From: Pseudoselenomonas ruminantium
GTDB taxonomy: Bacteria; Bacillota; Negativicutes; Selenomonadales; Selenomonadaceae
DNA length: 58,604 bases
Assembly (NCBI RefSeq): GCF_900113715.1
Contig: NZ_FOQK01000021.1
Coordinates: 1 to 58,604 of the forward strand
Reading direction: 5' to 3'
Shown here piece by piece: positions 1 to 58,604 of this stretch (position 1 is the first letter of the stretch; each line of letters opens with the position of its first letter). The position numbers and the translations under genes were made by a program. The notes beneath the pieces were generated by a model, which was given only the letters and a program-made list of their open reading frames with translations, was not told the DNA's origin and searched no databases.

Positions 1-181
1 GCTGATGATGTCGTTTGAAGAATACATCCGGGCCACAAGCATCATAGTTACAAACCCATTGCCTGAAGGATCTTCTGTCAACACCTGCATCCGCGGCTAT
101 GGAGGCATAACTGCCCTCTCCACGTTTATACTTTTCAATGAAGTGGATTTTCTCTTCGGGTGATAATCTCTTCTTGTACAT
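1..181 (-). CDS. IS3-family transposase OrfA-like protein, N-terminal part
   Basis: Translation on the minus strand from ATG at 181 gives a 60-residue fragment starting MYKKRLSPEEKIHFIEKY, with a helix-turn-helix pattern (SYASIAADAGVDRRSFRQWV) typical of IS3 OrfA DNA-binding proteins. The gene is cut by the window edge, so its length cannot be judged. Its ribosome binding site AGGGAG lies in the 3' arm of a hairpin covering 186-241. Confidence 0.7.
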   Translation of the reverse strand, partial: MYKKRLSPEEKIHFIEKYKRGEGSYASIAADAGVDRRSFRQWVCNYDACGPDVFFKRHHQ

Positions 182-185
182 AAAA

Positions 186-241
186 TGCTCCCTATCAAGC
201 AGACAGTTTTATTATTTCTTCTGTCTACCTAATAGGGAGCA
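186..241 (-). promoter_or_regulatory. hairpin covering the transposase ribosome binding site
   Basis: The ends of this stretch are a perfect 10-bp inverted repeat, TGCTCCCTAT at 186-195 against ATAGGGAGCA at 232-241, with a second inner pair AGACAG (201-206) and CTGTCT (221-226). In a transcript entering from outside, the 3' arm holding AGGGAG would be paired, hiding the ribosome binding site of the transposase that starts five bases later. The pairing is visible; the protective role is inferred from similar arrangements in other insertion sequences. Confidence 0.55.
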
Positions 242-273
242 TATCACATCCTGCCAGGATGCGGGGCTTTCAT

Positions 274-1182
274 TCACGGTTTGAGTACCTTGACGGGCAC
301 GACTTCCTTATTTGACCGGTCAAACCGGCCGATGCCGATAAACCTGCCACTTGCATAGACCTTGAGCGTATCGCTTTGGGGTATATGCTGGCGTTCCCCG
401 GTGGCAAGGCCATTGCAGAAGGCCTTTTCCCGCAGAGGATTCAGGTCGTAACGCTCCAGATGGCTCAGGAAATCTGACGGAGCCAGCAAGGCGCTGGCTC
501 CCCTTTCCTTGAGCTCCTCGAGGGTCAGCGCATCTTCTAAGGCAAAGTCGCCGACACGGCGGCGCACGAGAAAGGCCATCGTCGCCGGAATGCCAAGAGC
601 TGCGCCAAGATCGGCACACAGGCTGCGGATATACGTCCCCTTCGAACAGTCCGTATCGATCAGCAAAGTATCCTTACGGCACGCCAAAAGTTCGAGCCGG
701 TGGATAGTCACCTCACGCGATGGCATGTCAACCTTCTTGCCTTCACGCAGCAGGTCACAGGCACGGCGGCCGCCAATCTTGATGGCCGAATGTGCCGGCG
801 GCACCTGCGTGATATGGCCGCGGAATCCAGCCAGTGCAGCTTCGATTGTCTCCGCATCCGGCAGCGTGAACTCTGGCAGCGATTCGATGATCTCGCCTGT
901 ATCGTCGCCACTGTCCGTTGCCAGGCCGAGTTTTACCTCGGCGCGATACGTCTTATCCGCAAGCTCGAGATACTCGATCAAACGGGTAGACGCTCCGACA
1001 GCCACCGGCAGGACACCTGCCGCTGCCGGGTCGAGCGTGCCCGCATGGCCGACGCGCTTGACATGCAGCACCCGCCGCACAAAACCGATGACATCATGCG
1101 AAGTCATGCCAGGGGGCTTCAGGACGTTGAGAAACCCACCGATGTCGGGGATGACCGGCGCTGCCGGCTTCATCTCCGTCAT
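274..1182 (-). CDS. truB: tRNA pseudouridine(55) synthase TruB
   Basis: TruB isomerises uridine 55 in the T-loop of tRNAs. The 302-residue protein has the family's N-terminal GFLNVLKPPGMTSHDV, the catalytic aspartate in HAGTLDPAAAGVLPV near residue 50, and the conserved KGTYIRSLCADLG near residue 185, followed by a small C-terminal PUA-like segment. Length is normal. It is the last gene of the rimP-nusA-infB operon and overlaps the nrnA stop by four bases, so it is probably translationally coupled. ribF, which usually follows in Firmicutes, is absent; an insertion sequence lies there instead. Confidence 0.96.
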   Translation of the reverse strand: MTEMKPAAPVIPDIGGFLNVLKPPGMTSHDVIGFVRRVLHVKRVGHAGTLDPAAAGVLPVAVGASTRLIEYLELADKTYRAEVKLGLATDSGDDTGEIIESLPEFTLPDAETIEAALAGFRGHITQVPPAHSAIKIGGRRACDLLREGKKVDMPSREVTIHRLELLACRKDTLLIDTDCSKGTYIRSLCADLGAALGIPATMAFLVRRRVGDFALEDALTLEELKERGASALLAPSDFLSHLERYDLNPLREKAFCNGLATGERQHIPQSDTLKVYASGRFIGIGRFDRSNKEVVPVKVLKP

Positions 1183-2129
1183 GCCTGCGGCTCCAAGGCG
1201 TCAGCGATGGCCGCCAGCAGGGCTGCCTTGGCCTCGGCAAACGGCCTGGCAATCGAGCAGCCCGCCGCGCGCACATGGCCGCCACCGCCAAACTGCGTGG
1301 CGATTTTCGTGACATCCAGTCCCTTCGAGCGCATGCTGACACGGCAGCTGTCCTTTTCTTTCTCCTTGAGCACGATAGCCAGCTCCGTTCCCTCGACCTT
1401 GCGGATCATATCGACAAGACCTTCGGCCGATTCGATATGTTCAAGCATCTCAAAGTCAAGGAATACGCCGACCACGCGGCCTTCATGGAATAGCTCCATA
1501 TGCTGCAGGGCATCCGCCAGGCCTTTGAGGCTTTCATACGGACGGCGCTCGAGCCCCTCCGAAATGAGATTCGGCTCGGCACCGGCTGCCAGAAGTTCGG
1601 CACCAGCGCGCAAGGTCTCCGGTGTCGTGTTGGAGTAGCGGAACCAGCCCGAGTCCGTTGCCAGACCCGTATAGAGGCACATGGCACAGTCGCGGCTGAA
1701 CGAACCGTTCATCTCCTTCACCAGTTGATAGATTATTTCTGCGGTTGCCGCACAGGTTCCATCGAGATAGAGCTTATCCGCCGCGCCATCGTTGGTGATG
1801 TGATGGTCGATGTTGAGGACTTCAGCATCGACGACATCCTTCACCCTGCCGATGCGGTCAAGGCTCACATCCAGCGCCACCAAGACGTCGGCTGCGATGT
1901 TCTGCCCTTCCTCCGGCTTCCCTAAAAGCTCATATCCCGGCAACATATCAAATATTGCCGGGATATCATCATCGATGAGAACCTGCACGTCCTTGCCCAA
2001 GCTCTTCAAGAAGTGCATCAGGCCAAGCGACGAGCCGATGGCATCGCCATCGGGATTCGTGTGGGCCGTGATGACAACCTTCTGCGCCGCCGACAGGACT
2101 GCCGCAGTTTCCCTCAATGAAATTTTCAT
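1179..2129 (-). CDS. nrnA: DHH-family bifunctional oligoribonuclease/PAP phosphatase NrnA
   Basis: NrnA degrades short RNA oligonucleotides (nanoRNA) and dephosphorylates 3'-phosphoadenosine 5'-phosphate. The 316-residue protein has the DHH-domain metal motifs: HTNPDGDAIGSSLG near residue 23, NIDHHITN near residue 108, and the DHHA1 glycine motif GGGGHVRAAG near residue 285. It sits between rbfA and truB, the usual Firmicute position. The ribosome binding site GGAG is about 11 bases before the ATG. Confidence 0.92.
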   Translation of the reverse strand: MKISLRETAAVLSAAQKVVITAHTNPDGDAIGSSLGLMHFLKSLGKDVQVLIDDDIPAIFDMLPGYELLGKPEEGQNIAADVLVALDVSLDRIGRVKDVVDAEVLNIDHHITNDGAADKLYLDGTCAATAEIIYQLVKEMNGSFSRDCAMCLYTGLATDSGWFRYSNTTPETLRAGAELLAAGAEPNLISEGLERRPYESLKGLADALQHMELFHEGRVVGVFLDFEMLEHIESAEGLVDMIRKVEGTELAIVLKEKEKDSCRVSMRSKGLDVTKIATQFGGGGHVRAAGCSIARPFAEAKAALLAAIADALEPQA

Positions 2130-2135
2130 CTGTTG

Positions 2136-2516
2136 TTATTGCTCCTCATCCGAATGCTTGCCGTTAGCTTCCTCTTCTGCCTTGATCTTCAGCAGCAGCT
2201 CCTGGATATGGGCGCTGTAATCCAGCGACTTATCCAGCTCAAAGGAAAGCTCCGGCGTGAAGCGCAGGCGGATGCGTTTGCCGATCTCGCGGCGGATGAA
2301 GCCGAGGCTGCTTGTAAGCCCCGTCCAGCAATCCTTGACCTGCTGCTCACTGCCCATGAGGCTCACGTAAATCTTCGCCTCACGGAGGTCACCCGTGCAT
2401 TCCACCGAAGTAACCGTCACGAATCCGATGCGCGGATCCTTCAGTTCACGCAGGATGATCTGGCTGATTTCCTGCTTCATAAGCTCCTGGACCTTTTCTA
2501 CCCGAAGCTGACTCAT
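2136..2516 (-). CDS. rbfA: 30S ribosome-binding factor RbfA
   Basis: RbfA is a small KH-like protein that binds the 30S subunit and helps mature the 5' end of 16S rRNA. This 126-residue protein begins MSQLRVEKVQELMKQEIS and contains the family segments LRELKDPRIGFVTVT and ISLMG-type strand (KIYVSLMG). I chose the second ATG at 2516 because GGAGG is nine bases upstream of it; an ATG six bases earlier is too close to the ribosome binding site. It follows infB, as in most bacteria. Confidence 0.93.
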   Translation of the reverse strand: MSQLRVEKVQELMKQEISQIILRELKDPRIGFVTVTSVECTGDLREAKIYVSLMGSEQQVKDCWTGLTSSLGFIRREIGKRIRLRFTPELSFELDKSLDYSAHIQELLLKIKAEEEANGKHSDEEQ

Positions 2517-2550
2517 CGGCATTCGCCTCCTTTATGTAAACGATAAATCA

Positions 2551-4947
2551 TCAATCTTCCTGCTCAGCCTTAGCCTTGGCCTCTGCCTGAGCCTTGCGCT
2601 TCTCAGCAGCAGCCTTGTTGGCCTCGGCGATCGACGTAGCGATCTCTTCCATCGTGTAGGCCTCGATGATGTCGCCTTCCTTGAAGTCGCGGAAATCGAC
2701 AATCGAGATACCGCACTCGTAGCCCTCGCGGACTTCCTTGACCTCATCCTTGAAGCGGCGCAGCGAATCGATCTCGCCATCGAACACTTCGATGTTGTCG
2801 CGGATGATGCGGATCTTGGAATTGTTGCAGATCTTGCCTTCGAGGACATAGGAACCAGCAACGAGTGCCTTCGAGAACTTCATGACCTGACGGATCTCGA
2901 CGCGGCCCTGGATGACCTCTTTGTACTTCGGCTTGAGCATGCCGCTCATAGCGTCCTTGACATCGTTGAGGGCATCATAGATGACGCGGTAGGTGCGGAT
3001 GTCGACATCCTCGTTATCAGCGACCTTGCGGGCATTGGCATCCGGACGGACGTTGAAGGCGATGATGATGGCGTTGGCTGCCGAAGCCAGCATGACATCG
3101 GACTCGTTGACGGCACCGACACCGGAGTGGACGATGGAGACGCGGACCTCGTCGTTCTTGTTGAGCTTCAAGAGCGAGCCGCAGAGAGCCTCGACAGAAC
3201 CCTGGACATCAGCCTTGACCACGATGTTGAGATCCTTGATCTCGCCTTCCTGAATCTGCTGGAACAGCGCATCAAGGGAAACCTTCTTGCTCTTCATGAG
3301 CTGGTTGCGCTCGCGCTCGACACGGGCCTCGGCGATGCTACGGGCCTGTTTCTCCTCGAGGACTGCCAGGATATCGCCGGCAGCCGGTACATCGTTGAGA
3401 CCGAGGATCTCGACCGGTACCGACGGGCCAGCCTTCTTGACGTTGTTGCCGCGGTCATCGACCATCGCACGGACTTTACCATAGGTCGTGCCGCAGACGA
3501 TAGAATCGCCGATGCGCAGCGTACCGCTCTGGACGAGGACCGTTGCCACCGAGCCGCGGCCCTTGTCGAGCTTGGCCTCGATGATGACACCGCGGGCCTC
3601 GCGGTTCGGGTTGGCTTTGAGCTCCTCGACCTCAGCGACCAGCAGGACGTTTTCCAGCAGGTCATCGATACCCATCTGCTTCTTGGCCGAAACCGGAACC
3701 ATGATGGTATCCCCGCCGTATTCCTCCGGCACGAGGCCATGCTCCATGAGCTCCTGCTTGACGTGGTCCGGATTAGCGCCCGGCTTGTCGATCTTGTTGA
3801 TAGCCACGATGATAGGAACCTCAGCGGATTTCGCATGGTTGATCGCCTCGATGGTCTGCGGCATGACACCGTCGTCAGCAGCGACTACGAGGATCGCGAT
3901 ATCCGTGATCTGGGCACCGCGGGCACGCATAGCCGTGAAGGCCTCATGACCCGGCGTATCGAGGAAGACGATCTTCTTGCCCGAGCAGTTGACCTGATAA
4001 GCACCGATGTGCTGGGTGATACCGCCAGCCTCATGGGTCTGCACATGGGTATTGCGGATGCAGTCGAGAAGGGACGTCTTACCATGGTCAACGTGACCCA
4101 TGACCGTGACGACCGGCGGACGGAGTTTCAGGGACTTCGGATCATCCTCGATCTCCGGGATTTCCGTCGGGTCTACATCTGGCGGCAGTTCCTCACAGGT
4201 GACACCGAACTCCGAAGCAACCAGAGCTGCCGTGTCGAAGTCAATTTCCTGGTTGATGGTCGCCATGACACCCATCATGAAGAGCTTCTTGACGACTTCT
4301 GCCGCCGTGTAGCTCATCTTCGATGCCAGGTCTTTTACGGCGATGCTCTCCGGCAGCTTGATGTGCTTCGGACGAGCGATCTCGACCTTCGGCGCCTGCG
4401 GCTGCTGGCCGCCACGCTTGTTGTTGCGGCCGCCGCGGCGGTTGTTGCGGTCATTGCGTTCATTGCGGTTGTTGTTGCGGTTATTGCGGTCGTTGCGGCC
4501 ACCATTGCCACGGCCGTTGCGATCGTTGCGCTCATTGCGGCCGCCGCGCTCGTTACGGTCGTTGTTGCGTCCGCCACGATTGTTGTTGTTATGGTCGTTG
4601 TGGCTGCTGCCACCGTTGTTGTTGTGATTTGCCGACCGGTTCTGGCTGCTTTCCGTACGGCTGCCGCCATTGTTGTTATGATGCTGGCTGCCATTGCTGC
4701 CATGATGATTGTGGTCGTTATGGGAATTGTTCTGTTTTTCCACGCGATTTTCCTGTGCCTTTGGCTGTTCTTTCTTCGCCGGAGCAGCCTTCTTCTCGAA
4801 ATGTGCCTTGACAGCGCTGCGTTCCTCGTCGCCGACGCTGCTCAGATGATTGGCCACTTTGAAGTTGCCCTTCTTCAGGATATCCAGGACAACCTTGCTC
4901 TCCGTGTGGAATTCTTTTGCCAATTCAAAAACTCTGTATTTGGACAT
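2551..4947 (-). CDS. infB: translation initiation factor IF-2
   Basis: IF-2 is the GTPase that brings fMet-tRNA to the 30S subunit and promotes subunit joining. The 798-residue protein has an IF2_N module at residues 1-50, then a low-complexity Asn/Arg/Gly/His region at about residues 60-190, a second IF2_N module near 195-245, and the G domain with [11 protein letters not shown] (G1), DTPGHEAF (G3) and NKIDKPG (G4). Domains II to IV follow. The C-terminal tail is rich in Ala, Lys and Glu. The Asn/Arg-rich linker is strikingly repetitive but unlikely to be structured. It is mid-operon, followed by rbfA. Confidence 0.97.
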
Positions 4948-4966
4948 CGATCTACCCCCGATTATA

Positions 4967-5287
4967 TCATAGCGATTCCTCCATCAACTGGTGCAGTTTC
5001 TTGGCAAAGCCCGCATCCGTCAGCGCTGCTGCGGCGCGGTATTCCTTGCCGAGGCAGGTACCGAGCATCTCCCGGTCCAGCCCTTCTGCATAGGGAACCT
5101 TATATTTCTCAGCTAAACCTTTATAGGTCTTTTTCGATTCATCAGCAGCATCCGCCGCGACAAGCAGATATACTGCCTGCTTTTTCTTCATCGCCTGCTC
5201 GACAGCAAAGGCGCCGGAAACGATCCGGCGAGCCCGCTGGGCCATGCTCAGAAGATTCGTGATGCGCTGTTCTTTGGTAAATGCCAT
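4967..5287 (-). CDS. L7Ae-family ribosomal protein-like YlxQ
   Basis: A 106-residue member of the L7Ae/L30e/S12e kink-turn RNA-binding family, between the rnpM (ylxR) and infB genes as in Bacillus (where it is called YlxQ). Visible family features are [25 protein letters not shown] at the start and a hydrophobic strand [16 protein letters not shown] prefer the ATG at 5287, six bases after GAGGA, over the ATG at 5293 that overlaps the upstream stop. Its exact RNA target is not established. Confidence 0.85.
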
Positions 5288-5289
5288 GG

Positions 5290-5586
5290 TCATTCCTCTG
5301 TCTTCGCCGTCGCAGCCAGCGCTTGCAGCTGCTGCGCCAGCGCTTCGTAAACGGCAGGATCGATAGCATTCTTGAAGGAACGCTCGAGGCCCCGGCTTTT
5401 GCGGGCCGCCTCAAAGCATTCCTGTTTTGGACAGATATACGCGCCGCGGCCGGCTTTCTTGCCGGTGGTATCCACCGAATACTCGCCCTCCGGGCTGCGC
5501 ACGATACGGATCAGTTCCTTTTTCGGATGGCTTTCCTGGCAGCCCAGGCACATCCGCTGGGGAATTTTCCTCGTCTTCAAACTCAT
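5290..5586 (-). CDS. rnpM: YlxR/RnpM family RNA-binding protein (DUF448)
   Basis: A 98-residue protein with the YlxR signature: RMCLGCQESHPKKELIRIVR with two cysteines, then GRGAYICPKQECFEAARKSR with two more. YlxR proteins are small RNA-binding proteins; the Bacillus protein has been reported to interact with the RNase P RNA and named RnpM. The start ATG overlaps the nusA stop in an ATGA arrangement, and it is followed closely by the L7Ae-type gene. Role here is by family only. Confidence 0.88.
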   Translation of the reverse strand: MSLKTRKIPQRMCLGCQESHPKKELIRIVRSPEGEYSVDTTGKKAGRGAYICPKQECFEAARKSRGLERSFKNAIDPAVYEALAQQLQALAATAKTEE

Positions 5587-6725
5587 TCACCTTCTGCCGT
5601 GAAAGACTCGTCGCTCTCGACCTCGACCTCGTTCATGTTCTCGTCCAGCTGCTCTTCAGCGGCCTGCGACTCGCTCTTGATGTCGATCTTCCAGCTCGTC
5701 AGCTTTGCTGCCAGACGGGCATTCTGGCCTTCCTTGCCGATGGCCAGCGACAACTGGTAGTCCGGAACGACAACGCGGGAAACCTTCTCCTCTTCGTTGA
5801 CGGCCACCGAGACGACCTTGGCCGGGCTCAGTGCATTGGCGATGAACTTGGCCGGATCCTCGCTCCATTTGACGATATCGATTTTCTCGCTGCCGAGCTC
5901 GTCGACGATAGCCTGTACGCGCATGCCGCGATGGCCCACGCAAGAGCCAACCGGATCGACGGACTCGTCCTTCGACCAGACAGCAATCTTCGAGCGGTTG
6001 CCCGGCTCACGGGCCACCGACTTGATCTCGACGATGCCTTCCTGGATCTCCGGCACCTCAAGCTCGAAGAGGCGCTTCAAAAGGCCCGGATGGGTGCGGG
6101 AAACAACGATCTGCGGGCCCTTGTTCGTCTTCTTGACCTCGACGATGTAGGCCTTGATGCGGTCGCCGTGCTCATAGACTTCCGTCGGGATCTGCTCTGC
6201 CGGCGTCAGCACGGCCTCGGTCTTGCCCAGGTCGATGAACACATTGCGGTTCTCGACACGCTGGACAAGGCCCGTCAGGATATCGCTCTCGCGGCTCTGG
6301 AACTCCTCGTAGATGATGCCGCGCTCAGCCTCGCGGATACGCTGCACGACGACCTGTTTTGCCGTCTGGGCTGCGATGCGGCCGAAGTTGGCCGGCGTCA
6401 CTTCGATCTCGATGACATCGCCGACTTCGTACTCCGGACGGATCGTGCGGGCCTGAGCCAGCGAGATCTCCGTGATATCATCCTCGGTATCCTCGACAAC
6501 CGTCTTGATTGCGTATACGTGATAATGTCCCGTCTCACGTGAAAGCGTCACCCGGACATTCTGGGCCGAGCTGAAGTTGCGTTTGTAAGCGGAAATCAGC
6601 GCAGCCTCGATGGCCTCAAACAGCACCTCTTCGTCGATGCCTTTCTCCTTGCCCAGCTCGCGCAGGGTGTCCAGGAACTCCTGCCCATTGTCTCTAGCTT
6701 TCGCTTTCGTAGTTCTTCTTGCCAA
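5583..6725 (-). CDS. nusA: transcription termination/antitermination factor NusA
   Basis: NusA binds RNA polymerase and modulates pausing and termination. The 380-residue protein has the N-terminal polymerase-binding domain (residues 1-125), an S1 domain around SDILTGLVQRVENRNVFIDLGKTEAVLT, and two KH domains around DPVGSCVGHRGMRVQAIVDELG and QLSLAIGKEGQNARLAAKLT. It ends in a short acidic tail and lacks the extra acidic repeats of E. coli NusA, as in Firmicutes. The start is TTG, eight bases after GGGAGG. It overlaps rnpM by four bases. Confidence 0.96.
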   Translation of the reverse strand: MARRTTKAKARDNGQEFLDTLRELGKEKGIDEEVLFEAIEAALISAYKRNFSSAQNVRVTLSRETGHYHVYAIKTVVEDTEDDITEISLAQARTIRPEYEVGDVIEIEVTPANFGRIAAQTAKQVVVQRIREAERGIIYEEFQSRESDILTGLVQRVENRNVFIDLGKTEAVLTPAEQIPTEVYEHGDRIKAYIVEVKKTNKGPQIVVSRTHPGLLKRLFELEVPEIQEGIVEIKSVAREPGNRSKIAVWSKDESVDPVGSCVGHRGMRVQAIVDELGSEKIDIVKWSEDPAKFIANALSPAKVVSVAVNEEEKVSRVVVPDYQLSLAIGKEGQNARLAAKLTSWKIDIKSESQAAEEQLDENMNEVEVESDESFTAEGE

Positions 6726-6762
6726 AATCTTATCCTCCCAATTTTATATAAAGGCAACCGCC

Positions 6763-7218
6763 TTAAAAGTCGATATGCAGGCGAATCTGTGCCGCCTTGG
6801 AAAGCTCGATGACCGTCGTCTCATCCAGCGTGACCGCCTTGCCGTCAAAACCAGTGAGCACGCCGGTCCATTCCTTCTTGCCATCCATAGGAGCGTAAAG
6901 GGTAACATCTACCTTCTTGCCCTGCTCACGCTCGTAATCACGCGGCTTGCGCAGCACGCGGTCGATGCCTGGGGATGATACCTCCAGGATATAGCTGTCA
7001 GGAATCACATTCCGCTCATCCAGCTGTACCTCCAGCTTCTCGCTGAGTTCCTGACAATCCTCGATATCAATGCCACCGTCTTTATCGATGTAGACGCGCA
7101 AATACCAATCCGTGTGCTCCTTGACATACTCGACATCAACGAGTTCGATGACGTCCTGGCCTGCCAGCAGTTCGCTGACAATCTCCTCGACTGCTGCCTC
7201 GATATTCTTTGCTGCCAT
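6763..7218 (-). CDS. rimP: ribosome maturation factor RimP
   Basis: RimP assists assembly of the 30S subunit. The 151-residue protein shows the family's N-terminal alpha/beta domain (VELVDVEYVKEHTDWYLRVY), the conserved IDIEDCQELSEKLE, and the SPGIDRVLRKPRDYER segment before an SH3-like C-terminal domain. I place the start at the ATG at 7218 because GGAGG lies 6-10 bases before it; an in-frame ATG at 7233 lies upstream of that ribosome binding site. First gene of the operon. Confidence 0.93.
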   Translation of the reverse strand: MAAKNIEAAVEEIVSELLAGQDVIELVDVEYVKEHTDWYLRVYIDKDGGIDIEDCQELSEKLEVQLDERNVIPDSYILEVSSPGIDRVLRKPRDYEREQGKKVDVTLYAPMDGKKEWTGVLTGFDGKAVTLDETTVIELSKAAQIRLHIDF

Positions 7219-7254
7219 ACATCCACCTCCCATATTTTGCTTCCTACATAAGAA

Positions 7255-7284
7255 TTAAAGAGTGGGTTTGCACCCACTCTTTAA
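7255..7284 (-). promoter_or_regulatory. leader hairpin of the rimP-nusA operon
   Basis: A perfect 13-bp inverted repeat, TTAAAGAGTGGGT and ACCCACTCTTTAA, with a four-base loop, lies in the untranslated leader between the promoter at 7313-7341 and rimP. The minus-strand sequence after the stem is only moderately T-rich (TTCTTATG). It may be an attenuator; NusA is known to control its own operon through a leader terminator in Bacillus. Structure is seen, function inferred. Confidence 0.5.
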
Positions 7285-7312
7285 CGTAAGATAACTTAAA
7301 TTAACTTTGTTT

Positions 7313-7341
7313 AGTATACCATGTAGCAGCGCTTGTGTAAA
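7313..7341 (-). promoter_or_regulatory. sigma-70-type promoter of the rimP-nusA-infB operon
   Basis: On the minus strand TTTACA (7341-7336) is followed after 17 bases by TATACT (7318-7313). It lies about 95 bases before rimP, just ahead of the leader hairpin, with no closer candidate. Confidence 0.7.
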
Positions 7342-7391
7342 GGGATTTTTCTTGACAGGTCAAAAAATCTTAGCCTGCCTGTCCCCAATCC

Positions 7392-7769
7392 TCATTTGCG
7401 CGTCAGCTTCTGGCCGTGGTCAATCGTGATATGCGGCTCGACATAGTTGTTGTTCTGCCAGTCGCCGCCCTCCCATTCGATGAACAGGTCATGCTCGCCA
7501 TTGGCCTCCAGGATGACAAAATGGCCAGAGCCCGGCGTACCCTCCTTGACATCATAGGTGCGGACAATCCGGCAGCTGTTGATGACACCCGGCTGGATGC
7601 TGACGACAAAGTTGCCCTTTGCATCGTACCAATTGCCCGTGAACTGCTCATCGGCAGTTGCGGCACTGGCCACAGCCATGCCATCAAAATTACCGGCGGT
7701 GCCTGATGCACCGCCGGCAAAAGCCACGGATACTGCTAATGCTGTTGCTGCTAAAATGCGTTTTACCAT
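7392..7769 (-). CDS. small secreted protein of unknown function
   Basis: A 125-residue protein starting MVKRILAATALAVSVAFAGG, a clear signal peptide, with likely cleavage after AVASAATA or a similar alanine-rich site. The mature part (about 90 residues) has alternating hydrophobic and polar strands (GNWYDAKGNFVVSIQPGVINSCRIV, HFVILEANGEHDLFIEWEGGDW) suggesting a small beta-sheet domain exported to the periplasm. Two aromatic-glycine patches stand out. I do not recognise the family. The ATG at 7769 has GGAGGG seven bases upstream; the longer open frame upstream has no support and overlaps the preceding gene. Confidence 0.75.
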   Translation of the reverse strand: MVKRILAATALAVSVAFAGGASGTAGNFDGMAVASAATADEQFTGNWYDAKGNFVVSIQPGVINSCRIVRTYDVKEGTPGSGHFVILEANGEHDLFIEWEGGDWQNNNYVEPHITIDHGQKLTRK

Positions 7770-7834
7770 GATTATCCCTCCAAGTTTACTTGATAATACA
7801 TGGTATTCGCTGTTTTTGCCCAATCTCCTGCTTT

Positions 7835-8287
7835 TCAGGCCATCAGATTTACATAGCGGCTCTGGACAGCGTCCATCATTGACTCGTAGCAATGGAAAAG
7901 ATTTTCCAACACCGTGCGCTCCTCATCGTAGGCGCGGCGGCCGAAAAGGTTGCGGATCTGCTGGCGGGCTGCAATATCGTCGTCATCGTAGATGTCCATG
8001 AGCAGCTTCATGCTGACGCAATGCCCCGGACTTTTCTCTTTCCACATAGCCCCTAACAGCATGACATAGAGATCCTTGAGCCGTTCGGTGAATTCAATGA
8101 TGTTCTTCGCTGGGTACCGCTTGAAATGGATAGAGATGATCTGACCAGTCAGAAGCTTCATCTCTTCCCACTTGTCATCATCCAGGACCCATTCGGCGCG
8201 CATGCGCAGATCCTTCTCGATGAACGCATATGCCCGCAGACGGTCAGTCCAAGAGGTCGACAACAGCCATCGATAAAACTTTTCCAC
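7835..8287 (-). CDS. uncharacterised 150-residue cytoplasmic protein
   Basis: Begins with GTG after GAGGGG. No signal peptide or membrane segment; the protein is largely alpha-helical by composition, with many Trp, Tyr, Arg and acidic residues (WEEMKLLTGQIISIHFKRYPAKN, RQQIRNLFGRRAYDEERTVLENL). I do not recognise the family. A promoter lies at 8387-8415, and the secreted-protein gene follows 66 bases after its stop, so the two may share a transcript. Confidence 0.65.
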   Translation of the reverse strand: MEKFYRWLLSTSWTDRLRAYAFIEKDLRMRAEWVLDDDKWEEMKLLTGQIISIHFKRYPAKNIIEFTERLKDLYVMLLGAMWKEKSPGHCVSMKLLMDIYDDDDIAARQQIRNLFGRRAYDEERTVLENLFHCYESMMDAVQSRYVNLMA

Positions 8288-8386
8288 AACTACCCCTCAC
8301 TTTCCCAGTGGTCTTCCATTCGCAGAATCTTTATCGATCCCAGATCCGCCTGATACGGCAGCTGTCCCCCCTAGTTCCCTAGTCCT

Positions 8387-8415
8387 ATTATACGTTATTT
8401 TGCTAATTTTCGCAA
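8387..8415 (-). promoter_or_regulatory. promoter upstream of the 150-residue protein gene
   Basis: Minus strand TTGCGA (8415-8410), 17 bases, TATAAT (8392-8387). The roughly 100-base leader behind it contains repeated CTAGGG but no structure I can assign. Confidence 0.6.
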
Positions 8416-8446
8416 TATAACCAAAGAATGTATACACAGCACGCAC

Positions 8447-8478
8447 AGCGCCCCCTTTTCCTAGGAAAAGGGGGCGCT
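8447..8478 (-). terminator. terminator after the chemotaxis receptor gene
   Basis: A perfect 32-base palindrome, AGCGCCCCCTTTTC and its complement around CTAG, 26 bases after the receptor gene's stop. The stem is very GC-rich but no T-run follows on the minus strand, so termination efficiency is uncertain. Confidence 0.6.
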
Positions 8479-8503
8479 GCCTGCTATCGTTATCGTCTTG
8501 TCA

Positions 8504-9517
8504 TCAATGGCGTTCCTTCATCAGGACTTTGACCTGCCGCAGGAAATCGATCATGCTGCAGGCAATCACGTTCTTCTCGCTCATCAGCTCCTTGAGCCCA
8601 TGGATATTCTGGCGCATCGAGCTGACCAGGCCGCCTACCGAACTGGCGCCGTCGGCCACCGAGTCCATCATGCTGCTGGTCTTGTGGATGCCTGCCACGA
8701 TGCGCTGGCTGTAGTCGCCAACGCTTTCCGTGCTCTTGGTCACATCATCAAAGCTGGCCTGCACCTTACCGACAAAGGAGGCATTCTCCGACGTCTTCTG
8801 GCGGGTCTGCTCGATGGCCTGGTTCAGCTCCGCAATGGACTGATACAGCGAATTGATATTCGTATCGATGCCCTCGACCAGGCCCTTGGTCGAGGCTGCC
8901 AGCTCGCGGATATTCTCCGCTACGACACTGAAGCCGCGGCCAGCCTCGCCTGCGCGGGCTGCCTCGATGGAGGCATTGAGCGACAGGAGGTTCGTGCGGG
9001 TAGCAATCCCCTCGATGCCCTCGGACATCTTCTTGATGTTGGTGAACTTCTCCTCGAGCTGCTGGAAGACCGCCGTGATCTCATCGAGCTTGCCCTCGAT
9101 TTCCTGCATCTTGCCCGCCAGCGATCCCACGCTGTCGCCCGCATCGCTGACTACCGACTGCGATTTCTCCATGATGGTGGAGATATTCTGCGCATAGTCC
9201 TCCAGCCTGTTGAAGTGGTCGTTGAGCGAGGCGAAGTCCTCGTTCACCTGGCCGATGCCCGCATAGGTTTCGTTCATCTTGTGGACATATTCTGCAATGC
9301 CAGCTTCGGCCTGGGTGAGCTCGTTCATGCGCTCATCCAGGTAATCGATGCCGTAGGCGATCTGCTCATCCACCCGCTCCGGTCTTGCCGGTGCTGCCGC
9401 AGCGGTCCGTGCCACGGCCTTCACGGCCTTCGGCGCTGCCACCTGCTGCTGTTTCTTTTCTGCAGCCCGCTGATTGTACAGCGGCTCTTTGCTTTTTCCG
9501 AAATTAAAGAATCCCAT
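8504..9517 (-). CDS. soluble methyl-accepting chemotaxis protein
   Basis: A 337-residue receptor without membrane segments. An Ala/Pro/Lys-rich N-terminus (residues 1-55) leads into a coiled coil and a cytoplasmic MCP signalling domain whose hairpin tip reads [20 protein letters not shown], then [14 protein letters not shown]. It should form receptor arrays with CheA and CheW in the cytoplasm. The start at 9517 follows AAGGAG by seven bases. The gene follows the FIST gene by ten bases, so FIST is the likely sensor partner. Confidence 0.9.
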
Positions 9518-9527
9518 GATATGCTCC

Positions 9528-10640
9528 TTACTCAAATACCGCTGCAATCATCGTCTGATTGAAATGCTGCTCATAGATCTGCTCACCATAGCCGCCCCAG
9601 CCGACATAGCTGCCCAGTGCCGTGCCCATGCTGCGGAAGAATTCATCCGCATAGCCCTCGCTCTCGAAGAGCAGCGTGCGCGCCAGGCAGTTGACCATGA
9701 TCGACAGCGACGGATGCGGCACTTCGCGCTGGATCTTCTGTATGGTCTCCCGGTTGACCTGACGATAGTCGTCCGGCTGCAGCATAACGATCTGGTCGTT
9801 CTCATAGATGCGCGCATGATATTTCATCGTCCGGCGGTCTGTATCCATGTCATCGTTGGCGATGATATACATATCCTTGCCGATGATGCGGCCCACCGGA
9901 TTGCTGTCGAGGAAGCTGCGGTCCATCTGCGAGGCCGACAGGCCATGCATCTTCGCTTCCATCTCCGATGCCGGGCAGCCATCATAGGCCATGACCTTGC
10001 GATGGAAAGCATCCACCGCAGTGGCCGTCAGCGGCTCGCAGATTGGCTTGTAGATATTCTCGCGGTAGAGATGGATGCTGCCGCCGAGGTTGCGGAGCAA
10101 CACGAACACGCTGGCCTTGTCATAAACCTTGCCGTTCAGCGATACCAGCGTCTTTTCGGCCAGGCCTCGGTCGCCAGCAGTGCCGCCGAAGACCGGGATG
10201 TTCTCCTTGCGCAGCACCGAGTTCAGCACTGCCAGCACCGACTCCTCGCAGGAAATCAGGCCATTGGTGGCCGTCAGGCAGATCGTATCATCGGCGCGGT
10301 GCGTCCCGAGCCTCCGGACTGCCTCCTGCACGCGGCCCACATATTTGAGCGGGCAGCGGTCGGCCTCCTCCAGCACATTGCCTACGCATTCGATGCCGCT
10401 TGCAATCGCCAGGACTTCCAGCGTGTCGTGGAAGATACCTGCCTGGGAAAAAGCGGCAATGGAAGTCGTCCCCATGACGATGCTCTGCGGGAACCGCGCC
10501 TGCATCTTGCTGGCGGTCTCAGCAAAAGCATCCACTGTCGTCGTGAACCAAACGAATTTTGCCTGCGTCATGCCCTGACACGCCCGCTCGATGGCATCAT
10601 CCACCGGCACGGCCTGACTGCGTCCAATCTTATACTCCAT
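9528..10640 (-). CDS. FIST domain sensory protein
   Basis: A 370-residue protein with FIST N and FIST C domains: the N-terminal half contains [13 protein letters not shown] and [10 protein letters not shown], and the C-terminal half contains [13 protein letters not shown]-like [22 protein letters not shown] followed by [25 protein letters not shown] proteins are presumed small-ligand sensors, often beside signalling genes. No membrane segment or signal peptide is visible. The ATG at 10640 is preceded by AAGGAG. It heads a two-gene operon with the soluble chemotaxis receptor. Confidence 0.88.
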
Positions 10641-10705
10641 ATTCTTCTCCTTGTCTCTTCCCTCTTCGCAAGGACTTACGTCCGTTTTAATCAATCTTTA
10701 ATTGA

Positions 10706-10735
10706 AGCATACTACGCCGAGTTTTTTCCTGTCAA
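10706..10735 (-). promoter_or_regulatory. promoter of the FIST-receptor operon
   Basis: Minus strand TTGACA (10735-10730), 18 bases, TATGCT (10711-10706), 66 bases before the FIST start. Between it and pcrA (10740-10895) I see only the pcrA terminator. Confidence 0.6.
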
Positions 10736-10830
10736 TTGTACAATACATGCGAAATGAAAAAATTTTCTGTTTTTTTGTCTTTTCCCCGCGGAACCCCGCG
10801 CCTGCTATGCATCCCGGCGCCAAAACACAC

Positions 10831-10872
10831 AAAAAAAATACCCGCTGCAGCTATACTGACCGCAGCGGATAC
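10831..10872 (-). terminator. terminator of pcrA
   Basis: Minus strand stem GTATCCGCTGC with GCAGCGGGTAT and a 13-base loop, followed by eight T residues. It lies 23 bases after the pcrA stop. Confidence 0.85.
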
Positions 10873-10894
10873 CTTCTGGAAATCCTGTATGATT

Positions 10895-13201
10895 TTATGC
10901 CTTGGTGATCGGCGCATATTTCTGCATGAGACCTTTGACCCCCTGGCCAGGGAAGGCGATCTTGAGCTCGACCTCTTCGCCGCTGCCTTTGACCGATACG
11001 ACGGTGCCGACGCCCCATTTGCCATGGCGCGCCTTGTCGCCGACCTTCCACTGGATGCTCGTGTCCGGACGGATGACGCCGCCGCTGGGCTGGACGTTGA
11101 CGTTCTTCTTCTGCAGGGCTGCCATGGCCTCAAGGGCGGACTGGGGCTTGCCACTGAAATGCACGCCATTGCCCATCTGGCTCGCGCTGGGGCGGAAGCT
11201 CATGAAGCCGCTCTGCTGCTGGGCACCATAATGGTTCGCGTTGGCAAAGCCATAGGCATTGGCCCGCGGCACGAGGCGCTCGACGTAGTCATCGGGGATC
11301 TCCTGCAGGAAGCGCGACGGCGGGAACGCATTCGTCTTGCCGTAGATCGTGCGCTGGCGGGCATTCGTCAGATAGAGCTTGCGCTGGGCACGCGTGATGC
11401 CGACGTAGCAGGTACGGCGCTCCTCCTCGATCTCGTTGTCATCCATCAGCGTACGGGAGTGCGGGAACAGCCCCTCCTCCATGCCAATCATGAACACCAC
11501 GGGGAACTCCAGGCCTTTTGCCGAGTGGAGAGTCATCAGCGTCACGCGGTCATCCTCGATATCGGCATTGTCGATATCGGAAACCAGCGAGAGCTGCGAC
11601 AGGAAGGTTTCAAGATTGGCATTTTCCTCGGTCTTCTCGAAGTCCCTGGCCACACCGATGAACTCCTTGAGGTTTTCGATGCGCGACTCGCTCTCGGGCT
11701 TGTTCTCTGCCTTGAGCTCAGCCAGATACCCCGACTCATCCAGTACTTTCTCGATAAGGTCATCCAGATGCATATTGTTCTGATAGCCCATGAACTGGAA
11801 GACAAAGGTCGAAAAGAGCTCCAGCGGCTTCTTGATGCGGGCCGTGATGCCGGGGATCGTGTCGAGCACCTCAGCATTCGAGATGACATCGAACAGCGAC
11901 AGGCCGTTCTCATCGGCATAATCCGTGAGCTTCGCCAGCGAAGTGGCACCGAGGCCGCGCTTGGGGACATTGATGATGCGCAGGAGGCTCACGGTGTCCA
12001 GCGGATTATAGATGACGCGCAGGTAGGCAAGGATGTCCTTGATTTCCTTGCGGTCGTAGAACTTGAGGCCGCCGACCATCGTATACGGGATGCCTGCGCG
12101 CATGAACGTTTCCTCGATGACGCGGGACTGGGCATTCGTGCGGTAAAGGATGGCCATATCGCCATAGGAAGCATTGAAGATGGTCTTCTGCTTGGAAATC
12201 GTGGTGGCGATGAACTGCGCCTCGTCGCGCTCGTCACGGGCCTCGTAGCTCGTGAGCTTCTCCCCTGTCGCATTCTCCGTCCAGAGGTCCTTCTTCTTGC
12301 GGTTGACGTTATGCTCGATGACTGCATTGGCCGCCGCGAGAATGTTCTTCGTCGAGCGGTAATTCTGCTCGAGCTTGATGGTCTTGGCCTCGGGGTAGTC
12401 CTGCTCGAAATCCATGATGTTGCGGATATCGGCACCGCGCCAACCGTAAATGGACTGGTCGGCATCACCGACGACGCAGAGATTGTGGTGCTGGGCCGCC
12501 AGGATCTTCGTCAGCTGGTACTGGGCGCCATTGGTATCCTGATACTCATCCACGAGGATGTATTTGAACCGGCGCTGATACTTCGTGCGGATTTCCTCGT
12601 TCTCTTCGAGCAGGATGACCGAAACCATCAGCAGATCATCAAAGTCCAGCGCATTGTTCGTGCGCAGCTTCTGTGCATAGAGCTTGTAGACCTCAGCGAC
12701 CTTCTTCTGGAAGAAGTTATCGGCATCGCGCTCCATGGCCTTGGGGCCCATGAGCTGGTTCTTGGCATTCGATATGGCATTCTGGATCGAGTTGGGCGCG
12801 TACTGTTTCGGGTCGAGGTTGAGCTCCTTAAGACAGTCCTTGATGACAACCTGGCTGTCGCTGGAATCATAGATGACAAAGTTTTTCTTGTAAAGGTCTG
12901 TTGCCTCGATCTCGCGGCGCAGGAACCGCGCACAAAACGAATGGAACGTACTGAGCCAGACATCCTTCGCGCCCTCACCGATCATGCGGTCCACGCGCTC
13001 GCGCATCTCCGTGGCCGCCTTGTTCGTAAACGTGATGGCAAGGATATTCCACGGTGCCACCCCCTGCGCCAAAAGATTGGCAATCTTGCAGGTCAGCACC
13101 TTCGTCTTTCCGGAGCCGGCACCTGCCATTATGAGCAGCGGGCCGTCCGTATGCTCCACGGCTTTCTTCTGGGCGGGATTCAAACCTTCAAAAATATCCA
13201 A
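10895..13201 (-). CDS. pcrA: ATP-dependent DNA helicase PcrA/UvrD
   Basis: A superfamily 1A helicase of 768 residues that unwinds DNA in repair and removes RecA. Motifs in order: the Q-motif region LNPAQKKAVEH, Walker A MAGAGSGKTKVL, Walker B VDEYQDTN, VVGDADQSIYGWRGAD (motif III), and EQNYRSTKNIL (motif IV), then VTLMTLHSAKGLEFPVVFM (motif V) and TCYVGITRAQRKLYL (motif VI). A C-terminal Tudor-like segment ends WKVGDKARHGKWGVGTVVSV, usual for PcrA. The start is TTG at 13201 with AGGAGG seven bases upstream; the ATG-like extension upstream lacks a site. Confidence 0.96.
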   Translation of the reverse strand: MDIFEGLNPAQKKAVEHTDGPLLIMAGAGSGKTKVLTCKIANLLAQGVAPWNILAITFTNKAATEMRERVDRMIGEGAKDVWLSTFHSFCARFLRREIEATDLYKKNFVIYDSSDSQVVIKDCLKELNLDPKQYAPNSIQNAISNAKNQLMGPKAMERDADNFFQKKVAEVYKLYAQKLRTNNALDFDDLLMVSVILLEENEEIRTKYQRRFKYILVDEYQDTNGAQYQLTKILAAQHHNLCVVGDADQSIYGWRGADIRNIMDFEQDYPEAKTIKLEQNYRSTKNILAAANAVIEHNVNRKKKDLWTENATGEKLTSYEARDERDEAQFIATTISKQKTIFNASYGDMAILYRTNAQSRVIEETFMRAGIPYTMVGGLKFYDRKEIKDILAYLRVIYNPLDTVSLLRIINVPKRGLGATSLAKLTDYADENGLSLFDVISNAEVLDTIPGITARIKKPLELFSTFVFQFMGYQNNMHLDDLIEKVLDESGYLAELKAENKPESESRIENLKEFIGVARDFEKTEENANLETFLSQLSLVSDIDNADIEDDRVTLMTLHSAKGLEFPVVFMIGMEEGLFPHSRTLMDDNEIEEERRTCYVGITRAQRKLYLTNARQRTIYGKTNAFPPSRFLQEIPDDYVERLVPRANAYGFANANHYGAQQQSGFMSFRPSASQMGNGVHFSGKPQSALEAMAALQKKNVNVQPSGGVIRPDTSIQWKVGDKARHGKWGVGTVVSVKGSGEEVELKIAFPGQGVKGLMQKYAPITKA

Positions 13202-13230
13202 TGTGTCCTCCTGTATCTCTCTAATCTGGG

Positions 13231-13264
13231 AATAACGAGGCTGCCGCATAAATGCGACAGCCTC
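13231..13264 (-). terminator. terminator of the pyrophosphatase gene
   Basis: Inverted repeat GAGGCTGYCGCAT (13237-13249 and 13252-13264) with a two-base centre, followed on the minus strand by GTTATTCC. It lies between the pyrophosphatase stop and pcrA. Confidence 0.7.
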
Positions 13265-13289
13265 TGCGTTCTATTCGATTCTTTACCGC

Positions 13290-14936
13290 TTATTTGGCGA
13301 TGCGTTTTACCGCCTCGGAAAGTGGCGGGATAATCTGCTTCTTGCGGCTCATGACACCCGTCAGGTAGACATGCGTACCGCTGGCATCCTTCTTGAATGC
13401 CTCGCCGATCAGCGTCTTCGGCGAACCAGCATAGAGGAGATACGTTGCCTCCTCGAGGATATCCGTGACCATGACCAGGCTCATATCGAAGCCCTCTTTC
13501 TCGCAGATGCCCGTCATAGCCTCGATAAGCTGCGGCTCAAGGTCCATGACCTCTTTCGTATCCATGACGGAAATCTGGCTGACGATGATGCGGTAGTCGC
13601 CAATCTGGAACTCCTTGAGGTCGTTCTTGGCAATCTCTGCCGGCGTCATATCGCCGATGCCCGAACCAGCCTTGAGCATGGCCATGCCGTACTCATTGAT
13701 GTCAACACCAGCGATCTCCGCCAGGCGCTCAGCCGTCTTTTTGTCGTACTCCGTGCAGGTCGGGGACTTGAACAGCACCGTATCGGAAAGGATAGCCGAG
13801 AGCAGCAGGCCGGCAATCGAAGCCGGGATCTCGACGTCGTTCTGCCAGTGCATGTTGGCCACGATCGTTGCCGTGCAGCCAACCGGCTCCGCATGGGTGT
13901 AGATCGGCTCGCTGGTCTGGATGCCGCCCAGGCGATGATGGTCGATGATCTCGACGACCTTGGCCTCCTCGATGCCCTCAACGGCCTGGCCGCGCTCGTT
14001 GTGGTCGACGAGGATGACCTGCTCGCGCTCCGGCATGACCATGTTGTCGCGGGAAATGATGCCGACGAGACGGCCGTTCTCGATGACCGGATAGTTGCGG
14101 TAGTTCGTCTCCTCCATCGTACCCTTGATATCCGAAAGCATGTCAAGGGGCTTGAAGCAGACCGGATTCTCGTGCATGATGCGGCGGATCGGCACGCACT
14201 GGTTGATCAGGCGGGCTACCGTATACGTATCATACGGCGTCGAAAGGACGAAGATGCCCTTGGCCTCAGCAGCCTCGATGACCTCACCGGACAGGCGGCC
14301 GCCACCCGTGACGATCATGCAGGAAACGCCCTGGGCGATGATATCGAGCATCGTCTCATCATGGCGGTCGCCGACGAGCACGATATCCTTCTTATCGATG
14401 ACCTTCTTGATGGTCTCGATGCTGCCAGCTGCGATGCGGACGCAGCCCTGGATGAACTCGCCCTCGTCGCCGGATACGAGCACCTCACTGTCCGTAGCAG
14501 CGATGAGGTCACGATAGCGCACGCGCATCTCCGAGAGGTTCTGCATCGAAAGCTCCTGGAAATAACGCTTGGCAAGATCCGAAACCGTAACGATGCCAAC
14601 CAGCAGGCCCTTGCTGTCCGTAACGGGAACGGACTTGAGCTCATGCTCACGCATGACCTCGCCGAGATGGCGCAGCGTATCATGCTGCTTGACGACGATC
14701 TGGCAATCCATCGTGATATCCTTGACACGCGGATAGAGATCCGTCAAGAGCAGCGGCTGCTCGACCTTGAAATGCTCAAGTGCATACTTCGTCTCTGCAT
14801 TGACCTTGCCCGCACGGGCCGGAACAACGTTCTGCCCGAGAGCCTGTTTCAGATGCGCATAGCCGATAGCCGAGCAGATGGAGTCCGTATCTGGATTGCG
14901 ATGACCAATCGTGTAAATAGGTTTCGTATTCTTCAT
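13290..14936 (-). CDS. ppaC: CBS/DRTGG-containing manganese-dependent inorganic pyrophosphatase (family II)
   Basis: Hydrolyses pyrophosphate to two phosphates. The 548-residue protein is much longer than the usual 310 because regulatory domains are inserted: CBS 1 near residues 65-120, a DRTGG domain near 180-290, CBS 2 near 245-305, then the DHH core continues. Core motifs: GHRNPDTDSICSAIGY at the N-terminus, VDHNE, and DHHRLGG, with the DHHA2 domain at the end. CBS-pyrophosphatases are known to be controlled by adenine nucleotides, and those with DRTGG by diadenosine polyphosphates. The ATG at 14936 is chosen because the earlier TTG overlaps the GAGGAGG site. Confidence 0.93.
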   Translation of the reverse strand: MKNTKPIYTIGHRNPDTDSICSAIGYAHLKQALGQNVVPARAGKVNAETKYALEHFKVEQPLLLTDLYPRVKDITMDCQIVVKQHDTLRHLGEVMREHELKSVPVTDSKGLLVGIVTVSDLAKRYFQELSMQNLSEMRVRYRDLIAATDSEVLVSGDEGEFIQGCVRIAAGSIETIKKVIDKKDIVLVGDRHDETMLDIIAQGVSCMIVTGGGRLSGEVIEAAEAKGIFVLSTPYDTYTVARLINQCVPIRRIMHENPVCFKPLDMLSDIKGTMEETNYRNYPVIENGRLVGIISRDNMVMPEREQVILVDHNERGQAVEGIEEAKVVEIIDHHRLGGIQTSEPIYTHAEPVGCTATIVANMHWQNDVEIPASIAGLLLSAILSDTVLFKSPTCTEYDKKTAERLAEIAGVDINEYGMAMLKAGSGIGDMTPAEIAKNDLKEFQIGDYRIIVSQISVMDTKEVMDLEPQLIEAMTGICEKEGFDMSLVMVTDILEEATYLLYAGSPKTLIGEAFKKDASGTHVYLTGVMSRKKQIIPPLSEAVKRIAK

Positions 14937-15005
14937 GGTTTGGAAAAACCTCCTCAAAATATCTAAGCGTGACCTGCGTCACGATTTTTACATAGTCCGT
15001 TTTCT

Positions 15006-15035
15006 ATTATACCGCTATACCCCACGGCTCGTCTA
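15006..15035 (-). promoter_or_regulatory. probable promoter of the pyrophosphatase gene
   Basis: Minus strand TATAAT at 15011-15006 with a weak TAGACG 18 bases upstream. A small inverted repeat CGTGAC/GTCACG lies in the leader at about 14969-14984. Confidence 0.5.
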
Positions 15036-15102
15036 GAGCTTTCTTGGAAATTACCAATACCACCGCTTTTTATCTAGCACCAGTTGTCACGAGAAAATCC
15101 GC

Positions 15103-15130
15103 AAAAAAAGACGGCTAATGATAAGCCGTC
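15103..15130 (-). terminator. terminator after the antitoxin/toxin-remnant pair
   Basis: GACGGCT and AGCCGTC around TAATGAT, followed on the minus strand by seven T residues. The stem begins at the stop codon of the toxin remnant. Confidence 0.85.
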
Positions 15131-15230
15131 AAAATAAATCAGAATGTGTTCCCGTGCGCGAGGCTGTAAGAATAAGTTTCCCCTTGTCTACAACGTAAAC
15201 AAGCAGCCAGTCGGGGTCAATATCAAGCAT
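15129..15230 (-). pseudogene. C-terminal remnant of a YafQ/RelE-type toxin
   Basis: The 33 codons from the ATG at 15230 read MLDIDPDWLLVYVVDKGKLI and end in TASRTGTHSDLF, which matches the C-terminal strands of YafQ-family mRNA interferases (usually ending ARTGSHSDLF after a DWLLIY strand). The first two thirds of the toxin, about 55-60 residues, are missing. The fragment overlaps the end of the antitoxin gene, so a deletion appears to have joined the two. It should have no nuclease activity. Confidence 0.75.
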
Positions 15231-15516
15231 GGACTTCCTCCGCATCCACATCTTTCAAAAGCTCATCAAAGGAGCTGTATCGCTTTGCTTCAACCTTTCC
15301 TTCCATGATATCTCTTGCTTCCTGCATGGCCATCAGCGTTTCGCGATTATATCGTGGCCGCTTAGGCTGGAACGGAAAGCCACCTTCCATGATGGAAACA
15401 TGAAGAAAGACATTTATTGCATCTGTAACAGAAATACCGAGACTGGAAAACACGGCATCAGCCTGAGCTTTAATCTCCGGCTCAATACGAAGATTAATAT
15501 TTGCCGTCTTAGGCAT
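15223..15516 (-). CDS. RelB/DinJ-family antitoxin
   Basis: A 97-residue type II antitoxin with the RelB/DinJ ribbon-helix-helix N-terminus (ANINLRIEPEIKAQADAVFS, then LGISVTDAINVFLHVSI) and a C-terminal toxin-binding tail ending FDELLKDVDAEEVHA. It would bind its own promoter as a dimer. GGGGGG precedes the ATG. The partner toxin survives only as the fragment at 15129-15230, so this is an orphan antitoxin. Confidence 0.88.
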   Translation of the reverse strand: MPKTANINLRIEPEIKAQADAVFSSLGISVTDAINVFLHVSIMEGGFPFQPKRPRYNRETLMAMQEARDIMEGKVEAKRYSSFDELLKDVDAEEVHA

Positions 15517-15611
15517 AACAATCCCCCCTTCTCTAGAAGAGTAACGCAGAAGTGAAACAAATGCAATACCAAATATCTTAAACTAGATACTTGTATTCCT
15601 TGATATCACTT

Positions 15612-15854
15612 TTAATCTGCTAGCATTTCATCTGCACTCTTAGAAAATACAGCTGCCAATAAACTTAATTCAATATCTGTTACAAACCGCTTTCCAGCCT
15701 CTATCCTCTGAATAGCATTTTTATCCACATCTAAGCCGTTTACCTGCAAACGATCAGCTAATTCTCGTTGAGACAACCCTAACTCTTTACGAAATATGCT
15801 GACATTTCGCCCGCAAATGTTATTTGCTCCATCAGCAGCCTTATTAATAAACAT
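15612..15854 (-). CDS. XRE-family helix-turn-helix regulator
   Basis: An 80-residue cytoplasmic DNA-binding protein that is nearly all one Cro/CI-type domain: IFRKELGLSQRELADRLQV, then KNAIQRIEAGKRFVTDIELSLLAAVFS. The ATG at 15854 is preceded by AGGAGTGG. It is divergent from the SGNH gene, and two copies of a TGACATTCA inverted repeat lie between them, so it is the obvious candidate to bind there and repress both genes. The region is more AT-rich than its surroundings. Confidence 0.85.
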   Translation of the reverse strand: MFINKAADGANNICGRNVSIFRKELGLSQRELADRLQVNGLDVDKNAIQRIEAGKRFVTDIELSLLAAVFSKSADEMLAD

Positions 15855-15875
15855 TCCTTTTCCACTCCTATGCGC

Positions 15876-15894
15876 TGACATTCAGTGATTGTCA
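15876..15894. promoter_or_regulatory. operator 1 of the XRE/SGNH pair
   Basis: TGACATTCA-G-TGATTGTCA, an inverted repeat differing by one base from the perfect copy at 15925-15951. It overlaps the -35 hexamer of the plus-strand promoter. Confidence 0.65.
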
Positions 15895-15917
15895 TTTTGC
15901 ATATTATGTGCTATAAT
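15889..15917 (+). promoter_or_regulatory. promoter of the SGNH-hydrolase gene
   Basis: TTGTCA (15889-15894), exactly 17 bases, TATAAT (15912-15917). Operator 1 covers the -35, and operator 2 lies just after the start of transcription, a layout expected for repression. Confidence 0.7.
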
Positions 15918-15924
15918 TTTAAAC

Positions 15925-15951
15925 GAATTGACATTCACTGAATGTCAATTC
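15925..15951. promoter_or_regulatory. operator 2 of the XRE/SGNH pair
   Basis: A perfect 27-base palindrome centred on 15938, with core half-site TGACATTCA. It also contains TTGACA on the minus strand, a possible -35 for the regulator gene. Confidence 0.7.
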
Positions 15952-15980
15952 GAAAAAATACCGAAAGGATCGCATTAGTA

Positions 15981-16784
15981 ATGGATAAAAAGAAACCATT
16001 TATCTTTTTTCTCATAATCATACTACTTACTATCGGCGGTTTATTAGCCAGCAAATTTATTAAACATGAAAAAAGCCAAAACGAACGTTTAGTTCGGCTC
16101 GAATCTATGGGTGCCACTGTTTCCTATTTAAAAGAGAAACAGCAACAAGCCAACAATTATTACGAATATACAACCGACTACACCGATGACTCCTTCAACT
16201 ACTTTGCTATAGGAAACAGCCTAACGCTTATAAATGGCAATTGGGGGCGAGGCATCTGCTCTACTCGTCCCGATAATGATTATTTCCATCTAATTGTTAA
16301 AGAGCTAGAAAATACACAAGGAAAAGTTGTAGCCTATCCTTATAACTATGCAGATTGGGAACGTAGTAACGACAGAAACTTCTGCCTCGATTTACTTGAT
16401 GTATATTTGAGCGATAAGCTTAATCTTGTTACTATTCAGCTTGGTGAAAATGTCGCTGATAAAACTACCTTCGAACAAGATTTGGAAAGCCTTATTGCGT
16501 ATGTCCACGCAAAAGCCCCCAAAGCAAAAATCATCATTATCGGTGACTTCTGGGATAAAGAGAGAAACACCATCCGTCAAACAGCTGCACAAAATACAAA
16601 TTGTCCCTTCGCTGACATTAGTGCGATAATCAATAACAAAGAATACCAATCAAAGGAAGGAAATGAATGCCTTGGTAAAGATGGCAACACCATAAAAGTA
16701 TCTGCCGCCGCAGCTACTCATCCCAGCGATAAAGGAATGCAATACATTGCCAATGCTGTCCTAAAAGCTATGTTGGTTGAATGA
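15981..16784 (+). CDS. membrane-anchored SGNH/GDSL-like hydrolase
   Basis: A 267-residue protein with an uncleaved N-terminal membrane helix (PFIFFLIIILLTIGGLLA) and an extracytoplasmic domain. SGNH signs: block I serine in AIGNSLT near residue 78, LGEN near 155 (block III), and the C-terminal THPSDKGMQYIANAV with the Asp/His pair. Such enzymes are esterases or O-acyl transferases acting on envelope polysaccharides; the substrate is unknown. I prefer the ATG at 15981 after AAAGGA to an ATG inside operator 2. Base composition is AT-rich compared with neighbours, suggesting acquisition together with the XRE regulator. Confidence 0.75.
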   Translation: MDKKKPFIFFLIIILLTIGGLLASKFIKHEKSQNERLVRLESMGATVSYLKEKQQQANNYYEYTTDYTDDSFNYFAIGNSLTLINGNWGRGICSTRPDNDYFHLIVKELENTQGKVVAYPYNYADWERSNDRNFCLDLLDVYLSDKLNLVTIQLGENVADKTTFEQDLESLIAYVHAKAPKAKIIIIGDFWDKERNTIRQTAAQNTNCPFADISAIINNKEYQSKEGNECLGKDGNTIKVSAAAATHPSDKGMQYIANAVLKAMLVE

Positions 16785-16848
16785 ACTTGTCTTTTATGTC
16801 TTGCCTATAAAAAAACAAACTTCTAACCTTACGCGAACAAAATGCACC

Positions 16849-16897
16849 AAACGGGCAGCCTGACTTGTCAAAAATTGACTTGTCAGGCTGCCCGTTT
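16849..16897. terminator. shared terminator between the SGNH gene and the polyamine operon
   Basis: A 16-bp perfect inverted repeat beginning AAACGGGCAGCC and ending GGCTGCCCGTTT, containing two TGACTTGTCA palindromes in its centre. It lies between two convergent genes and could serve both strands. Confidence 0.75.
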
Positions 16898-16913
16898 GAT
16901 ATTTTGTGGCTAT

Positions 16914-17789
<876 letters not shown>

Positions 17790-17810
17790 CGAATCACCTC
17801 GTTGATCAAA

Positions 17811-18917
17811 TCATACTGCTGGTATCTGCTGGGTCAGGCAATGGAAATTACCCCCGCCGACAATAACAGCCCGGGCAGGCAGCCCCACGACCTTGCGCTC
17901 GGGGAAACAATCGCCCAGGATGCGCAAAGCCTCCGCATCCATCCGATCGCCGAACTGCGGCACGATGACCTTGCCGTTGCAGATATAGAAATTGACATAG
18001 CTGGCCGCAAGGCGCTCGCCAGGCTCGCGCATATCTTCGCCATCAGCAAAGGCAAAGCTGTTTGCCTCTTCGGCCGTGATGCAGACAGGCTGCTCAGGAA
18101 TGGGCACCTTGTGTACCACCAGCCGGCGTCCCTTGGCATCCGTTTCCCCTTCGAGAACGGCAAGGTCAGCCTGGCTCAGTGCATACTGCGGGTCCTTTTC
18201 GTCATCGGTCCAGGCCAGCACGGCTTCGCCAGGCCGGACAAAGGCAAAGACATTATCGACATGCTCGTTGGTCTCATCGTTGTAGATGCCACGGGGCAGC
18301 CAAATGATTTTGGTTACGCCCAGATAGTCCTTCAACTTCTGCTCAATCTGCCCTTTGGTAAGCTGAGGATTGCGTCCCGCACTCAACAGGCAGGCCTCGG
18401 TCACCACCGCTGTGCCTTCGCCATCCACATGGATGGAACCACCCTCGAGCACGAAGTCCCCGGCATCGTAACAGGTATCCCCCAGCGCCGCTGCCATCAG
18501 CGGTGCCGCCGCATCATCCCGGGCGTAGTCGGGATACAGGCCGTCGACGTCGCCGCCCCAGGCATTGAAACGCCAATTGATGCCGCGGCGCTTCCGGCCG
18601 TCCACCACATAGGTCGGCCCCATATCCCGCGCCCAGGCATCGTCCGTGGGTATCGGCAGATAATGGATATGCTGCTGGGGCAGATGGGAAAGCATCGCCT
18701 CCGCCTGGACGCGATGCGCGTCATCGACGAGCAGATAGAGCTCCTCGACGGCCGCGATTTCCTCGATGAGCCGCACAAACACCGGCTGTACGTCCCGGCC
18801 GCCATGGGTCCAGGAGCCAGGGCGCACCGGCCAGATCAGAAACGTGCCCGCGTGCGGGGCAAACTCCGCGGGCATATGAAAGCCATCCGCGGTGGGCGTA
18901 GTATTTCTTATCAACAT
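17811..18917 (-). CDS. aguA: agmatine deiminase
   Basis: Converts agmatine to N-carbamoylputrescine and ammonia. The 368-residue protein of the guanidino-modifying superfamily shows PTDDAWARDMGPTYV, EGGSIHVDGEGTAVVTE and the active-site cysteine in VGGGNFHCLTQQIP near the C-terminus. The ATG at 18917 lies one base after the nspC stop and has GGAAGG upstream, so the two are probably translationally coupled. Confidence 0.95.
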   Translation of the reverse strand: MLIRNTTPTADGFHMPAEFAPHAGTFLIWPVRPGSWTHGGRDVQPVFVRLIEEIAAVEELYLLVDDAHRVQAEAMLSHLPQQHIHYLPIPTDDAWARDMGPTYVVDGRKRRGINWRFNAWGGDVDGLYPDYARDDAAAPLMAAALGDTCYDAGDFVLEGGSIHVDGEGTAVVTEACLLSAGRNPQLTKGQIEQKLKDYLGVTKIIWLPRGIYNDETNEHVDNVFAFVRPGEAVLAWTDDEKDPQYALSQADLAVLEGETDAKGRRLVVHKVPIPEQPVCITAEEANSFAFADGEDMREPGERLAASYVNFYICNGKVIVPQFGDRMDAEALRILGDCFPERKVVGLPARAVIVGGGNFHCLTQQIPAV

Positions 18918-18918
18918 A

Positions 18919-20094
18919 TCACGACAGCCTTCCCTTGAAATCCTCATAGCCGAACTTCTTCACCAGCGTACAGGCGCCATCTTTATCCATGCGCCAAATT
19001 GCAGGCAGCGCCATGCCGTTGAAGGTATTGTTCTTGACCATCGAGTAGATGGCCATATCTTCAAAATAGAGCCGGTCGCCATTGGCGATGGACCGGTCAA
19101 AGGAGTAATCGCCGATGATGTCCCCCGCCAGGCACGTGCACGAGGACAGCCGGTAGGTATGGGCTTTCTCTCCCGCCTCGTCGGCGTCTTTGAGCGGCGG
19201 CCGGTACGGCATCTCCAGCACGTCGGGCATATGGCAGGCCGCTGACGCATCGAGTATTAGGATCTGCGTGCCGTGATTTTCGACGATATCGAGCACCTCG
19301 GTCACCAGATAGCCGGCATTGAGTGCTACGGCCTCGCCCGGCTCCAGATAGACATCGACGTCATATTCCTCCCTGGCCTTCCGGACCAGCTCGATGAGCA
19401 GCCCGCGGTCGTAATCCTCACGGGTGATATGATGGCCGCCGCCCATATTGAGCCAGCAGATATTCCCGCGCTTCAGCCAGCTGCCGAACTTTTCACGCAC
19501 TGCAGCCAGCGTCTTCGCCAGCGCCGGACTGTCCTGCTCGCAGAGGGTATGGAAGTGCAGGCCGCCGAGCAAATCAAAAAGCTCAGGAGAGGCCGACACA
19601 GCCTCTGCAAAGGCCTCCGCCGTGACGCCGAGGCGCGAGCCCGGCGCACAGGGATCATAGATGGCATGATCCTGGGTCGAGCATTCGGGGTTGATGCGCA
19701 GGCCGATGCCATGCTCCACCCCGCGCATCTCCTGGATGCGCTTGACCAGCGGCCCGAAGCGGCGCAGCTGGTTGAAGGAGTTGAAGATGACATGGTCGCA
19801 GATGGCCGCAATCTTCTCGATCTCCTCGGGCCGGTAAGCAGGCGAAAACACATGGTTCTCGCCTGCCATCTCCTCATGGCCGAGCCTTGCCTCGTAGAGA
19901 CCGCTGGCCGTGGCGCCATCGAGATAGCGGCCGATCAGCGGATACTCGGCAAACATCGAAAAGCATTTCTGGGCCAGAAGGATCTTGCAGCCAGCCTGCT
20001 CCTTGACGTCCTTCAATATCTGTAAGTTCTTTTCCAGTGCCCCTTCGTCGACCACATAGGCCGGCGTCGGCACCTGCTTGATTGTTATGGACAT
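18919..20094 (-). CDS. nspC: carboxynorspermidine decarboxylase
   Basis: A fold-III PLP enzyme (alanine racemase-like) of 391 residues that decarboxylates carboxynorspermidine or carboxyspermidine. The PLP lysine is in ILLAQKCFSMFAEYPLIG near residue 42; the family's LNMGGGHHITREDYD and LEPGEAVALNAGYLV are present, and the second-subunit cysteine lies in SCTCLAGDII. It is next to the matching synthase, so the pair forms the aspartate-semialdehyde route to spermidine or norspermidine. Confidence 0.94.
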   Translation of the reverse strand: MSITIKQVPTPAYVVDEGALEKNLQILKDVKEQAGCKILLAQKCFSMFAEYPLIGRYLDGATASGLYEARLGHEEMAGENHVFSPAYRPEEIEKIAAICDHVIFNSFNQLRRFGPLVKRIQEMRGVEHGIGLRINPECSTQDHAIYDPCAPGSRLGVTAEAFAEAVSASPELFDLLGGLHFHTLCEQDSPALAKTLAAVREKFGSWLKRGNICWLNMGGGHHITREDYDRGLLIELVRKAREEYDVDVYLEPGEAVALNAGYLVTEVLDIVENHGTQILILDASAACHMPDVLEMPYRPPLKDADEAGEKAHTYRLSSCTCLAGDIIGDYSFDRSIANGDRLYFEDMAIYSMVKNNTFNGMALPAIWRMDKDGACTLVKKFGYEDFKGRLS

Positions 20095-20108
20095 GCTTTC
20101 ATTCCCTA

Positions 20109-21368
20109 TCAGTCAACCAGCACCGGATTCTCTACGACCTTCCAGGGCAGGCCCCATTTGTTGAGGGCTTCCATATACGGGTCGGGATCGAACTCATCGG
20201 TGGTAAATACGCCCGGCTTCTTCCACTGGCCGGTCACGACGAGCATCGCACCGATCATCGCCGGCACGCCCGTGGTATAGGAGATGGCCTGGGAGCCAAC
20301 TTCCTTAAAGCACTCCTGATGATCGCAGACGTTATAGATGTAGATGGAGCGCTCCTTGCCATCCTTCTTGCCCGTGAAGATGCAGCCGATATTCGTCTTG
20401 CCCTTCGTGCGCGGGCCCAGGGACGCCGGATCCGGCAACAGTGCCTTCAAGAACTGGATCGGCACGATTTCCTGCCCGTTGTAGTTTATCGGCGTCGTCG
20501 AAAGCATGCCGACGTTTTCGAGGCAGCGCATATGGTCCAGATAGCTCTGGCCAAAGGTCATGAAGAAGCGGATGCGCTTGACCTCTGGCATGTTGCGGCC
20601 CAGGGCTTCGATTTCCTCATGATGCAGCAGGTACATATCCTTCTTGCCCACGCCCTCGAAGTCGTATTCCCGCTTGATGCTCATAGCGGGGATCTCGATC
20701 CACTTGCCGTTTTCCATATAGGAGCCCGGTGCCGAGACCTCACGCAGGTTGATCTCGGGATTGAAGTTCGTGGCAAAGGCATAGCCATGGTCGCCGCCAT
20801 TGCAGTCGAGGATATCGATGGTGTCGATGGTATCGAAGTAATGTTTCTTGGCATAGGCCGCAAAGACCGACGTGACGCCCGGGTCAAAGCCCGTGCCCAA
20901 AAGGGCCGTAAGGCCGGCCTGTTTGAACTTGTCCTCATAGGCCCACTGCCACGAATAGTCAAAGTAAGCCGAGAAGCCCAGCTCCTTGCAGCGCTTGTCG
21001 TAAATCTTGCGCCACTCGGGGTCTTCGGTGTCCTCGGGCTCGAAGTTCGCCGTATCGATGTAGTCGACACCAGCTGCCAGGCAGGCATCCATGATCGTGA
21101 GGTCCTGATACGGCAGCGCCACATTCAGGACGGCATCGGGCTGGTACTCCTTGATGAGTTTCGTCAAGGCTTCGGCATCATCGGCATCGATCTGCGCCGT
21201 CGTGATCTTCGTCTTCGTCTGGCCCTGCAGTTTCTCCTTCAGGGCATCGCACTTGGACACCGTGCGGCTGGCAATCAGCAGTTCATCGAAAACGCCATCG
21301 TTCTGGCACACCTTATGGATGGCAACACTTGCCACACCGCCACAGCCGATAATCATCAATTTGCTCAT
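20109..21368 (-). CDS. carboxynorspermidine/carboxyspermidine synthase
   Basis: A saccharopine-dehydrogenase-like enzyme of 419 residues that condenses putrescine (or diaminopropane) with aspartate semialdehyde using NADPH. The Rossmann fold starts MSKLMIIGCGGVASVAIHKV, followed by IASRTVSKCDALKEKL and the DTANFEPEDTEDPEW segment typical of this subgroup. It lies between speE and nspC. The preferred amine cannot be read from sequence; putrescine is likely because the operon makes it. Confidence 0.92.
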   Translation of the reverse strand: MSKLMIIGCGGVASVAIHKVCQNDGVFDELLIASRTVSKCDALKEKLQGQTKTKITTAQIDADDAEALTKLIKEYQPDAVLNVALPYQDLTIMDACLAAGVDYIDTANFEPEDTEDPEWRKIYDKRCKELGFSAYFDYSWQWAYEDKFKQAGLTALLGTGFDPGVTSVFAAYAKKHYFDTIDTIDILDCNGGDHGYAFATNFNPEINLREVSAPGSYMENGKWIEIPAMSIKREYDFEGVGKKDMYLLHHEEIEALGRNMPEVKRIRFFMTFGQSYLDHMRCLENVGMLSTTPINYNGQEIVPIQFLKALLPDPASLGPRTKGKTNIGCIFTGKKDGKERSIYIYNVCDHQECFKEVGSQAISYTTGVPAMIGAMLVVTGQWKKPGVFTTDEFDPDPYMEALNKWGLPWKVVENPVLVD

Positions 21369-22225
21369 TTTCTCGTCTCCTCCTCTGACAGGATATCCTC
21401 TACGTACTTGGGCAGCATGAAGGCGCCCTTATGCAAATGGGTGGTATAATACCAAGTCTTCAATTCGCGCTTGTTCCAGCGCTTGGCATCGAAATCCTTG
21501 AGCGGATGGTATTTCTTCGATGCAAAGCCGAACATCCAGATACCTGCCGGGCAGGTCGGGATGCTGGCCTGATAGACGCGGCTCACCGGGAAGCTCTGAT
21601 AGGCCTTGCGGTGCATTGCGCGGAACGCCGCCTCATCCTCATCGTAGAAGGGACTGCCGTGCTGATAGACCATGATGCCATCATCATGCAGTGCCCGGTA
21701 ACAGTTGCCATAGAACTCCCGCGTGAACAGCCCCTCGGTATGGCCGAAGGGATCGGTAGAATCGTTGATGATGAGGTCGTATTTGTCACGGCAGCGGCGC
21801 AGGAAGCGCAGGCCGTCCATATTCGTGATCTTGACGCGTGCATCATCAAAGCCCTTGGCCGTCTCAGGGAAAAATTCCCGGGACACCTCGATGAACATCT
21901 CATCGGGCTCGACCACATCGATGGACTCGATCTCGGGATACTGTGTGAGCACCTTGGCCACACCGCCATCGCCACCGCCGATAATCAGTACATTCCTGAC
22001 CTCGGGATGGACGGCCATGGGCACGTGCACCACCATTTCGTTATAGATGAATTCGTCGGCCTCCGAGAAGATGATTTCGCCGTCCAGCACAATCATGCGG
22101 CCGAATTCGTTGGACTCAAAGACATCGATCCGCTGATACTCGCTCTGCTTGGAGAACAGCTGTCTATCCACGCGCACGGAAGTCTTGACGTTTTCCGTAT
22201 CCATCTGTGAAAACCATATTTCCAT
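21365..22225 (-). CDS. speE: polyamine aminopropyltransferase (spermidine synthase)
   Basis: Transfers an aminopropyl group from decarboxylated S-adenosylmethionine to putrescine. The 286-residue protein has the usual N-terminal beta domain, the nucleotide-binding VLIIGGGDGGVAKVLTQYP, EPDEMFIEVSREFFP, and the catalytic IINDSTDPFGHTEGLF. Overlaps the next gene by four bases. No S-adenosylmethionine decarboxylase gene lies in the window, so the source of the aminopropyl donor is not shown. A cluster of palindromes separates it from speA. Confidence 0.93.
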   Translation of the reverse strand: MEIWFSQMDTENVKTSVRVDRQLFSKQSEYQRIDVFESNEFGRMIVLDGEIIFSEADEFIYNEMVVHVPMAVHPEVRNVLIIGGGDGGVAKVLTQYPEIESIDVVEPDEMFIEVSREFFPETAKGFDDARVKITNMDGLRFLRRCRDKYDLIINDSTDPFGHTEGLFTREFYGNCYRALHDDGIMVYQHGSPFYDEDEAAFRAMHRKAYQSFPVSRVYQASIPTCPAGIWMFGFASKKYHPLKDFDAKRWNKRELKTWYYTTHLHKGAFMLPKYVEDILSEEETRK

Positions 22226-22244
22226 TGCTTCGGTTCCTCCCCTG

Positions 22245-22295
22245 TTGACAAGTCAAAGTGACCGGTCAACTTGACATGTCAGGCTGACTTGTCAA
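22245..22295. repeat. cluster of four TTGAC-NN-GTCAA palindromes between speA and speE
   Basis: Four copies in 51 bases: TTGACAAGTCAA at 22245, TGACCGGTCA at 22259, TTGACATGTCA at 22271 and TGACTTGTCAA at 22285; the last overlaps the speA stop codon. The same palindrome recurs at 7352, 16861/16875, 32450, 33008 and 51874/51886. It could fold in the transcript as internal hairpins or bind a protein. Confidence 0.7.
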
Positions 22296-23746
22296 GTTTC
22301 CGTCAAAATGCGCAGTTCCCGGCACTCCGGGTCCTGCGTTCCCTGCAGGGAACAGCCTTTTTCCCGCGCGTATTCGATATAGGTAAGTATCTCTTCGGTG
22401 ATGCGCTCGCCCGGCGTCAGTATGGGGATGCCCGGCGGATAGCACATGAGCATCTCCCCCGAGATGCGGCCCACCGTATCCTTCAGCGGCAGGCGCTCAC
22501 CCTTGGCGTAGAAGGCCTCCTTGGGGCTCATGACGAGCTCGGGGGCGATAAACTCACCGCAGTAGAGCTCGCGCTTGTCCTTGGCGAAGCGGCCCGCGAT
22601 ATCCTCGAGCGCGCCGACAAGGCGCTCGATATCGCGGATGCGGTCGCCAATCGAGATGTAGGCCAGGATATTACCGATATCGCCGAACTCGATCTGGATG
22701 TCATACTCATCGCGCAGCATATCGTAGACCTCGATGCCCGTCATACCGATGCCCTGCGTGAAAACCGACAGCTTCGTCACATCGAAGTCATAGACGCTGT
22801 CGCCGTCGATGAGCTCACGGCCATAGGCATAGAACCCGCCGATCTCGTTGATTTCCGACCGGGCATACTCGGCCATGGAGCTGACCTTCTCGAAGGCCTC
22901 GCAGCCATGCAGGGCAAGGTTGCGGCGTGAGAGGTCAAGGCTCGAGATCAGGAGATACGAAGCACTGGTCGTCTGGGTGAGGTTGATGATCTGCTGCACA
23001 TACTCGGCATCGACGCCCTCACCGCAGAGCAGGATGGAGCTCTGGGTCAGGCTGCCGCCTGACTTGTGCATCGACACAGCAGCCAGGTCGCCGCCAGCTG
23101 CCATGCCCGAAATCGGCAGGTTCTTGCCGAAGTAGAGATGGGTGCCATGGGCCTCGTCGACCAGCACCTTCATGCCTGCCGCATGGGCGGCACGCACGAT
23201 GCCCTTGAGGTCCGAGGCAATGCCGTAATAGGTCGGATTGTTGACAAAGATGGCCTTGGCCCGCGGATGCTCGCGGATGGCCTTTTCCACGTCACTGAGG
23301 GCCATGCCCGTCGCGATGCCGATCTGATGATTGACGCGCACAGGCACATAGACCGGGATGCCGCCGCAGAGCACCAGCGCATTGATGACGCTCTTGTGCA
23401 CGTTGCGCGGCAGCAGTATCTCGTCGCCAGCGCGCACTGTCGCCAGCACCATCGCCTGCACGGCCGAGGTCGTGCCGTTGACCATAAAGAACGCATGCTG
23501 CGCACCAAAAGCATCCGCGGTAAGCTCCTCGGCCTCGCGGATGACAGATATCGGGTGGCTTAAATTGTCGAGCATCTTCATCGAGTTGACATCGACCCCT
23601 ACGCATTTCTCACCCAAAAAATCGAGCAGCTCCGGATTGCCGCGCCCACGCTTATGCCCGGGCACATCAAAAGGAACCACCCGCCGCTTGCGCAGTTCGA
23701 GCAGTGCCTCATAAACCGGAGCCGTATGCTGATTGATTCGATCCAT
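22292..23746 (-). CDS. speA: Orn/Lys/Arg-family decarboxylase, probable arginine decarboxylase
   Basis: A fold-I PLP decarboxylase of 484 residues, the short form lacking the N-terminal wing domain, as in Bacillus SpeA. It has VPGHKRGRGNPELLDFLG at the start, the aspartate/histidine motif VDEAHGTHLYFGK and the PLP lysine in VSMHKSGGSLTQSSILL. Arginine is the likely substrate because agmatine-processing genes follow in the same operon, but lysine or ornithine cannot be excluded by motif alone. The ATG at 23746 has AGAAGG upstream; first gene of the polyamine operon. Confidence 0.88.
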   Translation of the reverse strand: MDRINQHTAPVYEALLELRKRRVVPFDVPGHKRGRGNPELLDFLGEKCVGVDVNSMKMLDNLSHPISVIREAEELTADAFGAQHAFFMVNGTTSAVQAMVLATVRAGDEILLPRNVHKSVINALVLCGGIPVYVPVRVNHQIGIATGMALSDVEKAIREHPRAKAIFVNNPTYYGIASDLKGIVRAAHAAGMKVLVDEAHGTHLYFGKNLPISGMAAGGDLAAVSMHKSGGSLTQSSILLCGEGVDAEYVQQIINLTQTTSASYLLISSLDLSRRNLALHGCEAFEKVSSMAEYARSEINEIGGFYAYGRELIDGDSVYDFDVTKLSVFTQGIGMTGIEVYDMLRDEYDIQIEFGDIGNILAYISIGDRIRDIERLVGALEDIAGRFAKDKRELYCGEFIAPELVMSPKEAFYAKGERLPLKDTVGRISGEMLMCYPPGIPILTPGERITEEILTYIEYAREKGCSLQGTQDPECRELRILTET

Positions 23747-23807
23747 GTACCTTCTTCCCTTTGATTGCGAAATATCTAACAATTATCACTAATATTGCTA
23801 CTTATAA

Positions 23808-23836
23808 ATTCTATCATCTTCGTTTGGTATCGTCAA
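23808..23836 (-). promoter_or_regulatory. promoter of the polyamine operon
   Basis: Minus strand TTGACG (23836-23831), 17 bases, TAGAAT (23813-23808), 62 bases before speA. The remaining 23840-24000 holds only the end of the TPM transcript and nothing else I can name. Confidence 0.65.
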
Positions 23837-24015
23837 TTTTACTTTTGCGCAACGCATCTGACAGCAAGGGCTGACGCTTTTCCCCTTTTTGTCCCCGGCT
23901 CAGCTGGTGAGAAAATGACTCTGGACCTCTCCCCCATGGCTCTAGCGCGGCAGCACGAGCAGTCAAAAAAAAGGAAGCATGAAGCAGCTCGATCCATCTT
24001 CCTCTTTTTCCTTAT

Positions 24016-24870
24016 TCACCAGCCCCCCGAGGCGCCGCCGCCCCCGGAGCTGCCACCGCCAAAGCCGCCGGAATCATCGGAATCCGAACTGCTGGAGCTG
24101 TCGTAGTCAGAATCACTGCTGTCACGTGAAGAGCTTGGGCCACCGCCGCCAAAGGAAAGGCTGCCCCAATGTCCCAGCGATATGATATAGAGCAGCACAT
24201 TGCCGATGAAAAACAGCACCATGAGAGCCAGCGAAGCCAGGAAACTGGTGATGGGGCCAAAGAAAATCACAAAGACGGCTATCACCAGCACAAAGACCGT
24301 GGCAATGACGTAATCGATAAGATCCCACTCTTCCTCCTCATCTGCCAACTGCAAACTTTCCGGTGGTACTGCCTCGTACTCCTTGTATATTTTCCGGGCC
24401 AGCCGCTGATAGGCCTGGCTTATCCCTGCCGAGTACTCGCCGTCTTTGAACTTCGGCGTCATCCCATCGAGCACTTCGCCGGCAAAACCATCGGTAATCG
24501 CTCCCTCCAGGCCATAGCCGACTTCGATGCGGAACTTGCGGTCATCCTTGGCAATGAGCAGCAGCACGCCATTGTTCTTCTGCGCATCGCCAATGCCCCA
24601 GGCGCGGAACAAGCGGTTGGCATACGCTTCGATATCCTCACCAGACAGCGTATCCACTGTCACGACCACAAGCTGCGCGCCAAAACGCTGATTGAGATCT
24701 TCGCCGATTGAAAGGATTTTCTGCCTGTCCTCAGCCTGCACCATCTGCGCTTGATCTGTCAGATAGATATCCTTTGCCGGCGGCGCAGGGATATCCGCTG
24801 CCGCAAGGTTTGGCACGAGCAGCAGCAGCATAAGCAACCAAACGCCAAGGCAGGCGTGCCCCCGCTTCAA
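24016..24870 (-). CDS. TPM-domain (YgcG-like) membrane protein
   Basis: A 284-residue secreted-then-anchored protein: signal peptide (WLLMLLLLVPNLAAA), a TPM phosphatase-like domain at about residues 35-175 (DRQKILSIGEDLNQRFGAQLVVVTVDTL, NNGVLLLIAKDDRKFRIEVGYGLEG), two membrane helices around 190-245, and a Ser/Asp then Gly-rich tail ending GGGGASGGW. The start TTG overlaps the LemA stop. TPM proteins with LemA neighbours are widespread; their role is not settled, with links to photosystem repair in plants and envelope stress in bacteria. Confidence 0.85.
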   Translation of the reverse strand: MKRGHACLGVWLLMLLLLVPNLAAADIPAPPAKDIYLTDQAQMVQAEDRQKILSIGEDLNQRFGAQLVVVTVDTLSGEDIEAYANRLFRAWGIGDAQKNNGVLLLIAKDDRKFRIEVGYGLEGAITDGFAGEVLDGMTPKFKDGEYSAGISQAYQRLARKIYKEYEAVPPESLQLADEEEEWDLIDYVIATVFVLVIAVFVIFFGPITSFLASLALMVLFFIGNVLLYIISLGHWGSLSFGGGGPSSSRDSSDSDYDSSSSSDSDDSGGFGGGSSGGGGASGGW

Positions 24871-25421
24871 AAGGCTGCCTGCGGCACTGCATGGGCCGCC
24901 TCATCAGCCGCGAAAGGCGCGACGGGCTGATAGCCTAACATCCCGGCCATGATATTGCCAGGAAAAGTCCCGATGGTAACGTTGTAATCGCGGAGGGCCG
25001 CATTATAATCGCGGCGGGCCACGGCAATGCGGTTTTCTGAGCCGGAAATCTCACGCATGAGCTCCGTAAAATGCGCATCGGCTTTGAGTGCCGGATAGTT
25101 TTCCACAACTGCCAGCAGCCGTCCCAAAGCCCCGGTAAGCTGCGCATCGGCAGCTGCCATCTCCTCGCCCGAGGTGGCTGCCGCCACCTGCGCTCTGGCA
25201 GCCGTCACTTCGGTCAATACTTTTTCCTCATACTGCATATAGCCTTTGACTGTTGCCACGAGATTGGGAATCAAATCGGCGCGCCGCTGTATCTGGTTTT
25301 CCACCTGCCCGTACTGGGCATCGATGGCGATACGCGCACTCTTGACCGAATTATATGTGCCGATTCCCCCGATGACCGCCACTGCCAATAGCACCAGCAG
25401 TATCATGCCTGACTTATTCAT
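24867..25421 (-). CDS. LemA family protein
   Basis: A 184-residue protein with an N-terminal membrane anchor (MILLVLLAVAVIGGIGTYNS) and a long helical domain containing the LemA signature VENQIQRRADLIPNLVATVKGYMQYEEKVL and, near the end, ARRDYNAALRDYNVTIGTFPGNI. GGGGGG precedes the ATG. It is coupled to the TPM gene by a TTGA overlap, a common pairing whose function is unknown. Confidence 0.92.
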   Translation of the reverse strand: MNKSGMILLVLLAVAVIGGIGTYNSVKSARIAIDAQYGQVENQIQRRADLIPNLVATVKGYMQYEEKVLTEVTAARAQVAAATSGEEMAAADAQLTGALGRLLAVVENYPALKADAHFTELMREISGSENRIAVARRDYNAALRDYNVTIGTFPGNIMAGMLGYQPVAPFAADEAAHAVPQAAF

Positions 25422-25478
25422 AGGTTTTTCCCCCCTTCGCCTACTATAATTCCCTAAAAAACTACGGATTCCTGCCTG

Positions 25479-26798
25479 TCACTTTGCCAGACAAATACGG
25501 TATAAACCGGCCGCAATGACAACCGTCACGATATCGGCCGCCAGCTGAGCGGCAATGACGCCCGTATAGCCAAACCACAAGGGCAGGACAGCTAGTGCCA
25601 GAGCATAGACGATACCCTGCCGGCAAAGGGACAGCATAAGCGCGGGCAGCCCCTTGCCTGTGGCCTGGAACGTGCAGATGAGCACCAGGCCGATGCCCAT
25701 GAAGATAATGGCCGGCAGCTGCCAGTAAAGCATCGTAACCCCCTGCTCGATAAGCGCCGGCTGCGCGAGGAAAACATGCACGACCGGCCGGGCAAAAAAC
25801 GCGAGTCCCAAAGCCAGCACTACGCTTGTCCCGATTACGGCCTGCAAAGCAAAGGCAATGACCTTTTTCATGCGCGCTTTGTCCTTAGCGCCATAGGTAT
25901 AACCGATAAGCGGCTGCCCGCCGAAAGCCAGCCCCACGATCACCAGAGCCACAATCATGATGATTTTCATGACGATGCCCATGACGGCAATCGCTTCACT
26001 GCCATAGGGCAGCAGGCTGCGGTTCGTCAGGGCAATGCCAAAAGTCTGCGTAAAATTCGTCACAGCTGCTGCCAGGCCAATCGAAAATATACCAGCCACC
26101 TCGTGCCAGCTGATGCGCAGTGCTGGCAAATCAAGCGAAAGCTCTGCGCAATGACGGCGGATATAGCACACGGCATAGATATCCGCACAGATATAGCCCA
26201 GTACCGTTGCCAGCGCCGCACCAGCTGCGCCAAGCTCAAGCCCGAAAATCAGCACAGGGTCCAGCGCGATATTGACAGCGGCACCGAGGATGGAAGCATT
26301 CATCGAGATTTTCGGGCAGCCGGCCGTACGTAAGAGATTCGTCGGCACCAGTGAGAAAATCACAAACGGTGCGCCAGCGATAAACCACGAATAATATGCC
26401 GCCGCATACGGTATGACCTCTCCCTTCGCCCCCAGGAGCGCCAGCATCGGTTCGCGCAGGGATAGCAGTACGCTTGCTGCCACGATGCCAAAGCCGATTG
26501 ACCCATAAAAGCAGAAAATACTTAGCCGTTTGCCATCCGCCTTGCGCCCAGCGCCAAAGAGCCGCGCAATCACCGAGCTGCCGCCAAGGCCAAACAGGTC
26601 GCCAAAGGCCAGCAGCAGCGTAAAGAGCGGCGTACAGACCGATATGCCCGCAATCAAGGCCGTGTCCCCCGTCAAGGCGATAAAGAACGTATCGGCCATG
26701 CTGTAGACGAGCTGCACCACCATGCTCATGACGACGGGCAGGGCCAGCGTCATATACGCCTTCGGTATCGGTGTCCTGGCAAACAATTCATCGGTCAT
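25479..26798 (-). CDS. MATE family efflux transporter
   Basis: A 439-residue, twelve-helix MATE antiporter in the inner membrane, with the paired-repeat MATE organisation (PVVMSMVVQLVYSMADTFFI near the N-terminus; FGIALTNRSLLPYGSEAIAVMG in the second half). MATE proteins exchange Na+ or H+ for cationic compounds. The ATG at 26798 has GGGAGG upstream. The leader (26813-26915) has a hairpin followed by T-rich sequence and a conserved-looking upstream fold, suggesting riboswitch control; if it is the guanidine-IV (mepA) class the exported compound would be guanidinium or a relative. Confidence 0.9.
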   Translation of the reverse strand: MTDELFARTPIPKAYMTLALPVVMSMVVQLVYSMADTFFIALTGDTALIAGISVCTPLFTLLLAFGDLFGLGGSSVIARLFGAGRKADGKRLSIFCFYGSIGFGIVAASVLLSLREPMLALLGAKGEVIPYAAAYYSWFIAGAPFVIFSLVPTNLLRTAGCPKISMNASILGAAVNIALDPVLIFGLELGAAGAALATVLGYICADIYAVCYIRRHCAELSLDLPALRISWHEVAGIFSIGLAAAVTNFTQTFGIALTNRSLLPYGSEAIAVMGIVMKIIMIVALVIVGLAFGGQPLIGYTYGAKDKARMKKVIAFALQAVIGTSVVLALGLAFFARPVVHVFLAQPALIEQGVTMLYWQLPAIIFMGIGLVLICTFQATGKGLPALMLSLCRQGIVYALALAVLPLWFGYTGVIAAQLAADIVTVVIAAGLYRICLAK

Positions 26799-26812
26799 AA
26801 AAAATTCCTCCC

Positions 26813-26915
26813 TAAAACAAAAAGACATCCATAACCCGCAATTGCCGGATTATGGATGTCCTTACCGTAGCGGTTTCCCGCCCTACTATCTCATTTATCT
26901 ATACGATTATATGTT
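26813..26915 (-). promoter_or_regulatory. riboswitch-like leader of the MATE gene (possible guanidine-IV/mepA class)
   Basis: On the minus strand a hairpin GTA-GG-GCGG-GAAA-CCGC-TAC (about 26865-26888) is followed by CGGTAAG and then a strong terminator stem, GACATCCATAA... paired with TTATGGATGTC (26824-26860), ending in TTTTTGTTTT, all upstream of the start codon. A terminator before a coding region implies conditional read-through. Assignment to the mepA/guanidine-IV class rests on the downstream MATE gene and my recollection of the motif, not on a search. Confidence 0.55.
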
Positions 26916-26982
26916 TTTATCATACCATATTACGCCAGGAAAGTCACTAAGGGCTACGGCGTCCGCTTGACGGAGCAGCTGC

Positions 26983-29682
26983 TCAGCCCCTTCTCTGTTC
27001 CGCATGGCTTTTATATGCCGCTATCCGCCTGGCGACGTTATCCTTGATGTTGTAGTAATAAAGGGCATAGTCGCCATTGTGGTAACTGGCAGGGCCGAAA
27101 ACCGTAATGCCGAACATTTCATATATGGGCTTCATGGCATTGGTCTTCGTTATTACAACGCCCCGCTTCAAATCCAGCCGGGCATCGGCAGCTTTTGGAA
27201 CCTGCTCGATTTTTCCGGTTGCTTCGTTATAGATGTAACCGCCGAGGTTTTCCGCTGCCGGCGCATAGGTTTCATCCCGCTTCCAGTTCAATGGATTGAT
27301 GCTGATTGCGCCTGGCAGGACCACGAGGTTTTTCTTGCCGGCATTGGCCGGTCCCTCGGTATTCCACGAGACGATAACGCCGGTATCATCGGCTCTTTCC
27401 GCAAAATGCAGGTGCGGATTTGCCTGAAGATACTCCTTAGTAATCGAAAAACCAATGACATACGCGGCGATCATGCGCTGCTGATACTCTGGATGCGCCT
27501 TCATGTATTCTGCCAGCACAAGGCTCTGCATCGCCGAGCCCTGCGAGTGTCCTGCGAGAATAAAGGGCCTGCCGCCATTCAGATTGGCAAAGTAGTAGTC
27601 AAGGGCGGCAAAGACATCCTGTTTGGGAACGTTGTTGAAGGCCGCGCGCAACGCTTCGGGCGTCATTTCGCTGGCGGCCGCCATATTGACCTGCCGGTAA
27701 TACGGGACAAACACATTGGTAGCGTCTGCATAAGCCGTTCCCTGCAGCAGATACGTTTCCTGCGCAGGCTCCCGCATGGCTTTTTCATTGATGTCAGCAA
27801 AGACCGGCGCGCCTGCCGAATCGTCAGCATATTCCGTAGGATAGATATATATAGTGTCTACGTCCTTTGTGATTTTTGGCTGCTTCATCCAGTTGTTCTT
27901 ATCGGCATAATCGACCGGTGCCGCAGCTGGATTCGCAAAAACTTTTTTGCCCTCGAAATAGGTTGCCTCGGGTCTGGCCTTATGGATATCTGTCACCGGG
28001 CAAGTCAGCACATCCTTGTCGACGAGGAGAAAATCTGCATATTTGCCCTTGGTGATACTGCCTCTTTCCTTCTCAAGAAACATCTGCTTGGCGCAGTTGA
28101 TAGTCAAAGCCGTCAGTGCCTGCTCACGGGTCAGCAGCTCTTCCGGCCACCAGGGTTTTGACTTCTCAGGGTAATAGGCACCAGTCACTGTAATCTCCAT
28201 AATGCCAAACGGATCATCGGGACTAGCAGCGAGAGCCGGAAAATCCGAGTGTGAGGACATGTTTATCCCATAATCGAAATAAGATTTCATCGGATACCCC
28301 TTGTCCCCCATGCCTGCGGGAAGGCTGCGCAATAAATCAGGCAGTGACGCATCCGCCGTGTGGTGCCAAAGCAAACCAGCGGTGACCTGTATGTTATGTC
28401 TTGCCATCCGCTCGTAATCCGGCAGATTGACGTTGCGCAGATGCACCAGCGTATTGCGCATTTCATCCTTTCCCCCATTGACGAAGGCGTTTATGGTACG
28501 ATGGACTGCCTGATTGCCCAGTGCATGCACGTGCATGGTCAAACCATTTTCATTCGCCTTGCGCGTAATGCGGGTAAATTCATCTTCCGTCCAGTTGACC
28601 AGCCCTTGATGCCCATCCGTATATGGCGGATCGATAAAGCCGGTTCCGCTTTCCACGGTACCGTCCATGTAAAATTTCAGCCAGTTTGTCTTTACATGCT
28701 TGGACGCATATTTTTGGGCTTCAACCGCCTTGGCCAGTTCTGCATCCACATCCATCCAGCTTTCGATTTCATAGGCGGTGCCCAGCACAAAATGCATAGT
28801 TCCGGCCTTGTCCATCTCACTGGCGGCCTTATACAGGTTATTGTTGCGGAAATACGAAGAATACCCATCGAGATACATCGTATATCCTTCTGACAACAAG
28901 GTATCCTGAACCTTGCGCAAGGTTGTCCTGGCTCTGTCAGCCGTAAAGAGGTTGTCGCCGTCCAGGAATGACCTTACATAAGTGGCTGCCTGCTCCTTCA
29001 GATAGCCTGTAGGCGTGCCGTCAGCTCCCATCACAATCTCGCCGCCTCTTATGTCATTTTCCTTTTTCAGTACAGTGCCATCTTCCTTCATAATGCCTGC
29101 ATGGACCAGGGAAAGCGTATTCACCAGGCTCTTATGGCCTTCCTCATCGATAAAGAATACCGGCAGATCCTTGCAGACCGCATCGATCTGTTGACGGGTA
29201 GGCATATTGCCCTTGAAAGTATCGAGGTTCCACCCTAAACCGAAAACAGCCTTTAAGTTTGCAGCCTTGGCCTTCTTGACAGCCGCGGGAAGGATTTCTG
29301 TCAAGAACTTGTTTGCATCATCACTATCGCCAACCTGCGCTCCGATTTCGATCATGGCATAAGCTATCGGATAATGGGCATGCCCGTTGCCGCAGCCAGG
29401 CATCACAAGCCCCTTGTCCGTATAGTCCACCACATCGGTCCTTCCTGCTTCGACCAGTGCGGCAGCGCCTTTCTTATCGCCTACATAGATGTATTTGCCA
29501 TCCTTCACGGCAAAAGCCTCTGCCACCTTGTTGTTATCCGAAGTGAATATCTTGCCATAAACCACGAGGTCAGCCTTCGTCTTTTCGCTGCCACTGGCCA
29601 GCCCGCCAGCTCCGAGCATAAAGCTTAATACCACGATGCCTGCCAAAAGCTTCATGATACGCATGCGCATCATTTGCCTCAT
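26983..29682 (-). CDS. secreted amidohydrolase fused to a DUF3089 alpha/beta hydrolase
   Basis: An 899-residue exported protein. Residues 1-35 form a signal peptide (LLAGIVVLSFMLGAGGLASG). Residues about 38-580 are an amidohydrolase of the YtcJ/N-substituted formamide deformylase type, with metal ligands in GNGHAHYPIAY, HVHALGNQAVHR and MSSHSDFPALA. Residues about 592-899 are a DUF3089 lipase-like domain with the nucleophile elbow ILAGHSQGSAMQ near residue 711. These domains normally occur in separate proteins. AAGGAG precedes the first ATG. It would act in the periplasm or outside; the substrate is unknown. The upstream neighbour is a broken carboxylesterase. Confidence 0.85.
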   Translation of the reverse strand: MRQMMRMRIMKLLAGIVVLSFMLGAGGLASGSEKTKADLVVYGKIFTSDNNKVAEAFAVKDGKYIYVGDKKGAAALVEAGRTDVVDYTDKGLVMPGCGNGHAHYPIAYAMIEIGAQVGDSDDANKFLTEILPAAVKKAKAANLKAVFGLGWNLDTFKGNMPTRQQIDAVCKDLPVFFIDEEGHKSLVNTLSLVHAGIMKEDGTVLKKENDIRGGEIVMGADGTPTGYLKEQAATYVRSFLDGDNLFTADRARTTLRKVQDTLLSEGYTMYLDGYSSYFRNNNLYKAASEMDKAGTMHFVLGTAYEIESWMDVDAELAKAVEAQKYASKHVKTNWLKFYMDGTVESGTGFIDPPYTDGHQGLVNWTEDEFTRITRKANENGLTMHVHALGNQAVHRTINAFVNGGKDEMRNTLVHLRNVNLPDYERMARHNIQVTAGLLWHHTADASLPDLLRSLPAGMGDKGYPMKSYFDYGINMSSHSDFPALAASPDDPFGIMEITVTGAYYPEKSKPWWPEELLTREQALTALTINCAKQMFLEKERGSITKGKYADFLLVDKDVLTCPVTDIHKARPEATYFEGKKVFANPAAAPVDYADKNNWMKQPKITKDVDTIYIYPTEYADDSAGAPVFADINEKAMREPAQETYLLQGTAYADATNVFVPYYRQVNMAAASEMTPEALRAAFNNVPKQDVFAALDYYFANLNGGRPFILAGHSQGSAMQSLVLAEYMKAHPEYQQRMIAAYVIGFSITKEYLQANPHLHFAERADDTGVIVSWNTEGPANAGKKNLVVLPGAISINPLNWKRDETYAPAAENLGGYIYNEATGKIEQVPKAADARLDLKRGVVITKTNAMKPIYEMFGITVFGPASYHNGDYALYYYNIKDNVARRIAAYKSHAEQRRG

Positions 29683-29710
29683 GATAGTTCTCCTTTCCGA
29701 GTCTTACCGG

Positions 29711-30947
<1,237 letters not shown>

Positions 30948-31045
30948 AAAAAAACCTCCCTTGCTCTGCAAAATCTTCTTTGTCTACGCTTGTATTCGCG
31001 TCCGACAAGGAAAAGTCCTGCCAAGGGAGGCCCAACGATATTTTC

Positions 31046-32257
31046 TTAGGTATTTGCCGTCTTGACGGCGGCAGCTGCACGACTGCCATGCAGTTTCAGC
31101 ACCGCGGCCAGCAGGAAGTTCAGCACGAAGCAGCCGGCAAAGAACAGCAGCGTCGCCGAATAACTATGCGTATGCTCCCAGAACCACGAGACGATGGTCG
31201 GACCGGCCACGCCAGCCATGCCCCAGGCCGTCAGCACGCGGCCGTGGATCGCGCTTAGCTCCCGCGTGCCGAAGATATCGGCAAGATAAGCCGGCATGCA
31301 CGAAAAGCCGCCACCATAGCAGCTGATGATCAAAAACACGAGCAGCTGGAACGCCAGCGCATCGCTTGTGCCCGCCAACAAGTAAAAAGCACCGGCCTCC
31401 AGCGCGAAAAAGGCCATATAGGTAAGCCCGCGCCCCAAATAATCCGAAAGCGTCGACCAGACAATGCGCCCGCCGCCATTTACGAGCCCGATGAGGCCGA
31501 CCATCGACGCCGCCTGGGCCGCATCCATGCCCGCGGCCTGCTGGGCCATCGGCGAAGCCACTGCCAGCAGACCGATGCCGCAAGTGATATTGACAAAGAA
31601 CACCCACCAGAGCATGCCAAACGGCCAGGTCCTCACAGCCTCAGCAGCCGTGGCGCCATGCTGGATCTGCGTGACCTTTGCCGTGCCAGCTGGCTGCACG
31701 GGCGGCTTCAGATAAAGCGCTGACGCCCCCATCAGCAGCATGTAGGCTGCGCCCAGCAGCAGGAAAGTATCCACAAGGCCGGCTTTTGCCGTCAGCGCCT
31801 GCATGACAGGGCCGGCAATCAGCGCGGCAAAGCCGAAGCCCATGATGGCAAGCCCCGTCGCAAAGCCGCGGTGCTGCGGGAAATACTTGACAAGCGTCGA
31901 TACCGGCGTGATATAGCCGACACCAAGGCCGATGCCGCCGATGACACCATAGAAAAGATACAAGAGCAGCAAGCTGTGCAAGTGCAGCGCCAGCGCTGTA
32001 CCGAACATGCCCGTGCCAAAAAACAGCATGGCCAGCAGCCCGCTCTTCTTCGGCCCATGTTTTTCCACAAACCGGCCCAAGAAACCTGCCGACATGCCAA
32101 GGAACAGGATTGCCAGAGAAAAGGTCCACGTCGTCTCCGCCAGCGTGAATCCCAGTTCCGCCATGATGGGGCGCGTCAGGACACTCCAGGCATAGACGCT
32201 GCCGATGGAAATATGGATTCCCACCGCAGCCAACGCAATGAGCCAACGATTCCGCAT
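31046..32257 (-). CDS. MFS transporter, OxlT-like
   Basis: A 403-residue, twelve-helix major facilitator of the oxalate/formate antiporter-like group, starting MRNRWLIALAAVGIHISIGSVYAWSVLTRP, with GFLGRFVEKHGPKKSG between helices 2 and 3 and GGGRIVWSTLSDYLGR in the second half. The substrate is likely a small carboxylate. A ZTP riboswitch in its leader links it to one-carbon/purine metabolism, which would favour formate or a related folate-pathway precursor; this is inference. The start is chosen after AAAGGA. Confidence 0.88.
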   Translation of the reverse strand: MRNRWLIALAAVGIHISIGSVYAWSVLTRPIMAELGFTLAETTWTFSLAILFLGMSAGFLGRFVEKHGPKKSGLLAMLFFGTGMFGTALALHLHSLLLLYLFYGVIGGIGLGVGYITPVSTLVKYFPQHRGFATGLAIMGFGFAALIAGPVMQALTAKAGLVDTFLLLGAAYMLLMGASALYLKPPVQPAGTAKVTQIQHGATAAEAVRTWPFGMLWWVFFVNITCGIGLLAVASPMAQQAAGMDAAQAASMVGLIGLVNGGGRIVWSTLSDYLGRGLTYMAFFALEAGAFYLLAGTSDALAFQLLVFLIISCYGGGFSCMPAYLADIFGTRELSAIHGRVLTAWGMAGVAGPTIVSWFWEHTHSYSATLLFFAGCFVLNFLLAAVLKLHGSRAAAAVKTANT

Positions 32258-32312
32258 GAAAACCATCCTTTCTGCTGCCTGCGCAGCAACGAGAAAAAGA
32301 GCTTTCATCCAA

Positions 32313-32422
32313 ACAAAAAACCGTCTGGACAAAAACTCTCTGCCCAGACGGTCGGCTTGTTAAACCTTGCAGTACATGTGGTCGATTCCACTAATCCGTC
32401 AGTCCTGCACGGCATTATCGAC
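32313..32422 (-). ncRNA. ZTP (pfl) riboswitch with intrinsic terminator
   Basis: Minus strand sequence shows the pfl-motif pieces in order: GGACTGACGG, AGTGGAATCGACCAC, CTGCAAGG and GCCGACCGTCTGGGCAG, the last matching the conserved GCCGMCCGCCTGGGC end. The CCGTCTGGGCA block also forms the 5' arm of a terminator (CCGTCTGG...CCAGACGG, then TTTTTTG, 32314-32351). Ligand binding would hold this block in the aptamer and prevent termination, an ON switch for the MFS gene. ZTP riboswitches sense ZMP/ZTP, signals of low 10-formyltetrahydrofolate. Confidence 0.8.
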
Positions 32423-32432
32423 TTGTAAGCTT

Positions 32433-32461
32433 AGTTTAACCATTGACATTTGACTTGTCAA
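32433..32461 (-). promoter_or_regulatory. promoter of the riboswitch-controlled transporter
   Basis: Minus strand TTGACA (32461-32456), 17 bases, TAAACT (32438-32433), placing the start of transcription just before the ZTP aptamer. The -35 lies inside a TTGACTTGTCAA palindrome (32450-32461). Confidence 0.65.
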
Positions 32462-32490
32462 GTCTTTTGCAGCTGCTGCCCATCTCGCGC

Positions 32491-32850
32491 TTAGAAGGAC
32501 CCGCCATTTGCCAGCCATGCCTTCGCCGTATATTCGCTCAGGCCTACTGCATCGATGCGGAATACATTGCCGCTCGAACCCGTGCGCAGATCCTTGACGC
32601 TTACATAACCGACCTGCGTCAGATAGCCGCCATTGAGTGCCTCGATAACATCATGGTCTTCGAGTGGATAATCGCCCGGGTACTCCACGATGGTGCCGAC
32701 CGAATACCCTTCACAGGTATAGATCGCAACCTTCGGCCCTACTGAAGTATTGATCATGCCATCGATGCTTCCTCCCGAAACATGTGCCATGCAGATACTC
32801 GAAAGCCCCATCATCAGAACAGCCAGCAAAGTCATAATACGCGTTTTCAT
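32491..32850 (-). CDS. small secreted protein of unknown function
   Basis: A 119-residue protein with a signal peptide (MKTRIMTLLAVLMMGLSSICMA, cut probably after MAH or CMA) and a mature domain of about 95 residues: IDGMINTSVGPKVAIYTCEGYSV, VIEALNGGYLTQVGYVSVKDL. I do not recognise the family. The ATG at 32850 has AAGGAGG upstream. Its promoter region shares a distinctive block with one at 57792-57827. Confidence 0.75.
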   Translation of the reverse strand: MKTRIMTLLAVLMMGLSSICMAHVSGGSIDGMINTSVGPKVAIYTCEGYSVGTIVEYPGDYPLEDHDVIEALNGGYLTQVGYVSVKDLRTGSSGNVFRIDAVGLSEYTAKAWLANGGSF

Positions 32851-32903
32851 GATAAATTCCTCCTTGCATATCCCGCTGTGCGGTTTGGTTTGTTTTGCTA
32901 TTT

Positions 32904-32940
32904 GTTCTTTATATCCCTGAGGCAGCCAAAGTGTTATAGA
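32904..32940 (-). promoter_or_regulatory. sigma-28-like promoter block
   Basis: Minus strand TATAA, 15 bases, AGGGATATAAAGAAC. The spacing and the GATAT core resemble SigD/FliA promoters (TAAA, 15 bases, GCCGATAT). A closely similar block, with AACACTTT and GATATAAAGAACA identical, is at 57792-57827. Confidence 0.4.
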
Positions 32941-33026
32941 TTTTTGCAAAAAAAATTTCGCTCCCATAAAAAAGCAGAGATTGCTCGCCCATCAACCAGA
33001 GACTCACTTGACATGTCAAAATTCTT

Positions 33027-34538
33027 CTATAAACAAACTCCGTCTTTGAAGATTGCCAATTCATGCTTATCCAGATGCTCCGATACTGTTTTTTCCTGTC
33101 CAGAAGCAACTGCCAGCATATAATTCCAAAATCGTTCTCCCAGTTCTTCTAATGATGCACCTTCCAGCAGCATCCCTGCATTGAAATCAAGCCAGTTCTT
33201 TTTCCGTGTTGCCAACTTCGAGTTGCTGGCAATCTTCACCGTTGGCACAGGCGCTGCAAACGGAGTACCACGCCCTGTCGTGAACAAGATCAACTGCGCA
33301 CCCGCTGCGGCCAAAGCATTTGCTGCCACCAGATCGTTGCCAGGACTCTCAAGCAGCAGCAATCCTTGCGTCTTGTTTTTTACTCTCTGTCCATAAGCCA
33401 ATACATCCGTAACGAGCGCCACGCCTCCTTTTTGCACACAACCCAAGGATTTTTCTTCCAGCGTGGTTATGCCACCAGCTTTATTGCCCGGCGATGGATT
33501 TTCATTGATTTGTTTTCCATAGCGCATATAGTATTCCTTGAAGCCATTGATAAGTTGCACAATCTTCTGAAAGATTTCTTCATTAACGGCCCGATTCATC
33601 AGCAAGGTTTCTGCCCCAAACATTTCGGGCACCTCGGTCAAGATTGCTGTTCCGCCAGCTGCAGCAACGATGTTGGACACCTGCCCTGCCAAGGCATTGG
33701 CCGTAATGCCTGAAAAGCCATCCGACCCGCCACATTTTAGGCCAATGACCAGCTTGCTTGCCGGCTGCAAAGTACGCTGGCATTTATCGGCATAGTCAAT
33801 CAACTCACGAATTGCCGCTACTCCTGCCTCGATTTCATCTTCACAATCCTGACATACCAAAAACTTTACCCTGCCCGCAGCAAAACTGCCAATAGCTTTT
33901 TGCATACTGGCAAGCGTGTTGTTCTCACAGCCTAAGGATAGCACCAATACCGCACCAGCATTGGGATGATGGACGAGACTTGCCAAAAACTGCTGCGTTT
34001 TCTCCAAATCCTCATCGATTTGCGAGCAGCCATACGGATGATTAAAGGCAAAGATGCCATCAATATGCTCTTCGCCCGTCAGCATTGCTTGAGCCCGCGA
34101 TTCTATTTCCCTGGCAATGGCATTGACACATCCAACTGTCGGTATGATCCAGACTTCATTACGTATCCCTACTTGGCCGTCCGGACGCTCATAACCCCAA
34201 AAACTTTTCTCCTTAGGCGCAAAACCATCCGGCTGCCATGCACTGTTTTTTTTGGGTTCATAACGATAATCGACAAGTCCGGCCAACTTACTTTGCAGCC
34301 GTTCGGTATGAACCCACTCACCTGGTTCAATATTTACTTTCGCAGCGCCAATCGGAAAACCGTATTTTACCACATCACTTCCCCTGCTTATTGGCGCAAT
34401 CGCTACTTTATGCCCAGCGGGGATACTTTCTTTGACCGTGATGGTTTTAGCACCTGCTGCAATCGCTTCGCCCGGTTGAAATGATTCGATGGCCACAGCG
34501 ACATTATCCTGCGGATGAATCTGCAAATACTTTTTCAT
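33027..34538 (-). CDS. uxaA: altronate dehydratase
   Basis: Dehydrates D-altronate to 2-keto-3-deoxygluconate with an iron cofactor. The 503-residue protein has a SAF domain at residues 1-90 and the main domain with SLGCENNTLASMQKA, GLKCGGSDGFSGITANALAG, and TEVPEMFGAE. Length is normal for UxaA. It overlaps uxaB by four bases. In this cluster it would take altronate produced by UxaB. A TTGACATGTCAA palindrome lies just after its stop. Confidence 0.94.
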   Translation of the reverse strand: MKKYLQIHPQDNVAVAIESFQPGEAIAAGAKTITVKESIPAGHKVAIAPISRGSDVVKYGFPIGAAKVNIEPGEWVHTERLQSKLAGLVDYRYEPKKNSAWQPDGFAPKEKSFWGYERPDGQVGIRNEVWIIPTVGCVNAIAREIESRAQAMLTGEEHIDGIFAFNHPYGCSQIDEDLEKTQQFLASLVHHPNAGAVLVLSLGCENNTLASMQKAIGSFAAGRVKFLVCQDCEDEIEAGVAAIRELIDYADKCQRTLQPASKLVIGLKCGGSDGFSGITANALAGQVSNIVAAAGGTAILTEVPEMFGAETLLMNRAVNEEIFQKIVQLINGFKEYYMRYGKQINENPSPGNKAGGITTLEEKSLGCVQKGGVALVTDVLAYGQRVKNKTQGLLLLESPGNDLVAANALAAAGAQLILFTTGRGTPFAAPVPTVKIASNSKLATRKKNWLDFNAGMLLEGASLEELGERFWNYMLAVASGQEKTVSEHLDKHELAIFKDGVCL

Positions 34539-35998
34539 GCCATATACTCTCCCAATTTCTTGATATACGACTTTATGCCCATCAGCTGCAATAACTCATA
34601 ATGATGCAATACCGCATCATAAAAACCAGGAATTGTCCGCAGGTCTATGCCCCAAAAATCATCTGCCTGCAAAAATTTCCTGACATATACTTCATCGGGC
34701 AGTGCTGCCCAACTGGCCACACGATCAAGTTTTTCGGCATCATCGTGTATCTCATACGGCTTGCCGTTCCGATAACCAATCAGACAACCATCGCCTTTCT
34801 CCACCGTATGATAAAAGGCCAGCAGGGCCGCCAGGGAAAAGGTCAACCATTTGGGCAGCACCTTGGTGTTTTGCTCATAATCCATCAGGCTTGGCAGTAC
34901 ACGAGCCCGCCATTTGGCAATGGAATTCAAGGAAATCGCGAGCAAGGAATGATTCACAAATGGATTTTCAAACCGCTCAAACACAGATGCAGCAAAATCA
35001 CGCAACGAATCATCTTCTTTGTGAAAGGCTGGTACGATTTCCTGATAAACCAGCTGCTCAAGCTGCCGGCGTATATCGGCATCTTTCATACATTCGCCTA
35101 CATAATCAAGGCCTGCCAGATAGGCCCCCAGCGCCATCGAAGTGTGTGCGCCATTTAAGATACGTACCTTACGGCGTTTATAGGCATCCACGTCCTTGGT
35201 AAATACGATAGGAAAATCCTCTGTCGCAATTGCGAACCGTTTTTCCAATGAAGGTTCACCAATGGCCCAAAAGGCAAACGGCTCACATTGATCCAGTAAG
35301 GCATCCTCATAACCAAGCTCCTGTTCATACTTGGCAGCATCGTTTCGCGGATAGCCAGTAACGATACGGTCAACCAGCGTATCGACAAATAGGCAGGATT
35401 CATCAAGCCATGCTGCAAAAGCGTCCCCAAGCATCCATTTCTTCGCATACGCTTTTACACACTTCTTTAGCATCTGCCCATTGTGGTCAATAAGTTCTAC
35501 CGGCAGCATGACCAAGCCTTTTTCTTTTGCCCCCGAAAAATGCTCAAACCTCGTAAATAAGAATTTTGTCAATTTTGCCGGATAACTTTGGGGCGGCTTA
35601 TCTTCATACGCATCATCATCATTATATACAATGCCAGCTTCTGTCGTGTTCGAGATAACAAACTCTAAGGAAGGCAGCTCCGCCAGCTGCAGGAATTCCT
35701 TATAATCCGAATAAGCACTGACTACACGATCCAGACAAGAAATCACGCGATTTTCCTTATAGGTCTTACCTGCTTTTTTTCCTCGGACACAAACCGAGTA
35801 AATATTGTCCTGGGCAGCAAACCGTGTATTGGTCTTTGCCCGCGGCATGACAACGGCAACACTGCCATTAAACCCACGTTTCTCGTTAGCCAAATCAATG
35901 CCATAGTCGACAAATGCCCGCAAAAAATTTCCTTCACCAATCTGCAGAACACGAACAGGATACGCCTGTCTTTGATAGACTTCCTGTATCTTTTTCAT
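34535..35998 (-). CDS. uxaB: tagaturonate reductase
   Basis: Reduces D-tagaturonate to D-altronate with NADH. The 487-residue member of the polyol/mannitol dehydrogenase family shows VRVLQIGEGNFLRAFVDYG at the Rossmann start, SNTTEAGIVYNDDD, and the catalytic lysine region KVRILNGAHTSMALGAYLAG. The ATG at 35998 has AAGGAGGGG upstream; a longer frame reaches into the dehydrogenase gene and is not used. Confidence 0.93.
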   Translation of the reverse strand: MKKIQEVYQRQAYPVRVLQIGEGNFLRAFVDYGIDLANEKRGFNGSVAVVMPRAKTNTRFAAQDNIYSVCVRGKKAGKTYKENRVISCLDRVVSAYSDYKEFLQLAELPSLEFVISNTTEAGIVYNDDDAYEDKPPQSYPAKLTKFLFTRFEHFSGAKEKGLVMLPVELIDHNGQMLKKCVKAYAKKWMLGDAFAAWLDESCLFVDTLVDRIVTGYPRNDAAKYEQELGYEDALLDQCEPFAFWAIGEPSLEKRFAIATEDFPIVFTKDVDAYKRRKVRILNGAHTSMALGAYLAGLDYVGECMKDADIRRQLEQLVYQEIVPAFHKEDDSLRDFAASVFERFENPFVNHSLLAISLNSIAKWRARVLPSLMDYEQNTKVLPKWLTFSLAALLAFYHTVEKGDGCLIGYRNGKPYEIHDDAEKLDRVASWAALPDEVYVRKFLQADDFWGIDLRTIPGFYDAVLHHYELLQLMGIKSYIKKLGEYMA

Positions 35999-36014
35999 CC
36001 AAAGCCCCTCCTTC

Positions 36015-37046
36015 TTATTCAGGGTCAGCAAAATGAATAACGACTTTGAGCATCGATGCTGCCTGCTCCGAAAACTCCTGGAAGGCTTTAGGGGCATCAG
36101 CAAATTCATATTCATTCGTCACAACGCGTTCTATATTGGCCTTACCTGCTTTGACCAAATCAATCAATGCGAGAAAATCCTTCTGCAACGCATTGCGTGA
36201 GCCATACACATTGAGTTCTTTCTTCTGCAACAACGTGAAATCAAAGTCGGCATTCTTCTTGCCCACACCAATCTGGACAACACGAGCGCCAAAAGCCGCT
36301 GCATCAATACAGAGCAAAAATGTTGCCGGCAAGCCCACAGCCTCAATCGTTACATCAAAACCATTACCATTAGTGATTTTCGCTACAGCCTCATGAAAAT
36401 GCTCCGGCGAATCATTGAGGATTTTTCCCGCCAGTCCAAACTTCTCTACTGCATAGTCAAGTTTCTTATCAGCAATATCGGAAATATATACCTCTGCTCC
36501 AGCGGCCCGTGCTGCTGCCGCTGCCAGCACGCCAATCGTACCTGCACCGACAATCAGGACCTTTTCTCCCGGCTGGATATTTGCCCGGCTTACACCATGA
36601 TAGCTGATGCAAAAAGGCTCAATCAGTGCTAGTTGCCGCGGAGATAATCCTTGGCCGTCATAAATGCGTTCTACAGGCATCGTGATGTATTCCCGAAAAG
36701 CCCCATCACGCTGTGCTCCCATGGTTTCATTATGTTCACAGCAATTCACTAACCCCCGCTCACAAGAATAACATGTTCCACAATTGAAATAGGGATTGCA
36801 GGTAACGATCATGCCTTTTTCCAAGCCACGGTCATTCGCATCGATTTCTACAATCTGTGCGGAAAACTCATGACCGGGAATACGCGGGTAGCCAGCATAG
36901 GCAAAGGTCCCTCGATAGGTGCCAAGATCGCTGCCGCAGATGCCACCATACAAGATTTTCAGCAGGGCTTCACCTGGCTTGCGCACAGGCATCGGCATAT
37001 CAAATAATTCAACGTTACCAGGCTCATTGATACGAATTGCTTTCAT
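36015..37046 (-). CDS. zinc-dependent alcohol dehydrogenase, probable L-galactonate 5-dehydrogenase
   Basis: A 343-residue medium-chain dehydrogenase with catalytic zinc ligands in GGICGSDLG and GHEFSA, a structural zinc site CNPYFNCGTCYSCERGLVNC, and the NAD site VGAGTIGVLAA. The family includes LgoD (YjjN), which oxidises L-galactonate to D-tagaturonate. Its position before tagaturonate reductase and altronate dehydratase makes that reaction the best guess. It is first in its operon, behind a -24/-12 promoter. Other C5/C6 sugar-acid oxidations are possible. Confidence 0.85.
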   Translation of the reverse strand: MKAIRINEPGNVELFDMPMPVRKPGEALLKILYGGICGSDLGTYRGTFAYAGYPRIPGHEFSAQIVEIDANDRGLEKGMIVTCNPYFNCGTCYSCERGLVNCCEHNETMGAQRDGAFREYITMPVERIYDGQGLSPRQLALIEPFCISYHGVSRANIQPGEKVLIVGAGTIGVLAAAAARAAGAEVYISDIADKKLDYAVEKFGLAGKILNDSPEHFHEAVAKITNGNGFDVTIEAVGLPATFLLCIDAAAFGARVVQIGVGKKNADFDFTLLQKKELNVYGSRNALQKDFLALIDLVKAGKANIERVVTNEYEFADAPKAFQEFSEQAASMLKVVIHFADPE

Positions 37047-37084
37047 CACTGATCATCCTTTCTAAATATCACTACCCTAAAGAT

Positions 37085-37102
37085 ATGCATTTTTCGTGCC
37101 AA
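37085..37102 (-). promoter_or_regulatory. sigma-54 promoter of the dehydrogenase-uxaB-uxaA operon
   Basis: Minus strand TTGGCACGAAAAATGCAT: GG and GC separated by exactly ten bases, a near-consensus -24/-12 element. It lies 39 bases before the start codon, directly after the regulator gene's terminator. Confidence 0.85.
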
Positions 37103-37149
37103 GAAAAAACAAGCGTAAAACAGAAGAGTTTCTTCCTTTTACGCTTGTT
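37103..37149 (-). terminator. terminator of the sigma-54 activator gene
   Basis: Perfect 13-bp stem AACAAGCGTAAAA with TTTTACGCTTGTT and a 16-base loop, followed by TTTTTTC on the minus strand. Confidence 0.85.
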
Positions 37150-37162
37150 CTGAACATATTTG

Positions 37163-37176
37163 TTTCATTTTTGAAA
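37163..37176. promoter_or_regulatory. possible activator binding site
   Basis: TTTCATTTTTGAAA, an inverted repeat with TTTCA half-sites about 65 bases upstream of the -24 element. The half-site TTTCATG also occurs twice, nine bases apart plus four, upstream of the promoter at 42989. Assignment to the activator is inferred. Confidence 0.35.
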
Positions 37177-37198
37177 TGCATACGATTAAGTTTTTGTC

Positions 37199-39049
37199 TT
37201 ATTCCTTTGGCTTGGCTTTCCGCCACAAAGTCACACGGCTGATTCCTAGCTGTGCGCATACCTCCTCTGGTGAGTAATGTAACAACAACTGCCGGATGAT
37301 CTCACGCTCCGCCTCGGGTAAAGTCGTTTTCAATGGCAAGACAATCGATTCTTGATCCGGCTTATCCGTATCCTCCTGCCTTAACGCGCCAGACAAAAAA
37401 GCTTGCATCTGTGATTCATCTACGAGCATATCGTCATAGCAGGACAAAACCTCAGCCACATTCCGTAACTCACGGATATTGCCTGGCCAATCATAGCGTT
37501 TCAGTAACTCTCTGGCTTTTGGCGTTACTGCTTTCTCCCAGGAACGGCCATCGGTAAAGGCACGATAATAGTAGTCAAGCAACGGTATTGCGTCGCCATG
37601 ACGCTCTCTTAACGGTGGCAGTGGCAAACGCAATACATTGATGCGATAATACAAGTCCTCGCGGAACGTCCCTTCCTGCACCATCTTCACCAAATCGCGA
37701 TTTGTTGCACAGATAATGCGAATATCGAGCGGCAATATCCGATCATCACCGATACGGCGTATTTCATGCTCCTGCAGGACACGCAATAATCTGCCCTGGA
37801 TATCAAGCGGCAATTCACCAATCTCATCCAGAAAGATCGTACCCTGGTGAGCCAATTCAAACAATCCCTTTTTCCCCGATTTACGAGCGCCTGTAAAAGC
37901 ACCATCCACATAGCCAAAGAACTCGCTTTCCATCAGATTCGGCGGAATCGAGGCACAGTTCACAGAGACAAACGGCTTATCTGCCCGGCGGCTCGCATTA
38001 TGGATACTTTGCGCCATTCCCTCTTTACCGGTACCTGTCTCCCCCAGGATCAAGACATTCGCATCGGTACGCGCAAAACGCTCTGCCAGCTGAATAGTCC
38101 GCTGCATCGTATCCGCATACGTCATGATATCGGAAAAATGCATTTTCGCATAAAGGCCTTTTTGATATAGCGATGACCGTACCGTGCGCGCATTTTTTTC
38201 GATGTGTTCTACTTCCTGGAAAATCACGATTTGACGCTGCGTCCTTTGATTGACCATCAAAGGAATCCTATGACAGAGTATTTTCGTCTTGCCGACTTCG
38301 AGAATCTGTTCGCCATTCGTTCCCTGGAGTCTTGGCAGTACTTCATCTTTCCATGCCGCAAAATTCTCGCCAAAGACTTTATGGCTCAACCGATTGGAAA
38401 AAACCGGTTCGCCCTCCTCACTCAGGACAACAACACCTTCGGTTATATTCTGGATGACTGCATCGACTTGTTGCAAGCGCAGCGTCTGCTGTTCTTTGTT
38501 CTTCAGGATAAGCTGCGCCTCATCAATCGCACTGCTTATTGCCTCACGGCTTGAATCAATCAGTGTATGACGAAAGCCACATTCTGATGCATAGGCCGCT
38601 GCAATATTGCAGCCTGCAATTCCGTCTACACTTTGTTCAGCAGCCAGCCGTTCAATCGTTGCATTGATTTCCTCGCGGCTGTCACAGGGAATAACTTCCA
38701 CATAAATATCACCTAACCGGAAATGCCTCCGTACATCGTGAATGATATTGCTGCGCATAACTACCGCAATCCGACGGCAGCCTTTTTGCACCAGTTCCTC
38801 AATGGCTTGCATGACATCATGGAACGCTGCCCCAATATGCACAATAGTATGTTTGCCCTGTGCCTCCAATGTTTTGGCCATACCACCACGGGCGATGATA
38901 ATCTGTGTCTCTGTAAAAGGCGCTACATCCATGATTACCTTGGCATCCTGTGAATAAATGACATCTATATCCAAATTCCGCTGTTTGATAATACTTTTTG
39001 CCTTCTTATCGATGGCTAAGGTTGGTGCAACGAACAAAATCAGAGACAT
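37199..39049 (-). CDS. PrpR-type sigma-54-dependent transcriptional activator
   Basis: A 616-residue enhancer-binding protein: PrpR_N sensor domain at about residues 1-175, a PAS-like segment near 195-275, then a sigma-54 AAA+ domain with Walker [15 protein letters not shown], the polymerase-contact loop [10 protein letters not shown], Walker [12 protein letters not shown] and the sensor [14 protein letters not shown], and a Fis-type helix-turn-helix ending [10 protein letters not shown]. It sits between the uxa operon and the fucP operon and three -24/-12 promoters flank it, so it should activate the whole sugar-acid regulon in response to a pathway metabolite. Confidence 0.93.
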
Positions 39050-39124
39050 GGTACCAGAACTCCTTTGCTTTATACTATCGGAAAAATTGATCCATTTCTT
39101 ATTCTAACACATCATAAACACAGC

Positions 39125-39160
39125 AAAAAGGCAGACACCTCATCAGTGTGCTGCCTTTTG
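39125..39160 (-). terminator. terminator of the lactonase-fucP-mutarotase operon
   Basis: Minus strand AAAAGGCAG and CTGCCTTTTT around a 17-base loop, about 30 bases after the mutarotase stop. Confidence 0.8.
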
Positions 39161-39189
39161 CCAGAAAATCACAGAATTATAAACACCTG

Positions 39190-39639
39190 CTATCTTTTAC
39201 CTTCCAACACACAGCCCTTTTGCAACATGACATTAGCATACTGTGCGCGTTCGCCTGTAGTGATGATCGCATATGCCTTCGCGGCTTCCTTATAGTAGGC
39301 GAATCGTTCTACGGTGCGAATCCCCTCAGCACCACGCGAATCGTATTTCGCCAGGATTTCCTTATACGTATCCCATATTGGGGTCTTTACCGGATCGCCT
39401 GGAACGACCTCCATCAGACTCACAGGTTTTTCTTCATACTGATCCAACGGCATGAGTTTCAGGATTGCCTCCAAGACTTCCGGAATGCCATGACCGTCAC
39501 AATGGATAACGATATGATCTTTTCCGACAGATGCCGCAGGAAAATTGCCATCTGCAATAACAATGCGGTCACCATGCCCCATCTCGCACAGAACTTTCAA
39601 AAGATCTGGAGGCAAAATTGCGGGAATACCAAGCAACAT
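39190..39639 (-). CDS. fucU: L-fucose mutarotase (RbsD/FucU family)
   Basis: Interconverts sugar anomers. The 149-residue protein has the family's N-terminus LGIPAILPPDLLKVLCEMGHGDRIVIADGNFPA, with the catalytic histidine in MGHGD, and GERAQYANVMLQKG at the C-terminus. L-fucose and L-galactose differ only at C6, so either could be served. The ATG at 39639 follows AGGTG. Last gene after fucP. Confidence 0.92.
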   Translation of the reverse strand: MLLGIPAILPPDLLKVLCEMGHGDRIVIADGNFPAASVGKDHIVIHCDGHGIPEVLEAILKLMPLDQYEEKPVSLMEVVPGDPVKTPIWDTYKEILAKYDSRGAEGIRTVERFAYYKEAAKAYAIITTGERAQYANVMLQKGCVLEGKR

Positions 39640-39664
39640 AGCCAATCACCTATTCCTTCTCTGC

Positions 39665-41014
39665 TTACAGCTGATGTACTTCCTTCAGCTCCGTTTCATG
39701 TTTCTCATTTTCAATATGCAGTTCTGTGTAGAAGAACCAGGAAATCACGACAAAGCAAAGGAATGGAATGACATAACCCACATGAAGGATACCTGTAGCA
39801 TCGGCTACCAGCCCAAGGATTGGCGGCATCATAGCACCACCGACAATTGACATGACCATCGCAGCAGCTGCTGATTCACGATACTCTGCCGGTACAGTCT
39901 TAAGTCCCGTATCGTAAATTGTCGGATAAACCGGACCCATGAAAGCACTGACCAGAATTACTGGATACATGACCGAGAAGTCGTTGACACCAGCGACATA
40001 AGCCAGACAGAGGCAGCCCAATACCGAATAGATGAACAGAAGTTTATTGGCCGACATCTTCGTCAGCAGCGTACTTGCCACGACACGGCCCAGGAAGAAC
40101 ACGATAAAGCTGGCAATCATGTAATTCGCTGCCACGCGCTCATTCATTGAACCATCTAAGGAAAGTGCCAGACGAATCGTAAACGACCAAACAGCTGCCT
40201 GCATACCATTATAGAGGAACATTGCGAGCAAGCTGCGACGGAAACGCTGTACCCCCATCATGAATTTTGCCGTTTTCATCGAGAGCAGGTTGACTTTATT
40301 CTTGACTACTTCTGCCGTTTCCTTGACCTGCGGTTTACAGGACGGGAATTTGATAAATACAAAGGCGAGGAACAATGCGACAAGAATCAGGACAATATAT
40401 TTATAGGGAACTAACGTATGCTGCAGCATTTCGAGACGGAAGGCAGCAATCTGATCTGGCGACATAGCAGCCATCTTGCTGGAAAGGCTTTCACCTTCCT
40501 GGAAAATCAAGAACTTACCGAGAAGAATACCGCAAATATTGCCAATCGGTGTAAAAGTCTGACTTAGATTGATACGAAAAGTCGATGTCTTCTCCGGTCC
40601 AATCATCGTCGCATAAGTGTTAGCCGAAGTTTCCAGAAAACTCAAGCCAAGGGCAATAGCAAAGATCGCTACGAGGAACATCGTATAGGTTGCCATATGC
40701 GATGCCGGGAAGAACAACAGACAACCGACAATGTAGAAGGCCAAACCACAAAGGATAGCCGATACATAGGATTTCTTCTTCATGACGAGCGCGGCGGGAA
40801 TAGCCATGACAAAATAGCCACCAAAGAATGCACTTTGGACAAAGGCACTGGCAAAATTGCTCAATTCAAAAATAGACTTAAACTGTGTAATCAAAACATC
40901 ATTCAAAGCATTTGCGACACTCCACAGAGGGAAAAGCATCGTCATGAGGACAAACTGCAAGAACGGAGTACTCGTCAAATAACCATTGGGAAGCTGATTC
41001 CATTTTTTTGACAT
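39665..41014 (-). CDS. fucP: L-fucose:H+ symporter family permease
   Basis: A 449-residue, twelve-helix major facilitator of the FucP group: FPLWSVANALNDVLITQFK carries the conserved Asp of helix 1, and LGLSFLETSANTYAT the conserved Glu of helix 4, both needed for proton coupling in E. coli FucP. FucP is known to accept L-galactose and D-arabinose besides L-fucose. It lies between the aldose dehydrogenase and mutarotase genes. Confidence 0.92.
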   Translation of the reverse strand: MSKKWNQLPNGYLTSTPFLQFVLMTMLFPLWSVANALNDVLITQFKSIFELSNFASAFVQSAFFGGYFVMAIPAALVMKKKSYVSAILCGLAFYIVGCLLFFPASHMATYTMFLVAIFAIALGLSFLETSANTYATMIGPEKTSTFRINLSQTFTPIGNICGILLGKFLIFQEGESLSSKMAAMSPDQIAAFRLEMLQHTLVPYKYIVLILVALFLAFVFIKFPSCKPQVKETAEVVKNKVNLLSMKTAKFMMGVQRFRRSLLAMFLYNGMQAAVWSFTIRLALSLDGSMNERVAANYMIASFIVFFLGRVVASTLLTKMSANKLLFIYSVLGCLCLAYVAGVNDFSVMYPVILVSAFMGPVYPTIYDTGLKTVPAEYRESAAAAMVMSIVGGAMMPPILGLVADATGILHVGYVIPFLCFVVISWFFYTELHIENEKHETELKEVHQL

Positions 41015-41062
41015 ATCATATCTCTCCTTTTCGTCATCCTAGCAAAGCATGAAAGCTCATTG

Positions 41063-42055
41063 TCAGTTGATACCAATATCGGAAAGCGCTTTCCATAGCC
41101 CTTCAGGAATATCTGTCTGCGCCCATTCCCAATTGCTCGCTGCTTGTTTTTGCGAAGTAGCTCCGCAGACAACCGCTACTACATTTTTATTGCGCAGCGG
41201 ATATTGCAAAGCAGCCGCGCCAATGGGAACATCATAAGCATCACAAACCTTGCGGATTTCCATGACACGATCGAAGATTTCCTTCGGCACACTGCCATAT
41301 TCGTAATGACCCTCGGTAATGCTTTTCTTCACCAGGACCCCCGATGCATACGGTGCCGCTACTGCTACCGATACATTACGCTGCTCACATTTCTGGAAGA
41401 ATTCTTCATGATGTGTCTCCAAAAGATTATAGCGCTGAGCGACCAGCATGATATCCATATCCGCATAATCCATGGCTTCAACCATAATATCCACTTCATT
41501 TGCGCCAATGCCAAATGCCTTGATCTGCCCGTTTTTCCGCAGCTCTTCGAGTGCTTTGAATCCCGAATCACAAAGCGTCTTGAAATGCTGACGCTCCTCC
41601 GGAGTCTTGCCATGTGCGTAGGTACCAATATCGTGAACATAGAGAATATCAATGCGACGTGTCCCCAAGCGTCGAATCGAATCTTCATACGAACGCATGA
41701 TACCATCATAAGAATAATCGAAGACACGATTCATCGGATTCTCATCATAAAATTCATTGCCATTCTGTAAGCCCTCTTCTTGCCGTGGGTATAGCAGCCG
41801 TCCTACCTTCGTCGAAAGGACGAAGTCATCGCGCTCTAAGTTACGCAATGCCAGTCCCAGACGGATTTCCGCCAAACTTGCCCCGTAATGCGGAGCAACA
41901 TCGAAGCCGCGATAGCCAAGCTCAATGGCACCTTCCGCAATCCCAATTGCCTCGGCATTCGTCATCCGATGATACATATTCGCCATACCTGAGCACCCCA
42001 AAATCAATGAAGGCACCTTCAGATCTACACGCTTGATTTTGTTCATCGTAATCAT
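41063..42055 (-). CDS. aldo/keto reductase, probable L-fucose/L-galactose dehydrogenase
   Basis: A 330-residue NAD(P)-dependent enzyme of the aldo/keto reductase superfamily, similar to D-threo-aldose/L-fucose dehydrogenases that oxidise the sugar to its lactone. Catalytic residues visible: Asp and Tyr in GFDVAPHYGASLAE, Lys in VLSTKVGRL and His in ILYVHDIG. The ATG at 42055 is ten bases after GGAGG. It lies just after the lactonase gene and before fucP, giving a transport-oxidation-hydrolysis module. Confidence 0.87.
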   Translation of the reverse strand: MITMNKIKRVDLKVPSLILGCSGMANMYHRMTNAEAIGIAEGAIELGYRGFDVAPHYGASLAEIRLGLALRNLERDDFVLSTKVGRLLYPRQEEGLQNGNEFYDENPMNRVFDYSYDGIMRSYEDSIRRLGTRRIDILYVHDIGTYAHGKTPEERQHFKTLCDSGFKALEELRKNGQIKAFGIGANEVDIMVEAMDYADMDIMLVAQRYNLLETHHEEFFQKCEQRNVSVAVAAPYASGVLVKKSITEGHYEYGSVPKEIFDRVMEIRKVCDAYDVPIGAAALQYPLRNKNVVAVVCGATSQKQAASNWEWAQTDIPEGLWKALSDIGIN

Positions 42056-42082
42056 AATACACATTCCTCCTATTTCATTCAG

Positions 42083-42925
42083 TCAATCCAGATGATAAAT
42101 CCGGCGGGCATTGCCAGCAAATATCTTATCTGAATCAATTTCTTTATGTGTTGCTACCCAAGCTGTGATAATTCCCTTGACCCCACCATAATCAGTTGCC
42201 ACTAGTAGCATCGGCCAATCCGAGCCAAAGATCAGTCGTTCCTGCCCAAACGCTTCATAAACGGTATCCAGATATGGCACAAAATCTGCAGGTTTCCATT
42301 GCTGCCAATCGGCCTCGGTAACCATTCCGGAAATCTTGCAAGCCACACGTGGTGAAGCTGCTAAGCCGTTTATTTTCTCGGCCCAAGGATGTATTTCCCG
42401 TGCTTTGATGGGAGGTTTTGCAATATGCTCCAAGATGAAATTTGTCTCTTCCGCTTGCTTTACAAGCTCTGCCGCTGCGTCAAGCTGCTCTGTTGTAACA
42501 AGCAGTTCATAAACCAGCCCTGCCCGTCCGACCTCACGCACGCCTTCCACAAACGAATCGCTCAGCAAGTGCTCTGGGGGAAGACCTTGCGAAAGATAGC
42601 GGATTCCCTTGAGCTTGTTGCCACAAGCGCGGAGTTCCTGTATCTGTGCCTTTACCGTTTCCGCACCTGCAACGATATCACACCAGCCTACCACACCGCG
42701 AACCATGTTATGTTTCTCGGCCAAAGCCAGCAAAACCTTTGACTCATCAAGCCTTGCTACAGCATGCACCAGTAATGACCCAGCCACACCATTTGCCTGT
42801 AGGGTTTGTTCTAACTGATTGATTGAGAAATCCTGCCGTAAAACATCCATGCCTTCCTGAATCCAGGAAAAAAAATCGTTGTCTTCGTATTGCCAAAGAT
42901 GATTATGTGTATCGATAATTTCCTG
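42083..42925 (-). CDS. amidohydrolase-family sugar lactonase
   Basis: A 280-residue member of the COG3618 metal-dependent hydrolases, which open L-fucono-, L-rhamnono- and L-galactonolactones. It begins EIIDTHNHLW (metal-binding HxH), with LVHAVARLD, GIRYLSQGL, FILEHIAKPPIK (His) and LIFGSDWPMLLVA (Asp). I choose TTG at 42925 with GGAGGGG upstream because the longer frame from 43006 includes the -24/-12 promoter. First gene of the lactonase-dehydrogenase-fucP-fucU operon. Confidence 0.88.
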   Translation of the reverse strand, partial: QEIIDTHNHLWQYEDNDFFSWIQEGMDVLRQDFSINQLEQTLQANGVAGSLLVHAVARLDESKVLLALAEKHNMVRGVVGWCDIVAGAETVKAQIQELRACGNKLKGIRYLSQGLPPEHLLSDSFVEGVREVGRAGLVYELLVTTEQLDAAAELVKQAEETNFILEHIAKPPIKAREIHPWAEKINGLAASPRVACKISGMVTEADWQQWKPADFVPYLDTVYEAFGQERLIFGSDWPMLLVATDYGGVKGIITAWVATHKEIDSDKIFAGNARRIYHLD

Positions 42926-42988
42926 CAATATCCAACCCCTCCTCTGCCATTGACATCTCGACTTTTTTCGTCTTACATCCATTACTAA

Positions 42989-43006
42989 ATGCATATAGCA
43001 TGCCAA
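42989..43006 (-). promoter_or_regulatory. sigma-54 promoter of the lactonase operon
   Basis: Minus strand TTGGCATGCTATATGCAT: GG, ten bases, GC. About 65 bases before the TTG start. Upstream on the plus strand, TATTTCATG occurs twice with a four-base gap (about 43086-43107). Confidence 0.8.
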
Positions 43007-43102
43007 CTTTGAATTCTTTTATTTCCCCGTGATTTTACAGCGTATTGTCTCGCTTTTTATATTATTTCTTTAGCTCTGACATTTATATTTCATGTTTGTA
43101 TT

Positions 43103-43789
43103 TCATGCTGTTCGAATATGAAATTGTTTGTGCAACTCATTTTTCGCCCTACGAACAGCCTCGATAAATTTCTGGGCCATGGCTGTAACACCAGCATAAT
43201 CGCCGCTTTTAGCAGTTTTAGTAAGACTTCCACCAGCAGATACAGCTACACAGCCAGCTCTCAACCAATCGGCAACATTATCGACGGCTACACCACCCGA
43301 AGGCATAAGCATTGCCTGTGGCAAGGGGCCATGAATATCCTTGATGATTTTGGGCCCGACGATATCGCCAGGAAAAATCTTTATAATATCAGCGCCTGCC
43401 GCTAATGCCTTCGCAGCCTCTCCAGGTGTCATTACGCCCGGACAAGATACCACCCGGTAAAGATTGCACAAACGGATCGTTTCTTCATCAAACGCAGGTG
43501 ACACAATGAATCTTGCACCTGCTAATATAGCCAGCCGTGCCGTGGTTGCCTCAAGAACGGTTCCCGCACCAATGATGACCTCTTCATCTTTTTGATATTT
43601 TTTTTGAAGCTTAGCTATTGCCTCGTGCGCCAAGGGAGTCGTAAACGTCATTTCAATCACCTTTACACCTCCAGCAATACAGGCATCAGCTATCTTAAGC
43701 CCTTCTTCGAGCGTTTGTCCGCGCACAACTGCTATTATTCCCTGATTGCTAATTTTCTGCATCGTTTCAATTTTATCATATCTATCCAT
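43103..43789 (-). CDS. eda: KDPG aldolase
   Basis: Cleaves 2-keto-3-deoxy-6-phosphogluconate to pyruvate and glyceraldehyde 3-phosphate. The 228-residue class I aldolase shows ISNQGIIAVVRG, IEMTFTTPLA, the catalytic Glu region VVIGAGTVLEATTARLA and the Schiff-base lysine in ADIIKIFPGDIVGPKIIK, then LMPSGGVAVDN. It follows the KDG kinase by 16 bases. Confidence 0.92.
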   Translation of the reverse strand: MDRYDKIETMQKISNQGIIAVVRGQTLEEGLKIADACIAGGVKVIEMTFTTPLAHEAIAKLQKKYQKDEEVIIGAGTVLEATTARLAILAGARFIVSPAFDEETIRLCNLYRVVSCPGVMTPGEAAKALAAGADIIKIFPGDIVGPKIIKDIHGPLPQAMLMPSGGVAVDNVADWLRAGCVAVSAGGSLTKTAKSGDYAGVTAMAQKFIEAVRRAKNELHKQFHIRTA

Positions 43790-43805
43790 GATCCAGCCTC
43801 TTTTC

Positions 43806-44750
43806 TCAATGTAGTTTTCGCATATACTCTGTCAAAGTTTCCCGATCAGGAAGGCCTTCGTTATCTCCAGCTGACATAACCGCCAGTGCTCCAATTGCGG
43901 CCCCACGCTGCACCGCATCAAAAAGCGGCTCATCCTCCAGCAGTGCGCTCACAACGCCAACGGCAAAGCCATCGCCTGCTCCGACCGTATCAACGACCTT
44001 CTTGACAGGATAACCAGGTACGACAAAACCTTTCTCATGGGCTGTCTTCACATAAGCGCCTTCTGCCCCTAGTTTCACTACGACAGTCTTGACGCCTCGT
44101 TCAAGATAGAAATCGGCAATCTTTTCTGGCTGACGCGACCCCGTAAGGATATCGCCTTCGTTTATCCCTGGCAGGACTATATCGGCATTTTGTGCCAACG
44201 AGTTGATGATGGTCACCATCTCAGCTTTATCCGGCCATAATGCCGGCCGCAAATTCGGATCGAACGAAATCCGCACATTCCTTGCATGGGCCATCCCCAT
44301 CAACATCTCCGTTGCCGTAAGGCAATTCATCGATAGCGCTGCAGGAATTCCTGTCAGATGCACATGACGTACCCCGTCCCAATTGATTTTCGCTAAATCT
44401 TCCGGCTTAAAATGCGCAAATGCGGTATCATGCCGATAGTTGATAACCTCGGGATCACCTTTGGCATTCTTCGCCTTCAACTGCATTCCCGTCAGATACG
44501 TGTCATCGGTCCAAAGATAATCTTCGGCAATGCCACTATCCCCCAGATACTCGCGAATGTGCTGGCCAAAAGGATCCTTGCCAATACGCGATACGTAGGC
44601 GGGGATATGGCCAAGACGAGCCAGGCCAATGCAAAAATTCACCTCAGCTCCGCAGATATATCGCGTAAAACGCGACACATCCTTGAGCTGTTTTTCCTCT
44701 TCAGCAGCCAATAACCCCATCGGTTCTCCCATCGTCAAAACTTCATACAC
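43806..44750 (-). CDS. kdgK: 2-keto-3-deoxygluconate kinase (PfkB family)
   Basis: Phosphorylates KDG to KDPG. The 314-residue ribokinase-type protein has GEPMG at the start, GAEVNFCIGLARLG, ISFDPNLRPALWP and the C-terminal ATP/anion-hole motif DTVGAGDGFAVGVVS. The start is GTG at 44750 with AAGGAG nine bases before it; the ATG at 44828 lies upstream of the -24/-12 promoter. KDG fits because altronate dehydratase makes it and KDPG aldolase follows. Confidence 0.88.
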   Translation of the reverse strand: MYEVLTMGEPMGLLAAEEEKQLKDVSRFTRYICGAEVNFCIGLARLGHIPAYVSRIGKDPFGQHIREYLGDSGIAEDYLWTDDTYLTGMQLKAKNAKGDPEVINYRHDTAFAHFKPEDLAKINWDGVRHVHLTGIPAALSMNCLTATEMLMGMAHARNVRISFDPNLRPALWPDKAEMVTIINSLAQNADIVLPGINEGDILTGSRQPEKIADFYLERGVKTVVVKLGAEGAYVKTAHEKGFVVPGYPVKKVVDTVGAGDGFAVGVVSALLEDEPLFDAVQRGAAIGALAVMSAGDNEGLPDRETLTEYMRKLH

Positions 44751-44786
44751 TTCTATCAACTCCTTTTTGGTTTTCAAGCTAATAGA

Positions 44787-44804
44787 GTACAAAAACCATG
44801 CCAA
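44787..44804 (-). promoter_or_regulatory. sigma-54-like promoter of kdgK-eda
   Basis: Minus strand TTGGCATGGTTTTTGTAC: the -24 TTGGCATG is identical to the promoter at 42989; the -12 has GT where GC is usual. It follows the queC terminator. Confidence 0.65.
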
Positions 44805-44809
44805 CTTAT

Positions 44810-44852
44810 AAAAAAAAGTCCACCCCATCAGATTTTTTCCAATGAAGTGGAC
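44810..44852 (-). terminator. terminator of queC
   Basis: GTCCAC and GTGGAC flank a 23-base loop with partial inner pairing, followed by eight T residues on the minus strand. Confidence 0.8.
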
Positions 44853-44886
44853 ACAGGATTATTTCCCTAGCTAAACATAAATCTCT

Positions 44887-45570
44887 TTAGCCGATAGCCG
44901 GATCGGCAACGCCGTTTTTGCGGAAGGCGGCCGCGCGGTCGATGCAGGTGCCGCATTTGCCGCAGGGCTTGTCGCCGCCTTCGTAGCATGACCAGGTCAG
45001 CTCATAGGGAACGCCAAGCTCCAGACCGATCTTCACGACTTCGGCCTTGTTGATGTTCACGAACGGTGCTTCGATTTTCAGCTGATGGCCCGAGCCTTCC
45101 CAGATGGCCTTGTTCATCGCCTCGTTGAATACCGGCGAGCAATCGGGATAGGCAAAGCCGGCAGCATCGTCAGCATGGGCGCCGTAGTAGATGATGCCGC
45201 AGCCTTTGCTCAGCGCGATGCTGGCTGCCGTCGACAGGAACAGGCCATTGCGGAACGGCACATAGGTGCTGACCGGCGTCTTGCCATTCGTCTCCTTGAT
45301 TTGCTCGGCATAGCTTTCCTCGGGGATTTCCTCGTCCGACTGCTTCAAGAGCGAGCAGTTGCTGTACTGGAAAATCTTGCTGAGGTCCAAAAACAGCTGC
45401 TCAATGCCATAATGCGCGGCCACCTTCTTGGCCGCCTCGATTTCCTTTTCGTGTTTCTGCCCATAGGACAGCGACAGGGCGATAACATTTTCGCGGCCAT
45501 GCTTCTTGATGGCCAGCCCCAATGCCGTCGTCGAATCCACGCCGCCGCTGCTTAGTACCATTGCCTTCAT
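44887..45570 (-). CDS. queC: 7-cyano-7-deazaguanine synthase QueC
   Basis: Makes preQ0 for queuosine from 7-carboxy-7-deazaguanine, ATP and ammonia. The 227-residue protein has the PP-loop VLSSGGVDSTTAL, YVPFRNGLFLS, and a C-terminal zinc site CYEGGDKPCGKCGTCIDR. No other queuosine gene is adjacent. The start has AGAAGGA upstream. Confidence 0.95.
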   Translation of the reverse strand: MKAMVLSSGGVDSTTALGLAIKKHGRENVIALSLSYGQKHEKEIEAAKKVAAHYGIEQLFLDLSKIFQYSNCSLLKQSDEEIPEESYAEQIKETNGKTPVSTYVPFRNGLFLSTAASIALSKGCGIIYYGAHADDAAGFAYPDCSPVFNEAMNKAIWEGSGHQLKIEAPFVNINKAEVVKIGLELGVPYELTWSCYEGGDKPCGKCGTCIDRAAAFRKNGVADPAIG

Positions 45571-45602
45571 AATATATCCTTCTCTCTTTTTTCTAGTGCT
45601 GC

Positions 45603-46016
45603 TTAAATCAGGATGCCCTGACAGTGATCGATTTCATGCTGGATGATCTGCGCCGTAAAGCCCGAGAACTTCTGCCGCTGTTTGGCAAAGGCCATATCGC
45701 GGTATTTGACCTCGATGGTCTCATAGCGCTCCGTCTCGCGCTCGCCCGTAAGGGACAGGCAGCCTTCCTTCGTCTTATAGGTTTTGGCCGAATGCTTGAC
45801 GATTTCGGGATTGAGCAGCGCAAGATTCCCTGCCCCCGTATTCACGGCGATGATGCATTTGGCTACGCCGATCATATTGGCCGCCAGCCCCACGCAGTGC
45901 TCGCGATGAGCCGCCAGGGTGTCGAGCAAATCCTGCGCCACCGCGATATCCTCTTTGACGGCCTTGGCCGATTTCTGCTGCAAGAAAAATTCATCGTGTA
46001 TGATTTCTTTTACCAT
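45603..46016 (-). CDS. def: peptide deformylase-like protein
   Basis: A 137-residue protein of the peptide deformylase fold, which removes the N-formyl group from new proteins. Motifs: VGLAANMIGVA (motif I), EGCLSL (motif II, metal cysteine) and IIQHEIDHCQGIL (motif III, metal histidines). Motif I normally reads GLAAPQIG; here the catalytic glutamine is replaced by methionine, a pattern I recall from other Firmicute paralogues. Activity is therefore uncertain. The ATG at 46016 has GGAAGG upstream; the long frame above it is a shadow of the transporter gene. Confidence 0.85.
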   Translation of the reverse strand: MVKEIIHDEFFLQQKSAKAVKEDIAVAQDLLDTLAAHREHCVGLAANMIGVAKCIIAVNTGAGNLALLNPEIVKHSAKTYKTKEGCLSLTGERETERYETIEVKYRDMAFAKQRQKFSGFTAQIIQHEIDHCQGILI

Positions 46017-46029
46017 ATATACCTTCCTT

Positions 46030-47376
46030 CTATGAGAGCCCCGTATGCAGGCGCAAGCTCCGGGCCTGCAGCCAGCGGTAGACGGCCACGCAGATGACCA
46101 CCGATACCACCGAGCCCAGGCAGGTTGCCAGGCCCATCGGCAGCAGGGTGTCCGGATACCAGACCGAGGCAAGATACGCCAACGGTATCCGCGCTGTGAC
46201 AATGGCGATGACATTATGCAGGAACGAAAATTCCGAGCGGCCGCAAGCGCAGAAGTACCCGCTGAACGCAAAATGCAGGCCGGCAAAAATGCAATCGAAG
46301 ATATAGCCCTGCAGGTAAGCCGCACCAGCGGTGATGACCGCTGCATCCAGCGTGAACCAGCCGACGACCGCCGCGGCCGTGAACTGTGTGACCGCAGATA
46401 CTGCCACACCAAAGACCGCACAGATGACGAGGGCATACCAGAGGGTCTGCCGCGCCCGCGCGCTCTTCCCCGCCCCAATATTCTGTGCGCCCAGAGCCGA
46501 TACCGTCGCCAGCATCGCCGAGGGCACGAGGAACACGAAGCTGATGAACTTCTCGACGATGCCGACTGCCGCCGCATCGGTGAGCCCGCGCATATTGGCG
46601 ATGACCGTGATAACGAGGAACGAAATCTGGATAAAGCCATCCTGCAAGGCTACGGGCACGCCGATGCGCAGGATGCTGCCAAGGACCTGCCATTCAGGCC
46701 GCCAGGCGGACCGGTCAATTTCCACGGCCCGGGTGCGGCGCATATAGATAAGGGCCACCACCACGCTGACGGCCTGGGAAAGCGTCGTGCCCAGGGCCGC
46801 GCCCACAGGCCCCAGATGCAGCGGCCCCATGAACAGATAGTCGAGCACGATATTGGCACCGCAGGCTATGGCCACGAAATACAGCGGGCGGCGCGAATCC
46901 CCAAGCCCGCGAAAAACCGCGCTGATGATATTGTAGGCCGTGATCAGCGGTATGCCCAGGAAGCACACCCCCAGGTATGCTTCCGTATCGGCTACGGCCG
47001 CCGCAGGCGTCTTCATCCACGCCGCGATCTGACCGGTCAGCAGCAGGCAGCCTGCCGCCAGCAGCACCGACACGCACAAGAACAAGACGGCCGTATTGCC
47101 GATGACTGCCGCACGGCGCGCCCCGTCGCGCGCACCGACAGCCTGCGCAATGCAGACCGTCGTGCCCATCGCCAGCCCCACGATCATGACCGTCAGCATA
47201 TGCATGACCTGACTGCCGATGGCCACGGCCGTGATGCTGGCCGCTCCCTCGAACTGGCCGATGATGAACAGATCCGCCATGCCATAGAGCGTCTGCAGGA
47301 AGTATGAAAAGAAAAACGGCAGTGCAAAAAGGAAAATATTTCGCAGGACACTGCCGGTCGTAAGATTCTTTTCCAA
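46030..47376 (-). CDS. MATE family efflux transporter
   Basis: A 448-residue multidrug/toxin exporter in the inner membrane: GSVLRNIFLFALPFFFSYFLQTLYGMADLFIIGQF in helix 1 and loop, GVGAALGTTLSQ-like GPVGAALGTTLSQAVSV mid-protein, VPVALQDGFIQISFLVITV at the start of the second half. The start is TTG at 47376 with AGGGGGG upstream. Substrate unknown. It has no visible leader element, unlike the MATE gene at 25479. Confidence 0.92.
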   Translation of the reverse strand: MEKNLTTGSVLRNIFLFALPFFFSYFLQTLYGMADLFIIGQFEGAASITAVAIGSQVMHMLTVMIVGLAMGTTVCIAQAVGARDGARRAAVIGNTAVLFLCVSVLLAAGCLLLTGQIAAWMKTPAAAVADTEAYLGVCFLGIPLITAYNIISAVFRGLGDSRRPLYFVAIACGANIVLDYLFMGPLHLGPVGAALGTTLSQAVSVVVALIYMRRTRAVEIDRSAWRPEWQVLGSILRIGVPVALQDGFIQISFLVITVIANMRGLTDAAAVGIVEKFISFVFLVPSAMLATVSALGAQNIGAGKSARARQTLWYALVICAVFGVAVSAVTQFTAAAVVGWFTLDAAVITAGAAYLQGYIFDCIFAGLHFAFSGYFCACGRSEFSFLHNVIAIVTARIPLAYLASVWYPDTLLPMGLATCLGSVVSVVICVAVYRWLQARSLRLHTGLS

Positions 47377-47436
47377 ATAAATCCCCCCTGCTATATTAAA
47401 CACTGCCCCCGCCGAATAGTCAATAGGACAACAAAA

Positions 47437-47463
47437 GCCCGCCAGGGGCAACCCCTGGCGGGC
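47437..47463 (-). terminator. terminator of panB
   Basis: GCCCGCCAGGGG and CCCCTGGCGGGC with a three-base loop, followed by TTTTGTTG on the minus strand. Confidence 0.85.
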
Positions 47464-47490
47464 GGTACCTTCACACCATGCGCCTTGCTG

Positions 47491-48318
47491 TCAATACAAG
47501 CGCTCCATGACATCATCGTCAATCTTGAACGAGTGGGACGCATCGGGGAATGTCCCCGCCTTGACCTCTTCATCATAGGCCTTGAACGCGGCCTGCATCT
47601 TCTCGCCGAGCTCGGCAAAATGCTTGACAAACTTCGGCGTGTAGTCGCTGAACAGGCCCAGCATATCCTGATAGACGAGAATCTGCCCGTCGCAGCCCTC
47701 GCCAGCGCCAATGCCGATCGTCGGAATATCAAGTTTTGCGGTAATCAATGCCGCCAGCTTTGCCGGCACGCATTCGAGCACCACGGCAAAGGCACCAGCT
47801 GCCTGTACGGCCAATGCATCTTCGATCATCTGCCGGGCAGCCTCCTCGCTCTTGCCCTGCACGCGGTTGCCGCCAAACGCATTGACCGACTGCGGCGTCA
47901 TGCCCAGATGGGCCATGACCGGGATGCCCGCCGACGTGATAGCCTTGATCTGCGGGCAGACTGTGGCGCCGCCCTCAAGCTTTACGGCATTGCCACGGCC
48001 TTCCTTCATCAGGCGGCCCGCATTCATCACGGCCTGCTCGATTGATACCTGATACGACATGAACGGCATATCGATGACGACCATCGTATCATGGCAGCCG
48101 CGGGAAACGGCACGGCCAAAGGTGATCATATCCTCCATCGTGACCGAGAGCGTATCGGGAAGCCCGAGCATGACATTGCCGAGCGAATCGCCGACCAGCA
48201 CCGCATTGATGCCCGCTGCCTCCTCGAGCTTGGCCGTCGAATAATCGTAACAGGTCAGCATCGAGATTTTCTCGCCCTGCGCCTTCATCTTGGCAAAAGT
48301 TGCTACGGTGTTCTTCAT
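47491..48318 (-). CDS. panB: 3-methyl-2-oxobutanoate hydroxymethyltransferase
   Basis: First step of pantothenate synthesis: forms ketopantoate from alpha-ketoisovalerate and 5,10-methylenetetrahydrofolate. The 275-residue TIM-barrel protein shows [47 protein letters not shown] and the C-terminal [19 protein letters not shown]. The ATG at 48318 is chosen eight bases after AAAGGA. It follows the PanG-like reductase gene immediately. Confidence 0.95.
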
Positions 48319-48323
48319 TGGAA

Positions 48324-49199
48324 TCATCCTTTCTGTCGGAGCCTTGCGGTCTCCGCATCGATAAACGTCTGGATGGACTGGTAATCACGCGCAGGATGCT
48401 TCTGCCTGGCGATGCGCAGCAAGCGCGCCGACAGCAGCAGGTACAGCAATCTGTCATCATCATCCGGCAGCGTTTTTAAATGCTTTTTCACCGTGCCCAG
48501 GTCAGCGCGCTCCACGGGGCCGGTAAGTGCCGCCACCGGGCCAGCTTCAGCCACATGGCGCGCATTGCCGAGAAACAGCGGGCCAAGTGCCGCCCGCGCA
48601 TTCTCAGGCGTAAAGCCGCAGTCTTCGAGCAGCTGCTGGCTTTGCGCAAAGAGCGCTGCCACCTGATTGCTCGCAATCGCGGCCGCACAGTGGTACTTAG
48701 CCTTGGCTTCCGCCGCGATTGGCTGCACATGCAGGCCGGCACGCGTAAGCCATGCCTGCATCTCTGCAAATCTGGCCGCCGTTCCCTCAAGCGTAAAAAA
48801 AACATCCGCCAGCTCACGGTAAGAAGTCTTGCGACTGCTGACCGCAACCAGCGGATGAACGGCGAAACCTGCGGCTCCGCGCTGCTCGATATCGGGAAAG
48901 GCTGACGCAGCTGTCAGCGCCCCGCTGCAATGACAAATGATCTTTCCTTGGATTGGCTGCTGGCACACTGCCGCATAGGCTGCGGCTATGGCCCCATCGG
49001 GAACAGTCAGGAACAGCACATCACTAGCTTTGACCAGCTCGCTTCGATTCCCGTAAGCGTCTGATGCCGTAAATGCTGCTGCCTCCGCGGCAGACTGAAA
49101 CGTCCGGCTGTAATAGCCTGCGAGCGCAAATCCCTGCTCGTGGAAATACTTCCCTAACGAAAAGCCGACCTTGCCGGCTCCGATAAAACCAATCTTCAT
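48324..49199 (-). CDS. Rossmann/DUF2520 protein, probable ketopantoate reductase (PanG-like)
   Basis: A 291-residue protein with an N-terminal Rossmann domain ([19 protein letters not shown]), a [13 protein letters not shown] segment, [11 protein letters not shown], and the C-terminal DUF2520 helical domain ([37 protein letters not shown]). PanG, the alternative ketopantoate reductase found in Francisella and some Firmicutes, belongs to this type as I recall. Adjacency to panB supports that role; panE is not seen here. The start at 49199 follows GAGGTG by six bases. Confidence 0.82.
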
Positions 49200-49338
49200 A
49201 CTCATCACCTCTTTCGGTGATGCACTGCGCCGTTCCCAGGCGCAAATCCAAGGCTTGCAGTACAGTTTCCTATGCGGAATACCGTCCATCTTTTTTAGGC
49301 TATCACAAGCCTTGCCGTCTGTCAAATCGGACAGTAGC

Positions 49339-51762
49339 TCAGACCCCGCCGATTGAAGACTCCGCGTGAAAGAGATCCGCCAGCGTCTGCAGCAGGAACT
49401 TCGTCTCGATGGGCTTGGCCAGATGGCCATTCATGCCGGCTTTGAGTGCCTCCTGCCGATCCTCTTCAAAGGCATTGGCCGTCATGGCCAGGATGGGAAT
49501 GCCGGCCTTGGCCCCATCGGGCAGCGCGCGGATTTGCCGCGCCGCCTCATAGCCGTTGAGGTTTGGCATCTGGACATCCATGAGTATCAAGTCATAATAA
49601 GCGTCCGGCGCCGCCCGCAGCATATCCACGCAAATCCTGCCATCCGCAGCATGATCGATGAGGATTCCCGCTTCCTGCAGAATGGTCATCGTGATTTCCG
49701 CATTGATTTCATTATCCTCGGCCAGCAGGATGCGCACGCCTTTAAGTGAGCTGACCGCCGCGGCCGGTATCTGCTCGCCGGATATTTCGGCGGCCGCAGC
49801 AAAGCGATGCGGGATGCTGACGATGCAGGTCGTGCCCACGCCCTTCTCGCTCTGCATTTCGATGGTGCCATCCATCAAGGCCACGAGCCGCTTTACGATG
49901 GACATGCCAAGGCCTGTGCCCTCGATCTTGGTGCTCGTCGTGTTGTTCTCACGCGAAAACTCGTCAAACACATGCGGCAGGAAATCCGCCGCCATACCGA
50001 TGCCCGTATCGGTAATCGTCGAGCGGAATAGGCCCCAGCCGGGCTTTGCCGCCGGCAGTTCTTCACAGACCACCATAACACTGCCGCCCGGCTCCGTATA
50101 TTTGCAGGCATTGGAGAGGATATTTAGATATATCTCCCGCAACTTCGTCGTATCGCCATACAAACAAGGATGTTCGACTTTAAGCTCATACGTGACCGTG
50201 ATCTTCCGGGCCTGCATCATATCCTCAAGGACCACATAGAGGCTCGCCGCGAATTCATGGACATTATAGGCCGCCTCCTCCAAGGCCAGCTTGCCCTTTT
50301 CGATGCGCGCCATCTCCAGCACATTGTTGATGATGGATAGCAGTACCTTGCTGGCCTCCTTGATTTTATCCAGATAGCGCTTGCGGCGCGCAGGATCGTC
50401 CTGATATTTCTCGAGCAGGTCGCGAAAGCCCATGATGGCATTCATCGGCGTGCGGATATCATGGCTCATATTGAACAGGAAGTTCGTCTTCGAAGCATTG
50501 GCGGCCTCAGCGACGCGGCGCGCCTCGGCCAGTTCCTTCTGCTTGCGCTGCTCGGCCATGAACATCGACTGCACATCGCGGAACCCGGCGATGAAGCACT
50601 GGCTTCCCGTGGCATTTATATCGCGCGCATAGCAGGCCTGGAAGTGGCACTGCTGCCCATCAAGGTTCTGTCGCGCATAATCGATGCGGTAGACATCATC
50701 GTCAGGAATCTGCCGCAAAAGCTCCGCGATGCTGGTCTGCTGGTACAACCGCTCGCGGTCTTCAGGCACGACAAACGTATCGATATATGCGCGGATGACC
50801 TTTTCATAGCTGACATCCTTGACGCTTGCGAGGACCGCCTTCGTGGTCTGGGAGTTGGCATTGCTGCGCACCAGCGACACGGTATCGAGCGCCGCATCGA
50901 TATACCATACCGAGCTGTACTCACGCGACAGGCCGTTGATCAGCATATTGTACCGTTCCTGCTCCTGGGCGGCTTTGATCTTCTCGCGGACCTCCTGGTC
51001 GATATTCTCAAAGGCACAGACAAGTATCTGCCGCTCCGCCAGCTTCATGATTTTCATGCGGTAATACGTATCTACTCCCTGCGTATGCGTGCGATATACG
51101 TGGAAGATGCACGGTTCGGTTTTGAGCCGTTCCTGCAGATAGTCAAGATTGATAAGCCGCATCATATCGGCGGCATCGTCGGGATGGATAAAAGAATCGA
51201 TATACGTCTTCATCAAGGAACGCGGCGACAGCTTCTCCTTCTGACGGCTCACCACCCACTGCGCGACCTCGTTCATGCGGACAGGCTGCACCGACTGATC
51301 CAAAAGGTTGGCATAGTAGATGGCACTGTAGCTTTCCGCCAAAAGATCCACGGTCTGCTGCATCATCCCTTCATGCTCCTTTTGGCTGTTGATGTCCTCC
51401 AGCGCGAAAATCACCCGCGTGAGGGGATCTGCATCGCCCATGCGGATAAAATCCCCGCGTCCCCAGCCGTGTTCCGCGCAATAGCAAGACAGTGACAGCC
51501 GCTTGTTGCCGCACATGCGCTGCGGCAATGTCTGCAAATCGATGAAACTTTCCACCGGCTGATGCTGCCCGCGCACGGTCGCCTTAGCCATCAAACGCGC
51601 CAGCCTATCCTGCAGCGGCATGTCCGCCTGCAGGACGGCATCCACCTCGCGATTCGCCTTTATGGAATAAATCTTATCCGCTTTGAAATCGATAATCTGT
51701 ACGAACACATATAGCTCTGCCATTGCGGTCAGCGCCTCTTTGCAATCTTCGAGCCAATTCAT
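49339..51762 (-). CDS. hybrid sensor histidine kinase/response regulator
   Basis: An 807-residue cytoplasmic kinase without membrane segments. The first 400 residues contain PAS-like sensor modules, followed by a coiled coil (EQRKQKELAEARRVAEAANASK), the HisKA box FLFNMSHDIRTPMNAIMGF, the ATPase boxes NILSNACKYTEPG and DTGIGM/EGTGLGMSIVKRL, and a receiver domain with ILLAEDNEIN, the phospho-acceptor in DLILMDVQMPNLNG and the lysine in GHLAKPI. No separate output regulator or phosphotransfer protein is adjacent, so its target is unknown. AGAGG precedes the ATG at 51762. Confidence 0.93.
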   Translation of the reverse strand: MNWLEDCKEALTAMAELYVFVQIIDFKADKIYSIKANREVDAVLQADMPLQDRLARLMAKATVRGQHQPVESFIDLQTLPQRMCGNKRLSLSCYCAEHGWGRGDFIRMGDADPLTRVIFALEDINSQKEHEGMMQQTVDLLAESYSAIYYANLLDQSVQPVRMNEVAQWVVSRQKEKLSPRSLMKTYIDSFIHPDDAADMMRLINLDYLQERLKTEPCIFHVYRTHTQGVDTYYRMKIMKLAERQILVCAFENIDQEVREKIKAAQEQERYNMLINGLSREYSSVWYIDAALDTVSLVRSNANSQTTKAVLASVKDVSYEKVIRAYIDTFVVPEDRERLYQQTSIAELLRQIPDDDVYRIDYARQNLDGQQCHFQACYARDINATGSQCFIAGFRDVQSMFMAEQRKQKELAEARRVAEAANASKTNFLFNMSHDIRTPMNAIMGFRDLLEKYQDDPARRKRYLDKIKEASKVLLSIINNVLEMARIEKGKLALEEAAYNVHEFAASLYVVLEDMMQARKITVTYELKVEHPCLYGDTTKLREIYLNILSNACKYTEPGGSVMVVCEELPAAKPGWGLFRSTITDTGIGMAADFLPHVFDEFSRENNTTSTKIEGTGLGMSIVKRLVALMDGTIEMQSEKGVGTTCIVSIPHRFAAAAEISGEQIPAAAVSSLKGVRILLAEDNEINAEITMTILQEAGILIDHAADGRICVDMLRAAPDAYYDLILMDVQMPNLNGYEAARQIRALPDGAKAGIPILAMTANAFEEDRQEALKAGMNGHLAKPIETKFLLQTLADLFHAESSIGGV

Positions 51763-51865
51763 GATAAGCCTCTCTTTGCTATGCCGGTTTCCCATTGTTA
51801 CCGTATAGTATTCGTGACTGCTGGCAAAAATCCTGTCTTATACGGCTGCATTGTCACTTCCATGA

Positions 51866-51897
51866 CAAAAAAATTGACTGGTCATTTGACCAGTCAA
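51866..51897 (-). terminator. terminator of the YeiH gene
   Basis: Minus strand TTGACTGGTCA and TGACCAGTCAA, then TTTTTTT. The stem is built from two copies of the TTGAC-NN-GTCAA palindrome found elsewhere in the window. Confidence 0.75.
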
Positions 51898-51916
51898 AAA
51901 TTCTTTGTTTTGCGAT

Positions 51917-52960
51917 TTACCAGATGCCCAGAAAATGCTGCATGATGAGGCTCACGAGTGTGATGGCTGCCCAGCAGCAGGCACCGAGCAGGATGGGCCT
52001 GCCCCCCGATTGGACGAGCTTGACGATATCGCTGTTGAGGCCGATGGCCGCCATCGCCATGACGATGAGGAATTTCGCTAGCTCCTTGAGCGGTGCAAAG
52101 ACTTCGCCGCTTACCCCAAGCTGCAGGCAGGCTGTCGTAAATACTGCCGCCAGCAAAAAATACAGGATAAACTTGGGAAGCACCCGCCAGAAGCTGAACG
52201 TGGCCAGCGAGCCGCCCTGCGCCTTTGCCGCCTCTTTGCGTGCAACGACGAATGCCAGCAGCATGGTCACGGGAATGATGGCCAGGGCCCGCGTCAGCTT
52301 GACGGTCACGGCCTCGTCGAGAGTCTGGGTGCCCAGGCCCCACATGCTGTCCCAAGTGGCCGCCGCAGCCGTTACAGACGAAGTATCGTTGATGGCCGTC
52401 CCCGCAAAGATGCCAAAGGCTTCGCCAGCCGTCGTGTCAAAGCCCAACAGATGGCCAAGGATTGGAAACAGCAGCGCGGCCAGCGCATTGAACAAAAAGA
52501 TGACGGCGACCGACTGCGCTACCTCATTGCTGTCCGCCTTGACGACAGGCGCCGCCGCAGCGATTGCCGAGCCGCCGCAAATGGAGGAGCCGACACCGAT
52601 CAGCGCGGCCGTGTTGCGCGAAATCCGCAGCAGGCGCATGAGCACCCAGGCCACCACCAACGAAGCCGTGATGGTGCTTACGATAATCGGCAGCGAAAAC
52701 AGCCCCGTCTGGATGATGACACCAAGGTTCATCCCAAAGCCCAGCAGCACGACAGCCGACTGCAGCACCACCTTGGACGTCCAGCTGATGCCCCCTTGGG
52801 CGCGGCCATGGTCCTTCCAGACCGCAGCAATAAGCATGCCGGCCAGGATGGCAAGGACAGCACCGCCCACCACGGGGAAATGCTGTCCCAGCAGCCAGGC
52901 TGGCAGTGCAATGAGAAAACAGATTATGATACCGAGTGAATTATTTTGCAAGAATGTCAT
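51917..52960 (-). CDS. YeiH/UPF0324-family putative sulfate exporter
   Basis: A 347-residue inner-membrane protein with about ten helices, characteristic ALLGFGMNLG-type helix (QSAVVLLGFGMNLGVIIQTGL), GVGSSICGGSAIAAAAPVV and FGIFAGTAINDTSSVTAAAATW. The family is annotated as predicted sulfate or sulfite exporter, and members often respond to CysB- or YeiE-like regulators. It is divergent from a LysR gene at 53105, its likely regulator. GAGGTG precedes the ATG at 52960. Confidence 0.88.
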   Translation of the reverse strand: MTFLQNNSLGIIICFLIALPAWLLGQHFPVVGGAVLAILAGMLIAAVWKDHGRAQGGISWTSKVVLQSAVVLLGFGMNLGVIIQTGLFSLPIIVSTITASLVVAWVLMRLLRISRNTAALIGVGSSICGGSAIAAAAPVVKADSNEVAQSVAVIFLFNALAALLFPILGHLLGFDTTAGEAFGIFAGTAINDTSSVTAAAATWDSMWGLGTQTLDEAVTVKLTRALAIIPVTMLLAFVVARKEAAKAQGGSLATFSFWRVLPKFILYFLLAAVFTTACLQLGVSGEVFAPLKELAKFLIVMAMAAIGLNSDIVKLVQSGGRPILLGACCWAAITLVSLIMQHFLGIW

Positions 52961-53104
52961 GATACACCTCAAAACAGGCCTTTGATTTCAGCTGATGTCC
53001 TGTATTATAAAAAGATTTCTCAAAAATGTAAAATTATATGTTATGATGTACCTATAACATAATCTTATCGATACCTGCACATCCCCACAGAAAGGAGGAG
53101 GCCA

Positions 53105-53992
53105 TTGCTCGATTTCCGCATCAAGACATTCCTCTGCGTCTGCCAGACCATGAACTACACACAGGCCGCCAAGCTCCTAAATATCACTCAGCCCGCCGTC
53201 TCACAGCACATCCGCTTTTTGGAAGACTATTATCAGATCAAGGCCTTCCGCTATGCCAACAAGAAGCTTGAGCTCACTGCCGCCGGCAGGATACTCTACG
53301 AGCGCTGCAAGACCATGGAGAACGACGAGGTCGCTCTCTCCGCGGAGCTCCTCAGCAGCCAGTCCGGCATCCGCACGCTGTCCCTCGGCGTCACGATGAC
53401 CGTTGGCGAGTATGCCATCATATCGCCGCTGGCCGCCTATCAGCTGGCGCATCCTGGCATCAACATCCGGCTGCGCTTCGGCAACACCCAGGAGCTTCTG
53501 GCCCAGCTGACTGCCGGCCGCATCCAGATGGCCCTGGTCGAGGGCTACTTCCCGCCCCAGGACTACTTCTGCCGCCCTTACAGCACCGAGCCCTATATCG
53601 GCGTCTGTGCCAGCAGCCACGTTTTCCCCTCCGGCGAGCCCTCCACCTTCCACGATCTGCTCGGGGAGCGCCTGCTGCTGCGGGAGAAGGGCTCCGGCAC
53701 ACGGGAAATCCTCGAGCGCAATCTGGCCCTGCATGGCCTCAAGACCACAGACTTCATCCACAACATGGAAGTCGAAAACATGCACACCATCATTGGCCTG
53801 CTCACCCATGACTGCGGCATTTCCTTTCTCTACCGCCGCGCCGTGCAGGCAGAATTAGCCAGTGGCCGCCTGCGGGAAATCCCGCTCAAGAACTTTTCCA
53901 TGGAACATGACTTCACCTTCATCTGGGAAAAGGACAGCATCTATACCGCTGAATATCAGCAGATCTGTCAAGAGCTAAGCAGCACTCCTTGA
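53105..53992 (+). CDS. LysR-family transcriptional regulator (YeiE/CysL-like)
   Basis: A 295-residue activator: N-terminal winged helix-turn-helix (MNYTQAAKLLNITQPAVSQHIRFLE), then a periplasmic-binding-like effector domain from about residue 90. The start is TTG at 53105 with GGAGGAGG upstream. It is divergent from the YeiH transporter gene with 144 bases between, the usual LysR-target layout, so it likely activates yeiH. The effector is probably a sulphur compound by analogy; not shown by sequence. Confidence 0.9.
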   Translation: MLDFRIKTFLCVCQTMNYTQAAKLLNITQPAVSQHIRFLEDYYQIKAFRYANKKLELTAAGRILYERCKTMENDEVALSAELLSSQSGIRTLSLGVTMTVGEYAIISPLAAYQLAHPGINIRLRFGNTQELLAQLTAGRIQMALVEGYFPPQDYFCRPYSTEPYIGVCASSHVFPSGEPSTFHDLLGERLLLREKGSGTREILERNLALHGLKTTDFIHNMEVENMHTIIGLLTHDCGISFLYRRAVQAELASGRLREIPLKNFSMEHDFTFIWEKDSIYTAEYQQICQELSSTP

Positions 53993-54042
53993 GTTTTTCG
54001 CCTATTCTTTTTATAAACTATCAACAAACCGAGGTGCTATCT

Positions 54043-54432
54043 ATGTCCACAGTTATTCTTATCCTGCTTATCATCATCAGCCTGCTGTTCGCAGTCGAAA
54101 TGCGCCACTCACTGCGGCGCTCCGCTGAATCCTATCGCCTGATCCAGGCCTACCGCGACGACCTGCAGAATCCAAAGCTCATCACCGAAATCTACACCTA
54201 CTGCCAGCAGGACTACAAGCTGCGCCGCATCATGAAGAAACACCAGGTAACCGAAGCGGACATCCGCAGCATCTACCAGAAACTCCTGACCTGGGGCAAC
54301 TTCCACAAAGGCCATCGCTTCGTCCCCATCACTTCGTTCTTCTACGCCTGCACGCTCAAATACCTCGTCACCCATAAAGACGGTGACGCCAAAGCGCTGA
54401 CGATGCGCTGCATGAATTTCCTGCATATATAA
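54043..54432 (+). CDS. small membrane-anchored protein of unknown function
   Basis: A 129-residue protein with one N-terminal membrane helix (TVILILLIIISLLFAVEM) and a basic, helical cytoplasmic part (YQKLLTWGNFHKGHRFVPITSFF). I do not recognise the family. The ATG at 54043 has GAGGTG upstream. It follows the LysR gene by 50 bases and ends in a terminator, so the two are likely one transcript. Confidence 0.7.
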   Translation: MSTVILILLIIISLLFAVEMRHSLRRSAESYRLIQAYRDDLQNPKLITEIYTYCQQDYKLRRIMKKHQVTEADIRSIYQKLLTWGNFHKGHRFVPITSFFYACTLKYLVTHKDGDAKALTMRCMNFLHI

Positions 54433-54499
54433 AGAACAGGTATGCAGGTGCGTCCGCCCCTTATTGGTGGGCGAGTGGCGGCTACTTGTTCTTTTTTTA
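54431..54499 (+). terminator. terminator after the small membrane protein
   Basis: AAAGAACAGGTA pairs with TACTTGTTCTTT, with an inner GC-rich hairpin around TTATTGG, followed by TTTTTTT. Confidence 0.75.
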
Positions 54500-54594
54500 T
54501 GTCAATATTAATCACTTCTTCCTTCTAAAACAAAAAGAGAGCACATCTGATGATATGCCCTCTGGCTATGTCTTAGCCTATATCGCTATTATTT

Positions 54595-54760
54595 ACCTTT
54601 TGCTGCCATAAAATTTGCGTTTGCTGCCATAGAATCTACATTTTCTGCTATAGTAATTTTATGACCACCACCGATAGGGAGTTTTCCGATAGGGAGTTTC
54701 ATTTGTGTTTCATCTATATTTGCTGCCATAGAATTTGCATTACTGTCATGACAACCAGGA
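54595..54760. repeat. degenerate short repeats in a gene-free stretch
   Basis: In the 54500-54900 gap TTTGCTGCCATAGAATTTGC-like units occur at about 54598, 54617 and 54723, with a weaker copy near 54641, and CGATAGGGAGTTT occurs twice in tandem near 54682-54710. A minus-strand open frame through here encodes matching MAAN repeats but has no supporting start site. I see no recognisable gene. Confidence 0.5.
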
Positions 54761-54805
54761 CGAGGACGAGGAAAAATAGGAAGCGATGCTTGGGATTGAT
54801 AATAA

Positions 54806-54841
54806 AAACCATTCTGCCTAGTAAATGGCAAAATGGTTTTA
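54806..54841. terminator. terminator-like hairpin beyond the radical SAM genes
   Basis: AAAACCATT and AATGGTTTT flank partly paired TGCC/GGCA, with A/T-rich sequence on both sides. It lies about 80 bases after the last radical SAM gene and could end that transcript. Confidence 0.55.
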
Positions 54842-54919
54842 TTATTCTCCCTTTTTACAAAAGTGTTTCTATATGCACAAACTTGAAGTTGTGCGATTAA
54901 CTTCCGGTTTATTCTTCCA

Positions 54920-55843
54920 TCAAGGATTATGTATTACATTTCTCTTTCCACTATTGGCAGTTCCTCTTACTTCTTCGTGGTAAAAGTAATCTACGATTGT
55001 TGGATGTCCTTTCTCTACTCTCTCATACGGAGTTTCATTATCAACAAACCTGCAATCATACTTTTTAGCCAGCTCTTCTGCTTTCTTTTCCAGCGCTTCA
55101 AAATAGCTGCGGTTCTTTTTGTTATAAATTTCGTCATACAGCGGCACCAGATCCGGATGTTTATCGGAAATGTATTTCATGATATCTGCCTTAAAACCTC
55201 CGCGAAGATTCAGATTCTCAAGCCATACAAGGTCACACTGATCTTTTGTCCTGTCTATGATTGCTTCTATATCCGTAATCCCCGGGAACACGGGTGAAAT
55301 GAAGCAAATTGTACGAATGCCTGCCGCATATACCTCTTTCATTGCAGCAAGCCTTCTTTCTATGCTTACTGCCGCATCCATATCATCTTTAAACTCTTCA
55401 TCGAGAGTATTGATTGACCATGATACTGTAAGTCTGCTATTTTCATTGATCTCTTTTAGCAGATCCAGATCTCTTAGTACAAGGTCTGACTTTGTGCAGA
55501 TAAGTATGTCCGCACCACTGTCTTTTAGTTCTTCCAGAAGTCTTCTTGTATTTTTATATGTTTTCTCTAGCGGATTATAACCATCCGTAACTGTTCCAAT
55601 GATCACCTTCTGGCCGGCATACTTCTTTGGATTCTTTATTTCAGGCCAGTCTTTCACATCCATGAAAGTTCCCCATTCCTCCGTATGCCCTGTAAAGCGT
55701 TTCATAAAAGATGCGTAGCAGTATTTACAGGCATGGGGACACCCCACATAGGGATTCACCGAATATCCTCCAATAGGAGTATTCGATTTTGTCATTACAC
55801 TTTTTGTTTCTATATGATTTACTTTGATTTCTGGTTGTTCCAT
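54920..55843 (-). CDS. radical SAM mobile pair protein B (SplB-like)
   Basis: A 307-residue radical SAM enzyme with the 4Fe-4S motif CPHACKYCY near residue 35 and a spore-photoproduct-lyase-like barrel (KVIIGTVTDGYNPLEKTY, SADILICTKSD-type strand, LTVSWSINTLDEEF). Its substrate is unknown. It overlaps the second radical SAM gene by 25 bases, in the MarR-A-B arrangement that databases call the radical SAM mobile pair. The segment is AT-richer than its neighbours. Confidence 0.85.
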   Translation of the reverse strand: MEQPEIKVNHIETKSVMTKSNTPIGGYSVNPYVGCPHACKYCYASFMKRFTGHTEEWGTFMDVKDWPEIKNPKKYAGQKVIIGTVTDGYNPLEKTYKNTRRLLEELKDSGADILICTKSDLVLRDLDLLKEINENSRLTVSWSINTLDEEFKDDMDAAVSIERRLAAMKEVYAAGIRTICFISPVFPGITDIEAIIDRTKDQCDLVWLENLNLRGGFKADIMKYISDKHPDLVPLYDEIYNKKNRSYFEALEKKAEELAKKYDCRFVDNETPYERVEKGHPTIVDYFYHEEVRGTANSGKRNVIHNP

Positions 55844-56517
55844 ATCCTCTGTTCCTCCAGCACTTTGTTAAAAGCATCCGGCATTTCCTGTATCATTACT
55901 TCTCCCATAATCGGAACAAGATCTTCTTTCCAGAATACAGGAATGTTCAGTTCATGAGCCTGTTCTGTCAATGAATAAGCCCACCCGGGATCTGTTTTAA
56001 CAGTCCTGCTCTTTGCACCTGTCATGGTTCCCACCACAATCCAGTCAATGCCTGCAAGATCAACCTTACCCGGATCATCGAACAAAGGCTCAAAGGTAAC
56101 ATGATATTTTTTTGCCTTCACATTGCTCCGCAGTGCATCAATACGCCATAACTCAGACTTTCTCGTAACTGTAACGCCAAACCATGCATTATCAAGATCT
56201 GTTTCAAAAGACAGAAGATCCGGTCGTTTGGTAAGAAAAAGAAACTGGTGCTGAGGATTCTCTGCTATCTTTTTAAAGACTTCCTCTCTCCATTCCTCAT
56301 GCCAGCCCGAGAGATCGCTCATGCCGGTCAGCAGAAAATTCTGCGGCTTTTTCTTTTCCATCATACGAAGCTTTCCTTGAAAAAACTGTGGCTTTTCAAA
56401 ATCATCTATGATGTGATAACGCCTCGTATTGTTTCTGGCATAGCAGTACGGACATCCAACAGTGCACCCTATAACAAGATTCATGTTCTGAATCTGATCT
56501 TTAATACAGATACTCAT
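55819..56517 (-). CDS. radical SAM mobile pair protein A
   Basis: A 232-residue radical SAM protein with GCTVGCPYCYARNN near residue 18 as the cluster-binding motif, followed by FLLTGMSDLSGWHEEW and FLFLTKRPDLLSFETDLDNAWFGVTVT, resembling the DUF5131 group of radical SAM proteins found on phages and mobile elements. It overlaps marR by four bases and partner B by 25, implying strict co-expression. Reaction unknown. Confidence 0.82.
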   Translation of the reverse strand: MSICIKDQIQNMNLVIGCTVGCPYCYARNNTRRYHIIDDFEKPQFFQGKLRMMEKKKPQNFLLTGMSDLSGWHEEWREEVFKKIAENPQHQFLFLTKRPDLLSFETDLDNAWFGVTVTRKSELWRIDALRSNVKAKKYHVTFEPLFDDPGKVDLAGIDWIVVGTMTGAKSRTVKTDPGWAYSLTEQAHELNIPVFWKEDLVPIMGEVMIQEMPDAFNKVLEEQRIWNNQKSK

Positions 56518-56951
56518 TTGTCACTCCATTCCTCAAGGTTTACCCTGATGCGGTTAAGATACTCTTCAAACTGAAGAATCTCTTTATCCGTAAAATCACG
56601 ATAATAAATATTCCCCATTTCATTGGATACGGAGTCATAAGCTTCTTTAAGTTCTTTGGCTTTATCTGTGAGGAACAGAAGAGTTTTTCTCTTATCAGCT
56701 TCATCCGTTTTGCGGCTTATCAGTCCGTTTTTTTCCATCCGCTCAAGCATGGTCGTAAGTGAAGTAATTGCAAGTCCGCTTTTCTCGGAAATAATTTTAA
56801 TAGGAACACCATCTTCCTGCCATAAGACATAAAGAATCCTTCCCTGAGCTCCGTTAAATGCATCAATGTTTTTTTCTGCCAGTATCCTTTCAAATATACG
56901 ATCACCCAGCTGTTTTATTTTTGTAACAAGAAATCCACCATTTGTCTTCAT
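56514..56951 (-). CDS. MarR-family regulator of the radical SAM pair
   Basis: A 145-residue winged-helix repressor: GRILYVLWQEDGVPIKIISEKSGLAITSLTTMLERMEKNGLI forms the helix-turn-helix, RKTDEADKRKTLLFLT the wing. A perfect 14-bp inverted repeat spans its own promoter, so it most likely represses the three-gene operon until an inducer, perhaps an antibiotic or the pair's substrate, binds. AGGAG lies nine bases before the ATG, inside the operator. Confidence 0.88.
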   Translation of the reverse strand: MKTNGGFLVTKIKQLGDRIFERILAEKNIDAFNGAQGRILYVLWQEDGVPIKIISEKSGLAITSLTTMLERMEKNGLISRKTDEADKRKTLLFLTDKAKELKEAYDSVSNEMGNIYYRDFTDKEILQFEEYLNRIRVNLEEWSDK

Positions 56952-56955
56952 AATT

Positions 56956-57007
56956 AAATACTCCTATATCGTAGTTTTATACTACCATATAGGAGTATTT
57001 GTGTCAA
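56956..57007 (-). promoter_or_regulatory. promoter and palindromic operator of the radical SAM operon
   Basis: Minus strand TTGACA (57007-57002), 17 bases, TAGTAT (56984-56979). Perfect arms AAATACTCCTATAT (56956-56969) and ATATAGGAGTATTT (56987-57000) flank the -10; one arm fills the spacer, the other includes the ribosome binding site. No further feature is visible in 57008-57089. Confidence 0.8.
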
Positions 57008-57089
57008 GCACACATATCATAACTTCCAGTAGAACTAAGTCGCTGCGCGACGGCCTGCCAAGGCTATGCTCTACATTATAATTCTTTTC

Positions 57090-57680
57090 GTAACTATTCA
57101 GTCGCCCCTCCTAAGGCCAGCATAGGAGTTCCCTGAAACAGCAATTCCAATGCCCGCAGAGAAGTACAGCCTCTCTTCTTTGCCGTGCTCAAATAGGAAT
57201 TGAACTTGGCGAAAAGTTTGGCACCTTCATCTGTGCGGAAACAGCCGCTTACTTTCTGCTTGACCTTTGCATGACGCAAATCACGCTCTGCCAGGTTGTT
57301 GTCAAACGGCACACTAAAGTCACAGAAGAACAGGCAGACTGCCTCATATAGCCGCTCCATGCGCTTTATGAAGGCATTCGCCTTTCCTCTGGCCTTGCGT
57401 CCCCTTTTTGTCTCCGCCTCCTGCTGTATGGGAGGATGCTGAACCTGCCCTATCTTGACAGCGTTGCTGAAGATTGTCAGGAACCGCCTCATATAGTATT
57501 TTCCTGCTTCCCCCTTTCCCTTGGCCATGCACTTCTTCTTGGCCTCAAGCATAGATGTGAGAAGCCACGGGAAAAAGCTGAAGAAGATGGACTGGGGATA
57601 CATCTCATGCAGCCCCTTGCATTCCCGCAGCAGATGGGCGCAGCATCCCCCATGTCCCCCAAGTTTTTCATAATTCCGGA
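57090..57680 (-). pseudogene. IS66-family transposase, C-terminal remnant
   Basis: Minus-strand reading gives EKLGGHGGCCAHLLRECKGLHEMYPQS, then the IS66 catalytic C-terminal region VPFDNNLAERDLRHAKVKQKVSGCFRTDEGAKLFAKFNSYLSTAKKRG. The complete protein is about 500 residues; only about 195 remain. The element's right end GTTAC falls at 57090, just after the stop, but the left end and the rest of the gene are missing, replaced by the peptide gene at 57668-57745. Confidence 0.85.
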
Positions 57681-57745
57681 AAAATTTTTCCTCCAGATAC
57701 CTTATCCATTTCCATATTGTCCATCTTGTTCATGAGCTTTTCCAT
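57668..57745 (-). CDS. double-glycine leader peptide, core truncated
   Basis: A 25-codon frame from ATG at 57745, with AGGAGGA upstream: MEKLMNKMDNMEMDKVSGG then KIFPEL and a stop. The first 19 residues look like the leader of a bacteriocin- or Nif11-type peptide cut after Gly-Gly by a peptidase-ABC exporter. The six residues after GG come at the junction with IS66 sequence, so the original core was probably lost. Confidence 0.5.
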   Translation of the reverse strand: MEKLMNKMDNMEMDKVSGGKIFPEL

Positions 57746-57791
57746 TTTATTTTCCTCCTCCACATCTTAGGGTGTTGTTATCTTGCTTTCT

Positions 57792-57827
57792 GTTCTTTAT
57801 ATCGTTGAAACAGGGAAAGTGTTTAGA
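57792..57827 (-). promoter_or_regulatory. sigma-28-like promoter before the leader peptide
   Basis: Minus strand TAAA, 15 bases, AACGATATAAAGAAC: close to the SigD consensus TAAA, 15 bases, GCCGATAT. Shares about 26 of 36 positions with the block at 32904-32940. Confidence 0.45.
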
Positions 57828-57874
57828 AGAAAATAAAATTTTTTTCACTACGCCTAGCAATTAATTATAGCTCA

Positions 57875-58250
57875 TTAGACCAAAATCGGATCACTCTTGA
57901 GCGGGGCCTTAGGTTCCTCAGCTTCTTTTTTGCTCTCCTCAGATTTTACCTCGGTGAATTCGGCATCCTCGATATCTTGCTTGGCATCGTCAGTGAGGTC
58001 TTTGATTTCAGCCATCATTTCCTTGGCCATCTTCTCCATGTCCTTCAGTTCTTCTTCCGAGAACTGTGCCTGAGACAGTGCTTCCAGCTTCTCCATGAGT
58101 TCCTTCTGACGTTTCTCACAGCTTACTTTGCGATTACGGCAGAACTTCTGGCCCTGATCAGTTACCCAATCAACACCATCAGCAACCTTACGCAAACCAT
58201 CTGCTACATAATGGCCGCCGCCGATAAAAAAGGCTTTCGTCTATGACAAG
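57875..58250 (-). pseudogene. 5'-truncated gene for a helical charged protein
   Basis: The frame ends in KAPLKSDPILV and reads upstream as KAFFIGGGHYVADGLRKVADGVDW to a stop at about 58244, with no ATG and no ribosome binding site before the TTG at 58195. The body is a Lys/Glu-rich coiled coil (KRQKELMEKLEALSQ, EEELKDMEKMAKEMMAEIKD). It abuts the IS3 end at 58258, so insertion probably removed the start. Family not recognised. Confidence 0.6.
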
Positions 58251-58279
58251 ATTGTAGTGACCCCATAAAGTTAGACCTT

Positions 58280-58317
58280 ACCGGTAGTAGCAATTATTTG
58301 CTGCTACCGGTTTTTTA
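58280..58317 (-). terminator. terminator of the IS3 transposase
   Basis: ACCGGTAGYAGCAA in inverted repeat (58280-58293 and 58298-58311) just after the transposase stop, with TTTTTT on the plus-strand side and AAGG on the minus side. Confidence 0.6.
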
Positions 58318-58604
58318 TGCTGCGGCATGACGTAAACGGTAATCTACTGGGCTGAGCCACCCCAGCTTAGCTTTGATTCTGTGCTTATTGTAGTATGTGA
58401 TGTAATGCCGTATAGCTCGTTCAAGTTCTTCGAAGCTGTGATAGGTATGCCCATAATAGATTTCCTGTTTTAGCAGGCCAAAGAAATTTTCCATCACGCT
58501 ATTATCCAGACAGGTGCCTTTGCGAGACATACTTTGAAAAATTCGTTCTTCCTTTAATCGGCCTACATAGCTGCCCATTTGGTAAGCCCATCCCTGGTCG
58601 GAAT
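58315..58604 (-). CDS. IS3-family transposase OrfB, C-terminal part
   Basis: The last 96 residues of a DDE transposase: SDQGWAYQMGSYVGRL holds the second catalytic Asp and MSRKGTCLDNSVMENFFGLLKQE the catalytic Glu, followed by the usual YYNKHRIKAKLGWLSPVDYR. The N-terminus is outside the window. Confidence 0.92.
   Translation of the reverse strand, partial: SDQGWAYQMGSYVGRLKEERIFQSMSRKGTCLDNSVMENFFGLLKQEIYYGHTYHSFEELERAIRHYITYYNKHRIKAKLGWLSPVDYRLRHAAA

Follow-up and report, generated by a model that had tools for sequence, protein, structure and literature searches.

We identified, in the window (the whole stretch of 58,604 nucleotides that was analyzed), a single gene predicted to encode an exported protein that joins an amidohydrolase to a DUF3089 alpha/beta-hydrolase, and we found that these two modules, together with type-B carboxylesterases, are fused and clustered in varied orders in other bacteria. 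Based on sequence features and on analogy with characterized relatives, the protein is probably an exported amidase-esterase that deconjugates small acyl or aryl conjugates. Hereafter, AH refers to the Amidohydro_3 module, DUF to the DUF3089 module and COE to the type-B carboxylesterase. The gene and its surroundings present the following features:

26983..29682, minus strand: whole gene, predicted exported amidohydrolase-DUF3089 fusion, 899 aa (ORF list and translation)
29690..29696, minus strand: Shine-Dalgarno-like AAAGGAG upstream of the ATG (read directly)
29593..29682, minus strand: hydrophobic N-terminus, approximately residues 1-30, probable Sec signal peptide (sequence by eye; low-confidence helix in the model)
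27934..29583, minus strand: Amidohydro_3 module, residues 34-583 (Pfam, alignment, structure match)
27925..27933, minus strand: short inter-module junction, residues 584-586 (NPA), approximate boundary from reference cuts
26986..27924, minus strand: DUF3089 alpha/beta-hydrolase module, residues 587-899 (Pfam, conserved residues, structure match)
29711..30631, minus strand: type-B carboxylesterase remnant directly upstream of the fusion (Pfam and comparison with relatives)
26821..26863, minus strand: terminator-like hairpin of 18 pairs with a T run, between the fusion gene and the MATE gene
25479..26828, minus strand: MATE-family transporter gene, next downstream, context only (MatE, E = 1.2e-43)

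The gene is open in a single frame with zero internal stops, and its ATG (29680-29682) lies seven bases downstream of the AAAGGAG motif. The Pfam profiles, the uninterrupted frame and the hydrophobic N-terminus bear out the first-pass annotation of this DNA, which described an exported chain with an amidohydrolase followed by a DUF3089 domain. A search of its own genome with the fusion protein returned one match, and NCBIfam yielded weak partial matches only, below the cut-offs. The AlphaFold2 model of the full fusion reached a mean pLDDT of 89.9 and a pTM of 0.77; the 50 matches listed from a structure search with this model all concern the AH half.

The AH module spans most of the Amidohydro_3 profile (PF07969; E = 5.7e-51; residues 91-582; profile positions 8-472 of 472; 174.9 bits relative to a cut-off of 29.7). 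It is predicted to hold a binuclear metal site formed by H101, H103, K336, H386, H414 and D480. These candidate ligands, and likewise H183, were invariant across 20 aligned amidohydrolases (20/20). The alignments comprised 66 rows (A1; the window and 65 of the 96 listed candidates) or chosen sets of 19 and 20 rows (A2 and A3). We distinguished a close subfamily (AH1; >50% identical to the window; n = 62 fetched copies) from a distant one (AH2; ~30% identical to the window AH; n = 24). All 62 AH1 copies kept K336, H386, H414, D480, H183, E344 and H440, while H101 and H103 were found in 59, the remaining three presenting no aligned residue at these positions. E181 was conserved in 61/62 and H441 in 59/62 of the AH1 copies. 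Because E181 and H440 are each kept in just three of the 24 AH2 copies, these two residues mark AH1; E344, carried by 15 AH2 copies, is less specific to this subfamily. The modeled AH half superimposed on 3igh with a Z-score of 41.9 (rmsd 3.8 over 473 residues; VIA-align), and 3icj was also matched (Z ~42). The amidohydrolase superfamily also includes deaminases, lactonases and esterases, and the label of amidase is therefore uncertain.

The second half of the protein covers the entire DUF3089 profile (PF11288; E = 5.2e-42; residues 608-803; profile positions 1-207 of 207; 144.2 bits relative to a cut-off of 23.4). The motif GHSQG is found at residues 711-715, and S713 is the predicted nucleophile of GHSQGS. 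S713, D833 and H868 were kept in all 38 DUF3089 copies (38/38), and D833 and H868 are the probable triad partners of this serine, with the caveat that more than one conserved Asp is a candidate and that the Asp-His spacing is 35 in the window versus 15 in MGS0012 as described in PMC5341072. A model of the DUF alone (pLDDT 79.6) found alpha/beta hydrolases as its best Foldseek matches (best E = 5.1e-5; TM ~0.28); searching PDB sequences with the DUF half returned nothing useful. The active sites of both modules look intact. The presence of two hydrolytic centers in one exported chain, as initially proposed, is thus predicted from the profiles, the conserved residues and the confident model of the full protein.

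The carboxylesterase remnant upstream of the fusion consists of approximately residues 154-240 joined to approximately residues 389-521 of intact relatives, which corresponds to an in-frame internal deletion. It lacks the N-terminal region as well as some 150 internal residues, which leaves the catalytic domain incomplete. The second part shares 68-72% identity with most of the intact copies that gave the better matches, and the two pieces are the sole PF00135 matches in the genome. The locus thus resembles what is left of a COE-AH-DUF set. The remnant ORF overlaps a nitroreductase gene (30375-30971) in a different frame. On the other side, the fusion is separated from its MATE neighbor by the terminator-like hairpin; 16 such sites were found in the region versus 6.6 expected. 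Farther away, we observed a ZMP/ZTP riboswitch (32335-32416, minus strand; 57.1 bits, gathering threshold 39) directly upstream of an MFS gene (31046-32332); its 3' end forms a terminator-like hairpin, and a transporter target is noteworthy. The window also contains a polyamine-type gene run (20109-23782, minus strand) with an Orn/Lys/Arg decarboxylase, a spermidine synthase and a saccharopine-dehydrogenase-like gene.

We then considered whether the two genes might have been joined by an assembly or frameshift artefact, since the first-pass annotation would have withdrawn the fusion had it been unique to this assembly. The search, run at set E-values, covered 189 genomes of the window's family (20 regions mapped), 180 genomes of the order Synergistales (20 regions mapped) and, from the family to which a Prevotellaceae MAG belongs, 399 genomes, of which 15 gave a match at E ≤ 1e-80. 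Fused and adjacent AH/DUF3089 pairs were both found in other genomes. A Synergistaceae MAG from goat reticulum (L036) has a 1205-aa ORF with the architecture AH-DUF-DUF and, after it, a gene for a carboxylesterase. In a genome of the Prevotellaceae-MAG family (L150), an AH-DUF protein of 895 aa (9737-12424, plus strand) belongs to the gene run AH, AH, AH-DUF, COE. These two genomes lie outside the window's family and carry the same architecture with full domains, and the junction sequences of the window and L036 are alike. In the remaining regions mapped for the window's family, AH and DUF3089 are separate neighbors, which would fit an artefact, but the fusions of L036 and L150 argue strongly against it, and we regard this explanation as extremely improbable. 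Additional fusions had been suggested in the window's own family by open-frame lengths; the gene maps resolved them as separate neighboring ORFs, and they were not counted. Across 380 genomes of the window's class (E = 1e-60), the close-subfamily AH among the matches listed all belonged to the window's family.

The fusion belongs to a broader series. We mapped every ORF of at least 70 aa in 53 stretches (the window, L036, L037 and 50 other regions) and found 17 ORFs with at least two modules in 14 genomes, which are lower bounds that concern the fetched regions only. These ORFs combine only AH, DUF3089 and COE, in eight arrangements:

AH-DUF: window, L127, L150
AH-DUF-DUF: L036
DUF-AH: L120
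DUF-AH-COE: L119 (1400 aa)
AH-COE: L121, L122, L123, L124, L125, L126
COE-DUF: L129
DUF-DUF: L084, L121, L128
DUF-DUF-DUF: L126

Pfam confirmed the modules in all 14 of the 17 fused ORFs that were scanned, a set that leaves aside the AH-COE of L124, L125 and L126. The AH of the L127 fusion is of the distant subfamily. By match boundaries, the junctions measure 0 to 22 residues, with the exception of COE-DUF, where the COE reference match ends early. Unmatched stretches of at least 90 residues correspond to COE ends only (L119 and L126), and Pfam COesterase continues into the unmatched end of L119. One ORF of L155 (1128-3020), with about 40 residues of an AH end before a COE, matched COesterase only in Pfam and was excluded from the fusion count. 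Judged from these matches, AH, DUF3089 and COE form a modular set whose members are fused in many different orders, and frequently lie close together as genes, in three separate lineages. Two particular architectures were also observed. L126 encodes three tandem DUF3089 domains in one 971-aa protein (4382-7297, minus strand). The carboxylesterase of L036 (5246-7216) and its relatives (L127 13337-15313; L091 13674-15677) carry an extra N-terminal stretch of ~120-157 residues, which in L036 appears by eye to be membrane-spanning.

The same modules are frequent neighbors when they are not fused. AH and DUF3089 genes are adjacent on the same strand in 11/20 regions of the window's family, i.e., all 11 holding DUF3089 (gaps of 3-483 bp), and in 2/20 Synergistales regions (gaps of -23 to 483 bp across both groups); the regions were chosen for AH or DUF3089 matches, many of them for long open frames, so that this adjacency is partly selected. 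In raw counts, COE genes were found in 12/20 regions of the window's family, 11/20 of Synergistales and 5/10 of the Prevotellaceae family (6/10 with a contig-end fragment). Proteins of the choloylglycine-hydrolase kind (BLAST with one query; raw counts) were detected in 10/20 Synergistales regions, 3/20 of the window's family and 0/10 of the Prevotellaceae family. Two of these predicted amide hydrolases were scanned (Pfam E = 1.7e-7 and 4.4e-5); a search of the window's genome returned no match to the choloylglycine family. Response regulators and histidine kinases occur in eight loci each (one of each was scanned with Pfam), AraC-type regulators precede AH genes in L150, L151 and L155, and L150 contains a MATE pump and L119 an RND pump. 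These efflux and regulator neighbors vary from locus to locus. We also noticed that a protein of 215-234 aa containing hydrophobic stretches recurs among the loci (L081 14007-14654, with relatives in L083, L084, L093, L127 and L134); the one scanned was without Pfam match, and five of the six loci contain carboxylesterase genes.

We further analyzed the history of the modules with trees limited to stretches above length cut-offs. In the DUF tree (35 of the 38 copies), the modules of the window and L150 and the first copy of L036 fall on one side of a branch with moderate, unstarred support (88/81), and this branch sits in a starred group of six rows with three stand-alone genes. The AH trees rejected the grouping of the window with L036 (p-AU = 7.6e-68) and with L150 (p-AU = 7.25e-58), values to be read with caution given the long branch of the window AH (0.42) and a test that shares the model's pull. 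A single ancestral AH-DUF fusion inherited whole by the window, L036 and L150 is unsupported by the AH trees. The DUF halves group, whereas the AH half of the window groups with neither that of L036 nor that of L150, which suggests that the modules were re-paired; the plain reading is that DUF modules of one kind became attached to AH modules of distinct lineages, or that the AH halves were swapped. The L150 fusion has a close counterpart in L152 (110-1915, minus strand; genome G870), whose AH presents 98.3% DNA identity over 1755 columns. In the frame of L152, the linker runs straight into the last DUF3089 residues, with no DUF core in between; the middle amidohydrolase gene of L150 is likewise missing from L152. 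Because the DUF end is retained, a loss in G870 is more probable than a gain in the L150 genome (G673). The AH frame is open without the DUF core, suggesting that the AH is independent of its partner.

Two precedents led us to the proposed combination of amide and ester deconjugation. BwBSH1, the metalloBSH of Bilophila wadsworthia, is an exported Amidohydro_3 protein with an extra C-terminal domain and cleaves taurine conjugates (PMC13081902), and Est10, a DUF3089 enzyme from bovine rumen, cleaves C4 and aryl esters, with no long-chain activity detected in the assays described (PMC4431682). By this analogy, the targets would be small acyl or aryl conjugates outside the membrane, with the metal site hydrolyzing an amide or amide-like bond and the serine site cutting an ester bond. 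The DUF3089 module had initially been called lipase-like; the family assignment holds, but an esterase-like activity fits Est10 better. Fusion would hold two or three bond-cutting activities together, in a fixed ratio, on one pool of related compounds. In view of the regulators and efflux pumps found nearby in some loci, the enzyme probably serves to release nutrients from diet- or host-derived conjugates or to detoxify them.

The first-pass annotation also proposed that both centers attack one substrate in sequence, for example an acylated or esterified amide. What our results support, and only indirectly, is a shared substrate class, since these three kinds of hydrolase module recur in fusions and clusters of varied order; a sequential attack on a single molecule would go beyond this. 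The missing DUF core of L152 and the decayed COE of the window show that a locus can do without one of the three modules. Both modules might instead be active on unrelated substrates, the fusion securing joint export and equal amounts of scavenging enzymes. Each module is also common in stand-alone form, the AH of L152 persists as an open frame, and Est10 was active on all esters of the library tested (PMC4431682), all of which agree with this alternative; the recurrence of fusions and clusters among the same three modules, and the further predicted amide hydrolase beside them in half of the Synergistales regions, make it doubtful in our opinion. We consider it less likely still that only one module is catalytic and the other a binding or stabilizing helper, a role that the C-terminal domain of BwBSH1 may have: deleting that domain cost ~4-fold in activity (PMC13081902), but here both modules retain their catalytic residues in the copies examined.

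A more specific alternative is that the fusion is itself a bile salt hydrolase of the metalloBSH kind that releases taurine. Such a function would be consistent with the shared Pfam family, the similar size, the predicted export, the same ligand pattern and the choloylglycine-type hydrolases near relatives of the fusion. However, the sulfonate contacts reported for BwBSH1 are replaced at the three positions that could be placed (S194 by E181, Q381 by E344 and N443 by L388, placed by their offset from conserved residues with the positions given in PMC13081902), and the window's own genome is without a choloylglycine hydrolase match. Position 388 is L or M in 62/62 AH1 copies, and the counterpart of H544 could be placed by spacing only with uncertainty. 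The catalytic His196 corresponds to H183 (placed by motif), which is kept in 62/62 AH1 and 24/24 AH2 copies and is thus unspecific to metalloBSH. With Glu, Glu and Leu at the contact positions, a role on taurine bile salts is very unlikely; as a speculation, the acidic E181 and E344 might instead suit a cationic group.

Returning to the amidase-esterase that we favor, these results tentatively suggest a larger picture, in which a mobile set of AH, DUF3089 and COE modules, fused, duplicated, reordered and lost across three lineages, would equip each bacterium with its own tailored, exported multi-hydrolase; the target would be one class of conjugates that bear ester and amide bonds, perhaps those of plant phenolics or amines. 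The choloylglycine-type amidase would then be a frequent partner gene in Synergistales, and E181 and E344 could hold a cationic group. To our knowledge, the natural substrates of the Amidohydro_3, DUF3089 and COE families are mostly unknown. The repeated fusion in varied orders represents a strong functional linkage and offers a handle, namely a compound that bears an ester as well as an amide. Hydrolase domains have thereby been mixed across distant bacteria, including one sampled from a goat fore-stomach, and the L150/L152 pair constitutes a natural with/without comparison for the DUF3089 core. In the literature that we searched, with few subscription journals covered, we saw no description of such a fusion, and DUF3089 was paired with amidohydrolases in other contexts only. 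The component families are already known.

Compared with known systems, the AH half shares a nearly full profile with the Amidohydro_3/YtcJ-like amidohydrolases. It has the fold and the six metal-ligand positions of the metal-dependent hydrolases 3igh and 3icj (both titled uncharacterized) but is only ~21% identical to them, predicted to be exported, fused to DUF3089 and endowed with its own E181, E344 and H440. A functional parallel is BwBSH1 (945 aa versus 899 aa for the window fusion), which is predicted to use two metal ions and, like the set described here, combines an exported Amidohydro_3 with an additional C-terminal domain and adjacent paralogues (PMC13081902). The terms DUF and esterase are absent from the main text of that article. 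Type-B carboxylesterases (PF00135) provide the third module of the set, of which the window's genome has a fragment only. Finally, the DUF3089 or family XV esterases Est10, Est5S (92% identical to Est10; PMC4431682) and MGS0012 have PF11288 and the GXSXG motif in common with the window, and Est10 also carries a signal peptide. In the portions available of their descriptions, Est10 and MGS0012 are presented as single enzymes, and PMC5341072 and PMC11878206 treat DUF3089 proteins in the same manner, whereas the DUF3089 of the window is joined to an amidohydrolase.
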